Notes under the pieces: generated by a model
Database searches by the model: none
Told to the model about the DNA's origin: nothing
What the model saw: only the letters and a program-made list of their open reading frames with translations
Program-made: the position numbers and the translations under genes
Assembly: GCA_016208965.1 (NCBI GenBank)
Contig: JACQXB010000048.1
Location: 1-58,536 of the forward strand
From: Nitrospirota bacterium
GTDB lineage: Bacteria; Nitrospirota; Thermodesulfovibrionia; UBA6902; DSMQ01
DNA: 58,536 nucleotides
Direction of reading: 5' to 3'
Part shown: positions 1-58,536 of the stretch, piece by piece
How positions within the stretch are numbered: position 1 is the first letter of the stretch
Layout of the letters: the number at the start of each line of letters is the position of its first letter

Positions 1-166
1 AGACATGCCATACTGCAAGCCCTGATTCCACTTATCAGATGTGTTTTAAGGCTAAAAGGATTTGCAGTATGGCATAAGATAATCTTATGTTGCAGTTCAA
101 AGTCTTTGATGGCATTTATGCCTGCTATAATGTGCATAAGAGTACCAGAATTGCTCAATTTAGGTA
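1..166. other. Window-edge segment without a recognisable gene
   Basis: The segment contains a 14-bp inverted repeat: ATGCCATACTGCAA at 5-18 and its complement at 62-75. A minus-strand open frame runs from an ATG at 137 off the window edge. It has no Shine-Dalgarno sequence and no family features that I recognise, so I do not call it a gene. The inverted repeat could be a transcript end for a gene lying outside the window. Confidence 0.3.
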
Positions 167-499
167 TTAGAATTCCGGAAAAATCTTCACCTCAAGCGGA
201 GTGCCGCTATCAAGCGTGCACTTTGCTGATAGTATCCCGCCATCTATATAAGATAGCTTAAAACATCCAAATCCTGCCCTAATTACTGCCAAGGCATCAG
301 CAGGGCATCCGTCCTCACAACCAGCTACACCTTTAATCATCCTTTGAATAAGCTGATCTATCTGGAATGCCTTAAGGTCTAACCCGAACCTTGTGCCAAA
401 ATCCACTATATTTTTCATAACACCGTTTTTATCAAATCTGTAAGGATTTTCAATGTTAATTGTTAAAGATTCTTTACCAATGCTTACATCAATATCCAT
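167..499 (-). CDS. Small hypothetical protein
   Basis: This is a protein of about 110 residues with no signal peptide or membrane segment. I do not recognise the family. A Cys-Glu-Asp-Gly-Cys cluster in the middle and a further Cys in GFGCF and AKCTL could bind metal or form disulfides, but this is only a possibility. I chose the ATG at 499 over the one at 505. AGGAG lies 7 bases before the 499 ATG but only 1-2 bases before the 505 ATG. It is the last gene of the minus-strand run ridA-pdxA-rdgB and may be co-transcribed with rdgB. Confidence 0.6.
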   Translation of the reverse strand: MDIDVSIGKESLTINIENPYRFDKNGVMKNIVDFGTRFGLDLKAFQIDQLIQRMIKGVAGCEDGCPADALAVIRAGFGCFKLSYIDGGILSAKCTLDSGTPLEVKIFPEF

Positions 500-539
500 G
501 AACATTCTCCTCTTACTGTTATCCTCAACCCCTCCTTCG

Positions 540-1202
540 TCATTCCCCGATTGAATCGGGGAATCCAGTTTCTCTTTCCGTCATTTCCCTATATCCCCTC
601 TTTTCAAGAAGATACTCCTGTAACTCCTTCAGAGCCATTGCCCTGTGACTTATGGCATTTTTCTCATCATCTCGCATCTCTGCAAAAGTCCTCTTGTGTC
701 CCTCTGGATAAAAAACAGGGTCATAACCGAACCCTTTTTCACCTCTCGGTTGCCTTCCTATTATACCTTCAACATGTCCAAAAAATGTCTTAACCTCACC
801 CTTAGGATATGCAATGGCTATACAGCAGACAAACCTTGCCTGCCTTTTTTCATCAGGGACATCTTTCATCTCCTGAAGCAGTTTTTCAATATTTTTTTTA
901 TCATCTGAAGGCTCTCCTGCATACCTTGCAGACAATACCCCCGGTGCTCTGCCAATCGCTTCTACTTCAAGCCCTGAGTCATCAGCAATTGCTATCATGC
1001 CTGTGTGTTTTGCAATAAACTTTGCCTTTTTAACTGCATTAGCCTCAAATGTGCCACCATTTTCTACAACCTCAGGATACTTAGGAAAATCATCAAGAGT
1101 GAAGATATTAACCACGGGGACAGTCCCAATAAATCCTTCTTTTATTATTTTTTTTATCTCTTCTGCCTTTTTTTTATTTCTTGTCGCAAGAACTATGTCC
1201 AT
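540..1202 (-). CDS. rdgB: RdgB/HAM1 non-canonical purine NTP pyrophosphatase
   Basis: It hydrolyses dITP, ITP and XTP to monophosphates, clearing deaminated purines from the nucleotide pool in the cytosol. The N terminus MDIVLATRNKKKAEEI, the ADDSGLEVEAIGRAPGVLSARYAG core, the FGYDPVF motif and the SHRAMAL motif are all characteristic of the family. The usual length is about 200 residues. This one has 220 because the C terminus reads on into a dispersed palindromic repeat, giving a tail ending GFPDSIGE that is probably not part of the fold. It lies downstream of pdxA across a heptad-repeat spacer. Confidence 0.95.
   Translation of the reverse strand: MDIVLATRNKKKAEEIKKIIKEGFIGTVPVVNIFTLDDFPKYPEVVENGGTFEANAVKKAKFIAKHTGMIAIADDSGLEVEAIGRAPGVLSARYAGEPSDDKKNIEKLLQEMKDVPDEKRQARFVCCIAIAYPKGEVKTFFGHVEGIIGRQPRGEKGFGYDPVFYPEGHKRTFAEMRDDEKNAISHRAMALKELQEYLLEKRGYREMTERETGFPDSIGE
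542..564. repeat. Dispersed ATTCCCCGAT palindrome overlapping the end of rdgB
   Basis: ATTCCCCGAT and its reverse complement form a 10-bp stem with a TGA loop. A related unit occurs at about 18,075-18,105, in the REP-rich spacer. Here it supplies the last codons and stop of rdgB, so the repeat is partly translated. Confidence 0.75.
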
Positions 1203-1207
1203 AATTT

Positions 1208-1287
1208 AAGTAGAAAGTAAGAAGTAGGAAGTAGGAAGTTAAAAAGTCTTTCCACTTCCCACTTCTTAGTTCTCACTTCTAACTTGG
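1208..1287. repeat. Heptad-periodic inverted spacer between pdxA and rdgB
   Basis: The left arm reads as consecutive 7-mers AAGTAGA, AAGTAAG, AAGTAGG, AAGTAGG, AAGTTAA. The right arm reads ACTTCCC, ACTTCTT, AGTTCTC, ACTTCTA, ACTTGGT. The two arms are roughly complementary and could fold into a long imperfect hairpin. The right arm overlaps the pdxA stop codon. Confidence 0.85.
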
Positions 1288-2262
1288 TCTCAATTTTGAT
1301 GCCAGCTTTATTGCCTCAATCATGCTTGATGGATTTGCCTTGTTTTGCCATGCTATATCAAATGCAGTCCCATGGTCAGGAGATGTCCTTATAATCGGAA
1401 GCCCCACTGTCATATTCACGCCGGTATCAAAGTATAACATTTTAAATGGCGCTAATCCTTGATCATGATACATACATACAGCTATATCAAATTCACCATT
1501 ATATACTTTATGAAAAAGTGCATCCGCCGGATACGGACCGGAGACTGTAATACCTTTTTTTACTGCCTTCTTAATTGCAGGCATTATCTCCTTTATTTCT
1601 TCATCGCCAAAAATCCCTGACTCACCTGCGTGTGGATTAAGTCCAGTTACTGCAATCTTTGGTCTTTTTATCCCAAGCATCTCTGCGCCCTTTTTTGCAA
1701 GCATAATTGTTTTCAGCACAAGCCTTTCTTTAATAATTTTTGGAACGTCTTTTATAGGCACATGTATTGTAGCAAGGACTACTTTTAGTTTTTCACTAAC
1801 AAACATCATTGCAAAATCCTCTGTCTTTGTAAGCTCTGCTAAGAGCTCTGTATGCCCGGGCCATGAATAGCCTGCCAACCTCAGTGATTCTTTTGATATA
1901 GGGGCAGTAACAATTGCATCTACCTCTTTCCTTAATGCAAGCCCTACTGCTTTCTCAATACAGCTCACTATAGCCCTGCCTGCTTGTGCAGAAGCCTTGC
2001 CTTTTTTAAAGGGGATGGAAGATTTAATGTCAACTACCTCTATATTGCCAATTGCAGGCTTTGAGTCTGATATTTTTAATAGAGGTTTAACCTTAAGCAA
2101 AAGTCCTGTAAGCTTAACTGCCTCTTTAATTGTGCCTATATCGCCGATAACTATTGGATTACAGTATTGCCTTATTTCAGAACAGGACAGTGCCTTAACA
2201 ATTATCTCCGGACCAATGCCCCCAGGCTCTCCCATAGTGATTGCAATCTTATTCTTATTCAT
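1279..2262 (-). CDS. pdxA: 4-hydroxythreonine-4-phosphate dehydrogenase
   Basis: PdxA oxidises 4-phosphohydroxy-L-threonine in the DXP-dependent vitamin B6 pathway, feeding PdxJ. At 327 residues it has the usual length. The N terminus ITMGEPGGIGPEI and the three metal-binding His motifs GHTELL, GLNPHAGESG and MYHDQGLAPFKM are all present. The start overlaps the ridA stop by 8 bases, which suggests translational coupling. Pairing with RidA is sensible because RidA removes reactive enamines made by PLP enzymes, but that functional link is inference. Confidence 0.96.
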   Translation of the reverse strand: MNKNKIAITMGEPGGIGPEIIVKALSCSEIRQYCNPIVIGDIGTIKEAVKLTGLLLKVKPLLKISDSKPAIGNIEVVDIKSSIPFKKGKASAQAGRAIVSCIEKAVGLALRKEVDAIVTAPISKESLRLAGYSWPGHTELLAELTKTEDFAMMFVSEKLKVVLATIHVPIKDVPKIIKERLVLKTIMLAKKGAEMLGIKRPKIAVTGLNPHAGESGIFGDEEIKEIMPAIKKAVKKGITVSGPYPADALFHKVYNGEFDIAVCMYHDQGLAPFKMLYFDTGVNMTVGLPIIRTSPDHGTAFDIAWQNKANPSSMIEAIKLASKLRPS

Positions 2263-2662
2263 AGTACTCTCTACTCTCTACTTCTTTTATAGCTGCGATT
2301 GCATCAATCTCTATCTGAACATCTAATGGAAGTCTGCCTGCCTGTATGGTAGTCCTTGCCGGAGGTTCATCTACAAAGTATTTCTTATAAACATCATTAA
2401 ACCTTCCAAAATCATCCATATCAGCAAGATAGCATGTTACCTTCAGGACATCCTTCATGCTTGCCCCTGCGGACTCAACAATTGCCTTTATGTTATTAAG
2501 AACCATTTCTGTTTCTTCCTCAATAGTCCCTCTCTTTATCACACCTGTCTTAGGGTCTATTGGTATCTGCCCAGAGATATACATTAAGCCATTGTGAATT
2601 ACTGCCTGTGAATACGGCCCTTTTGGTTTTGGGACGTTGTCAGTAGAGAATATTATCTTCAT
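2255..2662 (-). CDS. ridA: RidA (YjgF/YER057c) enamine/imine deaminase
   Basis: RidA hydrolyses reactive 2-aminoacrylate-type enamines released by PLP-dependent enzymes. At 135 residues it has slightly more than the usual 125-130. The motifs GPYSQAV, MYISGQIPIDP, the PARTTIQ arginine that binds the substrate carboxylate, and the VQIEIDAIA glutamate are present. The last few residues (EVESREYYE) extend past the normal end and overlap the pdxA start. It is the promoter-proximal gene of the ridA-pdxA pair. Confidence 0.95.
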   Translation of the reverse strand: MKIIFSTDNVPKPKGPYSQAVIHNGLMYISGQIPIDPKTGVIKRGTIEEETEMVLNNIKAIVESAGASMKDVLKVTCYLADMDDFGRFNDVYKKYFVDEPPARTTIQAGRLPLDVQIEIDAIAAIKEVESREYYE

Positions 2663-2684
2663 TGTTTATTGCTAACCTATATTT

Positions 2685-2712
2685 ATGGAGCACTATTACA
2701 TAGTGCTATCAT
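2685..2712. repeat. Dispersed hairpin ATGGAGCACTAT...ATAGTGCT
   Basis: AGCACTAT at 2689-2696 pairs with ATAGTGCT at 2700-2707 around a 3-base loop. A nearly identical, longer hairpin lies at 38823-38850. Here it sits just past the wrecked cobC, either as a terminator for the cob operon or as a small mobile palindrome. There is no clear U-tract on the minus strand, so I favour the repeat reading. Confidence 0.6.
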
Positions 2713-2724
2713 TTCTCAACTAAA

Positions 2725-2838
2725 TTAGAAAAGCATGAACATCCCCTTGTAGCGCTTTTGCCCTGTACCAGATGGTACAAGGTTTTGCTCTGAATCAATT
2801 GTTTCTCCATGCCGTATTAGATAAATCTTTGTATGCAT
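2725..2838 (-). pseudogene. cobC: 5' remnant of cobC (alpha-ribazole phosphatase)
   Basis: An ATG at 2838, overlapping the last 22 bases of cobS, opens a 37-codon frame beginning MHTKIYLIRHGETIDSE. RHGET is the catalytic signature of the histidine phosphatase superfamily, and alpha-ribazole phosphatase is the expected partner of cobUTS. After IDSE come about ten residues encoded by a TGTACCA/TGGTACA palindrome. Then the family-like KRYKG resumes, and the frame collapses into stops within 10 codons. The rest of the gene is absent. This is a decayed fragment, perhaps disrupted by palindrome insertion and deletion. The phosphatase step must be supplied elsewhere. Confidence 0.8.
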
Positions 2839-3599
2839 ATCATCACCAGCAAAAATAATATTTCAGACATTTCGCTTACTGCACCGAGTGTGTCGCCTGT
2901 CATGCCGCCAAACATTCTATTGCAAAATCCGTTAGACAGGAGGCTGAAGATATAAAGCGTAAGAAGCGGCAGTAAGAAGTGAAAAATAGGGCCGATTATT
3001 TTGAGGCTTATAAGCACTGCTAAAAGTGAAAATAAAATAACAAAGGCTGTTGCAATACGGAATTCTTTCCCCTTTGTATTTTCAATAAATATCTTTCCTA
3101 ATCCATCCTGCCTTGCGGATTTACCATAAAAGCTTGATGACACCATTGCCCATTTTGAAAAGACAGGCATGAGAAACAGTAACAAGTAATGAGTAACGAG
3201 TGACGAGTTTAGAGATAAACTGTTTAAAGCAAGAAATTTTAGCAGTATGGTGAGAACTATCGCAATGACACCAACAGGTCCGATTGCGCTGTCTTTCATT
3301 ACTGAAAGCTTTTTTTCTCTATCTCCTTTAGAGGCAATTGCATCAAAGGTATCTGCAAGTCCGTCAAGATGAAACCCTCCACTGCTTAAAACAAGAAGCA
3401 AAAGAAGGATTCCATTTGTTAATTCCAAAGGGAATACATTGATAAGGACAATGCCTGCACCAACAAGCAATAACCCCTGAACCGCACCAACCAAAGGGAA
3501 GAATGCAGAAGCCTCTCCAATCTCTTTTTCAGAGACTTCTTTCGTTTCTTTAACAGGGATAATTGTTAAAAACTGAAAAGCGAGTAAAATCTTTTTCAT
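2817..3599 (-). CDS. cobS: Cobalamin-5'-phosphate synthase CobS
   Basis: This integral membrane enzyme joins adenosyl-GDP-cobinamide to alpha-ribazole (or its phosphate) in the last assembly step of cobalamin. At 260 residues it has the usual length, with several hydrophobic helices. The motifs GGFHLDGLADTFDA, DSAIGPVG and GGMTGDTLGAVSE are family hallmarks. Bases 3185-3208 are a run of 7-bp repeats that add the polar, low-complexity stretch NSLSLNSSLVTH in a loop between helices. It follows cobT across a hairpin-forming heptad spacer and overlaps the cobC remnant. Confidence 0.95.
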   Translation of the reverse strand: MKKILLAFQFLTIIPVKETKEVSEKEIGEASAFFPLVGAVQGLLLVGAGIVLINVFPLELTNGILLLLLVLSSGGFHLDGLADTFDAIASKGDREKKLSVMKDSAIGPVGVIAIVLTILLKFLALNSLSLNSSLVTHYLLLFLMPVFSKWAMVSSSFYGKSARQDGLGKIFIENTKGKEFRIATAFVILFSLLAVLISLKIIGPIFHFLLPLLTLYIFSLLSNGFCNRMFGGMTGDTLGAVSEMSEILFLLVMICIQRFI

Positions 3600-3625
3600 C
3601 TCGGTGTTCCATGTTTTATATCAAA

Positions 3626-3679
3626 GCTAAGAGCCCAGACTTTTTTCTTTTGTCTGTGCTCTGTGTTCTTAGCTCTGTT
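3626..3679. repeat. Heptad-periodic inverted spacer between cobT and cobS
   Basis: GCTAAGA GCCCAGA on the left and GTCTGTG CTCTGTG TTCTTAG CTCTGTT on the right form complementary arms around a pyrimidine-rich loop. The right arm overlaps the last codons of cobT. It could act as an intercistronic hairpin within the cob operon. Confidence 0.75.
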
Positions 3680-4730
3680 TTTCAGCTACTGCTGCTTCTT
3701 TAAAGGTTGCCATGTCTTTATAAATCTTAAGCCCTGCCTCAATGATTAACATTGCAAGCGCTGCGCCTGTGCCCTCACCAAGTCTCAAGTCAAGGTCAAG
3801 TATTGGCTTTAATCCTATCTTCTCAAGCATTACCTTATGTCCTACTTCCTGCGAATTATGCGCGGAAAACATATAGTCCTTTGTCTTTGGCTCCATTGTA
3901 TATGCTATAAGTGCTCCTGCTGTTGATATAAAACCATCTACAACAACTGGAATCTTATTTGCTGCTGCCCCAAGTATCAGACCTGCAATGCCTCCTATTT
4001 CTGCACCTCCCACTTTCGCAAGCACATCCATAGGGTCAGAAGGGTCGGGTTTGTTCAGGGCGATTGCATCTTTTATCACATCAACCTTATTCTTCCATAT
4101 CTCATCATTTATTCCTGTGCCTCTGCCTGTAACCTCATCTACAGTCTTGCCAGTAAGCACTGATGCTATGGCACTTGATGGAGTTGTGTTTGCAATACCC
4201 ATGTCTCCTGTGCCAAAAACTTTATAGCCTTTCTTTGCATACTCATTTGCAAGTTCAATTCCTACCTCTATGCATTTCATTGCCTCGTCACGAGTCATTG
4301 CGGAAGTACTGCGCATGTTTTTTGTCCCTTTTACAACTTTTTGTGACACAAAACAAGTATTCTTCATATCCTCGAACTCAGCATCAACCCCAATATCAAC
4401 AACTACTACCTCTGCGCCTGCGTGCCTTGCAAGGACATTTATCCCTGCCCCGCCATTTAGAAAATTAAATACCATCTGTTTTGTTACTTCTTTTGGGAAT
4501 GCAGATACTCCTTCTTCTGCAACACCATGGTCTCCTGCAAATGTAAAGATAACTTTTTTATCAAGCTCAGGCATGGTGTTTTCAGTAATTGCCACAAGCT
4601 GTCTTGCAAACTCCTCAAGCCTGCCAAGGCTTCCCTGCGGTTTGGTTAAGTTATCAAGGCGCTTTTGAGCCTGCTCAATAAATTTGCCATTAACTGATAC
4701 TATTCTTGATAAAAGTGCTTGTAGTTCCAT
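3669..4730 (-). CDS. cobT: Nicotinate-nucleotide:dimethylbenzimidazole phosphoribosyltransferase
   Basis: CobT transfers phosphoribose from nicotinate mononucleotide to the lower-ligand base, making alpha-ribazole phosphate for cobamide assembly. At 353 residues it is typical. [28 protein letters not shown], the [14 protein letters not shown] loop and the catalytic glutamate in [12 protein letters not shown] are present. GGAGG lies 4-5 bases before the ATG at 4730. It is the middle gene of cobU-cobT-cobS. No bluB or de novo corrin genes are in the window, so base supply and cobinamide source are unknown (salvage is possible). Confidence 0.97.
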
Positions 4731-4750
4731 AATTCCTCCCTTTTAATTCC

Positions 4751-5335
4751 TTAATTTTGATTTTTGATTTTTGATTTTTTAATTTGTATTGGTATTCCTG
4801 CTGTTATCAAATAGACCTCATCTGCCAGCTCTGCAACTTTCTGATTTAAAAATCCTGCCAAGTCCCTGAATTTCCTTGCAAGCTCGTTTTCTGGAACTAT
4901 GCCCATTCCAACTTCGTTGGATACGAGAAAAATCAGTGACGAGTGACGAGTGACGAGTGACGAGTCTGATAGTATCTTAATCAGATTCTCAATTTCTTTT
5001 TCTGTATTTAGATTGCTGTGCATAACATTTGATAGCCAGAGGGTAAGGCAATCAAGGACAATAACATCGTATTTACCTTTAATATCCAAGAGAACAGAGG
5101 TTATTTTTTTTGGCGCTTCATAAGTATCCCAATCATTGCCCCTTGTCCTTCTATGCTCCACTATCCGCGCCTTCATCTCTTCATCAAGTGCCTCAGCAGT
5201 GGCAATGTAAGCCTTTTTGGGCATGGGGGAAACTTTGTCTCCCCCTCGAACCCCCACTTTAGTTGCAAGCTCAAGGGCAAATGAACTTTTTCCGCTTCTT
5301 GCACCGCCTATAATAAAAGTAATTTTCATGCTCAT
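4751..5335 (-). CDS. cobU: Adenosylcobinamide kinase / guanylyltransferase CobU
   Basis: CobU phosphorylates adenosylcobinamide and transfers GMP to it through a guanylylated histidine. The P-loop GGARSGKS and the guanylyl-accepting EHRRTRGNDWDT histidine motif are present, as is VSNEVGMGIVPENELAR near the C terminus. Four exact GTGACGA heptamers at 4936-4963 are read in frame and give the unusual segment SSLVTRHSS inside the protein, directly before the conserved IFLVSNE strand. ATGs at 5335 and 5329 are both possible starts; AGGA lies 8 bases before the first. It is the first gene of the cob operon. I see no B12-box riboswitch upstream. Confidence 0.95.
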   Translation of the reverse strand: MSMKITFIIGGARSGKSSFALELATKVGVRGGDKVSPMPKKAYIATAEALDEEMKARIVEHRRTRGNDWDTYEAPKKITSVLLDIKGKYDVIVLDCLTLWLSNVMHSNLNTEKEIENLIKILSDSSLVTRHSSLIFLVSNEVGMGIVPENELARKFRDLAGFLNQKVAELADEVYLITAGIPIQIKKSKIKNQN

Positions 5336-5360
5336 TATCTATTTCCTAAGTTAGACGATT

Positions 5361-5490
5361 CACCACAGAATTTAACCACAGAGGCACGGAGATAACCTTA
5401 AAATTCATTGTAAATTTAACAATACAAATTTAACATTTTAAATTTGAACTGCTAAATGATAATTTTAAAATGAATAAATATATTTCTCAG
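5361..5490. repeat. Heptad-periodic spacer upstream of cobU
   Basis: Nine consecutive 7-mers can be laid out from 5412 to 5474: AAATTTA, ACAATAC, AAATTTA, ACATTTT, AAATTTG, AACTGCT, AAATGAT, AATTTTA, AAATGAA. They are flanked by a CACAGAGGCACGGAG block and a TCTCAGTG block. Related flanking blocks occur at about 19,270 and 27,040-27,200. No cobalamin riboswitch consensus is visible here. Confidence 0.75.
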
Positions 5491-5547
5491 TGTTCTCTGC
5501 CGAAGGCTCGTTTAGAGTGGTTTAAAAAATCGCTCAATTCAGATTTT

Positions 5548-6504
5548 TTATAATTTTATCTTATATGACAGATTTAATATAAAATCAGGTGCACCTGATG
5601 TGTTTATGTCTTCTGTAAAGGAAATTTCAAAGGAACGATACCTGCCGCCAATAGAAAATAGATATGCATTTCTATCAATAGCTAAGAGGTCAGTCTTTGG
5701 ATAAATTGACAACTGCCCCTGAAGTTGCGCAAGGAGTGCTACGGCTTTGCCTGCATCTGCCTCTACTGACACCCCTCCATAGACAAAGTCTTTTAATTTT
5801 ATCTTCTGATGTCCTTCAAGATCGCCTGTAAAGACATAGCCAATATTCCAGTATGTCATAATATCTTGAGAAATGCTCTTATCTATAAGAACTGTTATCC
5901 CTGTATCAAGGCTGCCATTTCCATAGCCTTTCTTGGCAGAACCTGTTGGAAATTCCACATCTCCTTTTATGCTTACCCAAAAACCTTCTGAAGAAATGAG
6001 AGGTTTTTTCACAGCAAGCCTTATATCCCCCAAACCCATGCCTGTTTCACCTTTTATAACAAGGTTCCCGTCTTTCCTGACTTCGTATAGAAAATCATTC
6101 AGCGGCCTGTTTTTTCTTCCGTAATCAGGGAATCCAAAGCCCTCATGATACCACCCAAGAAATCCATCCATAAATCCTTCACTAAAACCGAATATGGGGA
6201 CATCAATACCAATCTCAAAAAGGCTTTTTACATTTTTCTTATACCTCAAATTAAGCTCTGTGATTTCCATATCCATACCAAAATCCCATGTATTTGAACT
6301 CTGAACAGTATAGGTGCTTGAATGTGAGAGGCTCATAGAAAGAGAGTCCTCTGAAGATGCCTTCTCCAGATACGGCTGGTTTACATGAAGGAATATGGGA
6401 TACTGGTTTTTGACCTGTAGCGGACCATCAAAAGCAAAGGAGATGGATGAAAAAAAAGATAAAAGGCATATAACCACTAAAAAAAACCTATCTGCTATTT
6501 TCAT
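5548..6504 (-). CDS. DUF3187-like outer-membrane beta-barrel protein
   Basis: The protein has 318 residues. The N-terminal 24 form a clear signal peptide (hydrophobic FFLVVICLLSFFSSISFA with a likely cut before FDGP). The mature part starts GPLQVKNQYPIFLHVNQP, which fits the DUF3187 family as I remember it. The rest alternates polar and hydrophobic residues in short glycine- and aromatic-rich strands, as in outer-membrane barrels. No enzymatic motif is seen and the function is unknown. It begins 13 bases after the pgk stop and so is probably the last gene of a gap-pgk transcript, although that link to glycolysis may be accidental. Confidence 0.65.
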   Translation of the reverse strand: MKIADRFFLVVICLLSFFSSISFAFDGPLQVKNQYPIFLHVNQPYLEKASSEDSLSMSLSHSSTYTVQSSNTWDFGMDMEITELNLRYKKNVKSLFEIGIDVPIFGFSEGFMDGFLGWYHEGFGFPDYGRKNRPLNDFLYEVRKDGNLVIKGETGMGLGDIRLAVKKPLISSEGFWVSIKGDVEFPTGSAKKGYGNGSLDTGITVLIDKSISQDIMTYWNIGYVFTGDLEGHQKIKLKDFVYGGVSVEADAGKAVALLAQLQGQLSIYPKTDLLAIDRNAYLFSIGGRYRSFEISFTEDINTSGAPDFILNLSYKIKL

Positions 6505-6517
6505 GGAGACTAAAATG

Positions 6518-7756
6518 TCAGTCTTTTAACCTTTTATCGGTAAGGGCTGCAATCCCTGGCAGCTCCTTCCCCTCAAGGAGTTGAAGTGAAGCACCGCCGC
6601 CTGTTGAGATAAAGGATATGCTCTCAGGGGAAACCCCTGCTCTCGTTACCGCTAAATCAGTATCTCCACCGCCTACGATTGTAAGGGCATAGGCATCGGC
6701 TATTGCATGGGCAATTGCGAATGTTCCACGAGAGAATGCGTCTATTTCAAAAACCCCCATTGGCCCATTCCATAATATAGTCTTTGCATTGCTCAAAGCC
6801 TCTATGAAAAGCCTCACAGATGCAGGACCTATATCAAGTGCCTTCCAGCCATTTGGTATCTCCTGAACAGGGACGATCTTGGACTCGGCGCCCGGCTCTA
6901 TGCTCTGTGCTATAACACAGTCTACAGGTAGGTAAAACTTTATCCCTTTTGAAATAATCCTCTCCCTTATGTTATTTACGGAGTCAAGCATTTCATCTTC
7001 TACAAGGGAATCTCCTACTGAATAGCCTGATGCCTTTAAAAATGTATAAGCCATACCTCCGCCTATTATTACCTTATCAACCTTGCTTTCAAGGTTCCCG
7101 AGAACGCCGATTTTACCTGATACCTTTGCCCCTCCTAAGAGTGCTACAAACGGCCTTACAGGAGAATTCACAACTCCCTGCAGATATTCTATCTCCTTTT
7201 TTAGGAGAAACCCTGCTGCAGATGGCAGGAATTTTGTTATACCAACTATAGAGGCATGAACCCTGTGGCTTGCACCAAATGCATCATTTATATAGTAATC
7301 TGCAAGCCCTGACAAAGCCCTGCTGAATCCCTCATCATTTGTTTCTTCCTCTATATGAAACCTCAGATTCTCAAGCAGCGCCACATCTCCGTCTTTCATC
7401 TCTTTAACAGCCTTCTCCACCTGCTGCCCTATACAGTCAGGTAAAAAGGTTACCTCTTTCTTTAGCAGACGCTGGAGCCTCTTTGCAATAGGTGCAAGAC
7501 TATAACGTGGGTTAACCTTACCCTTCGGTCTTCCAAGATGTGAGCTAAGGATTACTTTAGCGCCTTCATCAATAGCATAATTTATGGTTGGCAGTGTTGA
7601 ACGGATTCTCCTGTCATCTGTAATATTAAGGTCGTCATCAAGAGGGACATTGAAATCCGCGCGTATAAATAGTCTTTTCCCTTTTATATCCAGGTCCGCA
7701 ATCGTAAGTTTATTTAAAACACCTTTAATTTCCATTGGGGAAACGTTGTTCTTCAT
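6518..7756 (-). CDS. pgk: Phosphoglycerate kinase
   Basis: Pgk interconverts 1,3-bisphosphoglycerate plus ADP with 3-phosphoglycerate plus ATP. RADFNVPLDD, SHLGRPKG, the LRFHIEEETNDE segment, GGAKVSGK, WNGPMGVFE and the C-terminal VGGGDT and STGGGASLQLLEG nucleotide loops are all present. At 412 residues it carries about 12 extra N-terminal residues before the usual start. I keep the ATG at 7756 because GGGAAGG, formed by the last codons of gap, lies 5 bases upstream. It starts 2 bases after gap ends. Confidence 0.98.
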   Translation of the reverse strand: MKNNVSPMEIKGVLNKLTIADLDIKGKRLFIRADFNVPLDDDLNITDDRRIRSTLPTINYAIDEGAKVILSSHLGRPKGKVNPRYSLAPIAKRLQRLLKKEVTFLPDCIGQQVEKAVKEMKDGDVALLENLRFHIEEETNDEGFSRALSGLADYYINDAFGASHRVHASIVGITKFLPSAAGFLLKKEIEYLQGVVNSPVRPFVALLGGAKVSGKIGVLGNLESKVDKVIIGGGMAYTFLKASGYSVGDSLVEDEMLDSVNNIRERIISKGIKFYLPVDCVIAQSIEPGAESKIVPVQEIPNGWKALDIGPASVRLFIEALSNAKTILWNGPMGVFEIDAFSRGTFAIAHAIADAYALTIVGGGDTDLAVTRAGVSPESISFISTGGGASLQLLEGKELPGIAALTDKRLKD

Positions 7757-7758
7757 AA

Positions 7759-8781
<1,023 letters not shown>

Positions 8782-8793
8782 CTAATAAATTTC

Positions 8794-8880
8794 AAATTTA
8801 GCATTGCAAATTTAGCATTTAACAACGATTGAAGAATCAATTTGAAATGCTAATTGTTAATTTTGCAATTTGTATTTTAT
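8794..8880. repeat. Heptad-periodic inverted spacer between frr and gap
   Basis: The left arm is AAATTTA GCATTGC AAATTTA GCATTTA. The right arm is AATTTGA AATGCTA ATTGTTA ATTTTGC AATTTGT. The arms are complementary and in strict 7-base register. The region also separates the frr end from the gap start, so a gap promoter may lie in it, but none can be named confidently. Confidence 0.85.
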
Positions 8881-8883
8881 TAA

Positions 8884-9441
8884 TTATACTTCCATCAACT
8901 CTTTCTCTTTATGGGATAAAATTTCATCAACCCTTTTTATATAGGTGTCTGTTACCTTCTGTATCTCATCAATTGAGCGCTTGCCCTCATCTTCACTTAT
9001 ATGTTTTTCTTTTTCAAGCCTCTTTATTTCATCGTTACCATCCCGTCGGATATTCCTTATAGCTACCCTTGTCTCTTCACCCTTTTTATGGACATGCTTT
9101 ATGATTTGTTTTCTACGTTCTTCTGTAAGAGGTGGTATAGGGAGCCTTATAATCTTTCCGTCGTTGGAGGGCGTTAAACCGAGGTCTGATTTTTGTATAG
9201 CCTTTTCAATTCCTGGAATCAACTTCACATCCCATGGTTGTATTATAATCAGCCTGCTTTCAGGCACAGACATTGTTGCAACCTGATTAATCGGGGTAGG
9301 TGTTCCATAATAGTCAACGGTTATCCCTTCAAATATAGAGAGGGATGCACGGCCTGTCCTTATACTTGTAAGGTCTTTTTTAAAAGCCTCAACCGTCTTT
9401 TCCATCTTATCTATGATTTTCTTTTTTACCTCTGCCTGCAT
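8884..9441 (-). CDS. frr: Ribosome recycling factor
   Basis: With EF-G it splits post-termination ribosomes. At 185 residues it has the normal length. The three-helix-bundle residues FKKDLTSIRTGRAS, the beta domain VDYYGTPTPINQVA and the EERRKQIIKHVHKKGEETRVAIRNIRRD segment are diagnostic. It closes the rpsB-tsf-pyrH-frr cluster, a conserved bacterial gene order, 18 bases after pyrH. Confidence 0.98.
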   Translation of the reverse strand: MQAEVKKKIIDKMEKTVEAFKKDLTSIRTGRASLSIFEGITVDYYGTPTPINQVATMSVPESRLIIIQPWDVKLIPGIEKAIQKSDLGLTPSNDGKIIRLPIPPLTEERRKQIIKHVHKKGEETRVAIRNIRRDGNDEIKRLEKEKHISEDEGKRSIDEIQKVTDTYIKRVDEILSHKEKELMEV

Positions 9442-9459
9442 GGGAACCCCTCTTTATAT

Positions 9460-10176
9460 CTAATGTATCACTGTCCCAATTTTTTCCCCTCTTAATATCT
9501 TCTTTATATTTCCCTTCTTCCTGAGACTAAACACAATAATCGGCAGGTTGTTATCCATACATAATGAAATCGCTGTAGAGTCCATTACCTCAAGTCCCTT
9601 TTTAAGAACATCTATATATTTAATCTCGGGGAATTTCTTTGCCTTTGGGTCTTTTACAGGGTCACTGCTATAAACACCGTCTACCTTTGTTGCCTTGAGG
9701 ATAATCTCTGCGCCGATTTCCATTGCCCTGAGCGCTGCTGCGGTGTCCGTGGTAAAGTATGGATTACCTGTACCCGCAGCAAATATAACAACCCTGCCTT
9801 TCTCAAGGTGTCTAATAGCCCTCCTTCTGATATAAGATTCTGTAAGCTCTCGCATTTCTATGGCTGACTGCACCCTCGTTGCCACATTGAGACGCTCCAG
9901 TGCATTCTGAAGCGCGAGGGCGTTAAGTACAGTAGCAAGCATTCCCATATAATCAGCAGATGCCCTCTCCATGCCTTTCGCAGAAGCCTCAAGCCCCCTG
10001 AATATATTACCGCCGCCAATAACAACCGCTGTCTCAACCCCTAAAGAAGATAGTTCTTTTAGTTCTCCTGCTATTGAATCAACCACCTTTTTGTCAATTC
10101 CATAGCCCTTATCTCCCATAAATGCCTCACCACTTAATTTTAAGAGGACCCGTTTATATTTAAGATTCTTCACCAC
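9460..10176 (-). CDS. pyrH: UMP kinase
   Basis: PyrH phosphorylates UMP to UDP and belongs to the amino-acid kinase fold, unlike eukaryotic UMP/CMP kinases. [13 protein letters not shown], the [10 protein letters not shown] phosphate loop, the [15 protein letters not shown] helix and the [20 protein letters not shown] motif are present. At 238 residues it has the usual length. It begins at the base after the tsf stop, so the two are tightly coupled. Confidence 0.98.
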
Positions 10177-10776
10177 TTAAACCTTCTCTCCAATCTGAAA
10201 TCTTGCAAACCGCTTAATTATGATGTTCTCTCCAAGCCGTGCTACCTTCTCAGTAATTATATCATTGATTTTCTTCTTTTGTTCAGGGTCTTTTATAAAA
10301 ATTTGATCCAATAGACAGACATCAGAGTAAAACTTCTCAAGCTTTCCATCTATGATTTTTTCTGCAATATGAGGCGGCTTTCCGCTTATCTGAGATGCAT
10401 AAATCTCTTTTTCTTTATTTATTATAACGGCAGGGACATCCTCTCTCTTTACATATAAAGGAGTTGCTGCGGCAATCTGCATGGCAATATCTTTAACAAG
10501 TTGTCTGAATTCATCTGTCTTTGCAACAAAATCTGTTTCACAGTTTACCTCTACAAGCACCCCGACTTTATCCATGTGTATATAAGAGCTGACTATGCCT
10601 TCAGATGCCTCTCTGCTTGCCTTTTTAGAAGCTGTTGCAATGCCCTTTTGTCTCAGTATATCCCTTGCTTTTTCAAGGTCACCGCCTGTCTCTGTGAGTG
10701 CCTTCTTACATTCCATAAGCCCTGCGCCTGTCTGTTCCCTCAATTCTTTTACAGTAATAGAGCTAACGGGATTCAT
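10177..10776 (-). CDS. tsf: Elongation factor Ts (short form)
   Basis: EF-Ts exchanges GDP on EF-Tu. The N-terminal UBA-like [19 protein letters not shown] and the TDF motif ([14 protein letters not shown]) that contacts EF-Tu are present. At 199 residues it matches the single-core-repeat form found in many thermophiles and related lineages, not the 280-residue E. coli form. The start overlaps the rpsB stop by 4 bases (ATGA). Confidence 0.97.
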
Positions 10777-11537
10777 CCGGCTGGCTCCTCCTTGCCTGTC
10801 TCATCTATTTTCTCCTGTATAGCCTCTTTCTCAGCGGCTTCTGTAAGGGTTTTCTCAAAAATACTCCTGCCCTCAAGAATTGCATCAGCTATTTTAGAGG
10901 TTGTAAGTTTTATTGACCTTATTGCATCATCATTACCCGGGATGGGATAATCCGCTTCGTCAGGGTCGCAGTTAGTGTCAACAACAGCGATTACAGGAAT
11001 TGAAAGCTTCTTTGCTTCAGCAACCGCAATCATTTCTTTTTTAGTGTCCACAATGAAAACCGCACATGGTAGAGTGGTCATCTCCTTTACACCACCAAGA
11101 TTTCTTTGAAGTCGCATCCTCTCGGTTTCAAGTTTTGCCACCTCTTTTTTGGGGAGAAGATTGTAGGTGCCATCTTCCTTCATTTTCTCAATCTTCTTTA
11201 ATTTTTCTACACTGAGCCTGACTGTCCTGAAGTTTGTAAGGGTGCCGCCAAGCCACCGCTGGTTTACATAGTAAGAAAGTGCCCTTTGCGCCTCTTCTGC
11301 AATAACATCCTGAGCCTGCTTTTTGGTACCAACAAAAAGCAGGGATTCGCCTTTACTGCTTAGATTTTTTGTAAAATTGTAGGCATTCTCTAACAATTTA
11401 ACGGTTTTCTGAAGGTCAATAATGTGGATACCATTACGCTCTCCAAAAATAAATTTCTTCATCTTTGGATTCCACCGCTTTACCTGATGTCCAAAGTGAA
11501 CACCTGCCTCTAAAAGCTCTTTCATTATTATTGCCAT
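10773..11537 (-). CDS. rpsB: Small-subunit ribosomal protein S2
   Basis: A 254-residue 30S protein. [41 protein letters not shown] and [11 protein letters not shown] are diagnostic; the last 25 residues are an acidic, Ala/Glu-rich tail of the kind that varies between species. It leads the rpsB-tsf-pyrH-frr operon. The leader contains a perfect palindrome (11573-11594) and a separate hairpin near 11,648-11,665. S2 leaders often carry autoregulatory structures, but no known type is recognisable here. Confidence 0.98.
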
Positions 11538-11572
11538 AAATTCTCCCTTTGGTTGCGAAATGCAACTCCTTA

Positions 11573-11594
11573 GTATGTACCATATGGTACATAC
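11573..11594. repeat. Perfect 22-bp palindrome in the rpsB leader
   Basis: GTATGTACCAT followed directly by its complement ATGGTACATAC. The core TGTACCA-NN-TGGTACA also occurs at 2764-2780, inside the cobC remnant. It is either a dispersed palindromic unit or a protein-binding site. Confidence 0.7.
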
Positions 11595-11680
11595 CTTAGT
11601 TATTTCCTCCGCCCTTTCTTTCTACATCCCGACAATATCGGAACACTCATAGAAAGAGTGTTGGATGGGCGTGTGGTTTT

Positions 11681-11757
<77 letters not shown>

Positions 11758-11820
11758 ATTTTTATAATTTACTGTAACCCCCATAAAAAGTCAAGGCAAC
11801 CCCTGCCTGCTTGAATACAT

Positions 11821-12165
11821 CTATTTGCTTAGTTTTTTAATTATTCCTTTAAGTTCTCCAAGTTCAGAGGACTTTACAATATATGCCTCAGATGCCCAGA
11901 CTGAGAAATCATCCCTGTAATCATAAGCGGTTGACATAATAATAGGAATCTCTGGACGCTTTTCCTTCATCCTCCTTAAAAGTGTTATACCATCAATGTC
12001 AGGCATGAGGATATCCAACGTTACAATATCAGGACATTCCTTCTCAAACAAAACTATTGCCTCTTCCCCTGTACCTGCAATAACAACCTGATACCCCTCT
12101 TCTTCTAACTCTTCCTTATAAAGTCTCTGTATATGCATATCATCATCAACAACGAGTATCTTCAT
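11821..12165 (-). CDS. Single-domain CheY-like response regulator
   Basis: A receiver domain alone (114 residues). The acidic pocket is Asp7-Asp8-Asp9, the phospho-acceptor Asp51 sits in TLDILMPDIDG, and the conserved switch residues are in MSTAY and YIVKSS. No output domain is attached. It is encoded 99 bases downstream of the large histidine kinase and is the natural phosphorylation partner. The output is unknown and may be another protein of a phosphorelay. Confidence 0.9.
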   Translation of the reverse strand: MKILVVDDDMHIQRLYKEELEEEGYQVVIAGTGEEAIVLFEKECPDIVTLDILMPDIDGITLLRRMKEKRPEIPIIMSTAYDYRDDFSVWASEAYIVKSSELGELKGIIKKLSK

Positions 12166-12264
12166 GGTTTCCTCCTTTTCTCAGTGACAGTGATTAGTGT
12201 CAGTGTCAGAGAACATTGCAAATTAATCTTTACTGACACTGAAAACTGACACTTACACTATTTT

Positions 12265-15200
12265 TTATGTTTCTTCTAACGGCAGATAAATTTTAAATGT
12301 TGTTCCACCTTGTCTTGTTATTGTGCCTTTCTTATCCGTATCTCTTTCCCCTGCCCATACACTTTCAACAACAATCCGCCCTTTATTATCTTCAATAGTT
12401 CTGTGAGTTATTGCAAGCCCAAGCCCTGTGCCATATTGCCTTCTTGTAAAAAATGGCTTAAAGATATCTTTAATGTCCTCCTCTTTAATGCCACAGCCTG
12501 TATCCGAGATTTCTATCAGTGCTTCCTTGTCTTCCTGTTTCGTCTTTATAGAAATTGTTCCGTGGTCTGTTGATTGATTGGCATTAGTAATAACATTTAA
12601 TATTGCCTCCCTTAGCCTGTCAGAATCTACGGTTGTCACTAAAGTAGTCTCTGAGAGATCTTTAACTATCCTATTTCCTTTCTCTAATACCTCTGGTGTA
12701 ATAAAATTTATTGTGCTATCAACTACCTCATTTATATCAATAGTGTGTTTTGTTGTCTTTGCTGCCATCACAAATCCCAATCTGAGAATATCCTTTAATA
12801 TTCCCTCAAGCCTTCTGGCCTCTGTAACAATAATGCCTGCATACCCTTGGAGCTCCCCATCTAATCTCTTCTCAAGCCTTCGTGCAAACCCACCTATTGA
12901 GACAAGGGGGTTTCTTATCTCATGCGCTACCCTTGATGCCATCTCCCCAAGCGCAGCCATTTTTTCAGCTGTCACAACTCGCTCTCTTAAGGCATGAAGT
13001 TCTGTTATATCACGAGAGATGTGAACAGTTCCTATAAAATTCCCTGTAGAATCAAAAATCGGTGAGGATGAGACAACAAATATGCCTCCAAGGAATGAGT
13101 CCTCAATCTCTTCAATATGTGATTTCCCTGTAATCATGGTCTTATGATGAGGGCAATTCTCCAATGGCTCGTTTTTCCCGTGGAATACCTCATAACACTT
13201 CCTTCCAATAATTTCTTCTTTAGGCTTCCCGAGCCTTACTATAACTGCATCATTTACATGCCTTATATTGAAATCCCTGTCAGTAAAGTAAAGCATATCA
13301 GATATTGATGTAAAAACATTCTGAAGCTCTGACTGTGCAAGGCTTACCTCTTCAAATAAGCGGGCATTCTCTATGGCGCCAGCTATCTGGGTTGTAAATC
13401 CCATGAGGAACTGCAGGTCTTCATCTTTTATCTCTCTTTTATTAAAAAAATTATCAACCCATATAAGCCCAATTGCCTTATCCTTGGCAATAAGGGGAAC
13501 AAGACCAAATGCCTCTGTTCTAAGTTGTTGTATTAAAACAGGCTCTACCCGAGGTTCTCTTTTAACATCAGGAACATTGATAGGCTTTTTCTCTCTGACG
13601 CATTGAGACAGGATACAGTCTTTTCTGAGGTCTATGGTTAAGTTCCTGCTTACCTTATCTAAGTAAGAGTCCACAATAAGGGATCCATTCTCTACCTCTC
13701 CCATGATGGTCTCCAGGCTTTTGTCAGCTAAGGAATGCCAGATCCTGCCTGCCTCTTCATAACTTGCAGGCCCTACACCTATTGCTCCATTGAGTTTGCT
13801 TGCTGATTCATCTACAAGGAAAAGAATTGCCCTGTTAAACCCAAGCCCGTTACCCATTGTAATCACGGTAAGGACCATTCTTAGTAACCTGTCAAGGTCT
13901 AAGGTGCTCCTTATAACAGAATTTATGAAAAACAATCTTGACAATTCCTCATTCCTTCTTATTAATTCTTTTTCAATCCTTTTTCTCTCTGAGATGTCCC
14001 TTGAGATTCCACTTATACCTGTTACATTGCCTGATGAATCAAGTATCGGAGATAATGTAAGGCTTATCTCTATAAGGCTTCCATCTTTTGTCTGCCTTTT
14101 TGTTTCAAGGTGCCTTATTGTTTCTTTCTGTTTTATCCCTTCTATCATTTTCTTTTCATCCTCTCTTAGAAACTGAGGGACCATCGGAAGAAACTTCCCT
14201 ATAACCTCCTCTTCAGTGTAGCCATAAATCTTCTCAGCCCCTTTATTCCATGAGGTAATGAGTCCTTCTGTATCAGATGCAATAATGGCATCAGCAGAAT
14301 TTTCTATAATACTTTCAAGATAATCTTTCATCTGTGTGACTTCCCAGTAAAGCTGACGAATCTTCCTTTCCTTTTCTACCTCAGCCATATAAAGTCTTGC
14401 ATTCTCAATTGCAATGGCAGAGGCAGAGGCAAAGGTGGTAAGGAGTTTAAGGTCGTCCTCAGTAAATGGGGTTATCCCTGTTACATCTTTTTTATCATAG
14501 AGCCCCAATGTCCCGATTATACGTTCACCAATCTTAAGAGGGACACAGAGGACAGAGGTTGCCTTTATCACAGGCACACGTAGATTCTCGGGCACCTTAG
14601 ATACATCATCTACTAATAATGGTTCCCCTGTTTGAGCTACATATCCTGCTATCCCCTCCCCTAATCTTAGAATCATTGCCTCTTTGATTTCCTCGGGTAA
14701 ACCATAAGATGTCTTTATCCTGACCTCGCCTTCTTCAATAAGCCTCAGTATGCAGCCCCTTGCGTTAAAGAGTTTTGATACTTCTTCACATATATATGGA
14801 AGGAGGGTATTAATACTTAAGATTGATGCTATGGCTTTGGTGACTTCATGTATTGCCTTTAATCCATCAAACCGTATCTTGGCATTTCTGTAAAGTTCGG
14901 CATTTCTTATTGCAGAACTTATGTTATGTGAGATTATTATAAGGAGGGCAATTTCATCCTGACTGTAAATATAAGGCTCCTGTGTCTGAAGTGTTATAAC
15001 CCCCACTGCCTTGCTACCTCTTAAAATAGGGACTGCAAGCATTGAGAGAAAATCCGTTGCCCCTGTAATGGAGATGTCCTTGAATCGTGGCTCTTTCCTT
15101 ATGTCTTCCACTGCAAGGGGTTTAAGTTCTTTAGCTACCCATCCCACGACCCCTTCTCCAACCGGAAAACAGGCTATGCCCACAGAATCCTGCTTAAGAC

Positions 15201-15414
15201 CCTTTGTTGCTTCAATGCATATTATGTTTTTTTCAGGCTTTATAAGATAAATAGAACATACATCTTTTTTTAATGTATCTGCTATGATCTGGGTAATTTT
15301 ATCGAGGATCTCTTTAAGCTCAAGTGTTGAATTGGCTACGCGGGCAACACTTGTTAATATCTCTGCCTCTAAGACTTTGTAATGATATTCTTTCTGCTCA
15401 ATGGTTTTAGCCAT
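12265..15414 (-). CDS. Soluble multi-sensor histidine kinase (GAF-GAF-PAS-GAF-PAS-HisKA-HATPase)
   Basis: A 1049-residue protein with no membrane segment. Two GAF domains occupy about 15-350, a PAS domain with PAC (SWNKGAEKIYGYTEEE, GISRDISERKRIE) about 365-480, a third GAF about 485-690 and a second PAS about 700-810. A HisKA domain with His831 in RVAHEIRNPLVS follows, then a HATPase (NVITNANQ, DTGCGIKEED, GTGLGLAI) to the end. The second PAS carries YEVFHGKNEPLENCPHHKTM, a Cys/His cluster of the sort sometimes seen in metal- or redox-sensing PAS modules. It starts 18 bases after glgA, so it may be co-transcribed with galT-glgA. Confidence 0.93.
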   Translation of the reverse strand: MAKTIEQKEYHYKVLEAEILTSVARVANSTLELKEILDKITQIIADTLKKDVCSIYLIKPEKNIICIEATKGLKQDSVGIACFPVGEGVVGWVAKELKPLAVEDIRKEPRFKDISITGATDFLSMLAVPILRGSKAVGVITLQTQEPYIYSQDEIALLIIISHNISSAIRNAELYRNAKIRFDGLKAIHEVTKAIASILSINTLLPYICEEVSKLFNARGCILRLIEEGEVRIKTSYGLPEEIKEAMILRLGEGIAGYVAQTGEPLLVDDVSKVPENLRVPVIKATSVLCVPLKIGERIIGTLGLYDKKDVTGITPFTEDDLKLLTTFASASAIAIENARLYMAEVEKERKIRQLYWEVTQMKDYLESIIENSADAIIASDTEGLITSWNKGAEKIYGYTEEEVIGKFLPMVPQFLREDEKKMIEGIKQKETIRHLETKRQTKDGSLIEISLTLSPILDSSGNVTGISGISRDISERKRIEKELIRRNEELSRLFFINSVIRSTLDLDRLLRMVLTVITMGNGLGFNRAILFLVDESASKLNGAIGVGPASYEEAGRIWHSLADKSLETIMGEVENGSLIVDSYLDKVSRNLTIDLRKDCILSQCVREKKPINVPDVKREPRVEPVLIQQLRTEAFGLVPLIAKDKAIGLIWVDNFFNKREIKDEDLQFLMGFTTQIAGAIENARLFEEVSLAQSELQNVFTSISDMLYFTDRDFNIRHVNDAVIVRLGKPKEEIIGRKCYEVFHGKNEPLENCPHHKTMITGKSHIEEIEDSFLGGIFVVSSSPIFDSTGNFIGTVHISRDITELHALRERVVTAEKMAALGEMASRVAHEIRNPLVSIGGFARRLEKRLDGELQGYAGIIVTEARRLEGILKDILRLGFVMAAKTTKHTIDINEVVDSTINFITPEVLEKGNRIVKDLSETTLVTTVDSDRLREAILNVITNANQSTDHGTISIKTKQEDKEALIEISDTGCGIKEEDIKDIFKPFFTRRQYGTGLGLAITHRTIEDNKGRIVVESVWAGERDTDKKGTITRQGGTTFKIYLPLEET

Positions 15415-15432
15415 AAGTTTATTCCGCTGCCT

Positions 15433-16890
15433 TTATGAGTCTCTCTTTGATATTACCTTTTTATAAAGAGAGAGATATTGCCTTGCTGATTGCCGCCATG
15501 AGAAATCCTCTGACATGGCATTTTTACGGATCCTTGACCACTGTTTTTTATCACTGAATAGCTCCTTTGCCTTTTTAACTGACCTGAGGAGATCATCTTC
15601 TGAGTACTTATCAAATAAAAAACCTGTGCCTGTGCCTTCAGATGGGTCATATTGTGTGATTGTGTCAGCAATGCCACCGGTTCTTCTTGCAATAGGTATC
15701 GTACCATAACGTAAGGCAATAAGCTGTCCAAGACCACATGGCTCATATTTTGATGGCATTAGAAACACATCAGAGCCCGCGTAAATCTTATGAGCAAGGG
15801 CATTATCAAAGCCAATAGTAACAGAAAGTTGCCCACTATATTTTTTCTGGAGGTCTAATAATATCCTGTGAAAGGGTTCATCGCCTTTCCCAAGGATAAC
15901 TACCTGTGCCCCGAGTTTAATAATCCCATCCATTGCCTGTGCTGTAATGTCAAGGCCTTTTTGTGCTGAAAGACGCGAGACCATTCCTATGAGGAGGGCA
16001 TTGTCTTGAGTAAGGCCGCAAGTCTTCTGCAGGGCTTTTTTACAAGTAGATTTGCCTGCTAAATTTTTTATGCTATAGGGAGCAGGGATGAGACTATCTT
16101 TCCGGGTGTTCCATTCATTGTAGTCAATGCCATTTATAATCCCATAGAGGTCATTTATCCTTTTCCTTAATACACCATCAAGTCCAAAACCATATTCCTC
16201 GGTTAGGATTTCTTTAGCATAGTTGTTACTTACTGTGGTTATGACATCTGCAAATAAAATACCACCCTTTAGGAAATTTATCTTGCCGTAGAACTCTAAT
16301 GCATCCATATTGAAGAATTCCCGTCCAAGCCCTGTAACTAACATATCAGAAGATGGGAATAACCCCTGATAACCAAGGTTATGAATTGTTATAATGCTTA
16401 TGGTTTCTGGAAAGTCGTCTCTGTAGATGGTTTTTAGATATACAGGAATAAGCCCTGACTGCCAGTCATTACAGTGTATTACATCAAAATTGAGCTTTAG
16501 CACTTTTAATGCCTCAAGCACCCCCCTACAAAAAAAAGTAAAACGGTAGATATTGTCAGAGAAGTCGCCTTTAGGGGTTCCATATAACTCATCTCTATCA
16601 TAGAATTTATCGTTTTCTATAAAGTATGCAGTAGCCCCTTTGGGTGTTTTGCCTTTCCATAAGACCCCTTTTTTATATTTATCACCAAAGGGGATGGTTA
16701 TTTTCTTATCAAGGCACTTGATACCTAAGGCTTTAGCATTATTTTTAATCTTCCTGTAAAGCGGCAGGAATATAGATGCGTCTACCTCCATCTTTTTATA
16801 CTCATCAACAATCGCTCCAGCAACATCTGCAAGCCCGCCTGTTTTTATAAATGGCACAGCCTCGGGTGTGACAATAAGTACTTTCATCAC
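15433..16890 (-). CDS. glgA: Glycogen synthase (GT5)
   Basis: GlgA elongates alpha-1,4-glucan from ADP-glucose. The N-terminal PFIKTGGLADVAG motif binds the sugar nucleotide, HNLGYQGLFP and the C-terminal PSKYEPCGLGQLIALRYGTIPI box are typical, and 485 residues is the usual length. It sits between galT (13 bases upstream) and the histidine kinase, so storage-carbohydrate metabolism and a signalling pair share a transcript. Confidence 0.96.
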   Translation of the reverse strand: MMKVLIVTPEAVPFIKTGGLADVAGAIVDEYKKMEVDASIFLPLYRKIKNNAKALGIKCLDKKITIPFGDKYKKGVLWKGKTPKGATAYFIENDKFYDRDELYGTPKGDFSDNIYRFTFFCRGVLEALKVLKLNFDVIHCNDWQSGLIPVYLKTIYRDDFPETISIITIHNLGYQGLFPSSDMLVTGLGREFFNMDALEFYGKINFLKGGILFADVITTVSNNYAKEILTEEYGFGLDGVLRKRINDLYGIINGIDYNEWNTRKDSLIPAPYSIKNLAGKSTCKKALQKTCGLTQDNALLIGMVSRLSAQKGLDITAQAMDGIIKLGAQVVILGKGDEPFHRILLDLQKKYSGQLSVTIGFDNALAHKIYAGSDVFLMPSKYEPCGLGQLIALRYGTIPIARRTGGIADTITQYDPSEGTGTGFLFDKYSEDDLLRSVKKAKELFSDKKQWSRIRKNAMSEDFSWRQSARQYLSLYKKVISKRDS

Positions 16891-16903
16891 TATTTTCCTC
16901 TAC

Positions 16904-17896
16904 CTATATTTTCGCTTCCCTCATAAATTTTGCTGCCTCTTCTGGTGGTGTTGGATTGATATAAAAACCCGAGCCCCATTCAAAGCCCGCTATCTTTGTA
17001 AGTTTTGGCATTATCTCAATGTGCCAGTGATAATATTCATTTGCCTCATCATGAAATGGTGAAATGTGCAGCATCATGTTATAAGGCGGTCTGTCGAGGA
17101 CTTTATCTATCTGTTTTATTGTGCGCTGCAGGATTTCAGCCAGCATGGGGAAATTTCCATCAGGCTGGAAAGCAGATTGATGCTTTTTAGGCAGTATCCA
17201 TGTCTCAAACGGAGACCTGGGGGCAAAGGGTGAAAGGGATATATAATCTTTGTTTTCAGAGATTGCCCGTACACTGCTTTTCATCTCCTGACGTATTATA
17301 TCGCAGAATATACAGCGCTCTTTTAGTTCATAATACTTCTTTGCACCTTCAATTTCCTCTACTACCTGTTTTGGGACTATAGGGAGGGCTATTAGCTGTG
17401 AGTGTGTATGTTCAAGGGATGCGCCTGCAAGATCACCTTCATTTTTAAAGACAACCACGTACTTGAATCGTAAATCCTTTTTAAGGTCCAGTATCCTGTA
17501 ATAGTATGCCCAGAGCACATCTTCTACGGATTTTAATGATATTGAGGTTAATGCGGCTTCATGGTCGGGGCTTTCTATTATTACCTCATGTGCGCCAATG
17601 CCGTTTATTTTATCATAAATACCTTCTGCAACCTTATCCACATTCCCCTCTATACGTAGGGCGGGGAATTTATTTGGCACAACCCTGAGTGTCCACCCTG
17701 GCGTATTAGGAGGGCTTTTATCAGGACGAAAGGCTAAAATCTCAGGAGGTGTGGTATGTTCATGCCCTTTGCAAAAAGCACAAAACCCTCCTTTCTTAGG
17801 CGATACACCAATGCTGTATTCTGCAGGTCTTTTACCTCTTTCAATGGATATTATGACCCATCTGCCTACAATAGGGTCCTTTCTTAACTCAGGCAT
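16904..17896 (-). CDS. galT: Galactose-1-phosphate uridylyltransferase (GalT) family
   Basis: A HIT-superfamily nucleotidyltransferase of 330 residues, starting MPELRKDPIVGRWVII. The zinc ligands CAFCKGHE and the active-site LEHTHSQLIALP histidines are present. GalT swaps UMP between UDP-glucose and hexose 1-phosphate. Members with this HTHSQ version and a glgA neighbour could instead act on ADP-sugars (ADP-glucose phosphorylase-like). The sequence alone does not settle the choice. It is the first gene of the galT-glgA-kinase-regulator run. Confidence 0.85.
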   Translation of the reverse strand: MPELRKDPIVGRWVIISIERGKRPAEYSIGVSPKKGGFCAFCKGHEHTTPPEILAFRPDKSPPNTPGWTLRVVPNKFPALRIEGNVDKVAEGIYDKINGIGAHEVIIESPDHEAALTSISLKSVEDVLWAYYYRILDLKKDLRFKYVVVFKNEGDLAGASLEHTHSQLIALPIVPKQVVEEIEGAKKYYELKERCIFCDIIRQEMKSSVRAISENKDYISLSPFAPRSPFETWILPKKHQSAFQPDGNFPMLAEILQRTIKQIDKVLDRPPYNMMLHISPFHDEANEYYHWHIEIMPKLTKIAGFEWGSGFYINPTPPEEAAKFMREAKI

Positions 17897-17916
17897 TAAT
17901 ACCTCCCTATAAATAT

Positions 17917-17965
17917 CGTTAACCGTTATACGTTAATCGTTATTGGTATCAACTAATAACCAATA
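17917..17965. repeat. Heptad-periodic spacer upstream of galT
   Basis: The stretch divides exactly into CGTTAAC, CGTTATA, CGTTAAT, CGTTATT, GGTATCA, ACTAATA, ACCAATA. GTTATTGG and CCAATAAC form short complementary arms. It lies 20 bases upstream of the galT start, where a promoter would be expected. Confidence 0.8.
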
Positions 17966-17988
17966 ACAGCTTTATTAAGTTTTCAATA

Positions 17989-18143
17989 CCCCACAGTCTC
18001 TGCTGTGGGGTTTCCTTGTTTCTGTATGTCTGTCATTGTCCGGCTTGACCGGACAATCCAGTCTCTCTGGATTCCCCGATCAAGTCGGGGAATGACAATA
18101 CTTTTTGTGTATTTTTGGATACCCCGCCGTCTCTGCGGCGGGG
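17989..18143. repeat. Pair of REP-like palindromes beside a RAYT remnant
   Basis: CCCCACAG-TCTCTG-CTGTGGGG (17989-18010) and CCCCGCCG-TCTCTG-CGGCGGGG (18122-18143) share 8-bp stems and an identical TCTCTG loop; both are preceded by TA. Between them lies a composite of GTCCGG and TTCCCCGA inverted repeats ending at about 18,105. Such REP pairs are the known targets of REP-associated tyrosine transposases, and one (broken) lies 75 bases away. Nothing in the rest of 17,966-18,216 looks coding. Confidence 0.75.
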
Positions 18144-18216
18144 AAGTCATTTTAATTTAGTATTATACCATTGAGGCTCTTGCAAAAGTCATAAAATGAA
18201 GTAATTTTTTTAGGGA

Positions 18217-18505
18217 TTAAGGCTCTCCTTTGTGCCTTTTATTGAACGTCTGAGTGTAAAACCCGTTTAACTGCCTCATTCCTTTTGAAAAATTCCCGTC
18301 CGGGGTCTCTATTACAAAGTGATAGTGATTGTTCATAAGGCAATAAGCATTACATAACCAGTTATACCTTTTTGTTACCTTATGAAGCGTATCGAGGAAA
18401 ATATTGCGGTCGGTGTCGTCTTTAAAGATGTTCTTTCTCTCATTAGCCTCTTGAAGTGACATGATATAATGCCCCATCATATTTGATTCTTAACGGTCTC
18501 GTCAT
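18217..18505 (-). pseudogene. REP-associated tyrosine transposase (RAYT, Y1_Tnp), frameshifted and truncated
   Basis: The original start is the ATG at 18505, giving MTRPLRIKYDGALYHVTSRG. This is the standard RAYT N terminus with the first HUH-like element. A single extra T (plus-strand A at 18445) shifts the frame. The next frame continues NERKNIFKDDTDRN and includes the catalytic MNNHYHFVIETP HUH motif and GMRQLNGFYTQTFNKRH, then stops. The usual FQGRYKA catalytic-tyrosine half is missing. It is inactive as it stands. The nearby REP pair is probably its relic substrate. Confidence 0.85.
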
Positions 18506-18551
18506 GCAATATAATATACATATTTAAAGCAGATATAGCAAGATTAAAGAC

Positions 18552-19223
18552 ATGATCCCTTTTAAAGACAATAATCCAACAAGCACCTTTCCATTTGTAA
18601 CCATAGGTTTAATTGCTCTAAACACTATAGTTTTTATTTTTAAGTTTTTTTATTCAGGTGACCCAAGACAGATAGTGTTTACATATGGTGCAATCCCAAA
18701 TTATCTCTTAACACTTAATACTATGCAACCTGTTCATCCTGTTTTAACTGTTTTTACATCCATGTTTATGCATGGAGGACTTTTCCACATAGCTGGCAAC
18801 ATGCTCTACCTATGGATATTCGGGAATAATATAGAGGATAGGCTAGGGCATATGAGATTTATAATATTCTATCTCATCTCAGGCATTGCAGCGGCTTACT
18901 CCCACGCTATTACAGAGCCTACATCTATGATCCCAATGGTTGGGGCAAGTGGCGCGGTTTCAGGGATACTCGGTGCATATATACTTCTTTTCCCACATGC
19001 GAGGATTTCTACACTTATTTTTTTTGGGTTCTTTGTCCGCGTTATAACATTACCTGCTTTATTTGTTATAGGCTTCTGGATCGCGATCCAGTTTATAAAT
19101 GGTTTACTAAGTAAGGGGGTTGTAAATCAGGGTGGGGTTGCCTGGTTTGCCCATATCGGAGGCTTTGTCTTTGGCATCATCATAATAAAGTTTTTCTTAA
19201 AGAGCAAAAGAAGATATTATTAA
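18552..19223 (+). CDS. Rhomboid-family intramembrane serine protease
   Basis: A 223-residue polytopic membrane protein. The loop MHGGLFHIAGNMLYLWIFGNNIED, the catalytic Ser133 in GASGAVSGILG and His201 in FAHIGGFVFGI form the rhomboid dyad. Six hydrophobic segments fit the bacterial core without extra domains. Rhomboids cleave within or next to the membrane helices of their substrates; the substrate here is unknown. It is the only intact gene in the 18-20 kb scar zone and stands alone on the plus strand. Confidence 0.93.
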   Translation: MIPFKDNNPTSTFPFVTIGLIALNTIVFIFKFFYSGDPRQIVFTYGAIPNYLLTLNTMQPVHPVLTVFTSMFMHGGLFHIAGNMLYLWIFGNNIEDRLGHMRFIIFYLISGIAAAYSHAITEPTSMIPMVGASGAVSGILGAYILLFPHARISTLIFFGFFVRVITLPALFVIGFWIAIQFINGLLSKGVVNQGGVAWFAHIGGFVFGIIIIKFFLKSKRRYY

Positions 19224-19329
19224 TGGTTCTTCTGGGAATTGAGTGGGGAAAGAAATAGATAATGCAAGATAAAACACAGAGGCACGGAGTAACAGTTTAG
19301 TTCCTATCTTCCTGTGGGCTATTGAGAAA

Positions 19330-19575
19330 TCAACTTGAGTTGTTATATAGCGTAGCTTGAGCCGTTGCTGTGTCCGCGGTAAGAAGGGTTTGCAGGAATT
19401 CCATCGGGTGTACGCCCTGTCTTCTTGCGGTCTGCACCAGACTGGGAAGAATGCTACGGGTTTTCAATCCGCTTTCCGAGCGAGTTCCGAAACATATCTT
19501 GCGGAAGATCACCATATGCCGTAGCGACTATTCTGCATGATTGTTTGTGGGCGGTACGCCGGGTGCCGGAGGAAG
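19330..19575 (-). mobile_element. IS66-like transposase C-terminal remnant
   Basis: Read in one frame, the segment runs VPPTNNHAE, a TAG where Gln is expected, then SLRHMVIFRKICFGTRSESG and a C-terminal tail ending ALLTADTATAQ-like. The TNN-AE and LRH...FGTRSE motifs match the end of IS66-type transposases, from memory. The upstream part of the element is missing, and the remnant joins the PIN pseudogene in the same frame near 19,575. No terminal inverted repeats could be paired. Confidence 0.65.
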
Positions 19576-19714
19576 GTAAATCGGAGGAGAAATGACTATC
19601 TCAAATTCTCGTTTAAGAAATTTCTCTTTAACTCTGGCAGGATACCCTTTTCTATTTACAAAGGCAGAAACCCATACGATTAGTATCAATTAGAACGAGA
19701 ACGCTTTTGGGCAC
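19576..19714 (-). pseudogene. PIN-domain toxin remnant (partner of the AF2212-like antitoxin)
   Basis: A GTG at 19714, inside the antitoxin's 3' end, opens [12 protein letters not shown] single extra C (plus-strand G at 19678) shifts the frame. Removing it gives LIDTNVWVSAFVNRKGYPAR and then KEKFLKREFEIVISPPI, the textbook N-terminal half of a PIN ribonuclease with the first catalytic aspartate. The second half is gone, replaced by the IS66-like remnant. The toxin is therefore dead while its antitoxin frame is intact. Confidence 0.75.
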
Positions 19715-19943
19715 GATAGGTCTCTTGAACCTCTCTAAAGGCTTCTGTAATATTAGCTTCTATTTCTTCAGATGAATATTTGTCAGTTCTTTTGTAAATG
19801 GTTTCGGACAGCTTCTTGAATTGCTTACGCAGACGCTCATCTAAATTTATATCAAGCGTAACCTTTTCATGCTCCTTCAGCGAAAGCGGCTCTAACGGTT
19901 TAAAAACACCATTTTCATATATTGCATTGATTGTTTTAGGCAT
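19686..19943 (-). CDS. AF2212-like (DUF104) antitoxin
   Basis: An 85-residue protein. [32 protein letters not shown] is the AF2212-like beta-rich antitoxin signature, and the remainder is charged and helical, as expected for toxin wrapping. I place the start at 19943, not 19967, because AAGGAGA lies 8 bases upstream of the inner ATG. The 3' end overlaps the PIN toxin remnant by 29 bases, the usual antitoxin-toxin coupling. It is probably an orphaned antitoxin now. Confidence 0.85.
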
Positions 19944-20218
19944 CTTAATTGTCTCCTTACATCTCAAAAGGACTTTTAATTACTATAAACTTCTACTTCC
20001 TTGAAAAGCAAGTTTTTATACCTTTGAAGATTTTTAGAATCAGAATGTGTCATATTGTCATCCTGAACTCGTTTCAGGATCTCAGAGGAGAGGGAAAACG
20101 ACTGAAAAAGGGGTAACTGATATTTCAAGACTTGAACCTCAATTACCCTTCATTGTAGCTTTACCACATTAGAAAGAAAACCCTGTCTTTTAGGTTGGGG
20201 CAAAAAAATATAGCTCGA

Positions 20219-20243
20219 CCCGTTAGAAAAAATTTCTAACGGG
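20219..20243. terminator. Hairpin at the end of the XRE gene
   Basis: CCCGTTAGAAA pairs with TTTCTAACGGG around an AAA loop (11-bp stem). The XRE stop codon lies inside the right arm. On the minus strand the stem is not followed by a long U-tract, so termination efficiency is uncertain. The rest of 19,968-20,218 holds a second small hairpin (ATCCTGAA...TTCAGGAT near 20,055) and no gene. Confidence 0.5.
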
Positions 20244-20595
20244 GGTTACCTGTTAACCCCTTCAAAACATTGTAGACCACTGTTAGCTCGCGCACTTCCA
20301 TTTTCTGCAGCTCAGGGGATATAGCGTCAATATATTTTTTCTTCTGTCTGGCCTCTTGTCTCTTGTCCCGGAACACAATAGGTCCTTTGAAATCAAAGAA
20401 ATCTTTCGCATTGGTATTGAGGGATTTTACCAGCGATTCAAGGGTGTTAAATGAGGGTTGCGATACACCACGCTCTAATCTGCTTATATATTCAACACTC
20501 AACCCTGTCTTTTCAGCAAGACTTTCCTGCGTCAGCTTCGCAGCCTTCCTGATTTGCTTTAGCCTCTTACCCCACTGTTTAGTTATGTCCATCAT
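20236..20595 (-). CDS. XRE-family transcriptional regulator
   Basis: A 119-residue protein. The helix-turn-helix occupies about 9-63 (LKQIRKAAKLTQESLAEKTG, LSVEYISRLERGVSQPS), followed by a charged linker and a short C-terminal helix. AGGGG lies 6 bases before the ATG at 20595. No toxin gene is adjacent, so it is more likely a stand-alone regulator. It is divergent from the argG cluster that starts 167 bases away and is a candidate to control it (inference). Confidence 0.85.
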   Translation of the reverse strand: MMDITKQWGKRLKQIRKAAKLTQESLAEKTGLSVEYISRLERGVSQPSFNTLESLVKSLNTNAKDFFDFKGPIVFRDKRQEARQKKKYIDAISPELQKMEVRELTVVYNVLKGLTGNPR

Positions 20596-20761
20596 GAGAT
20601 ACCCCTTTTCGATAATTAATAATATAGTGGATGTAGAAAGGCATAATAAGGGACTACTGATACGATTTTATTTTAAAACTTGATATAAGAGGTCTATTTA
20701 TGCTTAAATCTCACCATAGGTTTTATCAGCTTATTTTAAATCCTTAAGAGAGGAGGGAACA

Positions 20762-21967
20762 ATGAAAGTAGTTTTAGCTTATTCTGGAGGGTTAGACACA
20801 TCAGTATGTATCAAATTGCTTCAAGAGAAATATAAAGCCGAGGTTATAACTGTAACCTGTGATGTTGGCCAACATGAAGATTTAGATGAGGCAGGTGAAA
20901 AAGCAAAGAAACTAGGAGTCAAAAAACATCTTCTTTTGGATGTGAAAGAAGAACTGGCTCAAGAATATTTGTTTAAGGCTGTGAAAGCAAATGCCCTTTA
21001 TGAGGACTATTATCCTTTACATTCTGCCCTTCATCGATACCTAATTGTGAAAAAAGTAGTGGAGATAGCGAAGCAAGAGAAAGCAGAGGCAGTAGCCCAT
21101 GGAAATACTGGACTAGGGAATGACCAGATGAGGTATGATATAACTTTTAAGGCCTTTGCTCCTGAGTTAAAGGTATTAGCTCCTATCAGAGAAATGAATT
21201 TAACCAGAGAACAGGAAATAGATTACTGTATAAAAAAAGGCATTCCTGTGAATCGGCCGAAGGACAAACCGTACAGTATAGATGAAAATCTATGGGGATG
21301 TTTTGTAGGAGATTATGGTGATGCAGAAGACCCAACCAAAGATACTCCTGAAGATATCTTTAGAACAGTAGTCAGAAATCCTAAAGGTAAAGAGTCTCTT
21401 TTTATCACTATTGATTTTGAAAGTGGTGTTCCAATAGGAATCAATGGTCAGAGAATGACCGGAGTAGAATTGATCCAAAAGATAAGAGACTTAGTTGGTG
21501 GTTATGGATATGGCTGGGTTGACTTTACCGAAGATACAGTGGTGGGAACAAAAATCAGGCAGACTTATGAGAGTCCAGCAGCTTTCACCTTAATCAAAGC
21601 CCACTTAGACTTAGAGAAATTAGTCTTGACCAAACGAGAGCTTACTTTTAAACACTTTATTGACAAAAGATGGGCTGAACTTATTTTTGACGGATTATGG
21701 GTTGAGCCCCTTAGAAGTGATTTAGAGTCTTTCATAGAGGAAACGCAAAAAGTAGTTACAGGCAGTGTTAAGATAATGTTATTACCTAACATGATTATGC
21801 CAGTTAGCCGAACCTCTCCGAATTCTTTATATATAAAAAAGTTAACTTCGTATGGGCCCGAAAGTGGGGTAAGACAAATTATGGGACAACACTTTACCGA
21901 GCTCTGGGGAGCAGGTTCAATAGTAGCATACCAGATAAGAAAGGAGAAAAATGAGAAACCAAAATAA
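20762..21967 (+). CDS. argG: Argininosuccinate synthase (first copy)
   Basis: ArgG condenses citrulline and aspartate using ATP. The N-type ATP pyrophosphatase P-loop AYSGGLDTSV and the substrate loop HGNTGLGNDQMRYDITF are present, as are YSIDENLWG and a full-length C-terminal end (GQHFTELWG). At 401 residues it is complete. AGAGAGGAGG lies directly upstream of the ATG. It overlaps the molybdopterin oxidoreductase by 17 bases. No other arginine gene is present, so a role other than arginine biosynthesis is possible. By eye the cluster is more A/T-rich than its flanks. Confidence 0.95.
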   Translation: MKVVLAYSGGLDTSVCIKLLQEKYKAEVITVTCDVGQHEDLDEAGEKAKKLGVKKHLLLDVKEELAQEYLFKAVKANALYEDYYPLHSALHRYLIVKKVVEIAKQEKAEAVAHGNTGLGNDQMRYDITFKAFAPELKVLAPIREMNLTREQEIDYCIKKGIPVNRPKDKPYSIDENLWGCFVGDYGDAEDPTKDTPEDIFRTVVRNPKGKESLFITIDFESGVPIGINGQRMTGVELIQKIRDLVGGYGYGWVDFTEDTVVGTKIRQTYESPAAFTLIKAHLDLEKLVLTKRELTFKHFIDKRWAELIFDGLWVEPLRSDLESFIEETQKVVTGSVKIMLLPNMIMPVSRTSPNSLYIKKLTSYGPESGVRQIMGQHFTELWGAGSIVAYQIRKEKNEKPK

Positions 21968-23906
21968 CAAGAAAATAGTGCGTACCACATGTGCCAATGA
22001 CTGCGCTGATGCCTGTAGCATTTTAGTTTATGTAGAAGGTGAAAAAATAGTAAAACTTACTGGTGACCCAGATCACAAAATAACCAGGGGGTTTATCTGT
22101 AAGTATAATCGACAAGAGCCAGAAAGGCTTTATAATCAAGGACGGGTTCTTTCCCCCATGAAGCAAATACATGGTTCATGGAAGAAAATTAGTTGGGATG
22201 AAGCATTGGATACTATAGCTGAAAAAATTCGACACTATCAAACAAGATATGGTAGTTTGTCTATTCTCCATTACCAGGGAGCAGGTTCATTTGGGGCACT
22301 GAAAATGCTGAATCGCCGTTTCTTTAATCTCATTGGAGGAGTTTCTACTATCGCTGGAAGCATATGCGATGGAGCAAGCATTTTTGCCCAAACCTGTGAT
22401 TTTGGTCTTCAGACCCTTCATGATTTAGAAGATATGTTAAACAGCAAGGTTATTATCCTTTGGGGAAAGAATCCTGCTGCTACACAGCGGCATTTTATTC
22501 CCTTTCTCAAAATGGCTAAAAAGAAAGGGGCAGTCCTGATAGCCATTGACCCTATTCAAACCCAAAGTACTAGTATTTGTCATCATTACTATTGTCCACG
22601 ACCTGGAAGTGATATCTTCTTAGCCATAGGGATTGGTAAGATTTTATTAGAAAATGACATGATAAACAAAGACTTTATTGATAGTTATACAATAGGCTTT
22701 AAAGAATATAGAGATATTCTTGATGGGTTCTCAATATCAGATTTAGCTAAAAGGTGCGATTTGTCTGTTAGAGATATAGAGGAGATAGCCTTTCTATACG
22801 GCAAACATAAGCCATGTGGCATTTGGTTAGGATTTGGGGTTCAACGTCATAATTTAGGAGGGGAAACTGTTCGTCTAATAGATGCTTTAGGATCTATTAC
22901 CGGAAATATTGGTATATCAGGAGGAGGCGTAAACCATCAACTTAGTTCTTTCCAATATTTTAATCCCGATATTATTGGAAAAAACTTTGCTGTTTGTAAA
23001 AGAACACTTCTTAAACCTTTAATAGGAGAAGAAATTTTGAAAGCCAAAGAGCCTCCAATAAAAATGATATTTGTTAATGGAGGAAATCCCGTAAATCAGT
23101 GTCCTAACTCTAAAAAAGTGATGGATGGTTTTAAATCTGTTGATTTTGTTGTGACAATCGATTCCTTTCTTAATGATACAGCTGATCTTTCTCATATTTT
23201 CCTGCCTACAAGTAGATATTTAGAAGAAGACGATGTTGTTGGAAGTTATGGACACCACTGGATAGGCTTGATGAAAAAGGTTGTAAATCCACCTTCTGGA
23301 GTAAAATCTGACTTAGAGATATTTCAGGCTTTATCAGAAAGATTAGGAATACAGAAAGAAATGGCTGGCTCTCCTAATGAGTGGATAAAAAGAATCATTG
23401 CGCCATTAGAGAACGAAGGGGTCTCTTTAGAGAAGTTAGAGGAGGGGACTATACGGTCTCCTCTGGCTCCTCCAATCCCTTTTGAAAAAGGTTCTTTTCT
23501 TACTGACTCAGGAAAAATTGAATTTATAAGGCAGTTACCCCCATTAACTGAAAAAGAAGATAGAGCCTATCCTTTCTATCTTTTATCTACACATTCTGCT
23601 AATTGGCTAAACTCAGTGATGCACTTAAGTGATCAAAATAAACTTCCCGAAGTGTTCCTTCACCCACTTGTGGGAAAGGAATATGGTATCCAAGATGGAG
23701 AAGAGATAAATCTCAAATCAATGGTTGGGGAATTAAAGGTAAAAACCCTTTATCACAATGGAGTAAGAAAAGATATGGTTGTTGTTCATCAGGGAAGGTG
23801 GATCAAGAATGGAGGGGGAGTGAATATCCTGACCGAGAATGTGATGACAAATGTAGGAGAAAGTGCTGCTTTCTATGCCACTAAGGTGAAGATAGAGAAG
23901 ATTTAG
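21951..23906 (+). CDS. Molybdopterin-dependent oxidoreductase (BisC/Fdh superfamily)
   Basis: A 651-residue cytosolic enzyme with no Tat signal. Residues 14-52 hold the 4Fe-4S site CANDCADAC...GFICKY (CX3CX3CX27C type). SWDEALDTIAEKI, ILWGKNPAATQRH, IAIDPIQTQST and the C-terminal molybdopterin-binding domain (STHSANWLNSV...HPLVGKEYGIQDGEEI) follow. The residue binding molybdenum cannot be named, although GSICDGAS is in the usual place. No small or membrane subunit is encoded nearby, so the electron partner is unknown. It is coupled by overlap to argG and lies 8 bases before a DUF3786 gene. Confidence 0.9.
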   Translation: MRNQNNKKIVRTTCANDCADACSILVYVEGEKIVKLTGDPDHKITRGFICKYNRQEPERLYNQGRVLSPMKQIHGSWKKISWDEALDTIAEKIRHYQTRYGSLSILHYQGAGSFGALKMLNRRFFNLIGGVSTIAGSICDGASIFAQTCDFGLQTLHDLEDMLNSKVIILWGKNPAATQRHFIPFLKMAKKKGAVLIAIDPIQTQSTSICHHYYCPRPGSDIFLAIGIGKILLENDMINKDFIDSYTIGFKEYRDILDGFSISDLAKRCDLSVRDIEEIAFLYGKHKPCGIWLGFGVQRHNLGGETVRLIDALGSITGNIGISGGGVNHQLSSFQYFNPDIIGKNFAVCKRTLLKPLIGEEILKAKEPPIKMIFVNGGNPVNQCPNSKKVMDGFKSVDFVVTIDSFLNDTADLSHIFLPTSRYLEEDDVVGSYGHHWIGLMKKVVNPPSGVKSDLEIFQALSERLGIQKEMAGSPNEWIKRIIAPLENEGVSLEKLEEGTIRSPLAPPIPFEKGSFLTDSGKIEFIRQLPPLTEKEDRAYPFYLLSTHSANWLNSVMHLSDQNKLPEVFLHPLVGKEYGIQDGEEINLKSMVGELKVKTLYHNGVRKDMVVVHQGRWIKNGGGVNILTENVMTNVGESAAFYATKVKIEKI

Positions 23907-23914
23907 AGGGACAA

Positions 23915-24514
23915 TTGAAACAATATAGAATTGCTTACCAAAAAGCCTGCCAAAAATTGAAAGAAATCGACCCTGAAAAAGCTTCCTTAAGGTGTGGCGG
24001 TAAGTATAATGAAAAGGAGAAGAAGATATCTATTAAATGTTTGGGCCAGGAATATACAATACATTATCCAGGGGGGGAGGTAAGTTTCAGTAATGTGGAT
24101 AAAGAGCCAAGAGAAGCAATAAAAATTGTTCTCCTACATTATATAGCAAATGAAGGCTCTGCCTTAAAAAATAAATTAATATCATTTCGAGAACTACCTG
24201 GCGGAGATGCATATTATAAGGCTTTTCAGAGATGGGCAATTGAGCCAATTGCACATCATTTTGACAAAAAGCCTCATCTGTTTAAAGAAGCAGTTTTAAG
24301 GCTTAAAGGAACAAAAGTAGAATATGGTGACCTTGCTTTCTGTATTCCTGCCTTACCTAATATACCTCTAATATATATATTATGGGTAGCTGATGAAGAA
24401 TTTACGGGTGCCTGCAATATTCTATTCGATTATTCTGCATCCTCATGGTTACATACTGAAGATCTGGCTTTTTTAGGTGAGTTTACCACGGAACATTTAA
24501 TTGAAATGGAGTAG
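23915..24514 (+). CDS. DUF3786-domain protein
   Basis: A 199-residue soluble protein of unknown function. FRELPGGDAYYKAFQRWAI and the C-terminal GDLAFCIPALPNIPL, ADEEFTGACNILFD and WLHTEDL segments match the DUF3786 pattern as I remember it. The start is a TTG at 23915 with GAGGG just before it, immediately after the oxidoreductase stop. DUF3786 proteins are usually reported in anaerobes near corrinoid or redox enzymes; no biochemical role is known to me. Its position suggests an accessory role to the Mo enzyme. Confidence 0.75.
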   Translation: MKQYRIAYQKACQKLKEIDPEKASLRCGGKYNEKEKKISIKCLGQEYTIHYPGGEVSFSNVDKEPREAIKIVLLHYIANEGSALKNKLISFRELPGGDAYYKAFQRWAIEPIAHHFDKKPHLFKEAVLRLKGTKVEYGDLAFCIPALPNIPLIYILWVADEEFTGACNILFDYSASSWLHTEDLAFLGEFTTEHLIEME

Positions 24515-24528
24515 TTTAATTTCTTCTT

Positions 24529-25776
24529 ATGGAGTTAAAAAAACAAATAGGTTTAAAAGAAGGAACTGCTTTAACTATAGGTTCTATTGTAGGCTCCGGA
24601 TTGCTCCTCTTACCTGGTCTTGCTTATTCCTTAGCTGGAGCTGATTCATTGATAGGTTGGATAGTTATGGGAATTTTAAGTCTTCCTTTTATTTATATCT
24701 TTGCCAATCTTACTTCTCTATATCCTTCTGCTGGTGGAATTGCTAATTTTGTAAAAAAAGCAAACGGAGAAAAATGGACAAAGAGCGCTACATATGTATT
24801 GGCAGGCACATGGCCTATTGCCCTTCCTATCTTAGCTCTTATTGCCGCTAATTACATCTCTTATCTGTTTCCTCTCTCTAAATTTCAGATAACACTTGTA
24901 GCCTTTTTAATCTTGTCAGGAGCCACTATTATCAATCTTCTTGGTAGCCAAATAGGAGGAAAGATTCAAAATTTCACTACAGTTTTTATAGTCTTATTCC
25001 TATTTTTAATAATTTTTATGGGCATTCCCAAACTATCTTTGACTTCAGAAAAATTTGCTTTTTCTTTTGAAATAGAAAATATATGGAAATCCATGGCTTT
25101 AATCTTCTGGGCATTTCTTGGATGGGAAAATATGTCTTTTACTTCGGAGGAGTTCAAAAACCCCCATCGGGACTTTCCCTTGAGTCTAATCTTAGGCTAC
25201 ATAGTCATTATTTTCCTTTACATGGGAATCAGTTTAAATGTAGTAGAATTTTTAAATCCTAATGACCCAGTGACTGTAAAGGCTCCCATAGCTAAGCTAT
25301 TTCATGTATTAGGAGGAAAAAGTGTTGGAATCTTGGCAGGTTTAACAAGCATACTTCTTATAACTGTAAATGCAAATGCATGGGTATGGGGAGCCTCAAG
25401 ATCAATATTTGCTGGTGGAAGAGAAGGGATTTTACCATCTTACTTAGGAAAAGTTCACAGGAAAAACGGTACTCCTTACGCTTCTTTGCTGACCTTATTA
25501 GGTTGCTGGGGACTAATTTTAATCATCCAACATTTTTTTGATCTTTCTTTTAATTCACTTATTATGGTAGCAAACCAGAATTTTATGGTTCTCTATCTAT
25601 TCAGTATTGTTGCTTTTATAAAATTAAATAGGACTATGGTTAATAAAGTTATTGGGATTATCTCTTTAGTAACAACCTTTATATTTATGAAGGTATATGG
25701 ACTTATTTTGTTATATCCCATTTCCCTAATCATTCTTCCTTTTATAGTGAGTTATCTTAGGAAAAATAATCGATGA
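24529..25776 (+). CDS. APC-superfamily amino acid permease
   Basis: A 415-residue membrane protein with about 11-12 hydrophobic helices. The N-terminal LKEGTALTIGSIVGSGLLLLPG is the unwound TM1 motif that binds the substrate amino group and carboxylate in APC transporters. FLGWENMSFTSEEFKNPHRDFP is the conserved TM6-loop region. The substrate is not readable from sequence. Encoded between two argG genes, it could import the amino acid used by the cluster (a citrulline-like ureido amino acid or aspartate are guesses). Its last base pairs overlap the second argG start (ATGA). Confidence 0.9.
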   Translation: MELKKQIGLKEGTALTIGSIVGSGLLLLPGLAYSLAGADSLIGWIVMGILSLPFIYIFANLTSLYPSAGGIANFVKKANGEKWTKSATYVLAGTWPIALPILALIAANYISYLFPLSKFQITLVAFLILSGATIINLLGSQIGGKIQNFTTVFIVLFLFLIIFMGIPKLSLTSEKFAFSFEIENIWKSMALIFWAFLGWENMSFTSEEFKNPHRDFPLSLILGYIVIIFLYMGISLNVVEFLNPNDPVTVKAPIAKLFHVLGGKSVGILAGLTSILLITVNANAWVWGASRSIFAGGREGILPSYLGKVHRKNGTPYASLLTLLGCWGLILIIQHFFDLSFNSLIMVANQNFMVLYLFSIVAFIKLNRTMVNKVIGIISLVTTFIFMKVYGLILLYPISLIILPFIVSYLRKNNR

Positions 25777-26876
25777 AAAGAATACTTTTGGCTTATTCAG
25801 GAGGTCTTGATACCTCAATAGCAATAAATTGATTAAAAGAAAGATATAAAGCTGAAATAATAGCCTTGGTTACTGATTTAGGGCAGGTAGATGATAAAGA
25901 CTTACTCTATAAAAGGGCAATTGCAGCCGGGGCAAGCAATATCTATATAGAGGATGTAAGAGAAGAATTTATACAGGATTATATTTTTTCAGCCCTTAAG
26001 GCAAATGCTTTATATGGAGAAGGTTATTTATTGTCTACCGCATTATCAAGGCCATTGATTGCTAAGAAAATTGTTGAAAGAGCAAAATCCGAAGGAATAG
26101 ATACTGTAGCTCATGGATGTACTAGAAAAGGAAATGATAGAATAAGATTCAGAGAGTCTATTTCTGCTCTAAATCCTACCCTAAATATCCTTGAGCCTGC
26201 TTGTGAGTGGGAAATTAAAGACCGCAATAAAGCGATTGGCTATGCTTTAAACCATGGCATTCCTCTTTCAATCGACAAAAGAAGGCCTTATAGTATTGAT
26301 AATAATCTGTGGGGTGTAAGTATAGAGGGCGAAGCCTTGGAGGACACTGTAAAAGAGCCTCCAGAAGATATTTATAAGATTACCGTCTCTCCTAGGGAGG
26401 CTCCAGATAATGAACTCTATATGGAAATAGGTTTTGAGAAAGGCATTCCTGTCAAAATAAATGGGAAATTTCTTTCTCCGATAGAGATGATTAATAAGTT
26501 GAATAAAATAGGTGGATTAAATGGTATCGGAAGAATAGATATGATTGAGGACAGGATAATTGGTCTTAAATCAAGGGAAATATACGAGGCACCAGCTGCT
26601 ACTATTCTTTATAAAACTCATAAGGCATTGGAAAGTTTAGTCTTGAGTAAAGATATGCTCCATCTAAATGAGATGTTTAGTTTTAAGTATGCAGAATTAA
26701 TTTATACTGGAAAGTGGCATTCACCCCTAAAGAAAACTTTGGATGCTTTTATTGAGAAATCTCAGGAAAAAGTAACAGGAAAAGTAAAGATAAAACTTTA
26801 TAAAGGGAACATTGTAGTGATAGGAAGGAAGTCAAAATATTCCCTTTGTCATGAGAGATTTTCTTTTTATAGATAA
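25773..26876 (+). pseudogene. Second argG paralogue with in-frame TGA and short C terminus
   Basis: The ATG at 25773 overlaps the permease stop. The first 19 codons read MKRILLAYSGGLDTSIAIN, an intact ATP-binding P-loop. Then comes TGA at 25830-25832, followed in frame by LKERYKAEIIALVTDLGQ. Bacterial ArgG enzymes usually have Trp at this place, so TGG to TGA is the simple explanation. The rest (HGCTRKGNDRIRFRES, YSIDNNLWG) is well preserved. It stops about 35 residues before the usual end, losing the C-terminal helix. TGA serves as the normal stop for the preceding gene, so recoding is unlikely but not excluded. I call it a recent pseudogene. Confidence 0.75.
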
Positions 26877-27251
26877 AAGTATTCTCAGCCACAGACTTTC
26901 ACTGATTATATAAAACCTAAATTGAGCGATTTATGATACAAAAATCAGCTAATGTATTGAGAACAAACATTTTCAGGATATGCCCAAAATCACCCATTGG
27001 GTGAAAGACAAGGTCTGTCATTCCGTATAAACAAACACTGAGACACGGAGGCACAGAGAAAATCATTGTAAATTTATTCCCGAATTATCGGGACAAATTA
27101 CAAATTTAAAATTTGTCCCGACTTATTCGGGATGCAATTCTCAGTGTCTCAGTGTCTCAGTGGTTTATAATTTCCTCTGTGGTCTGTGCCTCTGTGTTTA
27201 TTATCCACAGGAATGTCTGAAGAACCGATATTATTAATGGTGTATTTTCCC
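26877..27251. repeat. Spacer of nested inverted repeats
   Basis: No gene is seen. The stretch holds CACTGAG/ACACGGA/GGCACAG blocks at about 27,038, two CCCGAAT-type hairpins (CCCGAATTATCGGG and GTCCCGACTTATTCGGGA), a heptad run AAATTAC AAATTTA AAATTTG between them, and a CTCAGTGT run near 27,143-27,166. Together they form one large imperfect inverted structure between the convergent argG cluster and the lipid A operon, where transcription from both sides must end. Confidence 0.7.
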
Positions 27252-28361
27252 TTACCTGAAGAGTTTTAAGACTGTCTCTGCAATAAACTTAACCTTTTCT
27301 AATTCAAGTTCAGGGTATATCGGAAGTGATAAGGCTTCTCTTGCGGCAGACTCTGCCTCAGGGAAGTCATTTTCTTTATGCCCAAGGTATTTAAACGCAG
27401 GCTGAAGGTGAAGCGCCAGGGGGTAGTAAATAACAGAGGATATATTATTTTCTTTGAGGATATTCTGTATTTCTGCCCTTCTTGGAGACCTGATCGTGTA
27501 CTGGTGATAGACATGTATCCTACCAGGAAATTCAGGGGGACACTTTACTACTTTCCCAAGCATTGAGGTATAAAGCCTTGCGATCTCACGTCTCTTTTGA
27601 TTGTATGAATCTATATGCCTTAATTTTATTCTTAATATCCCTGCTTGAATCTCATCAAGCCTGCTATTGTAACCTACAGAGTTGTGCTGATAAGGTGCGA
27701 AGGTGCTATGATTTCTTAGGAGTTTAACCTTCTCATATATTTCATGATTATTTGTTATAATCATGCCACCATCTCCATGGGCACCAAGGTTTTTACTCGG
27801 ATAAAAACTAAAACACCCTACATCTCCGATACTTCCAACCTTGGCACCTTTATACTCTGCTCCAAATGCCTGGGCACAATCCTCCACAACCTTTAGATTA
27901 TGTCTCCTTGCTATATCTAATATAGCCTCCATATTTGCAGGCTGTCCAAAAAGATGGACAGGGATAATTGCCTTTGTCTTTGTCGTTATTTTTTTCTCAA
28001 TCTGGGAAGGGGCGATGTTTAAAGTGTCTCTATCTATGTCAACAAAAACAGGTTTTGCACCAACATAGACAATTGCTTCCGTAGTGGCAATAAAGGTAAA
28101 AGGTGTTGTTATTACTTCATCCCCTTCTTTTATACCGAGTGCCCTCAGTGAAAGGTGCAAGGCATCAGTGCATGAGGCAAGACCGAGGGCGTATTTAACA
28201 CCATGATACCGTGCTATCTCTTTTTCAAATTCCTCAACATTTGGTCCGAGGATAAAATGTCCACTTTCCATGATTTCTTTCAGGGTCTTCTCTATTTCAT
28301 TCCTTAGTGACGTGTACTGCGCCCTCAGGTCAACCATTGGTATTATGGTGTTCTCTTTCAT
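27252..28361 (-). CDS. gnnB: DegT/DnrJ/EryC1/StrS aminotransferase, GnnB-like
   Basis: A PLP-dependent sugar aminotransferase (369 residues). Lys190 in SFYPSKNLGAHGDGG is the Schiff-base lysine, and LASCTDALHLSLRALGI and VVEDCAQAFGAEYKG are typical. Its location beside a Gfo/Idh/MocA oxidoreductase and directly downstream of lpxA-lpxI points to GnnB, which aminates UDP-3-keto-GlcNAc to UDP-GlcNAc3N for amide-linked lipid A. That assignment rests on family plus context. The start overlaps the gnnA stop by 1 base. It is the last gene of the envelope operon. Confidence 0.82.
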   Translation of the reverse strand: MKENTIIPMVDLRAQYTSLRNEIEKTLKEIMESGHFILGPNVEEFEKEIARYHGVKYALGLASCTDALHLSLRALGIKEGDEVITTPFTFIATTEAIVYVGAKPVFVDIDRDTLNIAPSQIEKKITTKTKAIIPVHLFGQPANMEAILDIARRHNLKVVEDCAQAFGAEYKGAKVGSIGDVGCFSFYPSKNLGAHGDGGMIITNNHEIYEKVKLLRNHSTFAPYQHNSVGYNSRLDEIQAGILRIKLRHIDSYNQKRREIARLYTSMLGKVVKCPPEFPGRIHVYHQYTIRSPRRAEIQNILKENNISSVIYYPLALHLQPAFKYLGHKENDFPEAESAAREALSLPIYPELELEKVKFIAETVLKLFR

Positions 28362-29311
28362 TACATTCTATTCCTTATCTCTTCTGATATCCTTAATGCC
28401 ACCTTTAGCGCCTCTTTGCCTTCAAGCCCGGATACCACAGGTTTAGTCCTGTTTCTTACGCAGTCAATAAATGAAATTAATTGCTCTTTCAATGGTTCTT
28501 CCTCCCGCGGCTTTTTAATCTCTTTTTTAACTTTATTATTAACCTTCCTATAACACAGGACTTCCTGTGTCTGATAATCTAAGCTTAGATAGGAATTGTG
28601 CTGAAATACCTTAAGCTGTCTTAATTTCTGAGAAGATACTCTACTTGCTGCAACTTCTGCAATACACCCGTTTTTGAATTCTATCCATGCATGGGATATA
28701 TCAATGTTATCTGTTAAAACCCTTGCCCCTGTTGCCCTTAGATCTGATATTTCCGAATGGACGAGGCTGAGTATTATATCAATATCATGTATCATAAGGT
28801 CAAGGGTTACATCCACATCAGTGCCCCGTCTGAGAAAGGGCGATAGCCTCTGTGATTCAATAAACCTTGGTTTTTCAACCATACTGCTTATCAAGGATAC
28901 ACCTGCATTAAACCTCTCAAGATGTCCAACCTGAAGGATCTTCCCCTTTTTTTGAGCCTCTGAGATAAGTTTATCGGCTTCTTTTATATCCGATGTCATT
29001 GGCTTTTCAATTAGCACATCCTTATCATTTTTTAAGAAATCCACTCCAATCTTATAGTGCATTGTCGTTGGGACAGCGATACTTACTGCATCAACATCCT
29101 CCATCATCTGGAGATAATTATTGTATGCTCTACAATTATATCTTGATGCAACCTCCTGAGCCCTTGATGAATCAGTATCTGCAACGCTCACGAGCCTCAC
29201 CCCTTTAAGTCCCCCATATATCCTCGCATGCTGGCTCCCTATAGAGCCGACTCCTACTACGCCAACTTTAATCATTTCTTTTATCAAACGGGCTTCTTCC
29301 CTTAACCCCAT
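28361..29311 (-). CDS. gnnA: Gfo/Idh/MocA oxidoreductase, GnnA-like UDP-GlcNAc 3-dehydrogenase
   Basis: An NAD(P)-binding Rossmann domain (VGVVGVGSIGSQHARIY) is followed by the family signature EKPMT and the VGHLERFN strand. It has about 300-316 residues. Paired with a DegT aminotransferase and lpxA, it probably oxidises the 3-OH of UDP-GlcNAc. The start is uncertain. The first ATG (29311) overlaps lpxI by 10 bases, but MIKVGVVG at 29275 matches the usual family start; neither has a strong ribosome site. A role in another sugar pathway cannot be excluded. Confidence 0.82.
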   Translation of the reverse strand: MGLREEARLIKEMIKVGVVGVGSIGSQHARIYGGLKGVRLVSVADTDSSRAQEVASRYNCRAYNNYLQMMEDVDAVSIAVPTTMHYKIGVDFLKNDKDVLIEKPMTSDIKEADKLISEAQKKGKILQVGHLERFNAGVSLISSMVEKPRFIESQRLSPFLRRGTDVDVTLDLMIHDIDIILSLVHSEISDLRATGARVLTDNIDISHAWIEFKNGCIAEVAASRVSSQKLRQLKVFQHNSYLSLDYQTQEVLCYRKVNNKVKKEIKKPREEEPLKEQLISFIDCVRNRTKPVVSGLEGKEALKVALRISEEIRNRM

Positions 29312-30150
29312 TTTAAATTTAGAAATTTCTCATTACTTATCCCCACAACCACTATCCCTGCCTTATCCGCCTCTTTTATAAATTCCTCTCTATCAATAAT
29401 TATGTTTTTTTCAGCCTCTAAGGCAAGAACGTTTGCGTGAGCCTTTTTCATTACATGAAGCGTATTAATTCCAACTGCCGGCACATCAAAACGGAAATCC
29501 TGCTGTGGCTTGCTGACCTTTATAACTACCGCTCCCTCTCCTGCCAGGGGTCCACCTCTTAATATTGCCTCATCTGTGCCCTCTATTGCCTCAACCGCCA
29601 TTACAGCACTGTCCTTTATAACTATAGTCTGCCCTATATCAAGCCTTCCAATCTCTTTTGCAATATTCCACCCAAACTCTATGTCCTTCCACTGAGCCTT
29701 TGATGGTTTCTTTTTTGTTAGCTCTCCTTTTTGGGTCAAAAGATCTTTTGCGAATGTAATGGTTTTCAGTAATCTCATGCCTTCTTTCTCAAGTTCCCGC
29801 GTTATTCCGAGCATGATAGAGTCATCAGAGCGGTCTTTCAGTGATAGCAGAAGCTTTACAGCCCTCAGGTCAGGTCTGATACTGTTTCTATTCTTATAGA
29901 GAAGGCCTTTCGGAACTTTACCAGCCATTACAACTTCCTTCACAGAAAATTTCTTCAGGAGCTTTATTAATTCACCAAACCTGCCTACATTTACTTCATA
30001 AAAATCATCGGTGAAATGTTTAAGGTTACGATCGGCGAGGGGGTTAAGGGCAATACCCATAACCCTGTAACCCATTTTTTTTGCTTCAGAGGCAAGGGCT
30101 TTAGGCAGGTCTCCTGTCCCGGCAATAAGCCCCAGGGTATTTAACGACAT
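29302..30150 (-). CDS. lpxI: UDP-2,3-diacylglucosamine pyrophosphatase LpxI
   Basis: LpxI (formerly DUF1009) hydrolyses UDP-2,3-diacylglucosamine to lipid X at the inner membrane, replacing LpxH in many bacteria. GLIAGTGDLPKALASEAKKMG, MAGKVPKGLLYK, GLAVEAIEGTDEAILRGG-type residues (VMAVEAIEGTDEAILRGG) and the C-terminal FDVPAVGINTLHVM are diagnostic. At 282 residues it is standard. It overlaps lpxA and gnnA by about 10 bases on each side, so the operon is tightly packed. Confidence 0.95.
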   Translation of the reverse strand: MSLNTLGLIAGTGDLPKALASEAKKMGYRVMGIALNPLADRNLKHFTDDFYEVNVGRFGELIKLLKKFSVKEVVMAGKVPKGLLYKNRNSIRPDLRAVKLLLSLKDRSDDSIMLGITRELEKEGMRLLKTITFAKDLLTQKGELTKKKPSKAQWKDIEFGWNIAKEIGRLDIGQTIVIKDSAVMAVEAIEGTDEAILRGGPLAGEGAVVIKVSKPQQDFRFDVPAVGINTLHVMKKAHANVLALEAEKNIIIDREEFIKEADKAGIVVVGISNEKFLNLKWG

Positions 30151-30923
30151 ATTCCCCTTTTATTGTGGTCTTCTAAGAATTCAAGCAGGTATTTTAATTC
30201 TTTTGAGACCTTGAGCTCATGTCGCACTATATCTATTGCCTCTTTTAAGGTAAGATTGCTACGGAATAGTATTTTATAGGCTTCTTTAAGGTCTTTAATA
30301 ACTGACTTATTAAAGCCATACCTCTTGAGCCCTATGATATTCAGCCCATAGAGTTGAGCCCTGTTGCCGTTAGCAATTGTGTACGGGGGGACGTCCTGTG
30401 CAACTCCGCTGAGTCCGCCTATCATGGAATAAGCGCCTATCCTTAAAAACTGATGAACCGCAGCAAGCCCACCAATAACCACATAGTCCCCGACTGTGAC
30501 ATGCCCTGCGAGTGTTGCTACATTTGCCATTGTAACAAAATTTCCGACCTTACAATCATGGGCAATATGAGCATACGCCATTAAGAAATTATTATCCCCT
30601 ATAGATGTTACCTCATCTCCTCCAACAGAGGCACGATGAATTGTCACATATTCCCTAATTATATTATTGTTGCCGAGCTTAACCATTGTCTTTTCGCCTT
30701 TATACTTTATATCCTGCGGAGGAAACCCTATGGTTGCGAATGAATATATAGTGCAGTTTTCTCCCACCTCTGTATTCTCAATAACAACATGGGAGATTAA
30801 AGAGGTATTCTTACCGATTTTTACATCTTTACCAACTATGCAGTAAGGACCAATGGTTACGCCTTCTGCAATCTTTACATCCGCTGAAACTATTGCTGTG
30901 TTATGAATCTTTGGTTTTGCCAT
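30141..30923 (-). CDS. lpxA: UDP-GlcNAc (or UDP-GlcNAc3N) O/N-acyltransferase LpxA
   Basis: First committed step of lipid A: acyl transfer from hydroxyacyl-ACP to position 3. Left-handed beta-helix hexapeptides run through residues 1-190; the catalytic His is in AHIAHDCKVGN, and AVHQFLRIG and SGVAQDVPPYTIANGN are conserved. The glycine matching E. coli Gly173 (second G in MIGGLSG), which sets the long acyl ruler, is retained. The gnnAB-like genes downstream suggest the acceptor is UDP-GlcNAc3N, giving an N-linked chain. It has 260 residues and starts 3 bases after fabZ. Confidence 0.96.
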   Translation of the reverse strand: MAKPKIHNTAIVSADVKIAEGVTIGPYCIVGKDVKIGKNTSLISHVVIENTEVGENCTIYSFATIGFPPQDIKYKGEKTMVKLGNNNIIREYVTIHRASVGGDEVTSIGDNNFLMAYAHIAHDCKVGNFVTMANVATLAGHVTVGDYVVIGGLAAVHQFLRIGAYSMIGGLSGVAQDVPPYTIANGNRAQLYGLNIIGLKRYGFNKSVIKDLKEAYKILFRSNLTLKEAIDIVRHELKVSKELKYLLEFLEDHNKRGICR

Positions 30924-30926
30924 CTC

Positions 30927-31358
30927 TTATAATTCCCTCTCTGAGACCATTGCAGTAAACTCCGCCTCAGACACAAGCTTGCCATCAACAAATGCCCCAC
31001 CCGAGAGTCTCCATATATTGTTTCTGACCTGTATAACTTTTATCTCAAACCTGAGCTGGTCTCCGGGGAAAACCGGCTTTCTGAATTTAGCCTTCTCGAT
31101 GCTCATAAAATACACAGAATTCCCCTCTGCCCCCGAGCGAAACGCCAGCACACCTGCTACCTGAGCCATTGCCTCAATGATTAAAACCCCGGGCATAATG
31201 GGGAAATTCGGGAAATGACCCTGAAAGAAAGGTTCATTGATTGTCACGTTTTTAATTCCGACAGCCTTCACGCCAGGCTCTAATTCTATAATCTTGTCTA
31301 TCAGGAGAAAAGGATATCTATGGGGCAGAATCTTTTGGATTTCACGAGTACTCATCAT
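30927..31358 (-). CDS. fabZ: 3-hydroxyacyl-ACP dehydratase FabZ
   Basis: FabZ removes water from 3-hydroxyacyl-ACP in fatty acid synthesis and competes with LpxA/LpxD for that substrate, which explains the common lpxD-fabZ-lpxA order. LPHRYPFLLIDKI contains the catalytic His; FFQGHFPNFPIMPGVLIIEAMAQ holds the catalytic Glu. At 143 residues it is typical of the hot-dog fold. Confidence 0.97.
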   Translation of the reverse strand: MMSTREIQKILPHRYPFLLIDKIIELEPGVKAVGIKNVTINEPFFQGHFPNFPIMPGVLIIEAMAQVAGVLAFRSGAEGNSVYFMSIEKAKFRKPVFPGDQLRFEIKVIQVRNNIWRLSGGAFVDGKLVSEAEFTAMVSEREL

Positions 31359-31376
31359 TTGAACATCCCTCCCTTT

Positions 31377-32378
31377 TCACTTAATTTTTCTTTCAATATC
31401 CTGTAATCGCCTCATAACCTCGGGGAGTTTAGCATAAATACTCTGAGCCCTTAACCACTCTTTATGTGGGATTGCAGGACTCCCTGAAAATACCTCGCCA
31501 TCAGAGATATCATCTCCTATGCCAGACTGAGCGCCAACCATAACCTTATTCCCAATCCTTACATGGTCTCTCACTCCGACCTGCCCTCCGAGAATAACCA
31601 TGTCGCCAATCTTCACACTTCCACCAATGCCCACCTGTGCCACTATGAGGCAGTTTTTGCCTGTCTTTACATTATGGGCAATCTGAACGAGGTTATCTAT
31701 CTTCGTCCCACATCCTATTATTGTGTATCCCGCTGTTGCCCTGTCAATTGTCACATTTGCACCTATCTCCACATCATCTTCAATTATTACCCCTCCAACC
31801 TGTGGGATTTTATAATGTCTACCTTCTTTCTGAATATACCCAAAGCCATCCGAGCCAATTACTGTACCTGAATGCACTATTACCTTTTTGCCAATTTTTA
31901 CATTTTCTCTCACTGCTACATTTGGATAGATAATTGTGTCATCTCCAATCGTGACATCTTCTCCAATATACACACCCGGGGATATCACAACCCTGTCTCC
32001 TATTAAAACCCTATTGCTTATATAAGATAATGGATAAACCGTAACATCATTGCCAAAACTTACATCACTGCCAATAACCGCTTGAGCACTAATCTCCAAG
32101 GGCTTAAAAGGTTTTTTATAAAATACCTCCAGTGTCTTGGCAAAGGCAAGGTAAGGGTCATCAGAAATAAGCATGCTAATCGTAAGCCCTTTTATCTCCT
32201 CCTTGGCTATTACAGCAGAGGCTTTAGTGTCATAGAGATATTTTAAGTATTTTTTGTTAGCAAGGAAGGTTATATCCCATTCTTTTGCATCTTCTATATT
32301 GGATACCCCTCTGATTTCTATTTCAGGATTGCCTATTATCTTCCCGCCTATTATATCTGATAACTCTTTAAGCTTCAT
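31377..32378 (-). CDS. lpxD: UDP-3-O-(3-hydroxyacyl)glucosamine N-acyltransferase LpxD
   Basis: Third enzyme of lipid A synthesis. An N-terminal uridine-binding domain (about 1-100) precedes a hexapeptide beta-helix (IGSDVSFGNDVTVYP, RVLIGDRVVISPGVYIG, NVKIGKKVIVHSGTVIGSDGFG). The catalytic His is in LVQIAHNVKTGKN, and GGSVKIGDMVILGGQVGVRDH follows. It has 333 residues. The start overlaps the ompH stop by one base. Confidence 0.97.
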   Translation of the reverse strand: MKLKELSDIIGGKIIGNPEIEIRGVSNIEDAKEWDITFLANKKYLKYLYDTKASAVIAKEEIKGLTISMLISDDPYLAFAKTLEVFYKKPFKPLEISAQAVIGSDVSFGNDVTVYPLSYISNRVLIGDRVVISPGVYIGEDVTIGDDTIIYPNVAVRENVKIGKKVIVHSGTVIGSDGFGYIQKEGRHYKIPQVGGVIIEDDVEIGANVTIDRATAGYTIIGCGTKIDNLVQIAHNVKTGKNCLIVAQVGIGGSVKIGDMVILGGQVGVRDHVRIGNKVMVGAQSGIGDDISDGEVFSGSPAIPHKEWLRAQSIYAKLPEVMRRLQDIERKIK

Positions 32379-32908
32379 TAGTTAGTTTTTGTTTTGGTGG
32401 TTTCGTTATATTTCGTTATCACCTTTTCAGTTATATTAAGTCTCTGCGGGGCATAAAGCATTCCGCTTTCGGATTCCTCAAAAATAACTGTGTAGTTTTC
32501 TTCTTCACCGATTTTATTGATAACAGCCTTCAGGTCTTTTAATATCTCCTGTGAAAGCTCTGCTTCTTTCTTTTTTAATTCCTTCTGCGAGTCCTTTACC
32601 AGCCTCTGGTAATCACTCACAAGCTTATCCCTTTTTTCTTCTTTCTCTTTTTTTGCCTCCGTGGTAAGAGCTGAAGCCTGTTTTTCTATCTCTTCCTGTA
32701 ATTTTTCTATCTCCTTTCCCGTTTTATCAATAGCAGACTGTTTTGTCTTCATCATCTCATCAAATATCTTTTTTGCCTCTGTTCCACGAGAAGATTCAAT
32801 GAATGCCTTTTGAAGGTCCACATAACCTAACTTTATCTCTCCAGCCCCAACGTAAGAACTCAATGCGAAAACAGCAAGAATAATTGTGATGATGGAAAGT
32901 TTTTTCAT
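32378..32908 (-). CDS. OmpH/Skp-family periplasmic chaperone
   Basis: A 176-residue protein with an N-terminal signal peptide (IITIILAVFALSSYVGAG). The mature start EIKLGYVDLQKAFIES is the family signature, followed by about 90 residues of charged coiled coil rich in Lys, Glu and Gln. The tentacle-like helices hold unfolded outer-membrane proteins for BamA. It lies between bamA and lpxD, the standard position for skp. Confidence 0.93.
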   Translation of the reverse strand: MKKLSIITIILAVFALSSYVGAGEIKLGYVDLQKAFIESSRGTEAKKIFDEMMKTKQSAIDKTGKEIEKLQEEIEKQASALTTEAKKEKEEKRDKLVSDYQRLVKDSQKELKKKEAELSQEILKDLKAVINKIGEEENYTVIFEESESGMLYAPQRLNITEKVITKYNETTKTKTN

Positions 32909-32930
32909 ATATCCTCCTTAAAGTTAAACT

Positions 32931-33050
32931 CTAAATCCTAAGCACTAAATTCTAAACAAATTCTAACGACCGAAATTCTAAATCCCAAACTGTTTGGAAC
33001 ATTAGAAAATTTGGAATTTAGATATTGTTTAGGATTTAGGATTTAGGATT
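32931..33050. repeat. Heptad-periodic inverted spacer between bamA and ompH
   Basis: The left arm is CTAAATC CTAAGCA CTAAATT CTAAACA, then CTAACGA and CTAAATC. The right arm ends with three exact TTTAGGA units at 33028-33048. The arms are complementary. It interrupts an operon that is otherwise tightly packed, so it may set an internal processing or attenuation point. Confidence 0.85.
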
Positions 33051-33053
33051 TCT

Positions 33054-35357
33054 CTAAAAGAGTCCTCCAAATGTAAATTCAAGTTTAGTTCCTGCCTCAT
33101 TATATTTTGGTGACAGGTTAAATCCCCACTCAAGCCTTATAGGACCAATAGGAGACATCCACCTGAACCCAAAACCAGCGGTTCTCCTCAGTTCTGCTAT
33201 AGAAAGATTTTCGGTATTGTCAAAAGCCCTTCCTGCATCAAGAAACAAAACCCCTTTTAGCTTTATGTCTTTCTCTATAGGGAATATGTATTCGGCATTA
33301 AATATTAATTCCTTATTACCGCCTATTTTTTCATCCTCTGCATTTCTTGGGCCACCTTCTCCAAACCCAAGACCTCTTACAGTGTTTATCCCTCCCACAT
33401 AAAACCTCTCATATAGTGGGATCTCTTTGCCTGCAAAACCTGTGGCATAGCCAAACCGCCCCCTTAAGCCAAAGGTTGTATTCCATATCGCGGGGAGATA
33501 CCAGCTTGAGTCAACTACCCCTTTCACAAAGTAATTGTCTCCCCCTAGCCCTGCAAAAGTCGTATAAATGGCATGCCTTGAGCCTGTTGTAGGGTCTAAA
33601 TAATTATCCCTCGTATCCTTCCATATTGAAGGGCTTATACTGCTTGTTGTCTTCTTACCTACCTGCTCTTTTATAAGTGATGAGGCTGTCGCGGACACAT
33701 TAGAGATTTCCACCTGCTCAAAGTTATATATAACATTAGCGCCAACATACTCTGTTATTTCTTTGCCAAAGCCTATTGAAGCGCCTGAAGAGTCTTTATC
33801 ATAATCAGGATATTGAAATACCTCATTATAAATACTGAAGGATGCGGAAATGGGTTTATCCATGAACCACGGATCCCTCAGTGTAAGGGTATAGTTTTTC
33901 CTCCGTGAACTAAAGTCTGCCCTGAACTTTAGATATAAACCCTTTCCAAAGAGATTTGCCTGCTGGATCTCGCCCATTACCATAAACTTATCCACAGAAC
34001 TATATCCTCCACCAATACTTAACATGCCTGTCAGTTTTTCCTTGACCCTTACATTAACATCAATGAGTTTCTCATCTATGTGAGGCTCTGGGGTAAGATC
34101 TACAGACTCAAAATAATTTAGATTTGCTATCCTTTGGTAACTCCTTTTGAGGAGTTTCTTGTTAAATATATCTCCCTCGTCAAGCCTCATCTCTCGCCTG
34201 ATTACCTTATCACGGGTCTTTGTATTGCCAGTGATTTCTATCCTCCCAATCCTGAACATATCTCCTTCTGTAATGGATAATGTAATATTTGCGAGCTTCT
34301 TTTCTGTATCAGTATCTATTATTGGATTAATATCTGCTCTTGCGTAACCCCTTTCCATGTAAAGGTCTATGATTTTATCAATGCTATTCCCTAACTCTGC
34401 CCTGCTGAAGACCTTGCCTTTGGTAGTCTCAATTTGTTTATATAATTCAGAGCTACTGAAAATAGTGTTCCCTGTGATTTTTACTTCTCCTACCCTGTAT
34501 TGCTCGCCTTCTGATATAGATGTTTTTATATAGAGTTTTGTCTTGTCAGGGCTTAATGTAACCTCAGGCTCTGAAACCACAACATATATATATCCACGGC
34601 TATGATAAAGCTCTCTGATCCTTTCAATGTCTGCTTTCATTTCCTCTCTTTTATAGATACCTGAGCCTGTTATAAAAGAGAAAAGCCATCTCTCTTTTGT
34701 CTTTATGGCTTTTTTGATCTCCTTTGTTGCTATTGCCTTATTCCCTTCTACCGCGATCTCCTTAATTACTACCTTTGGTCCTTCTTCTATCTGAAAGGTA
34801 ATCGCCGCTGCGCTCTCGGAAACCTCTCTCAGTACAGGTATAACATTCACATGCCAATACCCCTCTGAATGGTAGAAAGAAATGAGCTTCTCGGCATTAT
34901 CTGTTATAAGGGATGGGTTTGCTATTGCCCCGGGTGTTAACATGAGCTTCTCTTTGAGTTCGTCTGTGTCTATCTTTTTATTCCCCTGGAAGTCTACACT
35001 TGTTATCGTGGGCTTCTCTTTGAGGATAAATATTAATTTAATCCCGCCTTCAAATAGTTCAACATCAACCCTCACATCATCAAAGTATCCTGTGCCGTAT
35101 AATGCCTTAATATCTTTTTGCAGAATTTCATAAACAAAAGGCTCTTTAACATTACTGCGAATTTTTTCCAGTATTGTCTCTTCTTCAATTTTTTTGTTTC
35201 CCTTAATTTCTATGGAAGTGACAAGCGGGGTATCTCGTAGAGTCGAGTCTCCAACCTGAGCTAAAACAGCAGGGACGAAAAATAACAGAAAAATTATTGT
35301 GACATTAATCAACCACAGAGAAAACATACCTTTTTTGATAGCCCCTCCCTTAAGCAT
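33054..35357 (-). CDS. bamA: Outer-membrane protein assembly factor BamA
   Basis: The core of the beta-barrel assembly machine. After a signal peptide (WLINVTIIFLLFFVPAVLAQ) come five POTRA domains (about residues 40-400) and a C-terminal barrel with GGYSSVDKF, the RGRFGYATGF strand and the loop-6-like VRGLGFGEGGPRN motif. The last residue is Phe. A longer open frame reaches 35447, but I place the start at 35357 because AAAGGA lies 5-6 bases upstream of that ATG and the longer version would carry 30 residues before the signal peptide. It leads the envelope operon. Confidence 0.96.
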   Translation of the reverse strand: MLKGGAIKKGMFSLWLINVTIIFLLFFVPAVLAQVGDSTLRDTPLVTSIEIKGNKKIEEETILEKIRSNVKEPFVYEILQKDIKALYGTGYFDDVRVDVELFEGGIKLIFILKEKPTITSVDFQGNKKIDTDELKEKLMLTPGAIANPSLITDNAEKLISFYHSEGYWHVNVIPVLREVSESAAAITFQIEEGPKVVIKEIAVEGNKAIATKEIKKAIKTKERWLFSFITGSGIYKREEMKADIERIRELYHSRGYIYVVVSEPEVTLSPDKTKLYIKTSISEGEQYRVGEVKITGNTIFSSSELYKQIETTKGKVFSRAELGNSIDKIIDLYMERGYARADINPIIDTDTEKKLANITLSITEGDMFRIGRIEITGNTKTRDKVIRREMRLDEGDIFNKKLLKRSYQRIANLNYFESVDLTPEPHIDEKLIDVNVRVKEKLTGMLSIGGGYSSVDKFMVMGEIQQANLFGKGLYLKFRADFSSRRKNYTLTLRDPWFMDKPISASFSIYNEVFQYPDYDKDSSGASIGFGKEITEYVGANVIYNFEQVEISNVSATASSLIKEQVGKKTTSSISPSIWKDTRDNYLDPTTGSRHAIYTTFAGLGGDNYFVKGVVDSSWYLPAIWNTTFGLRGRFGYATGFAGKEIPLYERFYVGGINTVRGLGFGEGGPRNAEDEKIGGNKELIFNAEYIFPIEKDIKLKGVLFLDAGRAFDNTENLSIAELRRTAGFGFRWMSPIGPIRLEWGFNLSPKYNEAGTKLEFTFGGLF

Positions 35358-35432
35358 AAGAGTCCTTTTAGCTCTAAAAATTAAAGGGTAGTATAGCACT
35401 AAATATTTTTTAAATCCATACGCATGACGAAT

Positions 35433-35675
35433 CCGAAAAATAGACATAGAAAGTTGTCATTGCGAGCAGGTCCCTCGCTTGTCATTGCGAGGCGAAGCCG
35501 AAGCAAACTGACACAAAGTGTCATTCTGAGCGTAGCGAAGAATCTCTTTTGAGATTGCCACGTCCCGAAATGTCGGGACTCGCAACGACCTTTCAGGTCG
35601 GATTGCCACGCACCCTTCGGGTGCTCGCAATGACAGGATTGTTAAGGACTTAGCTTTTCTATCTCTATTTTTCGG
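35433..35675. mobile_element. MITE-like element, copy 1 (243 bp)
   Basis: The ends are near-perfect inverted repeats beginning CCGAAAAATAGA and continuing into ATAGAAA. The interior is made of CATTGCGAG hairpins. About 75 bp at its right end match the left end of the 55,508 copy with a single visible mismatch, in inverted orientation. The flanks ACGAAT and ACGGAT may be a decayed target duplication. No transposase is encoded. It lies in the spacer upstream of bamA; the bamA promoter region may be affected. Confidence 0.8.
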
Positions 35676-35696
35676 ACGGATTAAGCTTCTTTAAAA

Positions 35697-37106
35697 TTAC
35701 AGGAGATATTCGGCAAGGTTGATATTATATTTATTGGGGTCCAATGTCTTTACAGCTTTTCTCAGGTAATTGCCGCTGCCGTCTTTTTCTGTAAGGTCTA
35801 CAACACGGCCCTTGATTTTTTTGCCGTCGCTGTCTACGACGACTAAAACTCTCGGCTTATCCGGGAATGTGGCATTGCCCTCAAATACAAGCCCGAGCTC
35901 CTTTGTGTTAAGAAGCAATAGAGTGCCAACAGGGAGCATCCCTATCATATCTATAAAGAATTTAATCAGAAGAGGGTCGTAATGTTTTCCTGCTTTTTCT
36001 ATCATAAAACTGAGTGCCTTGTCCGGAGGTAAGGCAATCCGTGCATATACCCTTGTTGATGTCATTGCATCGTAGCGGTCTGCAAGGGTCACTATCCTTG
36101 AATAAAAATCCAGTTCCATGGGGATGGAAACCGATGGATAACCTGACAGGTCATAGTTAAGGTGATGTTCAAAGGCAACAATGGCAGCTCTGACTGATAT
36201 CTCATTAAGCCCTTTAAATTTCAGTATTGCCCTTACACCCCAAAAAGGATGCCGTTCCATCATCCCCCAGTCGTCTTCTGTAAGCTTGGTTGGTTTATTA
36301 AGTATTTCCTGGGGAATTTCCATCTTCCCGAAGTCGTGAAAGAGTGCAACGACCCCGAGTTCTGTGAGTGCTTTTTTATTCAAGCCGAGCTTGTGACCCA
36401 GCGCAACAGACAGGATGCTGACATTAACAGAATGGTAAAAAGTATATCCGTCGTAATCTTTTATGGCAGTCATCCCGATAAGCAGTTCTTCCTGCTGAAG
36501 TATCAGGTCTACCATTGATTCTACAATCCGCTTGGCTTTTTTAATGTCGATTTTTTTTTCTGATTTTATTTGATTCATAATCTCTTTTGTATATGAGACA
36601 GCATTGTAGTATATTTTTTTAACCTGTTTTCTGGTATCAAATTCTTTCTCTTCTTTAATCTTTTGCAGGGGTCCAACACTAAACGAATTGATATGGGCAA
36701 CGCCGTCCATGAGGGCATTAAAAGGTTCATCGGAGAATGTTGACGATATAAATGCCTTTAAAAATATCTGCACATCTTCAGATTTCAATGTAGTATTCAT
36801 TGTTATGCTGCCTAATCCATTTTTCTTAAACTCCCGCATAAGAAAAGCAAAATTAAGAAAATATTCCATAGAATATCCGACTCTCATCCTGTTTACATAA
36901 AAAATTTCCCCAATGAACTCAAATGTGAGCGCACCTGAAGAATCTATTGCCGGGTTTGCCATAGCGATAAGCTTGTCAATGGCAGTGGTGATGGCTACAT
37001 TGCCGGGGTCATGTATTCGTGCGGTCCTGACGATAATTGCAAACTGGTTCATTATATCTTTTGCAATTCTTGTTATATCGGTGTCTTCTTTATGTACCAT
37101 GTTCAA
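35697..37106 (-). CDS. HD-GYP domain protein (probable c-di-GMP phosphodiesterase)
   Basis: A 469-residue soluble protein. Residues 1-180 are an unassigned domain resembling the N terminus of the HEAT protein encoded upstream. The HD-GYP domain (about 205-400) has the HD pair at His257-Asp258 (LFHDFGKMEIP), the HPFWGVRAI helix and EHHLNYDLSGYP, a good GYP motif. Such domains cleave cyclic di-GMP. About 70 C-terminal residues form a small beta-rich tail (LVVVDSDGKKIKGRVVDL). It overlaps the HEAT gene by 17 bases and is translated after it. Confidence 0.9.
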   Translation of the reverse strand: MNMVHKEDTDITRIAKDIMNQFAIIVRTARIHDPGNVAITTAIDKLIAMANPAIDSSGALTFEFIGEIFYVNRMRVGYSMEYFLNFAFLMREFKKNGLGSITMNTTLKSEDVQIFLKAFISSTFSDEPFNALMDGVAHINSFSVGPLQKIKEEKEFDTRKQVKKIYYNAVSYTKEIMNQIKSEKKIDIKKAKRIVESMVDLILQQEELLIGMTAIKDYDGYTFYHSVNVSILSVALGHKLGLNKKALTELGVVALFHDFGKMEIPQEILNKPTKLTEDDWGMMERHPFWGVRAILKFKGLNEISVRAAIVAFEHHLNYDLSGYPSVSIPMELDFYSRIVTLADRYDAMTSTRVYARIALPPDKALSFMIEKAGKHYDPLLIKFFIDMIGMLPVGTLLLLNTKELGLVFEGNATFPDKPRVLVVVDSDGKKIKGRVVDLTEKDGSGNYLRKAVKTLDPNKYNINLAEYLL

Positions 37107-38730
37107 TCTTATTTATAGCGGCACTCGCGTGCTCTCTTAAGAGTTTATTCTTTGAGTTTTTGAGTTTGTATAAGGCGGGAAGGGCGTCTTTATTCCCCAT
37201 TAGTCCGAGAGAATATGCAGCGCATGCCTTATTCTCATTATGGCGAAGCCTTTTGAAAAACGTTTTGTTTTTAAGGATTTTAATTATGAAATTTACCGTT
37301 TCAGGATCCTTCCAGTTGGACAGGGCTGCAAAAAATTCCTTTTTCTCATCAAGTTCCTTATTAAGAAAATCTTTTCCCGGGACACTGTTAAGCAGTACTT
37401 CCCGGGCATCTACTGAACCAATGCCGCAAAGTGCTTTCACTGCAACTTTTCTTATTAAGATATCAGTGTCATTAAGATAATCTTTTAATATCACTAATGC
37501 TGATGAGCTTTTAAATTCGCTGAGCGCCCATATCACCTCTTTCCGGACCCTTATATCAGGGTGTTTTGCTGCGGTTATGATATATTCTAACGCCCTCTTG
37601 TCGCCTATCTGACGGAGGATGTATACTATATTTCTAACAACATACCAGCGTGAATCGCTGAGGCCTTTAGCAAGCGTTTGCAAATCCTTTTTGCCGACTT
37701 GAGTGAGAAGATTAATTACTTTTTTTCTTCCATGTATGCTTTCCAGTTCTCCCAAGACAACAATTAACGGGGTTATGGCATTTCTATTAAGGAATTCGGT
37801 ATATTCATTTAAAAAGTTTTCATCTATATCTATATCGGATTCTAAAATTTTACAAACATGCCTGACTAACTCTTCGGAGTTAACGCTCGACAGCAGTAGA
37901 TTTATCTGTTTTTTTACGTTGTCGGGAGTTACGTTGTTTTCTGCGGTCTCCTTTGCCTTTTTTATGATATTTATAAATACTGGTAAGTTTTTATTTTCAA
38001 GGGAATAGATAATTAAATCTTTAAGAGTATGATATATATTTTCTAATTCGGCTGTGCTTTCCGTTTGAAGGATCATCTCCAAGACAACCTTAAGGAGCTT
38101 ATTTGTTTTGTCCTGCAGATCGTTCTCCTTTTCTTTTGCAAGCAGATGGAGGTCCTCATTGGTTATATTAATAATTGAAGTTTCCTTAACGTCCTCAGCA
38201 TTGAATGCATCTGAGTATGCCTTCATGAATGTATCTACATTCGGGACTTTACTTTTTATTTCGTTCGTTGCCTTTGTTTCAAAATCTTCATCTTCTGTCA
38301 GAAATGATTCATCAACGATATATTTTATATTTGTGAAATCCATTTCCCAAAATAGTGTGACAATATCGTCCTCAATGGCTTCCCTGTCAAAATCAACTGC
38401 AATACTCTTAAGAAAACCTTCCAGTTCGTGTTTTGACAGTCCTTTCTTAAAACTTAATTCCCTTATTCCATCCTTAAAAAAGAAAAAGGCAAAATTATTT
38501 TCTTTTTCAGGGTTGTGGTATACATGGTCGGAGCCGTAAAATATCTCCTTCTGTTTTATTTTTAAAACAAGTTCATCTTTGTAATTTAAGAATTCATCAA
38601 ATACTACGAAGGTGTCGTTTATTGTTTTTACGTAAATTGGATTGTTTGCAGGATAAAGCCGGATGTTCTTTTTTGCCTTGAGTAACGTCTGAATTATATG
38701 TTTTACCTTTATTACCTCTTCGGCTGTCAT
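37090..38730 (-). CDS. HEAT-repeat protein with paralogous N-terminal domain
   Basis: A 546-residue soluble protein. Residues 1-130 contain RLYPANNPIYVKTIND, KEIFYGSDHVY and KKGLSKHELEGFLKSI, which line up with similar positions of the neighbouring HD-GYP protein. Residues 130-330 are helical and charged. The C-terminal third is a run of HEAT repeats (RNIVYILRQIGDKRALEYI, RVRKEVIWALSEFKSSSAL, LIRKVAVKALCGIGSVDAREVL). It is likely a protein-interaction scaffold acting with the HD-GYP protein. No enzymatic motif is seen. Confidence 0.8.
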   Translation of the reverse strand: MTAEEVIKVKHIIQTLLKAKKNIRLYPANNPIYVKTINDTFVVFDEFLNYKDELVLKIKQKEIFYGSDHVYHNPEKENNFAFFFFKDGIRELSFKKGLSKHELEGFLKSIAVDFDREAIEDDIVTLFWEMDFTNIKYIVDESFLTEDEDFETKATNEIKSKVPNVDTFMKAYSDAFNAEDVKETSIINITNEDLHLLAKEKENDLQDKTNKLLKVVLEMILQTESTAELENIYHTLKDLIIYSLENKNLPVFINIIKKAKETAENNVTPDNVKKQINLLLSSVNSEELVRHVCKILESDIDIDENFLNEYTEFLNRNAITPLIVVLGELESIHGRKKVINLLTQVGKKDLQTLAKGLSDSRWYVVRNIVYILRQIGDKRALEYIITAAKHPDIRVRKEVIWALSEFKSSSALVILKDYLNDTDILIRKVAVKALCGIGSVDAREVLLNSVPGKDFLNKELDEKKEFFAALSNWKDPETVNFIIKILKNKTFFKRLRHNENKACAAYSLGLMGNKDALPALYKLKNSKNKLLREHASAAINKIEHGT

Positions 38731-38822
38731 TTTAATAAAATAACATAAATTTTTATAAGTGTCAAAGAGAGGGCAGAGTTCTGTAACAGCAAAGTGAAAA
38801 TGTCTGGTTTGAGAAGCGCTAA

Positions 38823-38850
38823 ATGGAGCACTATTCTAATAGTGCTCCAT
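38823..38850. repeat. Perfect hairpin ATGGAGCACTATT-CT-AATAGTGCTCCAT
   Basis: A 13-bp perfect stem with a 2-base loop, related to the shorter hairpin at 2685-2712. It lies in the 298-base divergent spacer 38,731-39,028 between the HEAT and PHP genes. The rest of that spacer shows no gene that I can support. Confidence 0.75.
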
Positions 38851-39028
38851 AAAGAGATTGCACGTGATGCACAAAGTAATAGAGGAAGATTAAAATTTTA
38901 TTCTGTTAGGGCTAAGACACTTTTCAATGGCAAAAGCTTGTATAACTTGGAGATAAAGCTTGCATATAATTTCAACAAACTTACTAACGGACTTTACAGA
39001 GAAGATAAAAAAGAAATATGATATTAAT

Positions 39029-39772
39029 ATGCTAAAACAATTCAAGGCCGACCTGCACATCCACACCTGTCTCTCTCCATGCGCTAACCTTCAAATGACT
39101 CCTTCTGCAATAGTAAGAACCGCATCCGAAAAGGGGCTTGATATAATAGCTATAACCGACCACAATTCAGCAGAGAATGTTATTGCAGCAAAAAAGGCTG
39201 CTGAAGGGACAGGGCTTACAGTCCTGCATGGGATGGAAATCACCTCTGCCGAAGAAGCACACATACTGGCTTTGTTTGATGATTCAGAAAGCGCTATACG
39301 ACTGCAAGAAATTGTGTATCAAAAACTTATGCCCGGAGAAAATGACACAAGACGATTCGGAGACCAGATAGTGGTTAATGAAAAGGATGAGGTGTTAGGT
39401 TTCAACAACCGACTACTCATTTCTGCAACAACATTAGATGCATATTCAATAGTAAGCATCATACATTCCTTCGGTGGACTCGCCATAGCCTCTCATGTTG
39501 ATAGGGATGCCTTTGGTGTAATCTCTCAGCTTGGTTTTATTCCAGAAGACTTAAAATTTGATGCATTAGAGATGTCTCCGAGAATGGATAGGAAAACAGC
39601 CGAACATTTATTCAAGGAATATAATTCTTTTGCATGGGTTTCCTCTTCTGACGCACACTATTCAAAAGATATAGGTAGAAGAGACACAAGTTTCTTTATG
39701 AAAGAACCATCATTAGCCGAAATAGCCTTAGCTCTGAAAAATATTGACGGGAGGAAGGTAGAATGGGAGTAA
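39029..39772 (+). CDS. PHP-domain metal-dependent phosphoesterase
   Basis: About 247 residues from MLKQFKADLHIHTCLSPCA. The PHP metal site is formed by DLHIHT, the ITDHNSAEN segment, HGMEIT and, towards the C terminus, SSSDAHY. Members include DNA polymerase-associated and phosphoesterase enzymes; the substrate here is unknown. The start at 39029 is chosen because the conserved core begins there. An upstream in-frame start at 38960 would add a Lys-rich tail, and neither has a strong ribosome site. The gene is followed 38 bases later by a radical SAM gene in the same direction. Confidence 0.85.
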   Translation: MLKQFKADLHIHTCLSPCANLQMTPSAIVRTASEKGLDIIAITDHNSAENVIAAKKAAEGTGLTVLHGMEITSAEEAHILALFDDSESAIRLQEIVYQKLMPGENDTRRFGDQIVVNEKDEVLGFNNRLLISATTLDAYSIVSIIHSFGGLAIASHVDRDAFGVISQLGFIPEDLKFDALEMSPRMDRKTAEHLFKEYNSFAWVSSSDAHYSKDIGRRDTSFFMKEPSLAEIALALKNIDGRKVEWE

Positions 39773-39810
39773 AAAATCAAAATCATATGTAAAAGGAAGA
39801 CTTAAACTTT

Positions 39811-40878
39811 ATGAGCCTGCTTAACTTATCCAAATTTACGGGGCATGCAAAGACCTTTTTTGCATGGCAGATAGAACTCACTACGCGATGCCCGCTGAAA
39901 TGCAGGATGTGCATAAGGGAAGGCGCCGGAAGGTGGCACAGCAAGGATATGTTGCTTGATAATTTCAAGGATATCTCAGGATATTTCAGTAAAGCTGAAA
40001 ACATTATTCTTCAGGGATGGGGAGAGCCGTTGCTCTACAGGAATCTTATCGATGCTGTAAGGATTGTAAAGGAGAAGGGTGCAAGTGCTGGATTTGTAAC
40101 AAGCGGGAAAGGATTAAATGGAAACTATATTGTTGAACTTATTAATGCAGGTGTTGATTTTATAGGTTTTTCATTGGCAGGAGCCACAGCAAAGACGCAT
40201 AACTCAATAAGGATGAATTCTGATTTTGAAATCCTTCTCGAAAATATCCGCTTTTTAAATGCTGTAAAGAAAGAAAAAAAGATTGATAAGCCGAGACTCC
40301 ACATTGTATACCTTATGCTCAAAGACAATATAATAGATGTCCCTGCCCTTGTTGAACTCGCAAAATATACGGGGATAAATGATATTATTCTTACAAACCT
40401 TATTCATGTAAGCAATGAATGGCAGGAAGGACAGAGGGTGTTTAGCGGGAGGGGGAGAGGGGTAAATGAAGCTCACGAAGAAATTCTCCAAGTTGCAGAA
40501 GCAAAAGCCAAAAAATTAAAGATAAATCTCAGGCAGTCTTCTCTATCTCCCGTTGATGTGCCTGTTTGTGAAGAGAATCCCCTCAGAAATCTATATATAT
40601 CTGTGGATGGTGAAGTATCACCGTGTGTTTATCTTTACCCTCCGGTGCCATCACCGTTTAAAAGGATATTCTGCGGTAATAAATTTGAGACTGAAAAGGC
40701 AAGTTTCGGAAATATCTTCAGAGAATCCTTTGACATAATATGGAACAGCAAAGAATATGCTGAATTCAGGGGGTGCTTTGAAAAAAGGCTGAAGAACTAT
40801 AAAAGGTTATTTCCGTCTGGCGCCGAAAACGAGCCTCCTGTTCAGTGCAGGACATGCCATAAGATGCTTGGGGTATAG
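39811..40878 (+). CDS. Radical SAM/SPASM protein
   Basis: A 355-residue enzyme. ELTTRCPLKCRMCIREG holds the CX3CX2C cluster for the SAM-binding 4Fe-4S centre, and GWGEPLL follows. The C-terminal SPASM-like region has Cys in VCEENP, SPCVYLYP, FCGNKF, RGCFEK and QCRTCHKM, enough for one or two auxiliary clusters. Such proteins often modify peptides or mature enzymes, but no precursor peptide is seen nearby. Its pairing with PHP is unexplained. Confidence 0.88.
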   Translation: MSLLNLSKFTGHAKTFFAWQIELTTRCPLKCRMCIREGAGRWHSKDMLLDNFKDISGYFSKAENIILQGWGEPLLYRNLIDAVRIVKEKGASAGFVTSGKGLNGNYIVELINAGVDFIGFSLAGATAKTHNSIRMNSDFEILLENIRFLNAVKKEKKIDKPRLHIVYLMLKDNIIDVPALVELAKYTGINDIILTNLIHVSNEWQEGQRVFSGRGRGVNEAHEEILQVAEAKAKKLKINLRQSSLSPVDVPVCEENPLRNLYISVDGEVSPCVYLYPPVPSPFKRIFCGNKFETEKASFGNIFRESFDIIWNSKEYAEFRGCFEKRLKNYKRLFPSGAENEPPVQCRTCHKMLGV

Positions 40879-40939
40879 CAAGTCTATCAATCTGCCCAAC
40901 AATTCATAAAATCGTACCCTCTGGTATTTAAATTTTCCT

Positions 40940-40969
40940 TTGACAAACACAAAATTCTTAATCTATATT
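40940..40969 (+). promoter_or_regulatory. Sigma-70-type promoter candidate for the 465-residue gene
   Basis: TTGACA at 40940-40945 and TATATT at 40964-40969 are separated by 18 bases. The leader to the gene at 41189 would be about 210 bases. The leader contains short hairpins (CGAAATACTTCG, GCGAAATAGTTCGC) and ends with GAGGAGG 8 bases before the ATG. No known riboswitch is recognised. The rest of the 40,879-41,188 spacer holds nothing else that I can name. Confidence 0.5.
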
Positions 40970-41188
40970 AAGCCATAAAATCTCCTCTGGATACTCTAAA
41001 TCTTCGGGAGGACGGTGAGAAACGACAATATTTGTCAAAAAGGAGAGGGTTTTTGGTATTCAGCCAGAGTTGGGATAAACGAAATACTTCGTCTATAATC
41101 CCAAAACAGGACAAAAAGCGAAATAGTTCGCTTGTGAAGAAGTTATCTGTTCATTGCAGGCAAGGATGTTATAGAGGAGGATTTAGTT

Positions 41189-42586
41189 ATGGATGCGTTT
41201 CTGATACATCTAGATGAAGAGCTTATTAATAATCGAAAAGACCGTTATTACGGTCAACATGCATTACTTGATCAAAGAACTCACAAATATACACCAAGGG
41301 AGTTGGCTTTTTGGATTAATTTTTATGGGCTCTTCTATGAACATATTTATATTCCAGCCAATTTTCTTACCGACTCTCAATGGACAATAGCTGTCCTAGA
41401 AAAACTTAACTATAAAAGAAACAAAAAGGATTCTCTAATTTGCTCTGAAGAATCGCCACTTCGAGTATTCTGGGACAGCGAACGGTGGCCAGATAGACGT
41501 TTTGCGAATCTTGTTAAAATGGACTGGGATGGTAAAGATTCTGTAACAAACCAAGAATCTAAATCTAAAGCAATGGAAATAGCGGAATTGTGTGATGATA
41601 TATTTAAAGTTGATAGAATTATTTATAATACGGCAGATTTTAAAATTAATCTTACTTATAGCCTTCATAGGTTGCAGAATGAAATATTCTGTAAAGATAA
41701 AAACGCAGCTGAATCAAGTTTGAGAACGCCTATTCAGGAATTGCAAGGATGCGCTTCGACTCTCGCGTCTAATCCGCTTCCAGGAAAAAGGTATGGCAGA
41801 AATCTGCTTTATGCTATGTTTGGCTATCATCGACATGATAAACCTAATGAACAAATTGATTTGCAAAAACAATTTAAAAAAATACTATCACCATACTTGA
41901 GTAAACATAAATATTTTTGTCATGAATTCCTATCTGGTGTTGATCGTGTTTCAAATGAACTTAAGGCAATAAAAACTAGCGAATCGCTTAAAAAAGATCT
42001 AAAGATTCTTATGCCTCCAGACTACTATGACGTGTTCCATCGGCCAGCCTATGATTATACAATGAAGAATCTTCATATAGAGCAAAAAGATGCGATTTTA
42101 TTAGACCCTGAGGCGATCATAAAAATGACACCGAAGCAAATGAATATAATACGAAAATTAAGACAACGCAAAGATTATGTAACTGCATGGAAACAACTAG
42201 AAAATAAAGGGCAAGGGGTATCAGAAGATGATATTAAAAATGCAGAAAACATGCTAGGTAATTATTTCAAAGCTATTGGTGGTGTGTTGCACCCATTTAT
42301 ACATACATCATCACGAATTCTTAAAGTATTTAACTGGTGCGCCCCTTTGATAGGTACTGGTGTTGGAGCCAGCATACCTTGGATTCTCCAACTTATTCTA
42401 ACACCAGCTCAGGTTCAAGATATTAGTAGAGCAGGGTCTGTCCTGGGATGTGCTGTAGGACTGGGTATGGCTAAAGGAACATCGGCAATCATAAAGAAGA
42501 TACAACCAAAGGAAATATTAAATATTTCACAGGTCGATTTATCGGAGGAAACAAAAATAAATATTATCGACAAAAGTAATAAATAA
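41189..42586 (+). CDS. Unrecognised 465-residue protein with C-terminal glycine-rich hydrophobic segments
   Basis: I do not recognise this family. The first 370 residues are soluble, charged and aromatic-rich (YTPRELAFWINFYGLFYEHIYIP, RVFWDSERWPDRRF), with no obvious nuclease, ATPase or kinase motif. Residues about 380-440 contain two hydrophobic glycine-rich stretches (CAPLIGTGVGASIPWILQLIL and AGSVLGCAVGLGMAKGTS), the second resembling a glycine zipper. GAGGAGG precedes the ATG. It lies next to two toxin-antitoxin pairs in the same direction, so a membrane-acting defence or toxin role is conceivable but only inferred. Confidence 0.7.
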   Translation: MDAFLIHLDEELINNRKDRYYGQHALLDQRTHKYTPRELAFWINFYGLFYEHIYIPANFLTDSQWTIAVLEKLNYKRNKKDSLICSEESPLRVFWDSERWPDRRFANLVKMDWDGKDSVTNQESKSKAMEIAELCDDIFKVDRIIYNTADFKINLTYSLHRLQNEIFCKDKNAAESSLRTPIQELQGCASTLASNPLPGKRYGRNLLYAMFGYHRHDKPNEQIDLQKQFKKILSPYLSKHKYFCHEFLSGVDRVSNELKAIKTSESLKKDLKILMPPDYYDVFHRPAYDYTMKNLHIEQKDAILLDPEAIIKMTPKQMNIIRKLRQRKDYVTAWKQLENKGQGVSEDDIKNAENMLGNYFKAIGGVLHPFIHTSSRILKVFNWCAPLIGTGVGASIPWILQLILTPAQVQDISRAGSVLGCAVGLGMAKGTSAIIKKIQPKEILNISQVDLSEETKINIIDKSNK

Positions 42587-42605
42587 TTGTATATATAAAT
42601 ATAAA

Positions 42606-42745
42606 AAATGCCTGCAACGGACGGCTAACACGTTGCAAAAGACTAATGTCCAAACCCTTCGGGCTTCTTTTGCAACGACATATATATAGTAGAGTGCTTA
42701 TCTAAGACTCGTAGAGAGATTAACACCCAGAGGCTTCGCCCATCT
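42606..42745. repeat. Accessory-module boundary repeat, copy A
   Basis: TGCCTGCAACGG at about 42,607 and AGAGTGCTTATCTAAGACTC...ATTAACACC...AGGCTT (about 42,692-42,735) match the copy at 43,425 in order. Copy A contains an extra hairpin insert: GTTGCAAAAGA and TCTTTTGCAAC flank about 22 bases with a CCCTTCGGG core. It lies between the 465-residue gene and the HigBA-like pair. Confidence 0.65.
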
Positions 42746-42755
42746 CGGAAATCAC

Positions 42756-42784
42756 TTGACAAGGGTTAACACGCAGGTTAACAT
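42756..42784 (+). promoter_or_regulatory. Promoter with GGTTAACA direct repeats upstream of the HigB-like toxin
   Basis: TTGACA at 42756-42761 and TAACAT at 42779-42784 have a 17-base spacer. GGTTAACA occurs at 42764-42771 and 42776-42783, 12 bases apart and overlapping the spacer and -10 box. That would suit autorepression by the HigA-like antitoxin (inference). Transcription would begin near 42,791, which is where the toxin-like reading frame begins. Confidence 0.5.
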
Positions 42785-42793
42785 AGTACTGCG

Positions 42794-43150
42794 AACAGAA
42801 CAGTTACCTTTTATAAAACTATTGACGGGAGATGCCCGATACAAAATTTTCTTGATTCTCTACCGTCAAAGGTTGCACAAAAGGTAACATGGGTACTTAA
42901 TTTACTTGAAGACTTGGATCTTGTCCCGTCTTCTTATTTTAAAAAGCTCGTTGGTACAGAAGAAATCTGGGAGTGCAGAATTCAGTTTGGTTCGAATACT
43001 TATCGTATATTCTGTTTCTTTTCGGATAATTCTGTTGTTGTGCTAACACATGGATTTATAAAAAAGAGCCAGAAAACACCTAAATCTGAAATAGAAAAAG
43101 CGGAGTCATATAGAAAAGATTTTTTGAAAAGGAGGTCAAAGCATGAGTGA
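42794..43150 (+). CDS. RelE/HigB-like toxin with no usable start codon for its conserved N terminus
   Basis: The open frame after TAA at 42779 reads [40 protein letters not shown] and on through [21 protein letters not shown] and a C-terminal [13 protein letters not shown] helix. This is a complete HigB/RelE_B1 ribonuclease fold. No ATG, GTG or TTG exists in frame before the TTG at 42914, which would delete the first 40 residues. Either the start was lost, an unusual start (ATT or ATA) is used, or the toxin is silent. It overlaps the antitoxin by 8 bases. Confidence 0.7.
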
Positions 43151-43418
43151 CTTGAAAAAATATATATGCGAAAGAAAAAAAAGAGACAAGAAATTTGCCG
43201 AAGGATTTGATGAGGGTTACGAACAGTTTAAAGTTGGAGTGATGCTTTGTCAGGCGCGCGAATCAGCAGGATTAACTCAGGAAGAACTTGCTCGTAGACT
43301 TAAAACTAAAAAGACCGCGATTTCAAGAATTGAGAATCATGCAGAGGATATCAAACTGTCAACATTGGAGCGAGTAGCGTTTGCTTTGGGTAAACGATTG
43401 CAAGTTAGTATTGCTTAA
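43143..43418 (+). CDS. HigA-like XRE antitoxin
   Basis: A 91-residue protein. An N-terminal charged helix ([24 protein letters not shown]) precedes an HTH ([43 protein letters not shown]). Antitoxins encoded second, after the toxin, are typical of HigBA and RelE_B1 systems. AAGGAGG lies 7 bases before the ATG at 43143, inside the toxin 3' end. It presumably represses the operon through the GGTTAACA repeats. Confidence 0.88.
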
Positions 43419-43424
43419 TTTTGT

Positions 43425-43490
43425 ATGCCCGCAACGGCAGATAGCAGAGTGCTTGTCTACGACTCATGGAGAGGTTAACACCAAAAGGCT
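43425..43490. repeat. Accessory-module boundary repeat, copy B
   Basis: TGCCCGCAACGG, then AGAGTGCTTGTCTACGACTC and GTTAACACC...AGGCTT match copy A (42,606) without its hairpin insert. A third weak match (TGCCCACAACGATAG) lies at about 43,989 after HicA. The units lie at the ends of the TA modules, in the style of cassette borders. Perfect integron attC core sites are not present. Confidence 0.6.
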
Positions 43491-43578
43491 TTATCTTCTA
43501 TGTTATATTTTTGATAAACAAAATCAGTATTTTTGAGGTAAAATAGGTCAAAAGATTAGAAAGCATACGGAGGTGTTT

Positions 43579-43779
43579 ATGAAATATAAAGTAAATCTCA
43601 AAAAGACAGAGGAAGGTTTTTCTGTCTGGGTACCTGGCCTGCCCGGTTGCTGGTCTCAAGGGAAAACAGAAGAAGAAGCATTGGAAAACATTAAGGACGC
43701 TATACAGTCATATTTAGAGACTGTTGAGGAACTAAGCAAAAACAAAGAGTCTCGTTATGTAGAAGTAGCCTATGCCTAA
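43579..43779 (+). CDS. hicB: HicB-like antitoxin
   Basis: A 66-residue HicB_lk_antitox-type protein: MKYKVNLKKTEEGFSVWVPGLPGCWSQG and EEEALENIKDAIQSYLETVEE form the partial RNase H-like fold that blocks HicA. I place the start at 43579. GGAGG is 5 bases upstream; the alternative GTG at 43573 overlaps that site. It precedes hicA and overlaps it by 8 bases. Confidence 0.93.
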   Translation: MKYKVNLKKTEEGFSVWVPGLPGCWSQGKTEEEALENIKDAIQSYLETVEELSKNKESRYVEVAYA

Positions 43780-43984
43780 ATTATCAGGGATAAACCACCA
43801 GCGAGCAGTGAGAGCATTTCAAAAAGCAGGTTTCAGGATAGCAAGGGAAAGTAAACATATCACAATGACAAACGGCGAAAGGATTATCACTATCCCGAGA
43901 GCAAATCCTGTTGATGCCTTTACAATGGCAGGTATTGTAAAAGATGCTGGACTTAATATTGAAGAATTCAAGAAACTTTTATAA
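43772..43984 (+). CDS. hicA: HicA mRNA interferase toxin
   Basis: A 70-residue double-stranded-RNA-binding-fold toxin that cleaves mRNA. GINHQRAVRAFQKAGFRIARESKHITMTNG contains the catalytic His, and IPRANPVDAFTMAGIVKDAGL completes the family signature. It appears intact. Gene order hicB-hicA with overlap fits type II hicBA loci that place the antitoxin first. Confidence 0.94.
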   Translation: MPKLSGINHQRAVRAFQKAGFRIARESKHITMTNGERIITIPRANPVDAFTMAGIVKDAGLNIEEFKKLL

Positions 43985-44085
43985 TTCCCTGCCCACAACG
44001 ATAGATAACAACAGTCTAAAAGGAAACAGATTAATAAGCAAATGCTTTGCACTTCTTTTATGCTGGGAACGTTATCGAACACGTA

Positions 44086-46809
44086 CTAATCAGTACCCAT
44101 TCTTTCTCCCGCCTGCATCTTTTTCCTCAGGACTGCCTTAATAACCTCCATCGAGATGAATACAACAATACCAAAACCAAGAATAATACCCATGTCAGAG
44201 AATGAAGGCTTCATAATTCCAAAGGCATCACGCACAGACGAAAACTGAACCAATACAGCAACCAATATCAACTCCCATACAACAGCAATAAGAAGCCATT
44301 TGTGAGGAGGTGCCTTAAAGATGCTGTATCTCATTGAACGGAAATTAAGGGCAATGATAATCTCTATGATTATGAACAAGAAGAATATCTCTGTTCTTGC
44401 ATGTGATATGTCAGAGAGTTCATGGAAAAAGAGATAGTAGAAAAAGGGAATTTCAATCAGCAGCGCCATCAGGATAAAAGCCCTCACATCCCATGAAAAG
44501 ACGCTCTCCTTTGGGTTCCTCGGTGGTCTCTGCATGATGTCAGGGTCGGGGGGAGCGACTCCAAGGGCGAGGGCAGGAAGCCCATCAGTTGCAAGATTTA
44601 TATATAGTATGGCTGCCGGCAAGAGTGGCAGATATTCGGGTCCCATAAGGAGAACTACGCCACCAAGGAAGACAACCTCCGTTGCATTTGCCCTGAGGAG
44701 ATAGGTGAGATATTTCTTTATATTGTCGTATATCCATCTGCCACGTTCAATGGCCTTTACGATAGTCGCAAAGTTATCATCACTGAGAACCATATCTGCG
44801 GCCTCTTTTGTCACCTCTGTGCCTGTAATACCCATCGCAATTCCAATATCGGCATGTTTGAGTGCGGGTGCGTCATTAACACCATCACCGGTCATCGCCA
44901 CAACTTCACCCCTCTTCTTCCATGCCTTGACTATCTTCAACTTATCCATTGGTGAAACCCTGGCATAGACAGTAACCTTATCAACAATCTTCTCGAATTC
45001 CTCATCACTTATCTTTTCCAGTTCTTCACCTGTCAATACCATATCACCTTCTTTATAGATACCTATTTCCTTTGCTATCGCTACTGCAGTGAGTTTGTGA
45101 TCTCCTGTAATCATGATAGGTCTAATCCCCACCTCTTTACACACCTTTGTCGCCTCTATTGCCTCTTCTCTCGGGGGATCCATCATACCTGCGAGACCGA
45201 GAAACACCATGGAGTTCTCAATGGTATCTTCTGAATAAGCTATCTTATCAGGGACTTCCCTGTAAGCTATTCCGAGGACTCTTAATGCATCTTGTGCCAT
45301 TTCCTCATTTGTTTTTAAGATCATAGACCTTTCTTCAGAAGTCAGGGCATTCATTCCGCCATCCTCTAAGATATGGGTGCATCTGTCAAGGACAATCTCG
45401 GGAGCGCCCTTTATAAATGCCATTCTTTTACCGTCCTGCATCTGATGAATGGTTGTCATTCTCTTTCTTTCTGAGCTGAAAGGTATCTCTTCTATCCTCG
45501 GGTTTTCAAGCCTTATCTCATGGATATGCATGCCTGCCTTTGCTGCTGTAACTACGAGGGCACCCTCTGTTGGGTCACCTTTGATGAACCACTTTCCTTC
45601 CTTTTCGTGGAGGTCTGAGTCATTACATAAAACTCCACCTTTAAGCAGCATCTGAAGGGAGCTAATTCTGGCCACATCTACAGTCATGGACCCCCTGAAT
45701 TCTCCGACAGGTGTATAGCCAGCACCTGTAACCTCTATCATCCTCCCTGTTGCAAATATCTTTCTAACAGTCATCTCGCCCTTTGTGAGCGTGCCTGTCT
45801 TATCAGAGCATATCACCGTTGTGCAACCGAGTGTCTCCACGGCAGACATCTTTCTTACGAGTGCATTTTGCTTTGCCAGCTGGTGCATACCTATGGCAAG
45901 GGCGCCTGTGACAACGGCTGCCAGCGCTTCGGGGACTGCTGCCACCGCAAGAGCTATTGCAAACATTACCACTGTTATTATAAAAGGCAGATTAATCGTG
46001 CCACCCATGCTTTCCCTTATTATGCTTATACCTCCTACAAGGATGCAGATACCGACGGCAATTATACCGAGCCACTTGCCTATCTCTTCTGTCCTTTTCT
46101 CAAGAGGCGTCTTTTCTGCTTCAACTGTGGTCACCTCCTCGGCAATCCTTCCAAACTCTGTATTCATGCCTGTTGATGTCACAGCAGCCTTGCCTCTGCC
46201 ATATGTAACGGTCGTGCCTGTAAACACCATGTTCTTTCTGTCACTTACACGCACATCTTGTGGCATTGGTTTTATATCCTTTCCCACAGGAACAGACTCA
46301 CCTGTAAGGGGGGCCTCATCGCATCTTAAGGAATGGTTTTCAACCAGTCTTGCATCTGCTGGGATTTTATCCCCTGCCTCCAGGAGCAATATATCTCCGG
46401 GGACAAGTTCTTTTGATGGAATCTCCTCTTCCTTGCCTCCCCTCAGGATCGTTATGGTAGAAGAGAGCATCTTTTTTAATGCCTCAAGTGCCCGCTCTGC
46501 ACGATACTCCTGGGTAAAGCCAAGGATAGCGCAGAAGATGACAATCACACCAATGATCGCAGCATCCACAACCTCTCCAACAAGAGCGGAAAGGGCTATT
46601 GCTACGAGGAGAATGATTATAAGGATATTCTTGAACTGATTGATGAATATGGTGAAAGGCGAAATCCTATCTTCCTTTTTTAATTCATTATAGCCGTATT
46701 TTTCAATCCTCTTTTTTACCTCATCCTCTGATAAACCGCGATGGATGTCGGTATCAAGGTTCTTTAATGCCTCTGCTACCTCCATCGAATGCCAGATAGC
46801 TTTTGCCAT
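44086..46809 (-). CDS. P2-type cation-transporting ATPase
   Basis: A 907-residue ion pump. An N-terminal cation_ATPase_N region (HRGLSEDEVKKRIEKYGYNEL), the actuator motif LTGESVPVGKD, the phosphorylated Asp336 in CSDKTGTLTKGEMT, the KGAPE nucleotide site and the hinge MTGDGVNDAPALKHADIGIAMG are all present. TM4 carries AAVPEALAAVVT, as in SERCA-like Ca2+ pumps, where PEGL is more usual. Calcium or Na+/K+ specificity cannot be settled. It is downstream of the rhodanese terminator and is not part of that operon. Confidence 0.93.
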   Translation of the reverse strand: MAKAIWHSMEVAEALKNLDTDIHRGLSEDEVKKRIEKYGYNELKKEDRISPFTIFINQFKNILIIILLVAIALSALVGEVVDAAIIGVIVIFCAILGFTQEYRAERALEALKKMLSSTITILRGGKEEEIPSKELVPGDILLLEAGDKIPADARLVENHSLRCDEAPLTGESVPVGKDIKPMPQDVRVSDRKNMVFTGTTVTYGRGKAAVTSTGMNTEFGRIAEEVTTVEAEKTPLEKRTEEIGKWLGIIAVGICILVGGISIIRESMGGTINLPFIITVVMFAIALAVAAVPEALAAVVTGALAIGMHQLAKQNALVRKMSAVETLGCTTVICSDKTGTLTKGEMTVRKIFATGRMIEVTGAGYTPVGEFRGSMTVDVARISSLQMLLKGGVLCNDSDLHEKEGKWFIKGDPTEGALVVTAAKAGMHIHEIRLENPRIEEIPFSSERKRMTTIHQMQDGKRMAFIKGAPEIVLDRCTHILEDGGMNALTSEERSMILKTNEEMAQDALRVLGIAYREVPDKIAYSEDTIENSMVFLGLAGMMDPPREEAIEATKVCKEVGIRPIMITGDHKLTAVAIAKEIGIYKEGDMVLTGEELEKISDEEFEKIVDKVTVYARVSPMDKLKIVKAWKKRGEVVAMTGDGVNDAPALKHADIGIAMGITGTEVTKEAADMVLSDDNFATIVKAIERGRWIYDNIKKYLTYLLRANATEVVFLGGVVLLMGPEYLPLLPAAILYINLATDGLPALALGVAPPDPDIMQRPPRNPKESVFSWDVRAFILMALLIEIPFFYYLFFHELSDISHARTEIFFLFIIIEIIIALNFRSMRYSIFKAPPHKWLLIAVVWELILVAVLVQFSSVRDAFGIMKPSFSDMGIILGFGIVVFISMEVIKAVLRKKMQAGERMGTD

Positions 46810-46865
46810 AAAAATGCCTCCAATAAAAAAGTACTTTTAAATTATCTTCTGTGTAATATAGTCAC

Positions 46866-46905
46866 AAAAAGCCCCACAACCCCTCTCATGAGGGGGTTGT
46901 GGGGC
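46866..46905 (-). terminator. Strong intrinsic terminator after the rhodanese gene
   Basis: A 13-bp perfect stem (GCCCCACAACCCC at 46871-46883 with its complement at 46893-46905) is followed on the minus strand by a T5 run (plus-strand A at 46866-46870). It ends the YeiH-rhodanese transcript about 35 bases after the rhodanese stop and isolates the ATPase gene. Confidence 0.92.
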
Positions 46906-46939
46906 CTGAAAATATTTCTACCTTATAAGAAAAGTAGGT

Positions 46940-47467
46940 TTATTTTTTCCATGTCCCCACTTCCTTACCTTCCACTGTGGCATAGCCTTTCTTTATCCAG
47001 TCAGGAATGCCTTCACGATACCAATATACGTTTTTATATCCTGCATCCAAAAGCAGCGATGATGCAGCCGGAGATCTCCAGCACTTAATCCCGTTACAGT
47101 AGTTGACGATGATATCGTCCTTCTTGACTCCTGCTGTCTCAGCCTCCTTTGGTCCATTCTGAAGCAGTTCATCCACACCAACTCTCTTAGCAGTTGGAAT
47201 ATGCTCCGCATCGTATTCCTTTGCTGGACGGTTATCCAGGATTACAACAGCCTTCCCCTCATCCAGCCACTTCTTCAGCTCGTCAGACGTGATCTTCTTC
47301 ACTCCTGCCATTTCTGCAGGCATCTCTTTCTTTGCACCGGCGAGGTTTTTCATTTCATCTGTCTTCTTCATGACTGCATCTGAGTACTTATGCTCGGCAA
47401 ATGCCACGCCGGTCATCACGAAGAGCACTGCCATAGCCATTACAAAACCTTTTTTCATTGCCTTCAT
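46940..47467 (-). CDS. Periplasmic rhodanese-domain protein
   Basis: A 175-residue protein with a signal peptide (GFVMAMAVLFVMTGVAFA). A Lys-rich linker precedes a single rhodanese domain: VVILDNRPAKEYDAEHIPTA, then the active-site loop YCNGIKCWRS with Cys124 and a second Cys129, and GYKNVYWYREGIPDW. Single-domain rhodaneses carry persulfide sulfur. The gene has a perfect AAAGGAGGTGA site. It is encoded 65 bases after the YeiH-type transporter and likely acts with it in sulfur handling. Confidence 0.93.
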   Translation of the reverse strand: MKAMKKGFVMAMAVLFVMTGVAFAEHKYSDAVMKKTDEMKNLAGAKKEMPAEMAGVKKITSDELKKWLDEGKAVVILDNRPAKEYDAEHIPTAKRVGVDELLQNGPKEAETAGVKKDDIIVNYCNGIKCWRSPAASSLLLDAGYKNVYWYREGIPDWIKKGYATVEGKEVGTWKK

Positions 47468-47532
47468 TCTTGGTCACCTCCTTTCATTTTTAAATTACAT
47501 ACTGCTTATACGGTCCATGAACTAATATAGTC

Positions 47533-49092
47533 CTATCTGATATCCGGCACAGGGAAGATAATCCCGCCGAAGAGCAGATATGCCAGTATCAGTGTCCAGA
47601 CAACATTTACGGCCTGTGCAACTATGAATGCGGCTGCGGGCCTGCCACCCTCCATTTTTGCCATATCAAGAAAACGTGTCTCAAGTCCGATAGACATAAA
47701 GGCAAGGGCAAACCACCATGTTCTCAGTTCACCCAATAGACTTTTTGTAGCGCTAACAGTATCAATATGAAGTAAGAACGAAAAAACCGCTGATGCAACA
47801 AGAAAGCCGAGGACGAACTTCGGGAATCTCTCCCAGATAACTCTGGCACTTGGTTTTTCAGCTCCTGCCGCACCTGCTTTACATGCCTTCAATGTCCATG
47901 CAATGGAAAGAATAAATGCTGCTACGCCGATCAGGACATTCTGGGAAAACTTGACGATAACGCCTGTCTTCATTGCCGCCTCGCCTACAAGTGAGCCAGC
48001 TGCCACGACAGAACCGCTTGTGTCAAGGGTGCCGCCGATCCATGCTCCTCCAACGATTTCGGGCATCCCGGATGCCTTAATTATCCATGGCATAATGACC
48101 ATCATCGGAACAGCCACGATCAATACAAGACCGGACACATAGGAGAGTTTCTTTTTATCGGCCTGAATTGCTCCGCAGGTTGCAATGGCTGCAGAGACTC
48201 CGCAGATAGAAACACCCGAAGAGAGCAAAGCTGCAAAATCGTCATCTACCTTGAGCACCTTTGTTGCAAACCAGAAGCAGAAATACCATATAACAGCCAC
48301 AACCAGAATCCCCTGAATTATTCCGAGTGCTCCACCCTGCATGATCTCAAAGAAGAGGATACCTGCCCCCAGGATTACAAGACCTGATTTGATATAGTAT
48401 TCGGTCCTCACAGCAGGCTTCAGCCATTCAGGTATGCCAACGGTATTACTTATGAGCAGGCCTATGATGAGGGCGAAGACTACATACTCAAACCCATAGT
48501 CAGTAGGTAAGGCATTGCCGGCAATAAATCGAGAGAGCCAGGCAAGGGTGAATACTATAGGAAACCCTATAATGAACTTCCCGAGAGGAACCCCGCCAAA
48601 GAGTTTCAACCCAATAGCGGCTATGATGAGGAATACAACTCCAATTTTAACGGCTCTGGTAATATTATCTGCGGTAAAAACCTTATCGGGAACAGCCTTG
48701 GCATGTCCGCCTATCTCTTTAGCTACCTCTGCCGGAAGCCCTCCAATTCTTTGAACCTTTTCTGCTGCTGATGCGATCTCTTTTCTGTCTTTCTTAGCAA
48801 GGGCTTCTTTAAGGGCTTGGAGACGGTTTACTGTTCCAGGCTCACCTTTTGCCTCTGCGTCTTTTATGAGCGGGTCTATTGCCTTATTCCAACTATCTAT
48901 ACGACTCTCTATCTGGCCATCCGTAGCCCATTTAAAACTCGGAGTGACCTTTCCTATGTCTATCAGCTTCCCTTGATGGGCAACAATAACCAGCGCTATA
49001 AGAATAAATCCTATCCACACTGCCAACCAGTCTTCATTCTTCCATAGATTCGACCAACCTGCTTTTTTCTCTACAACACACTTTTCTTCCAT
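47533..49092 (-). CDS. YeiH/UPF0324 putative sulfate-exporter-family membrane protein
   Basis: A 519-residue protein, longer than the usual 330-350. An N-terminal helix (DWLAVWIGFILIALVIVAHQG) is followed by a 110-residue soluble insert, Lys/Glu-rich and coiled-coil-like (RLQALKEALAKKDRKEIASAAEKVQRI). The core membrane domain contains GVSICGVSAAIATCGAIQADKK, IGGTLDTSGSVVAAG and SIGLETRF, typical of the PSE (YeiH) family. The family is annotated as sulfate exporters but the substrate is largely untested. The rhodanese gene downstream suggests a sulfur compound. Confidence 0.88.
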   Translation of the reverse strand: MEEKCVVEKKAGWSNLWKNEDWLAVWIGFILIALVIVAHQGKLIDIGKVTPSFKWATDGQIESRIDSWNKAIDPLIKDAEAKGEPGTVNRLQALKEALAKKDRKEIASAAEKVQRIGGLPAEVAKEIGGHAKAVPDKVFTADNITRAVKIGVVFLIIAAIGLKLFGGVPLGKFIIGFPIVFTLAWLSRFIAGNALPTDYGFEYVVFALIIGLLISNTVGIPEWLKPAVRTEYYIKSGLVILGAGILFFEIMQGGALGIIQGILVVAVIWYFCFWFATKVLKVDDDFAALLSSGVSICGVSAAIATCGAIQADKKKLSYVSGLVLIVAVPMMVIMPWIIKASGMPEIVGGAWIGGTLDTSGSVVAAGSLVGEAAMKTGVIVKFSQNVLIGVAAFILSIAWTLKACKAGAAGAEKPSARVIWERFPKFVLGFLVASAVFSFLLHIDTVSATKSLLGELRTWWFALAFMSIGLETRFLDMAKMEGGRPAAAFIVAQAVNVVWTLILAYLLFGGIIFPVPDIR

Positions 49093-49153
49093 GCGTTTTA
49101 CCCCCTATCATGGAGCTTTAAAATGTTTGTAATGGCGATACGGTTCTTCTGTT

Positions 49154-49178
49154 GAGGTTATTATTTTAATAATACCTC
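49154..49178. promoter_or_regulatory. Palindrome upstream of the YeiH gene
   Basis: GAGGT...ACCTC with internal ATTATT/AATAAT forms a 25-base imperfect palindrome centred about 75 bases upstream of the start. It could be an operator or a weak transcript end. The rest of the 49,093-49,323 spacer holds no gene that I can support. Confidence 0.4.
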
Positions 49179-49323
49179 GTCTGAAAAATAAGGCTGATAA
49201 ACGGTGGTATATTTCTCTATCTGACCACCCCCTTCCAACATATAATTTGGTATGTGTCTAATTATATTTTCTCCTTGTTAAAATTAGCAAGTGATTTTTA
49301 ATGATGTAATCAAATCTTTATGT

Positions 49324-51438
49324 TTATGGGTCAGGGTTTGTAATTGAACTGCTATGACAACCAGATGCCCCTGAAGTTGCACAATTAGGATTATCCATAC
49401 TCATGCCGCCCCCGTAGCTTGTAGGGGTGGCTGCTTTTTTAAACCCCGTTACTTTCAGACTATTGCCACCGTAATTGTATGGTGCTGGGTCGGGGCTTGT
49501 AGCATTTGCCCCATATCCAATAAACCTTGACCTTTTTGAGCCATGAGGAACTGCTACATGACAATTAACACAAGTCATATCCTGGTGGCCGCTACCTTTA
49601 CCCTCCCCACCACCTCCGCCCCCGCTTTGTGAATGAACATTATTTTTCCAAGTTCCATCATAAACAGGGTGGCAGTTTTTGCAGAATAAACCACCGTATG
49701 AAGTAAAATTATTCTTATCGCTTAATTTCCAGAGTTGTCCGTCATTTCTAAGCGGCCAGTATCTATAATTGCCTTTTAACATATATTTATAACTTGATCC
49801 ATGGAGTCCCTTGGGGTCTCCAGATGCCTCATTGTCTGCTCCATGGCAATCTGAGCAGTACATGGTCTGATTTCCAAGGATAGTGGACCAAGGTGATGAC
49901 ATCTGGGAAGATGTCAATGGTTTCGGGGCATAACTTCCTGTCTGGTTATTCAATGTTACAACTACAGGATGGGCTGATTTGTTGTTCGGATTAAATTCCA
50001 TTGCCTGGTCTGTAACTGTTACACCCGATGCTGTTGTATATGTAGTAACACCGTCTCCATCCCTCAATGCCCAGTATGAATGGCATTTAAAGCATATCTG
50101 ATATTCATATGTTGAAGACTCCTGAGTGGTGAAGGTAGTAGGGACTGTCCATATAGACGGCCATGTAGGTTGTACGCCTGTTACACCTGTAAGTGCGCCT
50201 GATTTGGCTGTCCAATTGGATGTGCTGTCAACACTCGTTGGATACCATGAGGATGTCCCGACTCGTGCCGGTGTATTTTTTGCCCTATGAGGGTTATGGC
50301 AGTCAACACATTCTGCGTGCCTGGCATTCGACCAGTTAAGTCCAAGGCTTCCTGGGGGAGTGCCTCCCAATGGATAAAGCACATCAAGGTTTGTGTGCTT
50401 ACCTGAAGTTGGAGTTGTAGGATGTTTGTATGTCTTTGTTATCACTGTTTGTATATTGTTAGTTGCGGCTGTTGCACTTGTGCCGTGACATGCAGTCTCA
50501 TTGGCTAAATTTGATGCCCCCTGAAAACAGGTGGCCTCTTCTGCCTGCCTCAATAAATAAGGCGCTCCAATGCCTTTATGTGTCCTGTGGCAATTCATGC
50601 AGACAAGGGACGATGTGGTGCTTGTATCAAATGTAGTATTAACATTTGCATCCGAATAAGCATTTGAAGTTGTCTGGTGGATGCTCCCAGTCCAGCCTGT
50701 CTTATTATGACATGCACTGCATGTGTTGCTTATCTTGGCTGCAAGGGTGCCTCCAGTGGTATCCCTTAAAAATTTCTGCTTACTGTATCCAGTATCAATA
50801 TGGGAATCATGACAAGATGAACACTCAACATAGTTCTTGGCGCTTATCGTGTAAAGTTTCATAGCCATTGATGTCGGATTAGATATGAGTTCTATTGTCC
50901 TTATGCCTGAACCAAAAGAAATTGTTATTGATGGGTTATACTCAATACCAACAGGATGGTGCCGAGTGAGATCTGTGCCGATATAACCTGTAGCTGTAGT
51001 CGGTATTGCTCCACTTCCTGTAACCCCGGACATTGCAATAAGATTATTTCCAAGAATTGTCCCCCTTACCATATAAACAGCGCCAACTGCGACTGTTCCG
51101 TCATGACAGCTAAGGCACTGCCTTGAAAGCATTCCGGGAGTGCCTGTGGTGGTTCCAATCGCCAGAGGTAGCGGGTAGTCTGCCCTCTGCAGATATTCGC
51201 TGCCATACATGGTGTAGCCGCTGGTAGGCATATCATGATTCCACAATGGCCTGCCTGGCTGTGCATTATGTGGGGTGTGGCAAAACACGCATATCTCTGT
51301 CTCTGTGGCAGCTTTTATAACTCCCGGGCCTGATATGGACATATTATGCACTGTGTTTGCAATACCTGCGTAAGAAATACAGGCAAAGACAAAGGTAAAG
51401 GCAAAGGCAATTATTTGAATAAAGCACTTCATAATCAT
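49324..51438 (-). CDS. Multiheme c-type cytochrome with ten CXXCH motifs
   Basis: A 704-residue secreted protein (signal FIQIIAFAFTFVFACISYAG). Canonical heme sites in order are CVFCH, CLSCH, CSSCH, CSACH, CMNCH, CVDCH, CFKCH, CSDCH, CKNCH and CVNCH. Two further Cys...CysHis pairs are wider: CX12CH (CFQGASNLANETACH) and CX7CH (CATSGASGCH). A long Gly-rich linker precedes the last CXXCH. Doubled CXXCH architecture like this is common in outer-membrane or extracellular electron carriers. It is the last gene of an NHL-barrel-NHL-cytochrome run, after a 51-base gap. Confidence 0.92.
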   Translation of the reverse strand: MIMKCFIQIIAFAFTFVFACISYAGIANTVHNMSISGPGVIKAATETEICVFCHTPHNAQPGRPLWNHDMPTSGYTMYGSEYLQRADYPLPLAIGTTTGTPGMLSRQCLSCHDGTVAVGAVYMVRGTILGNNLIAMSGVTGSGAIPTTATGYIGTDLTRHHPVGIEYNPSITISFGSGIRTIELISNPTSMAMKLYTISAKNYVECSSCHDSHIDTGYSKQKFLRDTTGGTLAAKISNTCSACHNKTGWTGSIHQTTSNAYSDANVNTTFDTSTTSSLVCMNCHRTHKGIGAPYLLRQAEEATCFQGASNLANETACHGTSATAATNNIQTVITKTYKHPTTPTSGKHTNLDVLYPLGGTPPGSLGLNWSNARHAECVDCHNPHRAKNTPARVGTSSWYPTSVDSTSNWTAKSGALTGVTGVQPTWPSIWTVPTTFTTQESSTYEYQICFKCHSYWALRDGDGVTTYTTASGVTVTDQAMEFNPNNKSAHPVVVTLNNQTGSYAPKPLTSSQMSSPWSTILGNQTMYCSDCHGADNEASGDPKGLHGSSYKYMLKGNYRYWPLRNDGQLWKLSDKNNFTSYGGLFCKNCHPVYDGTWKNNVHSQSGGGGGGEGKGSGHQDMTCVNCHVAVPHGSKRSRFIGYGANATSPDPAPYNYGGNSLKVTGFKKAATPTSYGGGMSMDNPNCATSGASGCHSSSITNPDP

Positions 51439-51489
51439 AAACCCCTCTTTTTAATATCTACTAAGATACTTCAGCAAATTTAGCGCCAC

Positions 51490-52545
51490 CTATTTTTTCT
51501 CATCTTTACCTGTCTTAATATATCTGAACACCTGCACCCTCATATTATATGAGTCTGCTACATATATTTTATCATCACTGGAAATGCTGATACCCGCTGG
51601 TATAGAAAACTCACCATTTTTCGTTCCAGTCATACCGAAGGTTAGAAGAGCCTGTCCTGATTTATCAAATATCTGCACTGCCTCAAAGAGTGTATCAGTC
51701 ACATAGATATGGCCATTGCTGTCAAGGGCAATACCCCTCGGATTTGCCATCTCACCGGCACTGTTACCCCTCCTGCCGAACTTGGTGATAAATTTTCCAT
51801 TCTTATCCAGTATCTGTATCCTCACATTCATAGTATCAGATACATACAGATTTCCATCTCCTCCAAGAGCAATAAAGGTCGGACGGTTAAACTGGCCATT
51901 ACCATCACCATACTCTCCCATGGTTTTTATATACTTACCATCAAGGCTGTAAACAAGGAGTTTACTGGCAAGGGAGTCAACAACATATAAGGTCCCTGAT
52001 GCCTTATCTATGGCAATTCCTGTTGGACGCTCCATAAGATTATCACCGCCTATTTCTCTCAGGAATTTGCCATTTTCATTGAAGATATATACCCTTCTCA
52101 AAACAGAATCTGACACAAATATATCGCCATCCTTGTCCACAGCCACACTAATAGGAGATGTAAAACGATATTTTTTGTTCACACCCTCTATAACAAAATA
52201 TTTGTTATCCTTTGTGTCAAAGACATGGACTGATTGGTCTGCTGTATCAGTAACATACAGCCTGCCGTTGTCATCTGCAAAGACACCAAATGGCTTTATT
52301 ATAAATCTCTCCCTTGATTCGCCCGCGATAAATTCCCATAAGCGGCGGAAAAAACCCTTTTTAATCTGAAAATCGTCAGGTGTAGTAATTGAATACAAAA
52401 ACTCTATCTTGGGCTCCCATGGCGGAGGAGGCCAAACTATATATTCCTTATATTCCTTTTTCTTTTCAACTTCAACCTTTGTACCCATTCCAATGGTCAA
52501 TAATGCCATGAGTAGTGTTAAAAATACTATGAACGTCTTTCTCAT
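51490..52545 (-). CDS. NHL-repeat six-bladed beta-propeller protein
   Basis: A 351-residue exported protein with an N-terminal hydrophobic segment (FIVFLTLLMALLTIGMG) and a Pro-rich stretch (YIVWPPPPWEPKIEF). Six NHL repeats follow (KPFGVFADDNGRLYVTDT, SPISVAVDKDGDIFVSDS, RPTGIAIDKASGTLYVVDS, RPTFIALGGDGNLYVSDT, NPRGIALDSNGHIYVTDT, IPAGISISSDDKIYVADS). It is a paralogue of the protein encoded at 54,323. Such propellers are often found with multiheme cytochromes, possibly as docking partners. The start is 10 bases after the barrel gene stops. Confidence 0.92.
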   Translation of the reverse strand: MRKTFIVFLTLLMALLTIGMGTKVEVEKKKEYKEYIVWPPPPWEPKIEFLYSITTPDDFQIKKGFFRRLWEFIAGESRERFIIKPFGVFADDNGRLYVTDTADQSVHVFDTKDNKYFVIEGVNKKYRFTSPISVAVDKDGDIFVSDSVLRRVYIFNENGKFLREIGGDNLMERPTGIAIDKASGTLYVVDSLASKLLVYSLDGKYIKTMGEYGDGNGQFNRPTFIALGGDGNLYVSDTMNVRIQILDKNGKFITKFGRRGNSAGEMANPRGIALDSNGHIYVTDTLFEAVQIFDKSGQALLTFGMTGTKNGEFSIPAGISISSDDKIYVADSYNMRVQVFRYIKTGKDEKK

Positions 52546-52554
52546 TTATCTCTC

Positions 52555-54231
52555 CTAAAACGGTCTTGATGCCTGGAGGAATGTTGTTGACCTTGTCCTT
52601 GTTCCTTGTGGCCCTTTTTCCTTCCACAGTTCATTTTTAAAGTTCATGGTAATACCCCTTAATCTGTATTCTGCGCCCAGGGAGCCTAAAATCGTGCGTG
52701 TATTATTAAGGCTTTCTTTATAAAAATTCATTCCTGCATTCAATGATAGAGATCTCCTTACACTATAATGGAAAGTCAAGTTGGCGTACCGGAATGTCCT
52801 TGAAGTGGTTCCTGATTCTAAAATCGCACCTGTCTTTGCATCAAGACTGCCTCTAAACCCGATTTGCATAAAGTATCCTATGGAATTATCAGAAGTGAGA
52901 CGCTTTGTCTTTGTAATGGATGATGTTCCGTCCAATTCATCGCCAGTAATACCTTCTTCAGAATAGTTAAGAAGGCTCTGGAGAGTCATGTTCTGTATGA
53001 AACGGCTGACAAATCCAGTATTGAACGTATACCTTTCGGTTTTCTCTTTCAGGGATGAACGGTAAAAATAGCACGAGCCGCCACCATTGATTTCTGAATT
53101 TATTTTGTCAAAAAATTTGGAGACCATTCCACCTATTGAGTAAGACATGGAATTTCTATTCTTTGATGTCTCAAGCTGCTGTGCTGTACCGGTTATTGAT
53201 GTGTCTGCGGAAACGGTAATGTATTTGGGCATCTGCTTTGCAAAGACAAGTCCGAGTGTCAAGGACTCTATTGACTCGTTGCTGAAATCGCCCTCGCTTT
53301 TATAAAGCATAAGGTTCTGGTTCGTTGTTAAAGATTGACTGAGTCTGTATGTAGAATTCCCGAAAAATGTAGCGGAGTTACCCTTATCTTGCTTTTGTTC
53401 TATGTGGTTTGCATGTAAACTGAAATTGGAATTAAAGTCGGAGGACGGCATATAGATAAAATTGATGTCTGAAATCGCGGTTGTGAATTCGGTGAAGCTG
53501 TTGTCATTGTAACTGATGTTCATATTGAAATTTGTTGGTATGCCCGGTTTCAACCCTATAGAAATACTCGCAGCATTGATTGCCTCAAACAGTTTACCAA
53601 AAGTATGCCGGTATGTATAGGCTGCATCTATAAAATCTTCGCCCTTTCTTTTATTAATGCCGAGCATAAAACTCCTGTTTGTCTGGTCGGTGACTTCTGT
53701 TAAACTCGTTGTATTTATATTGTCCTCCTGCATGTCATACCTTAGATTTATCCCTTTGCCAAGAAAGGCACTGCCGAAAAGTCCGTATCTATCAATGGTC
53801 TGTTTTGTCTGAAATATCTGTTCAGGCTGAATTGTCCATGTTGGTAAATCCAGTTTTTCCTTGAATATGGTGAACGGATATTTTGTACCCTGAATAAAGT
53901 CCAGCTTGAGATTGTAATCACGGCTTTTTGCAGTAGTAGTCGTCCTTCCAACTCTGGATTCATCGGTCTCGGAATCCTCTTCTCTGAATGAACCGCCAAT
54001 CCCATACATCAGAAGCCTCGGGCTATAAACATGGCCTTGATATTTTAATTTATAGTCCTGTGTAAATGAGTCTTTTTTAGACTCAGCATCTATGTCTTTA
54101 ATTTTATCATTCTGATATGAAAGTTGAATCAATCCCAAAATTCCCTCTCTTTCTTGTGCAAATGATACAACGGGGAATACAAGGGCGGAAAACGATATTA
54201 CCACACAAGTCCACATCCATCTTGAATTCAT
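52555..54231 (-). CDS. Outer-membrane beta-barrel protein (candidate electron-conduit porin)
   Basis: A 558-residue protein with a signal peptide (WMWTCVVISFSALVFPVVSFA). The mature chain alternates aromatic/hydrophobic and polar residues in many 10-14 residue strands, with no soluble domain, and ends in Phe (ASRPF), a BamA recognition signal. About 20 or more strands seem likely. I recognise no named family. Its place between two NHL propellers and upstream of a ten-heme cytochrome suggests the porin of a porin-cytochrome conduit, which is inference. Confidence 0.8.
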   Translation of the reverse strand: MNSRWMWTCVVISFSALVFPVVSFAQEREGILGLIQLSYQNDKIKDIDAESKKDSFTQDYKLKYQGHVYSPRLLMYGIGGSFREEDSETDESRVGRTTTTAKSRDYNLKLDFIQGTKYPFTIFKEKLDLPTWTIQPEQIFQTKQTIDRYGLFGSAFLGKGINLRYDMQEDNINTTSLTEVTDQTNRSFMLGINKRKGEDFIDAAYTYRHTFGKLFEAINAASISIGLKPGIPTNFNMNISYNDNSFTEFTTAISDINFIYMPSSDFNSNFSLHANHIEQKQDKGNSATFFGNSTYRLSQSLTTNQNLMLYKSEGDFSNESIESLTLGLVFAKQMPKYITVSADTSITGTAQQLETSKNRNSMSYSIGGMVSKFFDKINSEINGGGSCYFYRSSLKEKTERYTFNTGFVSRFIQNMTLQSLLNYSEEGITGDELDGTSSITKTKRLTSDNSIGYFMQIGFRGSLDAKTGAILESGTTSRTFRYANLTFHYSVRRSLSLNAGMNFYKESLNNTRTILGSLGAEYRLRGITMNFKNELWKEKGPQGTRTRSTTFLQASRPF

Positions 54232-54232
54232 C

Positions 54233-54300
54233 GTTCATAATCCACAAGCCATAGTCCATAATTCGCTTTTACTATGAAACATAAACTATCAACTATGAAC
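54233..54300. repeat. Heptad-periodic inverted spacer upstream of the barrel gene
   Basis: GTTCATA ATCCACA AGCCATA GTCCATA ATTCGCT, three T, then ACTATGA AACATAA ACTATCA ACTATGA AC. The two arms are complementary and in exact 7-base register. It interrupts the NHL-barrel-NHL-cytochrome run and starts 2 bases before the barrel ATG, so it occupies the translation-initiation region. Confidence 0.9.
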
Positions 54301-54322
54301 GGCCACCTTCTATGAAATCCCA

Positions 54323-55384
54323 TTAGTAATGACCCCTCAAGTATTCATTATATTTTTCAGGGTTTTCCTTTTTCCACTTCTCGCTCAGATACTGGAATAC
54401 CTGCACCCTGTAGTTAAAGGAATCAACGATATATACCCTGTCTTTTTCATCCACATATACACCTGCAGGGAGCCAGAAATATCCTGGTTCGTGCCCAGGT
54501 CCCCCTATGAAAAGAAGGATTTTACCATTCTCATCAAATATCTGAAGGTTATCAAATGCAGCATCAGCCACATAAACATGTTGCTCGCTGTCAATACCTA
54601 TGCCCTTTGGCCTTGCAAAAGTACCAGGGGCATCTCCTATCTGCCCAAACCTCTTTATAGACTTTCCATCTTTATCAAAAACCTGCACCCTGAAGTTTTG
54701 TGTATCAACGATATATACATTACCGGTTCTCATATCAATTGCTACATTAGAGGGGTAATTAAACTCTCCGTCCTGGGTCCCCCTTATGCCGAAAGTAAAC
54801 AAAGGCTCGCCTTTTGTAGAATAAACATGCACCATATGTCCATAACTGTCAACTACATACAATCTCCCGAGTTCATTATTTACAGCAATACCAGCAGGAT
54901 TTTTAAACTCATCTTTTTTGCCGAGGGCTATCTTCAGATTTCCATTTGCATCATAACCAAACACCCTCTTCTGTTTTGCATCCGATACAAAAACTGTGCC
55001 ATCAGAAGAAACAGCCACACCTACAGGAAGGATAAGCCTTCCCATACCCTCACGTCCAATAAAGGTTACTTTCCGCTCCTTCAAGTCAAAGACAAATACA
55101 ACGGAGCTCTGGGTATCCGTAACATAAATCTTGTCATTATATGCAGTAACACCATAAGGCTTCATAATCTCGGTGCTAAAAATTGGTTCACCGAGAACTT
55201 TCTCAAGAAATCCCCTTTTCTTGAAATTGCTTTCTCCCTTATAGCTGTCCAGATAAACCAGTCTCGGTTCCTCAGGAGGAAGGGGATAAATAAGTTTAAC
55301 TTCTTTTGGCGGGGGTGCTGCACAACCGTAAATTGACAGGAATACAGAAAATATCAACAGATAGCGACACACATGGTTCAGCAT
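54323..55384 (-). CDS. NHL-repeat beta-propeller lipoprotein
   Basis: About 353 residues. Signal MLNHVCRYLLIFSVFLSIYG followed by the lipobox Cys (YGCAAPPP) marks a lipoprotein. After a Pro-rich linker come NHL repeats (KPYGVTAYNDKIYVTDT, LPVGVAVSSDGTVFVSDA, NPAGIAVNNELGRLYVVDS, YPSNVAIDMRTGNVYIVDT, RPKGIGIDSEQHVYVADA, LPAGVYVDEKDRVYIVDS). I place the start at 55384 because the signal peptide begins there; a GTG at 55399 is the alternative and neither has ideal spacing. It is the first gene of the redox run. Confidence 0.88.
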   Translation of the reverse strand: MLNHVCRYLLIFSVFLSIYGCAAPPPKEVKLIYPLPPEEPRLVYLDSYKGESNFKKRGFLEKVLGEPIFSTEIMKPYGVTAYNDKIYVTDTQSSVVFVFDLKERKVTFIGREGMGRLILPVGVAVSSDGTVFVSDAKQKRVFGYDANGNLKIALGKKDEFKNPAGIAVNNELGRLYVVDSYGHMVHVYSTKGEPLFTFGIRGTQDGEFNYPSNVAIDMRTGNVYIVDTQNFRVQVFDKDGKSIKRFGQIGDAPGTFARPKGIGIDSEQHVYVADAAFDNLQIFDENGKILLFIGGPGHEPGYFWLPAGVYVDEKDRVYIVDSFNYRVQVFQYLSEKWKKENPEKYNEYLRGHY

Positions 55385-55507
55385 TCTAAACAGGCACACT
55401 CCTCTAAAGCAATATTATTCCATATATAAACTTGATATCCTGCAGCTTGCTCATTAAAAAATAGTATTCTATTTCTTCCTTTTCTTTGTCAAGTGGCCTG
55501 CTGTTTA

Positions 55508-55664
55508 CCGAAAAATAGAGATAGAAAAGCTAAGTCCTTAACAATCCTGTCATTGCGAGCACCCGAGGGGTGCGTGGCAATCTCGTTATAAAAAGGCGAG
55601 ATTGCTTCGTTTCACTCGCAATGACACGTCACTCGCAATGACACGCTCTATCTCTATTTTTCGG
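55508..55664. mobile_element. MITE-like element, copy 2 (157 bp) with 7-bp target duplication
   Basis: Terminal inverted repeats begin CCGAAAAATAGAGATAG at both ends. The 7 bases CTGTTTA lie directly outside each end (55501-55507 and 55665-55671), a clean target-site duplication. The interior has CATTGCGAG units. The left 75 bp match the right end of the 35,433 copy almost perfectly. It inserted between the small cytochrome terminator and the NHL lipoprotein gene. The rest of 55,400-55,747 contains only the terminator and the lipoprotein leader. Confidence 0.9.
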
Positions 55665-55701
55665 CTGTTTAAACACATCTGATTTTTAATGATTTCAGGG
55701 C

Positions 55702-55727
55702 AAAAAAAAGGGGGAGAAAACTCCCCC
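55702..55727 (-). terminator. Intrinsic terminator after the four-heme cytochrome
   Basis: GGGGGAG-AAAA-CTCCCCC (55710-55727) has an A8 run at 55702-55709, which reads as T8 on the minus strand. It ends transcription of the 245-residue cytochrome 20 bases after its stop and isolates the NHL gene. TTTT after the stem on the plus strand may give some bidirectional activity. Confidence 0.92.
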
Positions 55728-55747
55728 CTTTTAATTAAATCTTTACT

Positions 55748-56485
55748 TTATTTGCCGTGGCATGAAAGACAGAGTGCACTCCCTGAATTGCTTAATCTCA
55801 AAAATAATGCACCTGCTGTTGTTCCTTGTCCAGTTGTGTCTCCAGAAGCAACATGGGGATCATGACAGCTTGAGCATTCCACCTTGCCGCCCCTGAGAAG
55901 GGATGCTATTGTCCCTGTACCAAATCCAGTGGTAGTTGCCTTCAGGCTTGCCTTTCCGGCAGTATAGACAATGGATACAGGATGGTCATCTGCCAAATTT
56001 GTTCCAAGATTGGATGCTCCAGCAGGCATTACATACGCTGTTCCTGCTGCTGTTGCACCAAATGCTACATTAGTGCCGCCAGTAACAACACCGCCTGAAC
56101 CTGCTGCGTTAACGATAGAGTTGATAGCGCTTACACCATCATGGCAGCTCAGACATGCCTTGGTAATACCGGCAGGTGAAGTATCAGGAGTTGTGCCTGC
56201 AATGGTTGTTGCATACATGATATAACTTGCTGATGGAGTCGCCTTGTTCCAGAGTGGTGCGCCTGCAAAGTCTGTGTTTGCAAAGTGAGGAGCATGGCAC
56301 CATACACAGATTTCACCGTTCTGCTGTGTGCCGGTTGCGTGAATTGTGCCAGTACCACTGGGTGAAAGATTATGCTTTGTGTCTGCTACACCGCCTGCCA
56401 TTGCAGCACCTGCGCCTAAGAGTGCAATTGCCACCCCTATTACTATTAATATCAAAGTCTTTTCCTTCATTGTCTTTTCCTTCAT
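55748..56485 (-). CDS. Four-heme c-type cytochrome
   Basis: A 245-residue periplasmic protein with CVWCH, CLSCH, CSSCH and CLSCH, the last 4 residues from the end. The architecture resembles the smaller doubled-CXXCH cytochromes. The signal is LILIVIGVAIALLGAGAAMAG. The start is doubled: a tandem 15-base repeat gives MKEKTMKEKT, so either ATG (56485 or 56470) could be used. GGGAGG lies 8 bases before the first. It has its own sigma-54 promoter and palindromic activator sites, unlike the larger cytochrome. Confidence 0.92.
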   Translation of the reverse strand: MKEKTMKEKTLILIVIGVAIALLGAGAAMAGGVADTKHNLSPSGTGTIHATGTQQNGEICVWCHAPHFANTDFAGAPLWNKATPSASYIMYATTIAGTTPDTSPAGITKACLSCHDGVSAINSIVNAAGSGGVVTGGTNVAFGATAAGTAYVMPAGASNLGTNLADDHPVSIVYTAGKASLKATTTGFGTGTIASLLRGGKVECSSCHDPHVASGDTTGQGTTAGALFLRLSNSGSALCLSCHGK

Positions 56486-56541
56486 TTTACCCGCCTCCCT
56501 TCTTTTGGTTTTAAAAATTATTAGCTTTTAAAGTATTAATA

Positions 56542-56558
56542 CGCAAAAAATATACCAG
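56542..56558 (-). promoter_or_regulatory. Sigma-54 promoter of the four-heme cytochrome
   Basis: On the minus strand the sequence is TGGTATATTTTTTGC: GG and GC separated by exactly 10 bases, with TTTTTT before the GC. Transcription would start near 56,530, giving a leader of about 45 bases. The activator palindromes at 56633-56668 are about 80-110 bases upstream, a normal enhancer distance. Confidence 0.78.
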
Positions 56559-56632
56559 TAGAAATGATTAAAGAAAGTCCTTGAAAAACTGAAAAAAAAT
56601 TGAACACGAAGTATAGGATACCCTCATAAACA

Positions 56633-56668
56633 GTGAAATCACCATATCCAGTTGGTGATTTCACCAAC
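56633..56668. promoter_or_regulatory. Paired TGGTGA-WW-TCACCA activator sites upstream of the four-heme cytochrome
   Basis: GTGAAATCACCA (56633-56644) and GTTGGTGATTTCACCAAC (56651-56668) are two copies of the same dyad, centred about 22 bases apart, which puts them on the same DNA face. The first has one degenerate half. The same dyad occurs twice at 57505-57560. The rest of 56,486-56,697 contains only the promoter and leader. Confidence 0.75.
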
Positions 56669-56697
56669 TTACCACAACTAATATTCTCATTTCATCC

Positions 56698-57363
56698 TCA
56701 TTTTTTGTGACAGGTAAAACATAGTGCGCTTCCTATATTGGACTTTCTCAGGAACGGATTCTTACTCGGGTCGTGTGGCTCATGACAGGAAATACATTCA
56801 ACCCTGCCACTATCTAACTTCACATCGCTCCAGCCGTTCTGCGCGTCAGGAGGCGTATTAAACATCAGATCCTGCACAGTTGTAGGATATGTATTGGAGA
56901 TAGGATGATGAGCACCGAGGTTTAAAGGTTCTGTTGGATAATCTCCGAAAAGCCGCAAGTTATCATTCCTGCTCCAATGGCATCTATTACAATTGGGGTT
57001 TGATGTTGTATCAGGTATACTGCCCGCACCCGGGCCATTAATTAAATCATGCATTTTATTATTTGCATTCACGCCGTCATGGCAGCTAAAACATACAAGG
57101 GAACTTGGGTTAGGAATTGCGGGACATGATGTATTCATAGTAGGACTCGAATAAGGTGTAAAGGTGCTTGTCGTAGTCTGTCTGTTCCATAAAGGTTTCA
57201 AACCCGTATTAGAAAAATGAGGGGTATGGCAGAATACACATATCTCTTCTCCAGCAGTACTGATGTCATGTCTTGACCCTACAATGGTCGCACCATACGC
57301 AACAACATCTATCGTGAGTATTGGAAAGATTATTAAAACAATTAGTTTTGTATTGATTTTCAT
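56698..57363 (-). CDS. Five-heme c-type cytochrome
   Basis: A 221-residue periplasmic protein with CVFCH, CFSCH, CNRCH, CISCH and CFTCH. The signal is LIVLIIFPILTIDVVAYG. The heme spacing and the CVFCHTPHFSN...PLWNRQ segment match the four-heme and ten-CXXCH cytochromes nearby, so the three are paralogues. It is the first of the two small cytochromes, with its own sigma-54 promoter; the ribosome site is weak. Confidence 0.92.
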   Translation of the reverse strand: MKINTKLIVLIIFPILTIDVVAYGATIVGSRHDISTAGEEICVFCHTPHFSNTGLKPLWNRQTTTSTFTPYSSPTMNTSCPAIPNPSSLVCFSCHDGVNANNKMHDLINGPGAGSIPDTTSNPNCNRCHWSRNDNLRLFGDYPTEPLNLGAHHPISNTYPTTVQDLMFNTPPDAQNGWSDVKLDSGRVECISCHEPHDPSKNPFLRKSNIGSALCFTCHKK

Positions 57364-57404
57364 AGATTTTAGTAGATCTTAGCCTTTATTATATAAAATA
57401 AAAA

Positions 57405-57421
57405 AGCAAAAAACATGCCAT
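57405..57421 (-). promoter_or_regulatory. Sigma-54 promoter of the five-heme cytochrome
   Basis: On the minus strand: TGGCATGTTTTTTGC. The TGGCA half is a near-perfect -24 box and the spacing GG-N10-GC is exact. Transcription would begin near 57,394, about 30 bases before the ATG. Confidence 0.85.
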
Positions 57422-57504
57422 TAAACTCATCCCCTACTAAAATAAAAGAGTTATAAGACACAAAAATCATCCTCTGGCACTACAATTCTACTACATCCAC
57501 AATA

Positions 57505-57560
57505 GGTTCAGGATGGTGAAATCACCAATTTAGATTATGGTGATTTCACCATCCTGAACC
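57505..57560. promoter_or_regulatory. Shared 23-bp inverted repeat carrying two TGGTGA-WW-TCACCA dyads
   Basis: Two perfect 23-bp arms (57505-57527 and 57538-57560) flank a 10-base loop. Each arm contains one dyad (57514-57527 and 57538-57551), centred 24 bases apart. It sits between divergent sigma-54 promoters (57405-57421 minus and 57612-57627 plus) and could serve both as an enhancer. The rest of the 57,364-57,726 spacer holds these promoters and a heptad block. Confidence 0.8.
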
Positions 57561-57562
57561 GG

Positions 57563-57604
57563 AAGTAGGAAGTTTTTGCTTTTTACTCCTTACTTCTACT
57601 TCTC
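57563..57604. repeat. Heptad-periodic block beside the shared activator site
   Basis: AAGTAGG AAGTTTT on the left and ACTCCTT ACTTCTA CTTCTCC on the right are complementary arms in 7-base register, similar in sequence to the 1,208-1,287 block. It lies directly upstream of the plus-strand sigma-54 promoter. Confidence 0.7.
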
Positions 57605-57611
57605 CATTGTT

Positions 57612-57627
57612 TGGTATGTTTATTGCA
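57612..57627 (+). promoter_or_regulatory. Sigma-54 promoter of the REC-PilZ gene
   Basis: TGGTATGTTTATTGC with GG at 57613-57614 and GC at 57625-57626, exactly 10 bases apart. The GC is followed by A, as in many sigma-54 sites. Transcription would start near 57,638, about 90 bases before the ATG at 57727. Confidence 0.75.
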
Positions 57628-57726
57628 TAGATTTTTATGGTTAATTTAATCCATGTAAAAATCATAACATTGACTTTCAAGGTTATGAGAGGCTATGGAA
57701 CAGCCTTAAAATTAGAAGGAGATAAG

Positions 57727-58371
57727 ATGAAAAGGGTTCTTATAGTTGATGACGAGAGATTGATACTTGATGGATTATCAAAGTCTCTCTCTAATGAATA
57801 TACCGAGATAAAAACCATAGAAACAGGTGAAGATGCGCTTAAGGAAATTGTTTCCTGTTTTTATGACCTTTGCATTTTAGACATCTATCTGCCTGATATC
57901 AACGGACTGAATGTTATGAAGAAGATAAGGGAGATATCTCCTGAGACTAAAGTAGTTATCATGACAGCTTACCATATAACTAATGAAATGACGCAGGAGA
58001 TAGAAGATAATGCCCATTACTTTATTAGCAAACCCTTTGACCTCTCTCAGATAAAAGTCATCTCGGAGATGGCATTGAGTGGAGAGGGAAAAGATGCAAG
58101 AAGGTCTAAAAGAATACCATTTATGAAAACCATTGTTTACTTTGCAAGCGTTCTGGAAGATGAAATGTTGAAGATATTGAACTTAAAGGGTGATATTGTT
58201 GATGTAAACGATGATGGTATTGGTATGAAGACAGACTATCCCCTCAAGACGGGCTATATGGTGAGGTTCCCTGAAGAAACAAAACATGATTTAGGAGTTG
58301 TCAAGTGGAGCATGTCTACAGGAGGTGGTTCCTACAGGGTAGGAATTGAGTTTTTGAAACGTAGCGTTTAG
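57727..58371 (+). CDS. REC-PilZ response regulator
   Basis: A 214-residue protein from the ATG at 57727, which has AAGGAG 5 bases upstream; a longer frame from 57637 would add 30 residues without a ribosome site. Residues 1-118 form a receiver with Asp8-Asp9, phospho-acceptor Asp52 (CILDIYLPDING), Thr in MTAYH and Lys in FISKPF. Residues 130-214 resemble PilZ: ARRSKRIPF supplies the RXXXR half and DVNDDGIGM the D-X-N/S-X-X-G half of a c-di-GMP site, the second being degenerate. It may link phosphorylation to c-di-GMP. It shares its activator site with the five-heme cytochrome. Confidence 0.88.
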   Translation: MKRVLIVDDERLILDGLSKSLSNEYTEIKTIETGEDALKEIVSCFYDLCILDIYLPDINGLNVMKKIREISPETKVVIMTAYHITNEMTQEIEDNAHYFISKPFDLSQIKVISEMALSGEGKDARRSKRIPFMKTIVYFASVLEDEMLKILNLKGDIVDVNDDGIGMKTDYPLKTGYMVRFPEETKHDLGVVKWSMSTGGGSYRVGIEFLKRSV

Positions 58372-58379
58372 CGCATACG

Positions 58380-58536
58380 CTATTCCAGTCCAAATTTTTT
58401 AATCTGGTACCTTAGCGAATCGTAACTTATATTAAGCAGCTTTGCAGCGAGGGTTTTATTATTCCCTGACTTTTGAAGCGCCTGTATGAGAAGGTCTTTT
58501 TCTACTTCTTCAAGGGATATTCCATCATCTGGAAGA
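58380..58536 (-). CDS. C terminus of an NtrC-family sigma-54-dependent activator (partial)
   Basis: Only the last 51 residues are in the window: LPDDGISLEEVEKDLLIQAL, QKSGNNKTLAAKLLNISYDS, LRYQIKKFGLE. This is the Fis-type helix-turn-helix that ends NtrC-like response regulators; LEEVEKDLLIQAL is the usual linker. The central AAA+ domain must lie beyond the window. It converges on the REC-PilZ gene with 8 bases between stops. It is the obvious candidate to bind the TGGTGA-WW-TCACCA sites. Confidence 0.93.
   Translation of the reverse strand, partial: LPDDGISLEEVEKDLLIQALQKSGNNKTLAAKLLNISYDSLRYQIKKFGLE

Follow-up and report, generated by a model that had tools for sequence, protein, structure and literature searches.

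A contig of a Nitrospirota draft genome ends in two genes for multihaem c-type cytochromes and a divergent gene for a response regulator, with short inverted repeats between them, which raises the question of how these genes are controlled and from what signal. An earlier note on this DNA had proposed three sigma-54 promoters served by repeated TGGTGA-N2-TCACCA dyads and an NtrC-family activator, forming a two-component or c-di-GMP-linked switch. The window, i.e. the whole stretch of DNA analysed (58,536 bp), is the complete contig C43 of a draft genome of 1.67 Mb and 87.8% completeness. The genome was searched by pattern and selected stretches were inspected in detail; the relatives named below are Nitrospirota of the class Thermodesulfovibrionia. 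Features of the window end are collected in Table 1.

Table 1. Features at the end of the window, in order of position
Feature	Coordinates	Strand	Evidence
4-haem cytochrome c, full-length OmcE (7TFS) homologue	55748..56485	-	phmmer E 1.1e-20, residues 16-245
Sigma-54 promoter, 4-haem cytochrome	56543-56557	-	TGGTATATTTTTTGC, strict match
Paired dyad	56631..56666		CAGTGAAATCACCA, 8 bp, TGGTGATTTCACCA; pair centre 105.5 bp from -12 element
5-haem cytochrome c, OmcE homologue	56698..57363	-	phmmer vs 7TFS E 2e-20
Sigma-54 promoter, 5-haem cytochrome	57406-57420	-	TGGCATGTTTTTTGC, strict match
Paired dyad, common to two divergent promoters	57514..57551		TGGTGAAATCACCA, 10 bp, TGGTGATTTCACCA; pair centre 126.5 and 93.5 bp from the two -12 elements
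Sigma-54 promoter, REC-PilZ-like gene	57612-57626	+	TGGTATGTTTATTGC, strict match
Response regulator: receiver and C-terminal beta-barrel with PilZ-like motif	57727..58371	+	Pfam REC 2.4e-25
NtrC-family activator C terminus, Fis-type helix-turn-helix, 51 aa	58380..58535	-	translation; same HTH as full-length orthologues

Sigma-54 promoters and paired dyads

Promoters were called with a strict sigma-54 pattern (TGGYAYRNNNNTTGC; criterion TGGCAYR-N4-TTGCW with GG-N10-GC), giving 14 matches genome-wide versus 3 for the reversed control. All three promoters described earlier were recovered as strict matches. RpoN (sigma-54) is encoded in the genome on contig C42 (PF04552, E 1.1e-55).

The exact dyad was located at 56653-56666, 57514-57527 and 57538-57551 and nowhere else in the genome; a fourth site at 56631-56644 carries two mismatches. 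The sites form the two clusters of two that had been reported, with centre-to-centre spacings of 22 and 24 bp. Searching the genome with TGAAATCA-N10-22-TGATTTCA returned paired dyads in four places (reversed control 0): the two window pairs, a pair at 100310-100339 of contig C5 upstream of a 4-haem cytochrome/ArrA-like Mo-oxidoreductase operon, and a pair at 121311-121340 of contig C10 upstream of an 8-haem cytochrome gene. On C5 and C10, a strict sigma-54 promoter is found about 105 bp from each pair centre, and the regulon comprises five strict promoters, three in the window and one on each of these contigs. The scan bears out the specific cytochrome regulon that the earlier note had predicted: the dyads are not scattered, all four pairs precede strict sigma-54 promoters that serve cytochrome genes or a REC-PilZ gene, and the regulon is wider than the window, with the oxidoreductase operon and the 8-haem cytochrome as members.

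Upstream of every strict sigma-54 site (n = 14), a 200-bp stretch was scored for its best-matching dyad pair. Mismatch counts were bimodal, with 0-3 at the five regulon sites (0-1 at the three window promoters) versus 9-11, i.e. no dyad, at the remaining nine; among 3000 stretches of 200 bp drawn at random from the window, the range was 7-13, with none below 7. The dyad therefore sets apart a few of the sigma-54 promoters. At two mismatches, 58 single dyads were counted genome-wide versus 29 in the control; lone sites are thus uninformative, and only pairs were used; the single-site candidates C12:18987 (within coding sequence) and C27:30757 were dropped, as neither has a pair.

Between enhancer and promoter, an alignable T-rich stretch is common to C43, C5, C10 and two relatives, which suggests either that the promoters arose by duplication or that the stretch is a bend site like those to which IHF binds in RpoN promoters (PMC7962754).

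Activator, kinase and conservation

The activator C terminus lies tail to tail with the regulator gene, 8 bp beyond it, a gap already given in the earlier note. Contig C43 breaks within the activator gene, and the AAA+ domain lies outside the window; in this genome the N-terminal 47 codons (a REC piece) are found at the edge of contig C12 and the C-terminal HTH on C43 and C5. The ends of C43 (58396-58536) and C5 (L030:10029-10169) hold an identical 141 bp of the gene, a length taken to be the k-mer overlap of the assembler. With this shared end, the gene either exists in two near-identical copies, one per target cluster, as after a recent duplication, or is present as two strain variants. The orthologue in genome G009 is a full NtrC-type protein with Pfam REC, Sigma54_activat AAA+ and HTH_8 domains. 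The HTH (NKTLAAKLLNISYDSLRYQIKKFG) is near-invariant across the genomes that carry dyads and differs from the HTHs of this genome's other activators. The best NCBIfam models for the activator include AtoC and NtrC, all below cut-off. In all orthologues examined the loop reads GAFTDA, not GAFTGA; PMC4641369 includes this variant among those that function.

A gene for a kinase with HAMP, HisKA and HATPase domains is located on C12, the same contig as the first 47 codons of the activator; kinase, NtrC and REC genes are adjacent in G009 (C18_concoct.bin.153), G034 (SURF_45), G022, G012, G138, G050 and others, and there the tail beside the regulator gene is part of a complete NtrC-type protein. The sensor region of the kinase gave no sensor match in Pfam. 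A CFxCHH haem-c motif is invariant in 13 of 13 homologues of this region, AlphaFold2 models the region as a bundle made up entirely of helices (pLDDT 75.7), and the top Foldseek matches of the model were NarQ structures, at weak similarity (E 2.8e-3). Drawing on this motif, the helical model and the weak NarQ match, we infer that the kinase may attach haem c and sense a redox state or a ligand. Kinase and dyads occur together: dyads are present in each of the seven genomes whose kinase homologue scores above 360 bits, and a kinase above 277 bits is encoded in 10 of the 11 genomes with dyads, the dyad genome G011 having no close kinase homologue.

The class was scanned with GGTGAAATMACC-N10-GGTKATTTCACC, allowing at most 2 mismatches, in 231 Thermodesulfovibrionia genomes. 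Fourteen pairs were found in 11 genomes (control 0 in all 231), twelve of them with a sigma-54 promoter at 94-128 bp between dyad centre and -12 element; conserved pairs 94-130 bp from the promoter are present in more than one genus. Downstream of the pairs are 4-haem/ArrA-like operons, multihaem cytochrome genes (8-haem among them), genes for REC or REC-PilZ proteins and, in one case, the gene of a PAS protein. The G034:C26 pair lies 252 bp from its promoter; the G012:C54 pair has no well-oriented promoter and may be a chance occurrence. Odd-spaced pairs obtained with looser spacing in relatives, namely G166, G068, G120, G198, G086, G140, G011:C175 and G027, which lack the flanking GG/CC, were treated as chance. 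Distances between pair and -12 element fall in helical steps of about 95, 106, 116 and 127 bp (Rayleigh p about 0.006-0.01, with related promoters pooled by hand and most distances taken from related promoters, so that the values are not fully independent). The arrangement recurs with an NtrC-type activator and its cognate kinase in several families of the class, which upholds the two-component alternative of the earlier note; on these sequence comparisons the two-component reading is strongly supported. A scan of the phylum (396 genomes, at most 1 mismatch) returned one site outside the class. On one side of it stands the sigma-54 promoter of a 5-haem cytochrome and on the other a REC gene, which converges tail to tail with the gene of an NtrC homologue; at the level of gene and site arrangement, this module is a blind confirmation.

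The assignment of the enhancers to the local activator rests on proximity and co-occurrence, and the genome has eight other clear sigma-54 activators, one of which might bind the dyads and leave the local NtrC protein a bystander. This is unlikely, as the dyads track the kinase in the proportions given above and adjoin an activator of the local type in nearly all dyad genomes, one in another class included, and the genome's other activators differ in their recognition helices, and none of them adjoins dyads. Still less probable is that a repressor or some unrelated regulator, e.g. a c-di-GMP or redox-responsive factor, binds the pairs, and that these just happen to lie upstream of sigma-54 promoters. 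Two-fold symmetric sites would suit many regulators, and the direction of control, with the dyads as activating sites, is itself a reading of the sequence; however, the position 95-130 bp upstream, the pairing two helical turns apart and the conserved helical phase to the -12 element fit enhancers, the association is exclusively with a subset of sigma-54 promoters, and such promoters are established to require an activator (PMC4641369). Least probable are hairpins (bidirectional terminators, repeat elements or mobile-element ends) in place of protein sites, a reading suggested by perfect inverted repeats of 23 bp around 57505-57560 and 12 bp at 56633-56664, with arms reaching beyond the dyads at C43 and C10, and rejected because changes in the core are mostly uncompensated (only 4 of 30 altered positions compensated across the hairpin), flanking complementarity is missing in most orthologues, a T run is absent, and only four pair copies exist genome-wide, all at promoters.

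Some further loci were observed during the scans. Exported proteins of one apparent family with 'GINNSG'-like repeats are encoded behind sigma-54 promoters at L196 (G034:C26, the promoter with the pair 252 bp upstream) and L174 (G002:C69:4408); they are possible further members of the regulon. At L175 (G040:C220:3174-3288), a half-conserved dyad pair and a TAGCAT-N5-TTGC promoter precede a 997-aa non-cytochrome gene. In another phylum, L066 (Candidatus Aminicenantes JdFR-80, 6957-20348) holds genes for a kinase, NtrC, REC, 7-haem and 8-haem cytochromes, NHL proteins and a beta-barrel, and an OmcE-like gene that has a strict sigma-54 promoter (17531) in front of it; the dyad of this cluster is a different one, of the TGGGT-N6-ACCCA type.

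Target genes

The four-haem and five-haem cytochromes were found with the haem counts and coordinates that had been reported. Both, as well as the C5 cytochrome, matched OmcE (7TFS, named as such in PMC12954529), the nanowire subunit of Geobacter, at E 1e-20 to 6e-17. In an alignment of eight sequences, the 4-haem cytochrome shows four CxxCH motifs and four further invariant His; the eight invariant His would fit bis-His ligation. The 55748-56485 gene thus combines full-length homology, four CxxCH motifs and the bis-His set, by which an OmcE-type cytochrome was defined. Downstream of it, 49324-55399 encodes an NHL-repeat protein, a second NHL protein, a 704-aa multihaem cytochrome and a 558-aa predicted outer-membrane beta-barrel that has no Pfam match, a set that looks like an export/conduit cluster.

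The C5 gene set consists of the 4-haem cytochrome, the ArrA-like Mo-oxidoreductase, an FeS subunit and a TorD-like chaperone. The oxidoreductase scored 606 bits against the NCBIfam ArrA equivalog, below its cut-off of 1600; ArrA is both its nearest model and its nearest solved structure. The C10 target is an 828-aa 8-haem cytochrome, with about 330 bp from its promoter to the start codon.

As to the REC-PilZ gene of the earlier note, the receiver domain was confirmed, the start was moved from 57637 to the better ATG at 57727, and a PilZ match was not obtained with Pfam in the window copy. A scan of genome contigs with the REC-PilZ protein gave three useful relatives, the remainder being mostly generic receivers. 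Three orthologues match PilZ at 16-19 bits, below the cut-off of 22.5. Among the PilZ-like motifs, RxxxR is invariant, and DxSxxG of the orthologues reads DVNDDG in the window copy (N for S). The AlphaFold2 model (pLDDT 83.6) has six C-terminal strands, and the only near-full-length match in a PDB profile search with the PilZ part was a weak one to Alg44 (E 1.2). The sub-threshold matches of the orthologues, the partly conserved motifs and the predicted six-strand domain lend weak support to a PilZ assignment. The REC-PilZ-like gene is a target and not the activator; on this ground, and given the weak PilZ assignment, the c-di-GMP-linked switch was not upheld.

Proposed circuit and known systems

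On the sites, promoters, genes, conservation and co-occurrence observed, the end of the window most likely belongs to a two-component sigma-54 regulon dedicated to extracellular or respiratory electron transfer. A NarQ-like four-helix periplasmic sensor kinase with covalent haem c would register a redox or ligand state in the electron-transport chain and, in response, phosphorylate the neighbouring NtrC-type response regulator. Once activated, the regulator would occupy a pair of dyads (consensus TTGGTGAAATCACCAA-N6-TTGGTGATTTCACCAA) some 95-130 bp upstream and loop to sigma-54 RNA polymerase at TGGCAY-N5-TTGC promoters, leading to the open complex and hence to activation. Its targets would be the two OmcE-family cytochromes and the REC-PilZ-like regulator in the window and, beyond it, the OmcE-family 4-haem cytochrome/ArrA-like molybdopterin oxidoreductase operon on C5 and the 8-haem cytochrome on C10. 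A further-reaching version is offered tentatively: an undescribed class of haem-c four-helix-bundle kinases might read the redox state of periplasmic electron export and, through a dedicated NtrC activator and paired GGTGAAATMACC enhancers, turn on OmcE-family nanowire cytochromes directly, and the co-induced REC-PilZ-like protein might link the signal to c-di-GMP, for attachment or wire secretion.

The mechanism would be canonical for sigma-54; sensor, operator and targets appear undescribed. Among open-licence papers, a literature search on how sigma-54 or two-component systems control OmcE-type cytochromes yielded no title or abstract on the present system, which is weak evidence of novelty. 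According to a review of 2025, how multihaem cytochrome nanowires are assembled and regulated is little understood (PMC12307469). The circuit proposed for OmcE-family cytochromes is compact, with a putative haem-bearing kinase, an activator, a 38-bp operator and five promoters. Its operator is specific enough (0 control matches, 231 genomes) for regulon members to be called from sequence alone, and the circuit turns up again in several families of the class and, at least once, beyond it.

Among described systems, the DVU3142/ohcBAC regulon of Desulfovibrio vulgaris (PMC4641369) comes closest: there, too, a sigma-54 activator adjoins a multihaem cytochrome operon with predicted sites upstream, and the regulon was identified by the same comparative logic. 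Unlike the present system, it has a one-component activator and an octahaem periplasmic Ohc complex, and lacks a haem-bearing kinase, OmcE-type cytochromes and a REC-PilZ gene. With NtrB-NtrC and AtoS-AtoC the system shares an activator of REC-AAA+-Fis HTH architecture and paired dyad enhancers upstream of -24/-12 promoters, whereas dyad, sensor and targets differ, as does the GAFTDA loop. NtrC sites read TGCACC-N5-GGTGCA. The kinase resembles the nitrate/nitrite sensor kinase NarQ in its predicted TM-four-helix-TM-HAMP layout and by the weak fold match, but adds the invariant CFxCHH haem-c motif and has a HisKA kinase domain; that of NarQ is HisKA_3. Haem-c Cache sensors (DUF3365/Tll0287; PMC12889525) are likewise periplasmic sensors with covalent haem c, which is predicted here; they have a Cache fold, in contrast to the all-helical bundle modelled here. 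The OmcE nanowire of Geobacter sulfurreducens (7TFS) agrees with the 4-haem cytochrome in full-length homology, four haems and the conserved His set; unlike OmcE, the second window cytochrome has five haems.

Elsewhere in the window, the repeat TCATTGCGAG occurs in both orientations in clusters at 35457-35633 and 55550-55641, with 6 copies versus 0.04 expected, and is a short palindromic intergenic repeat family.
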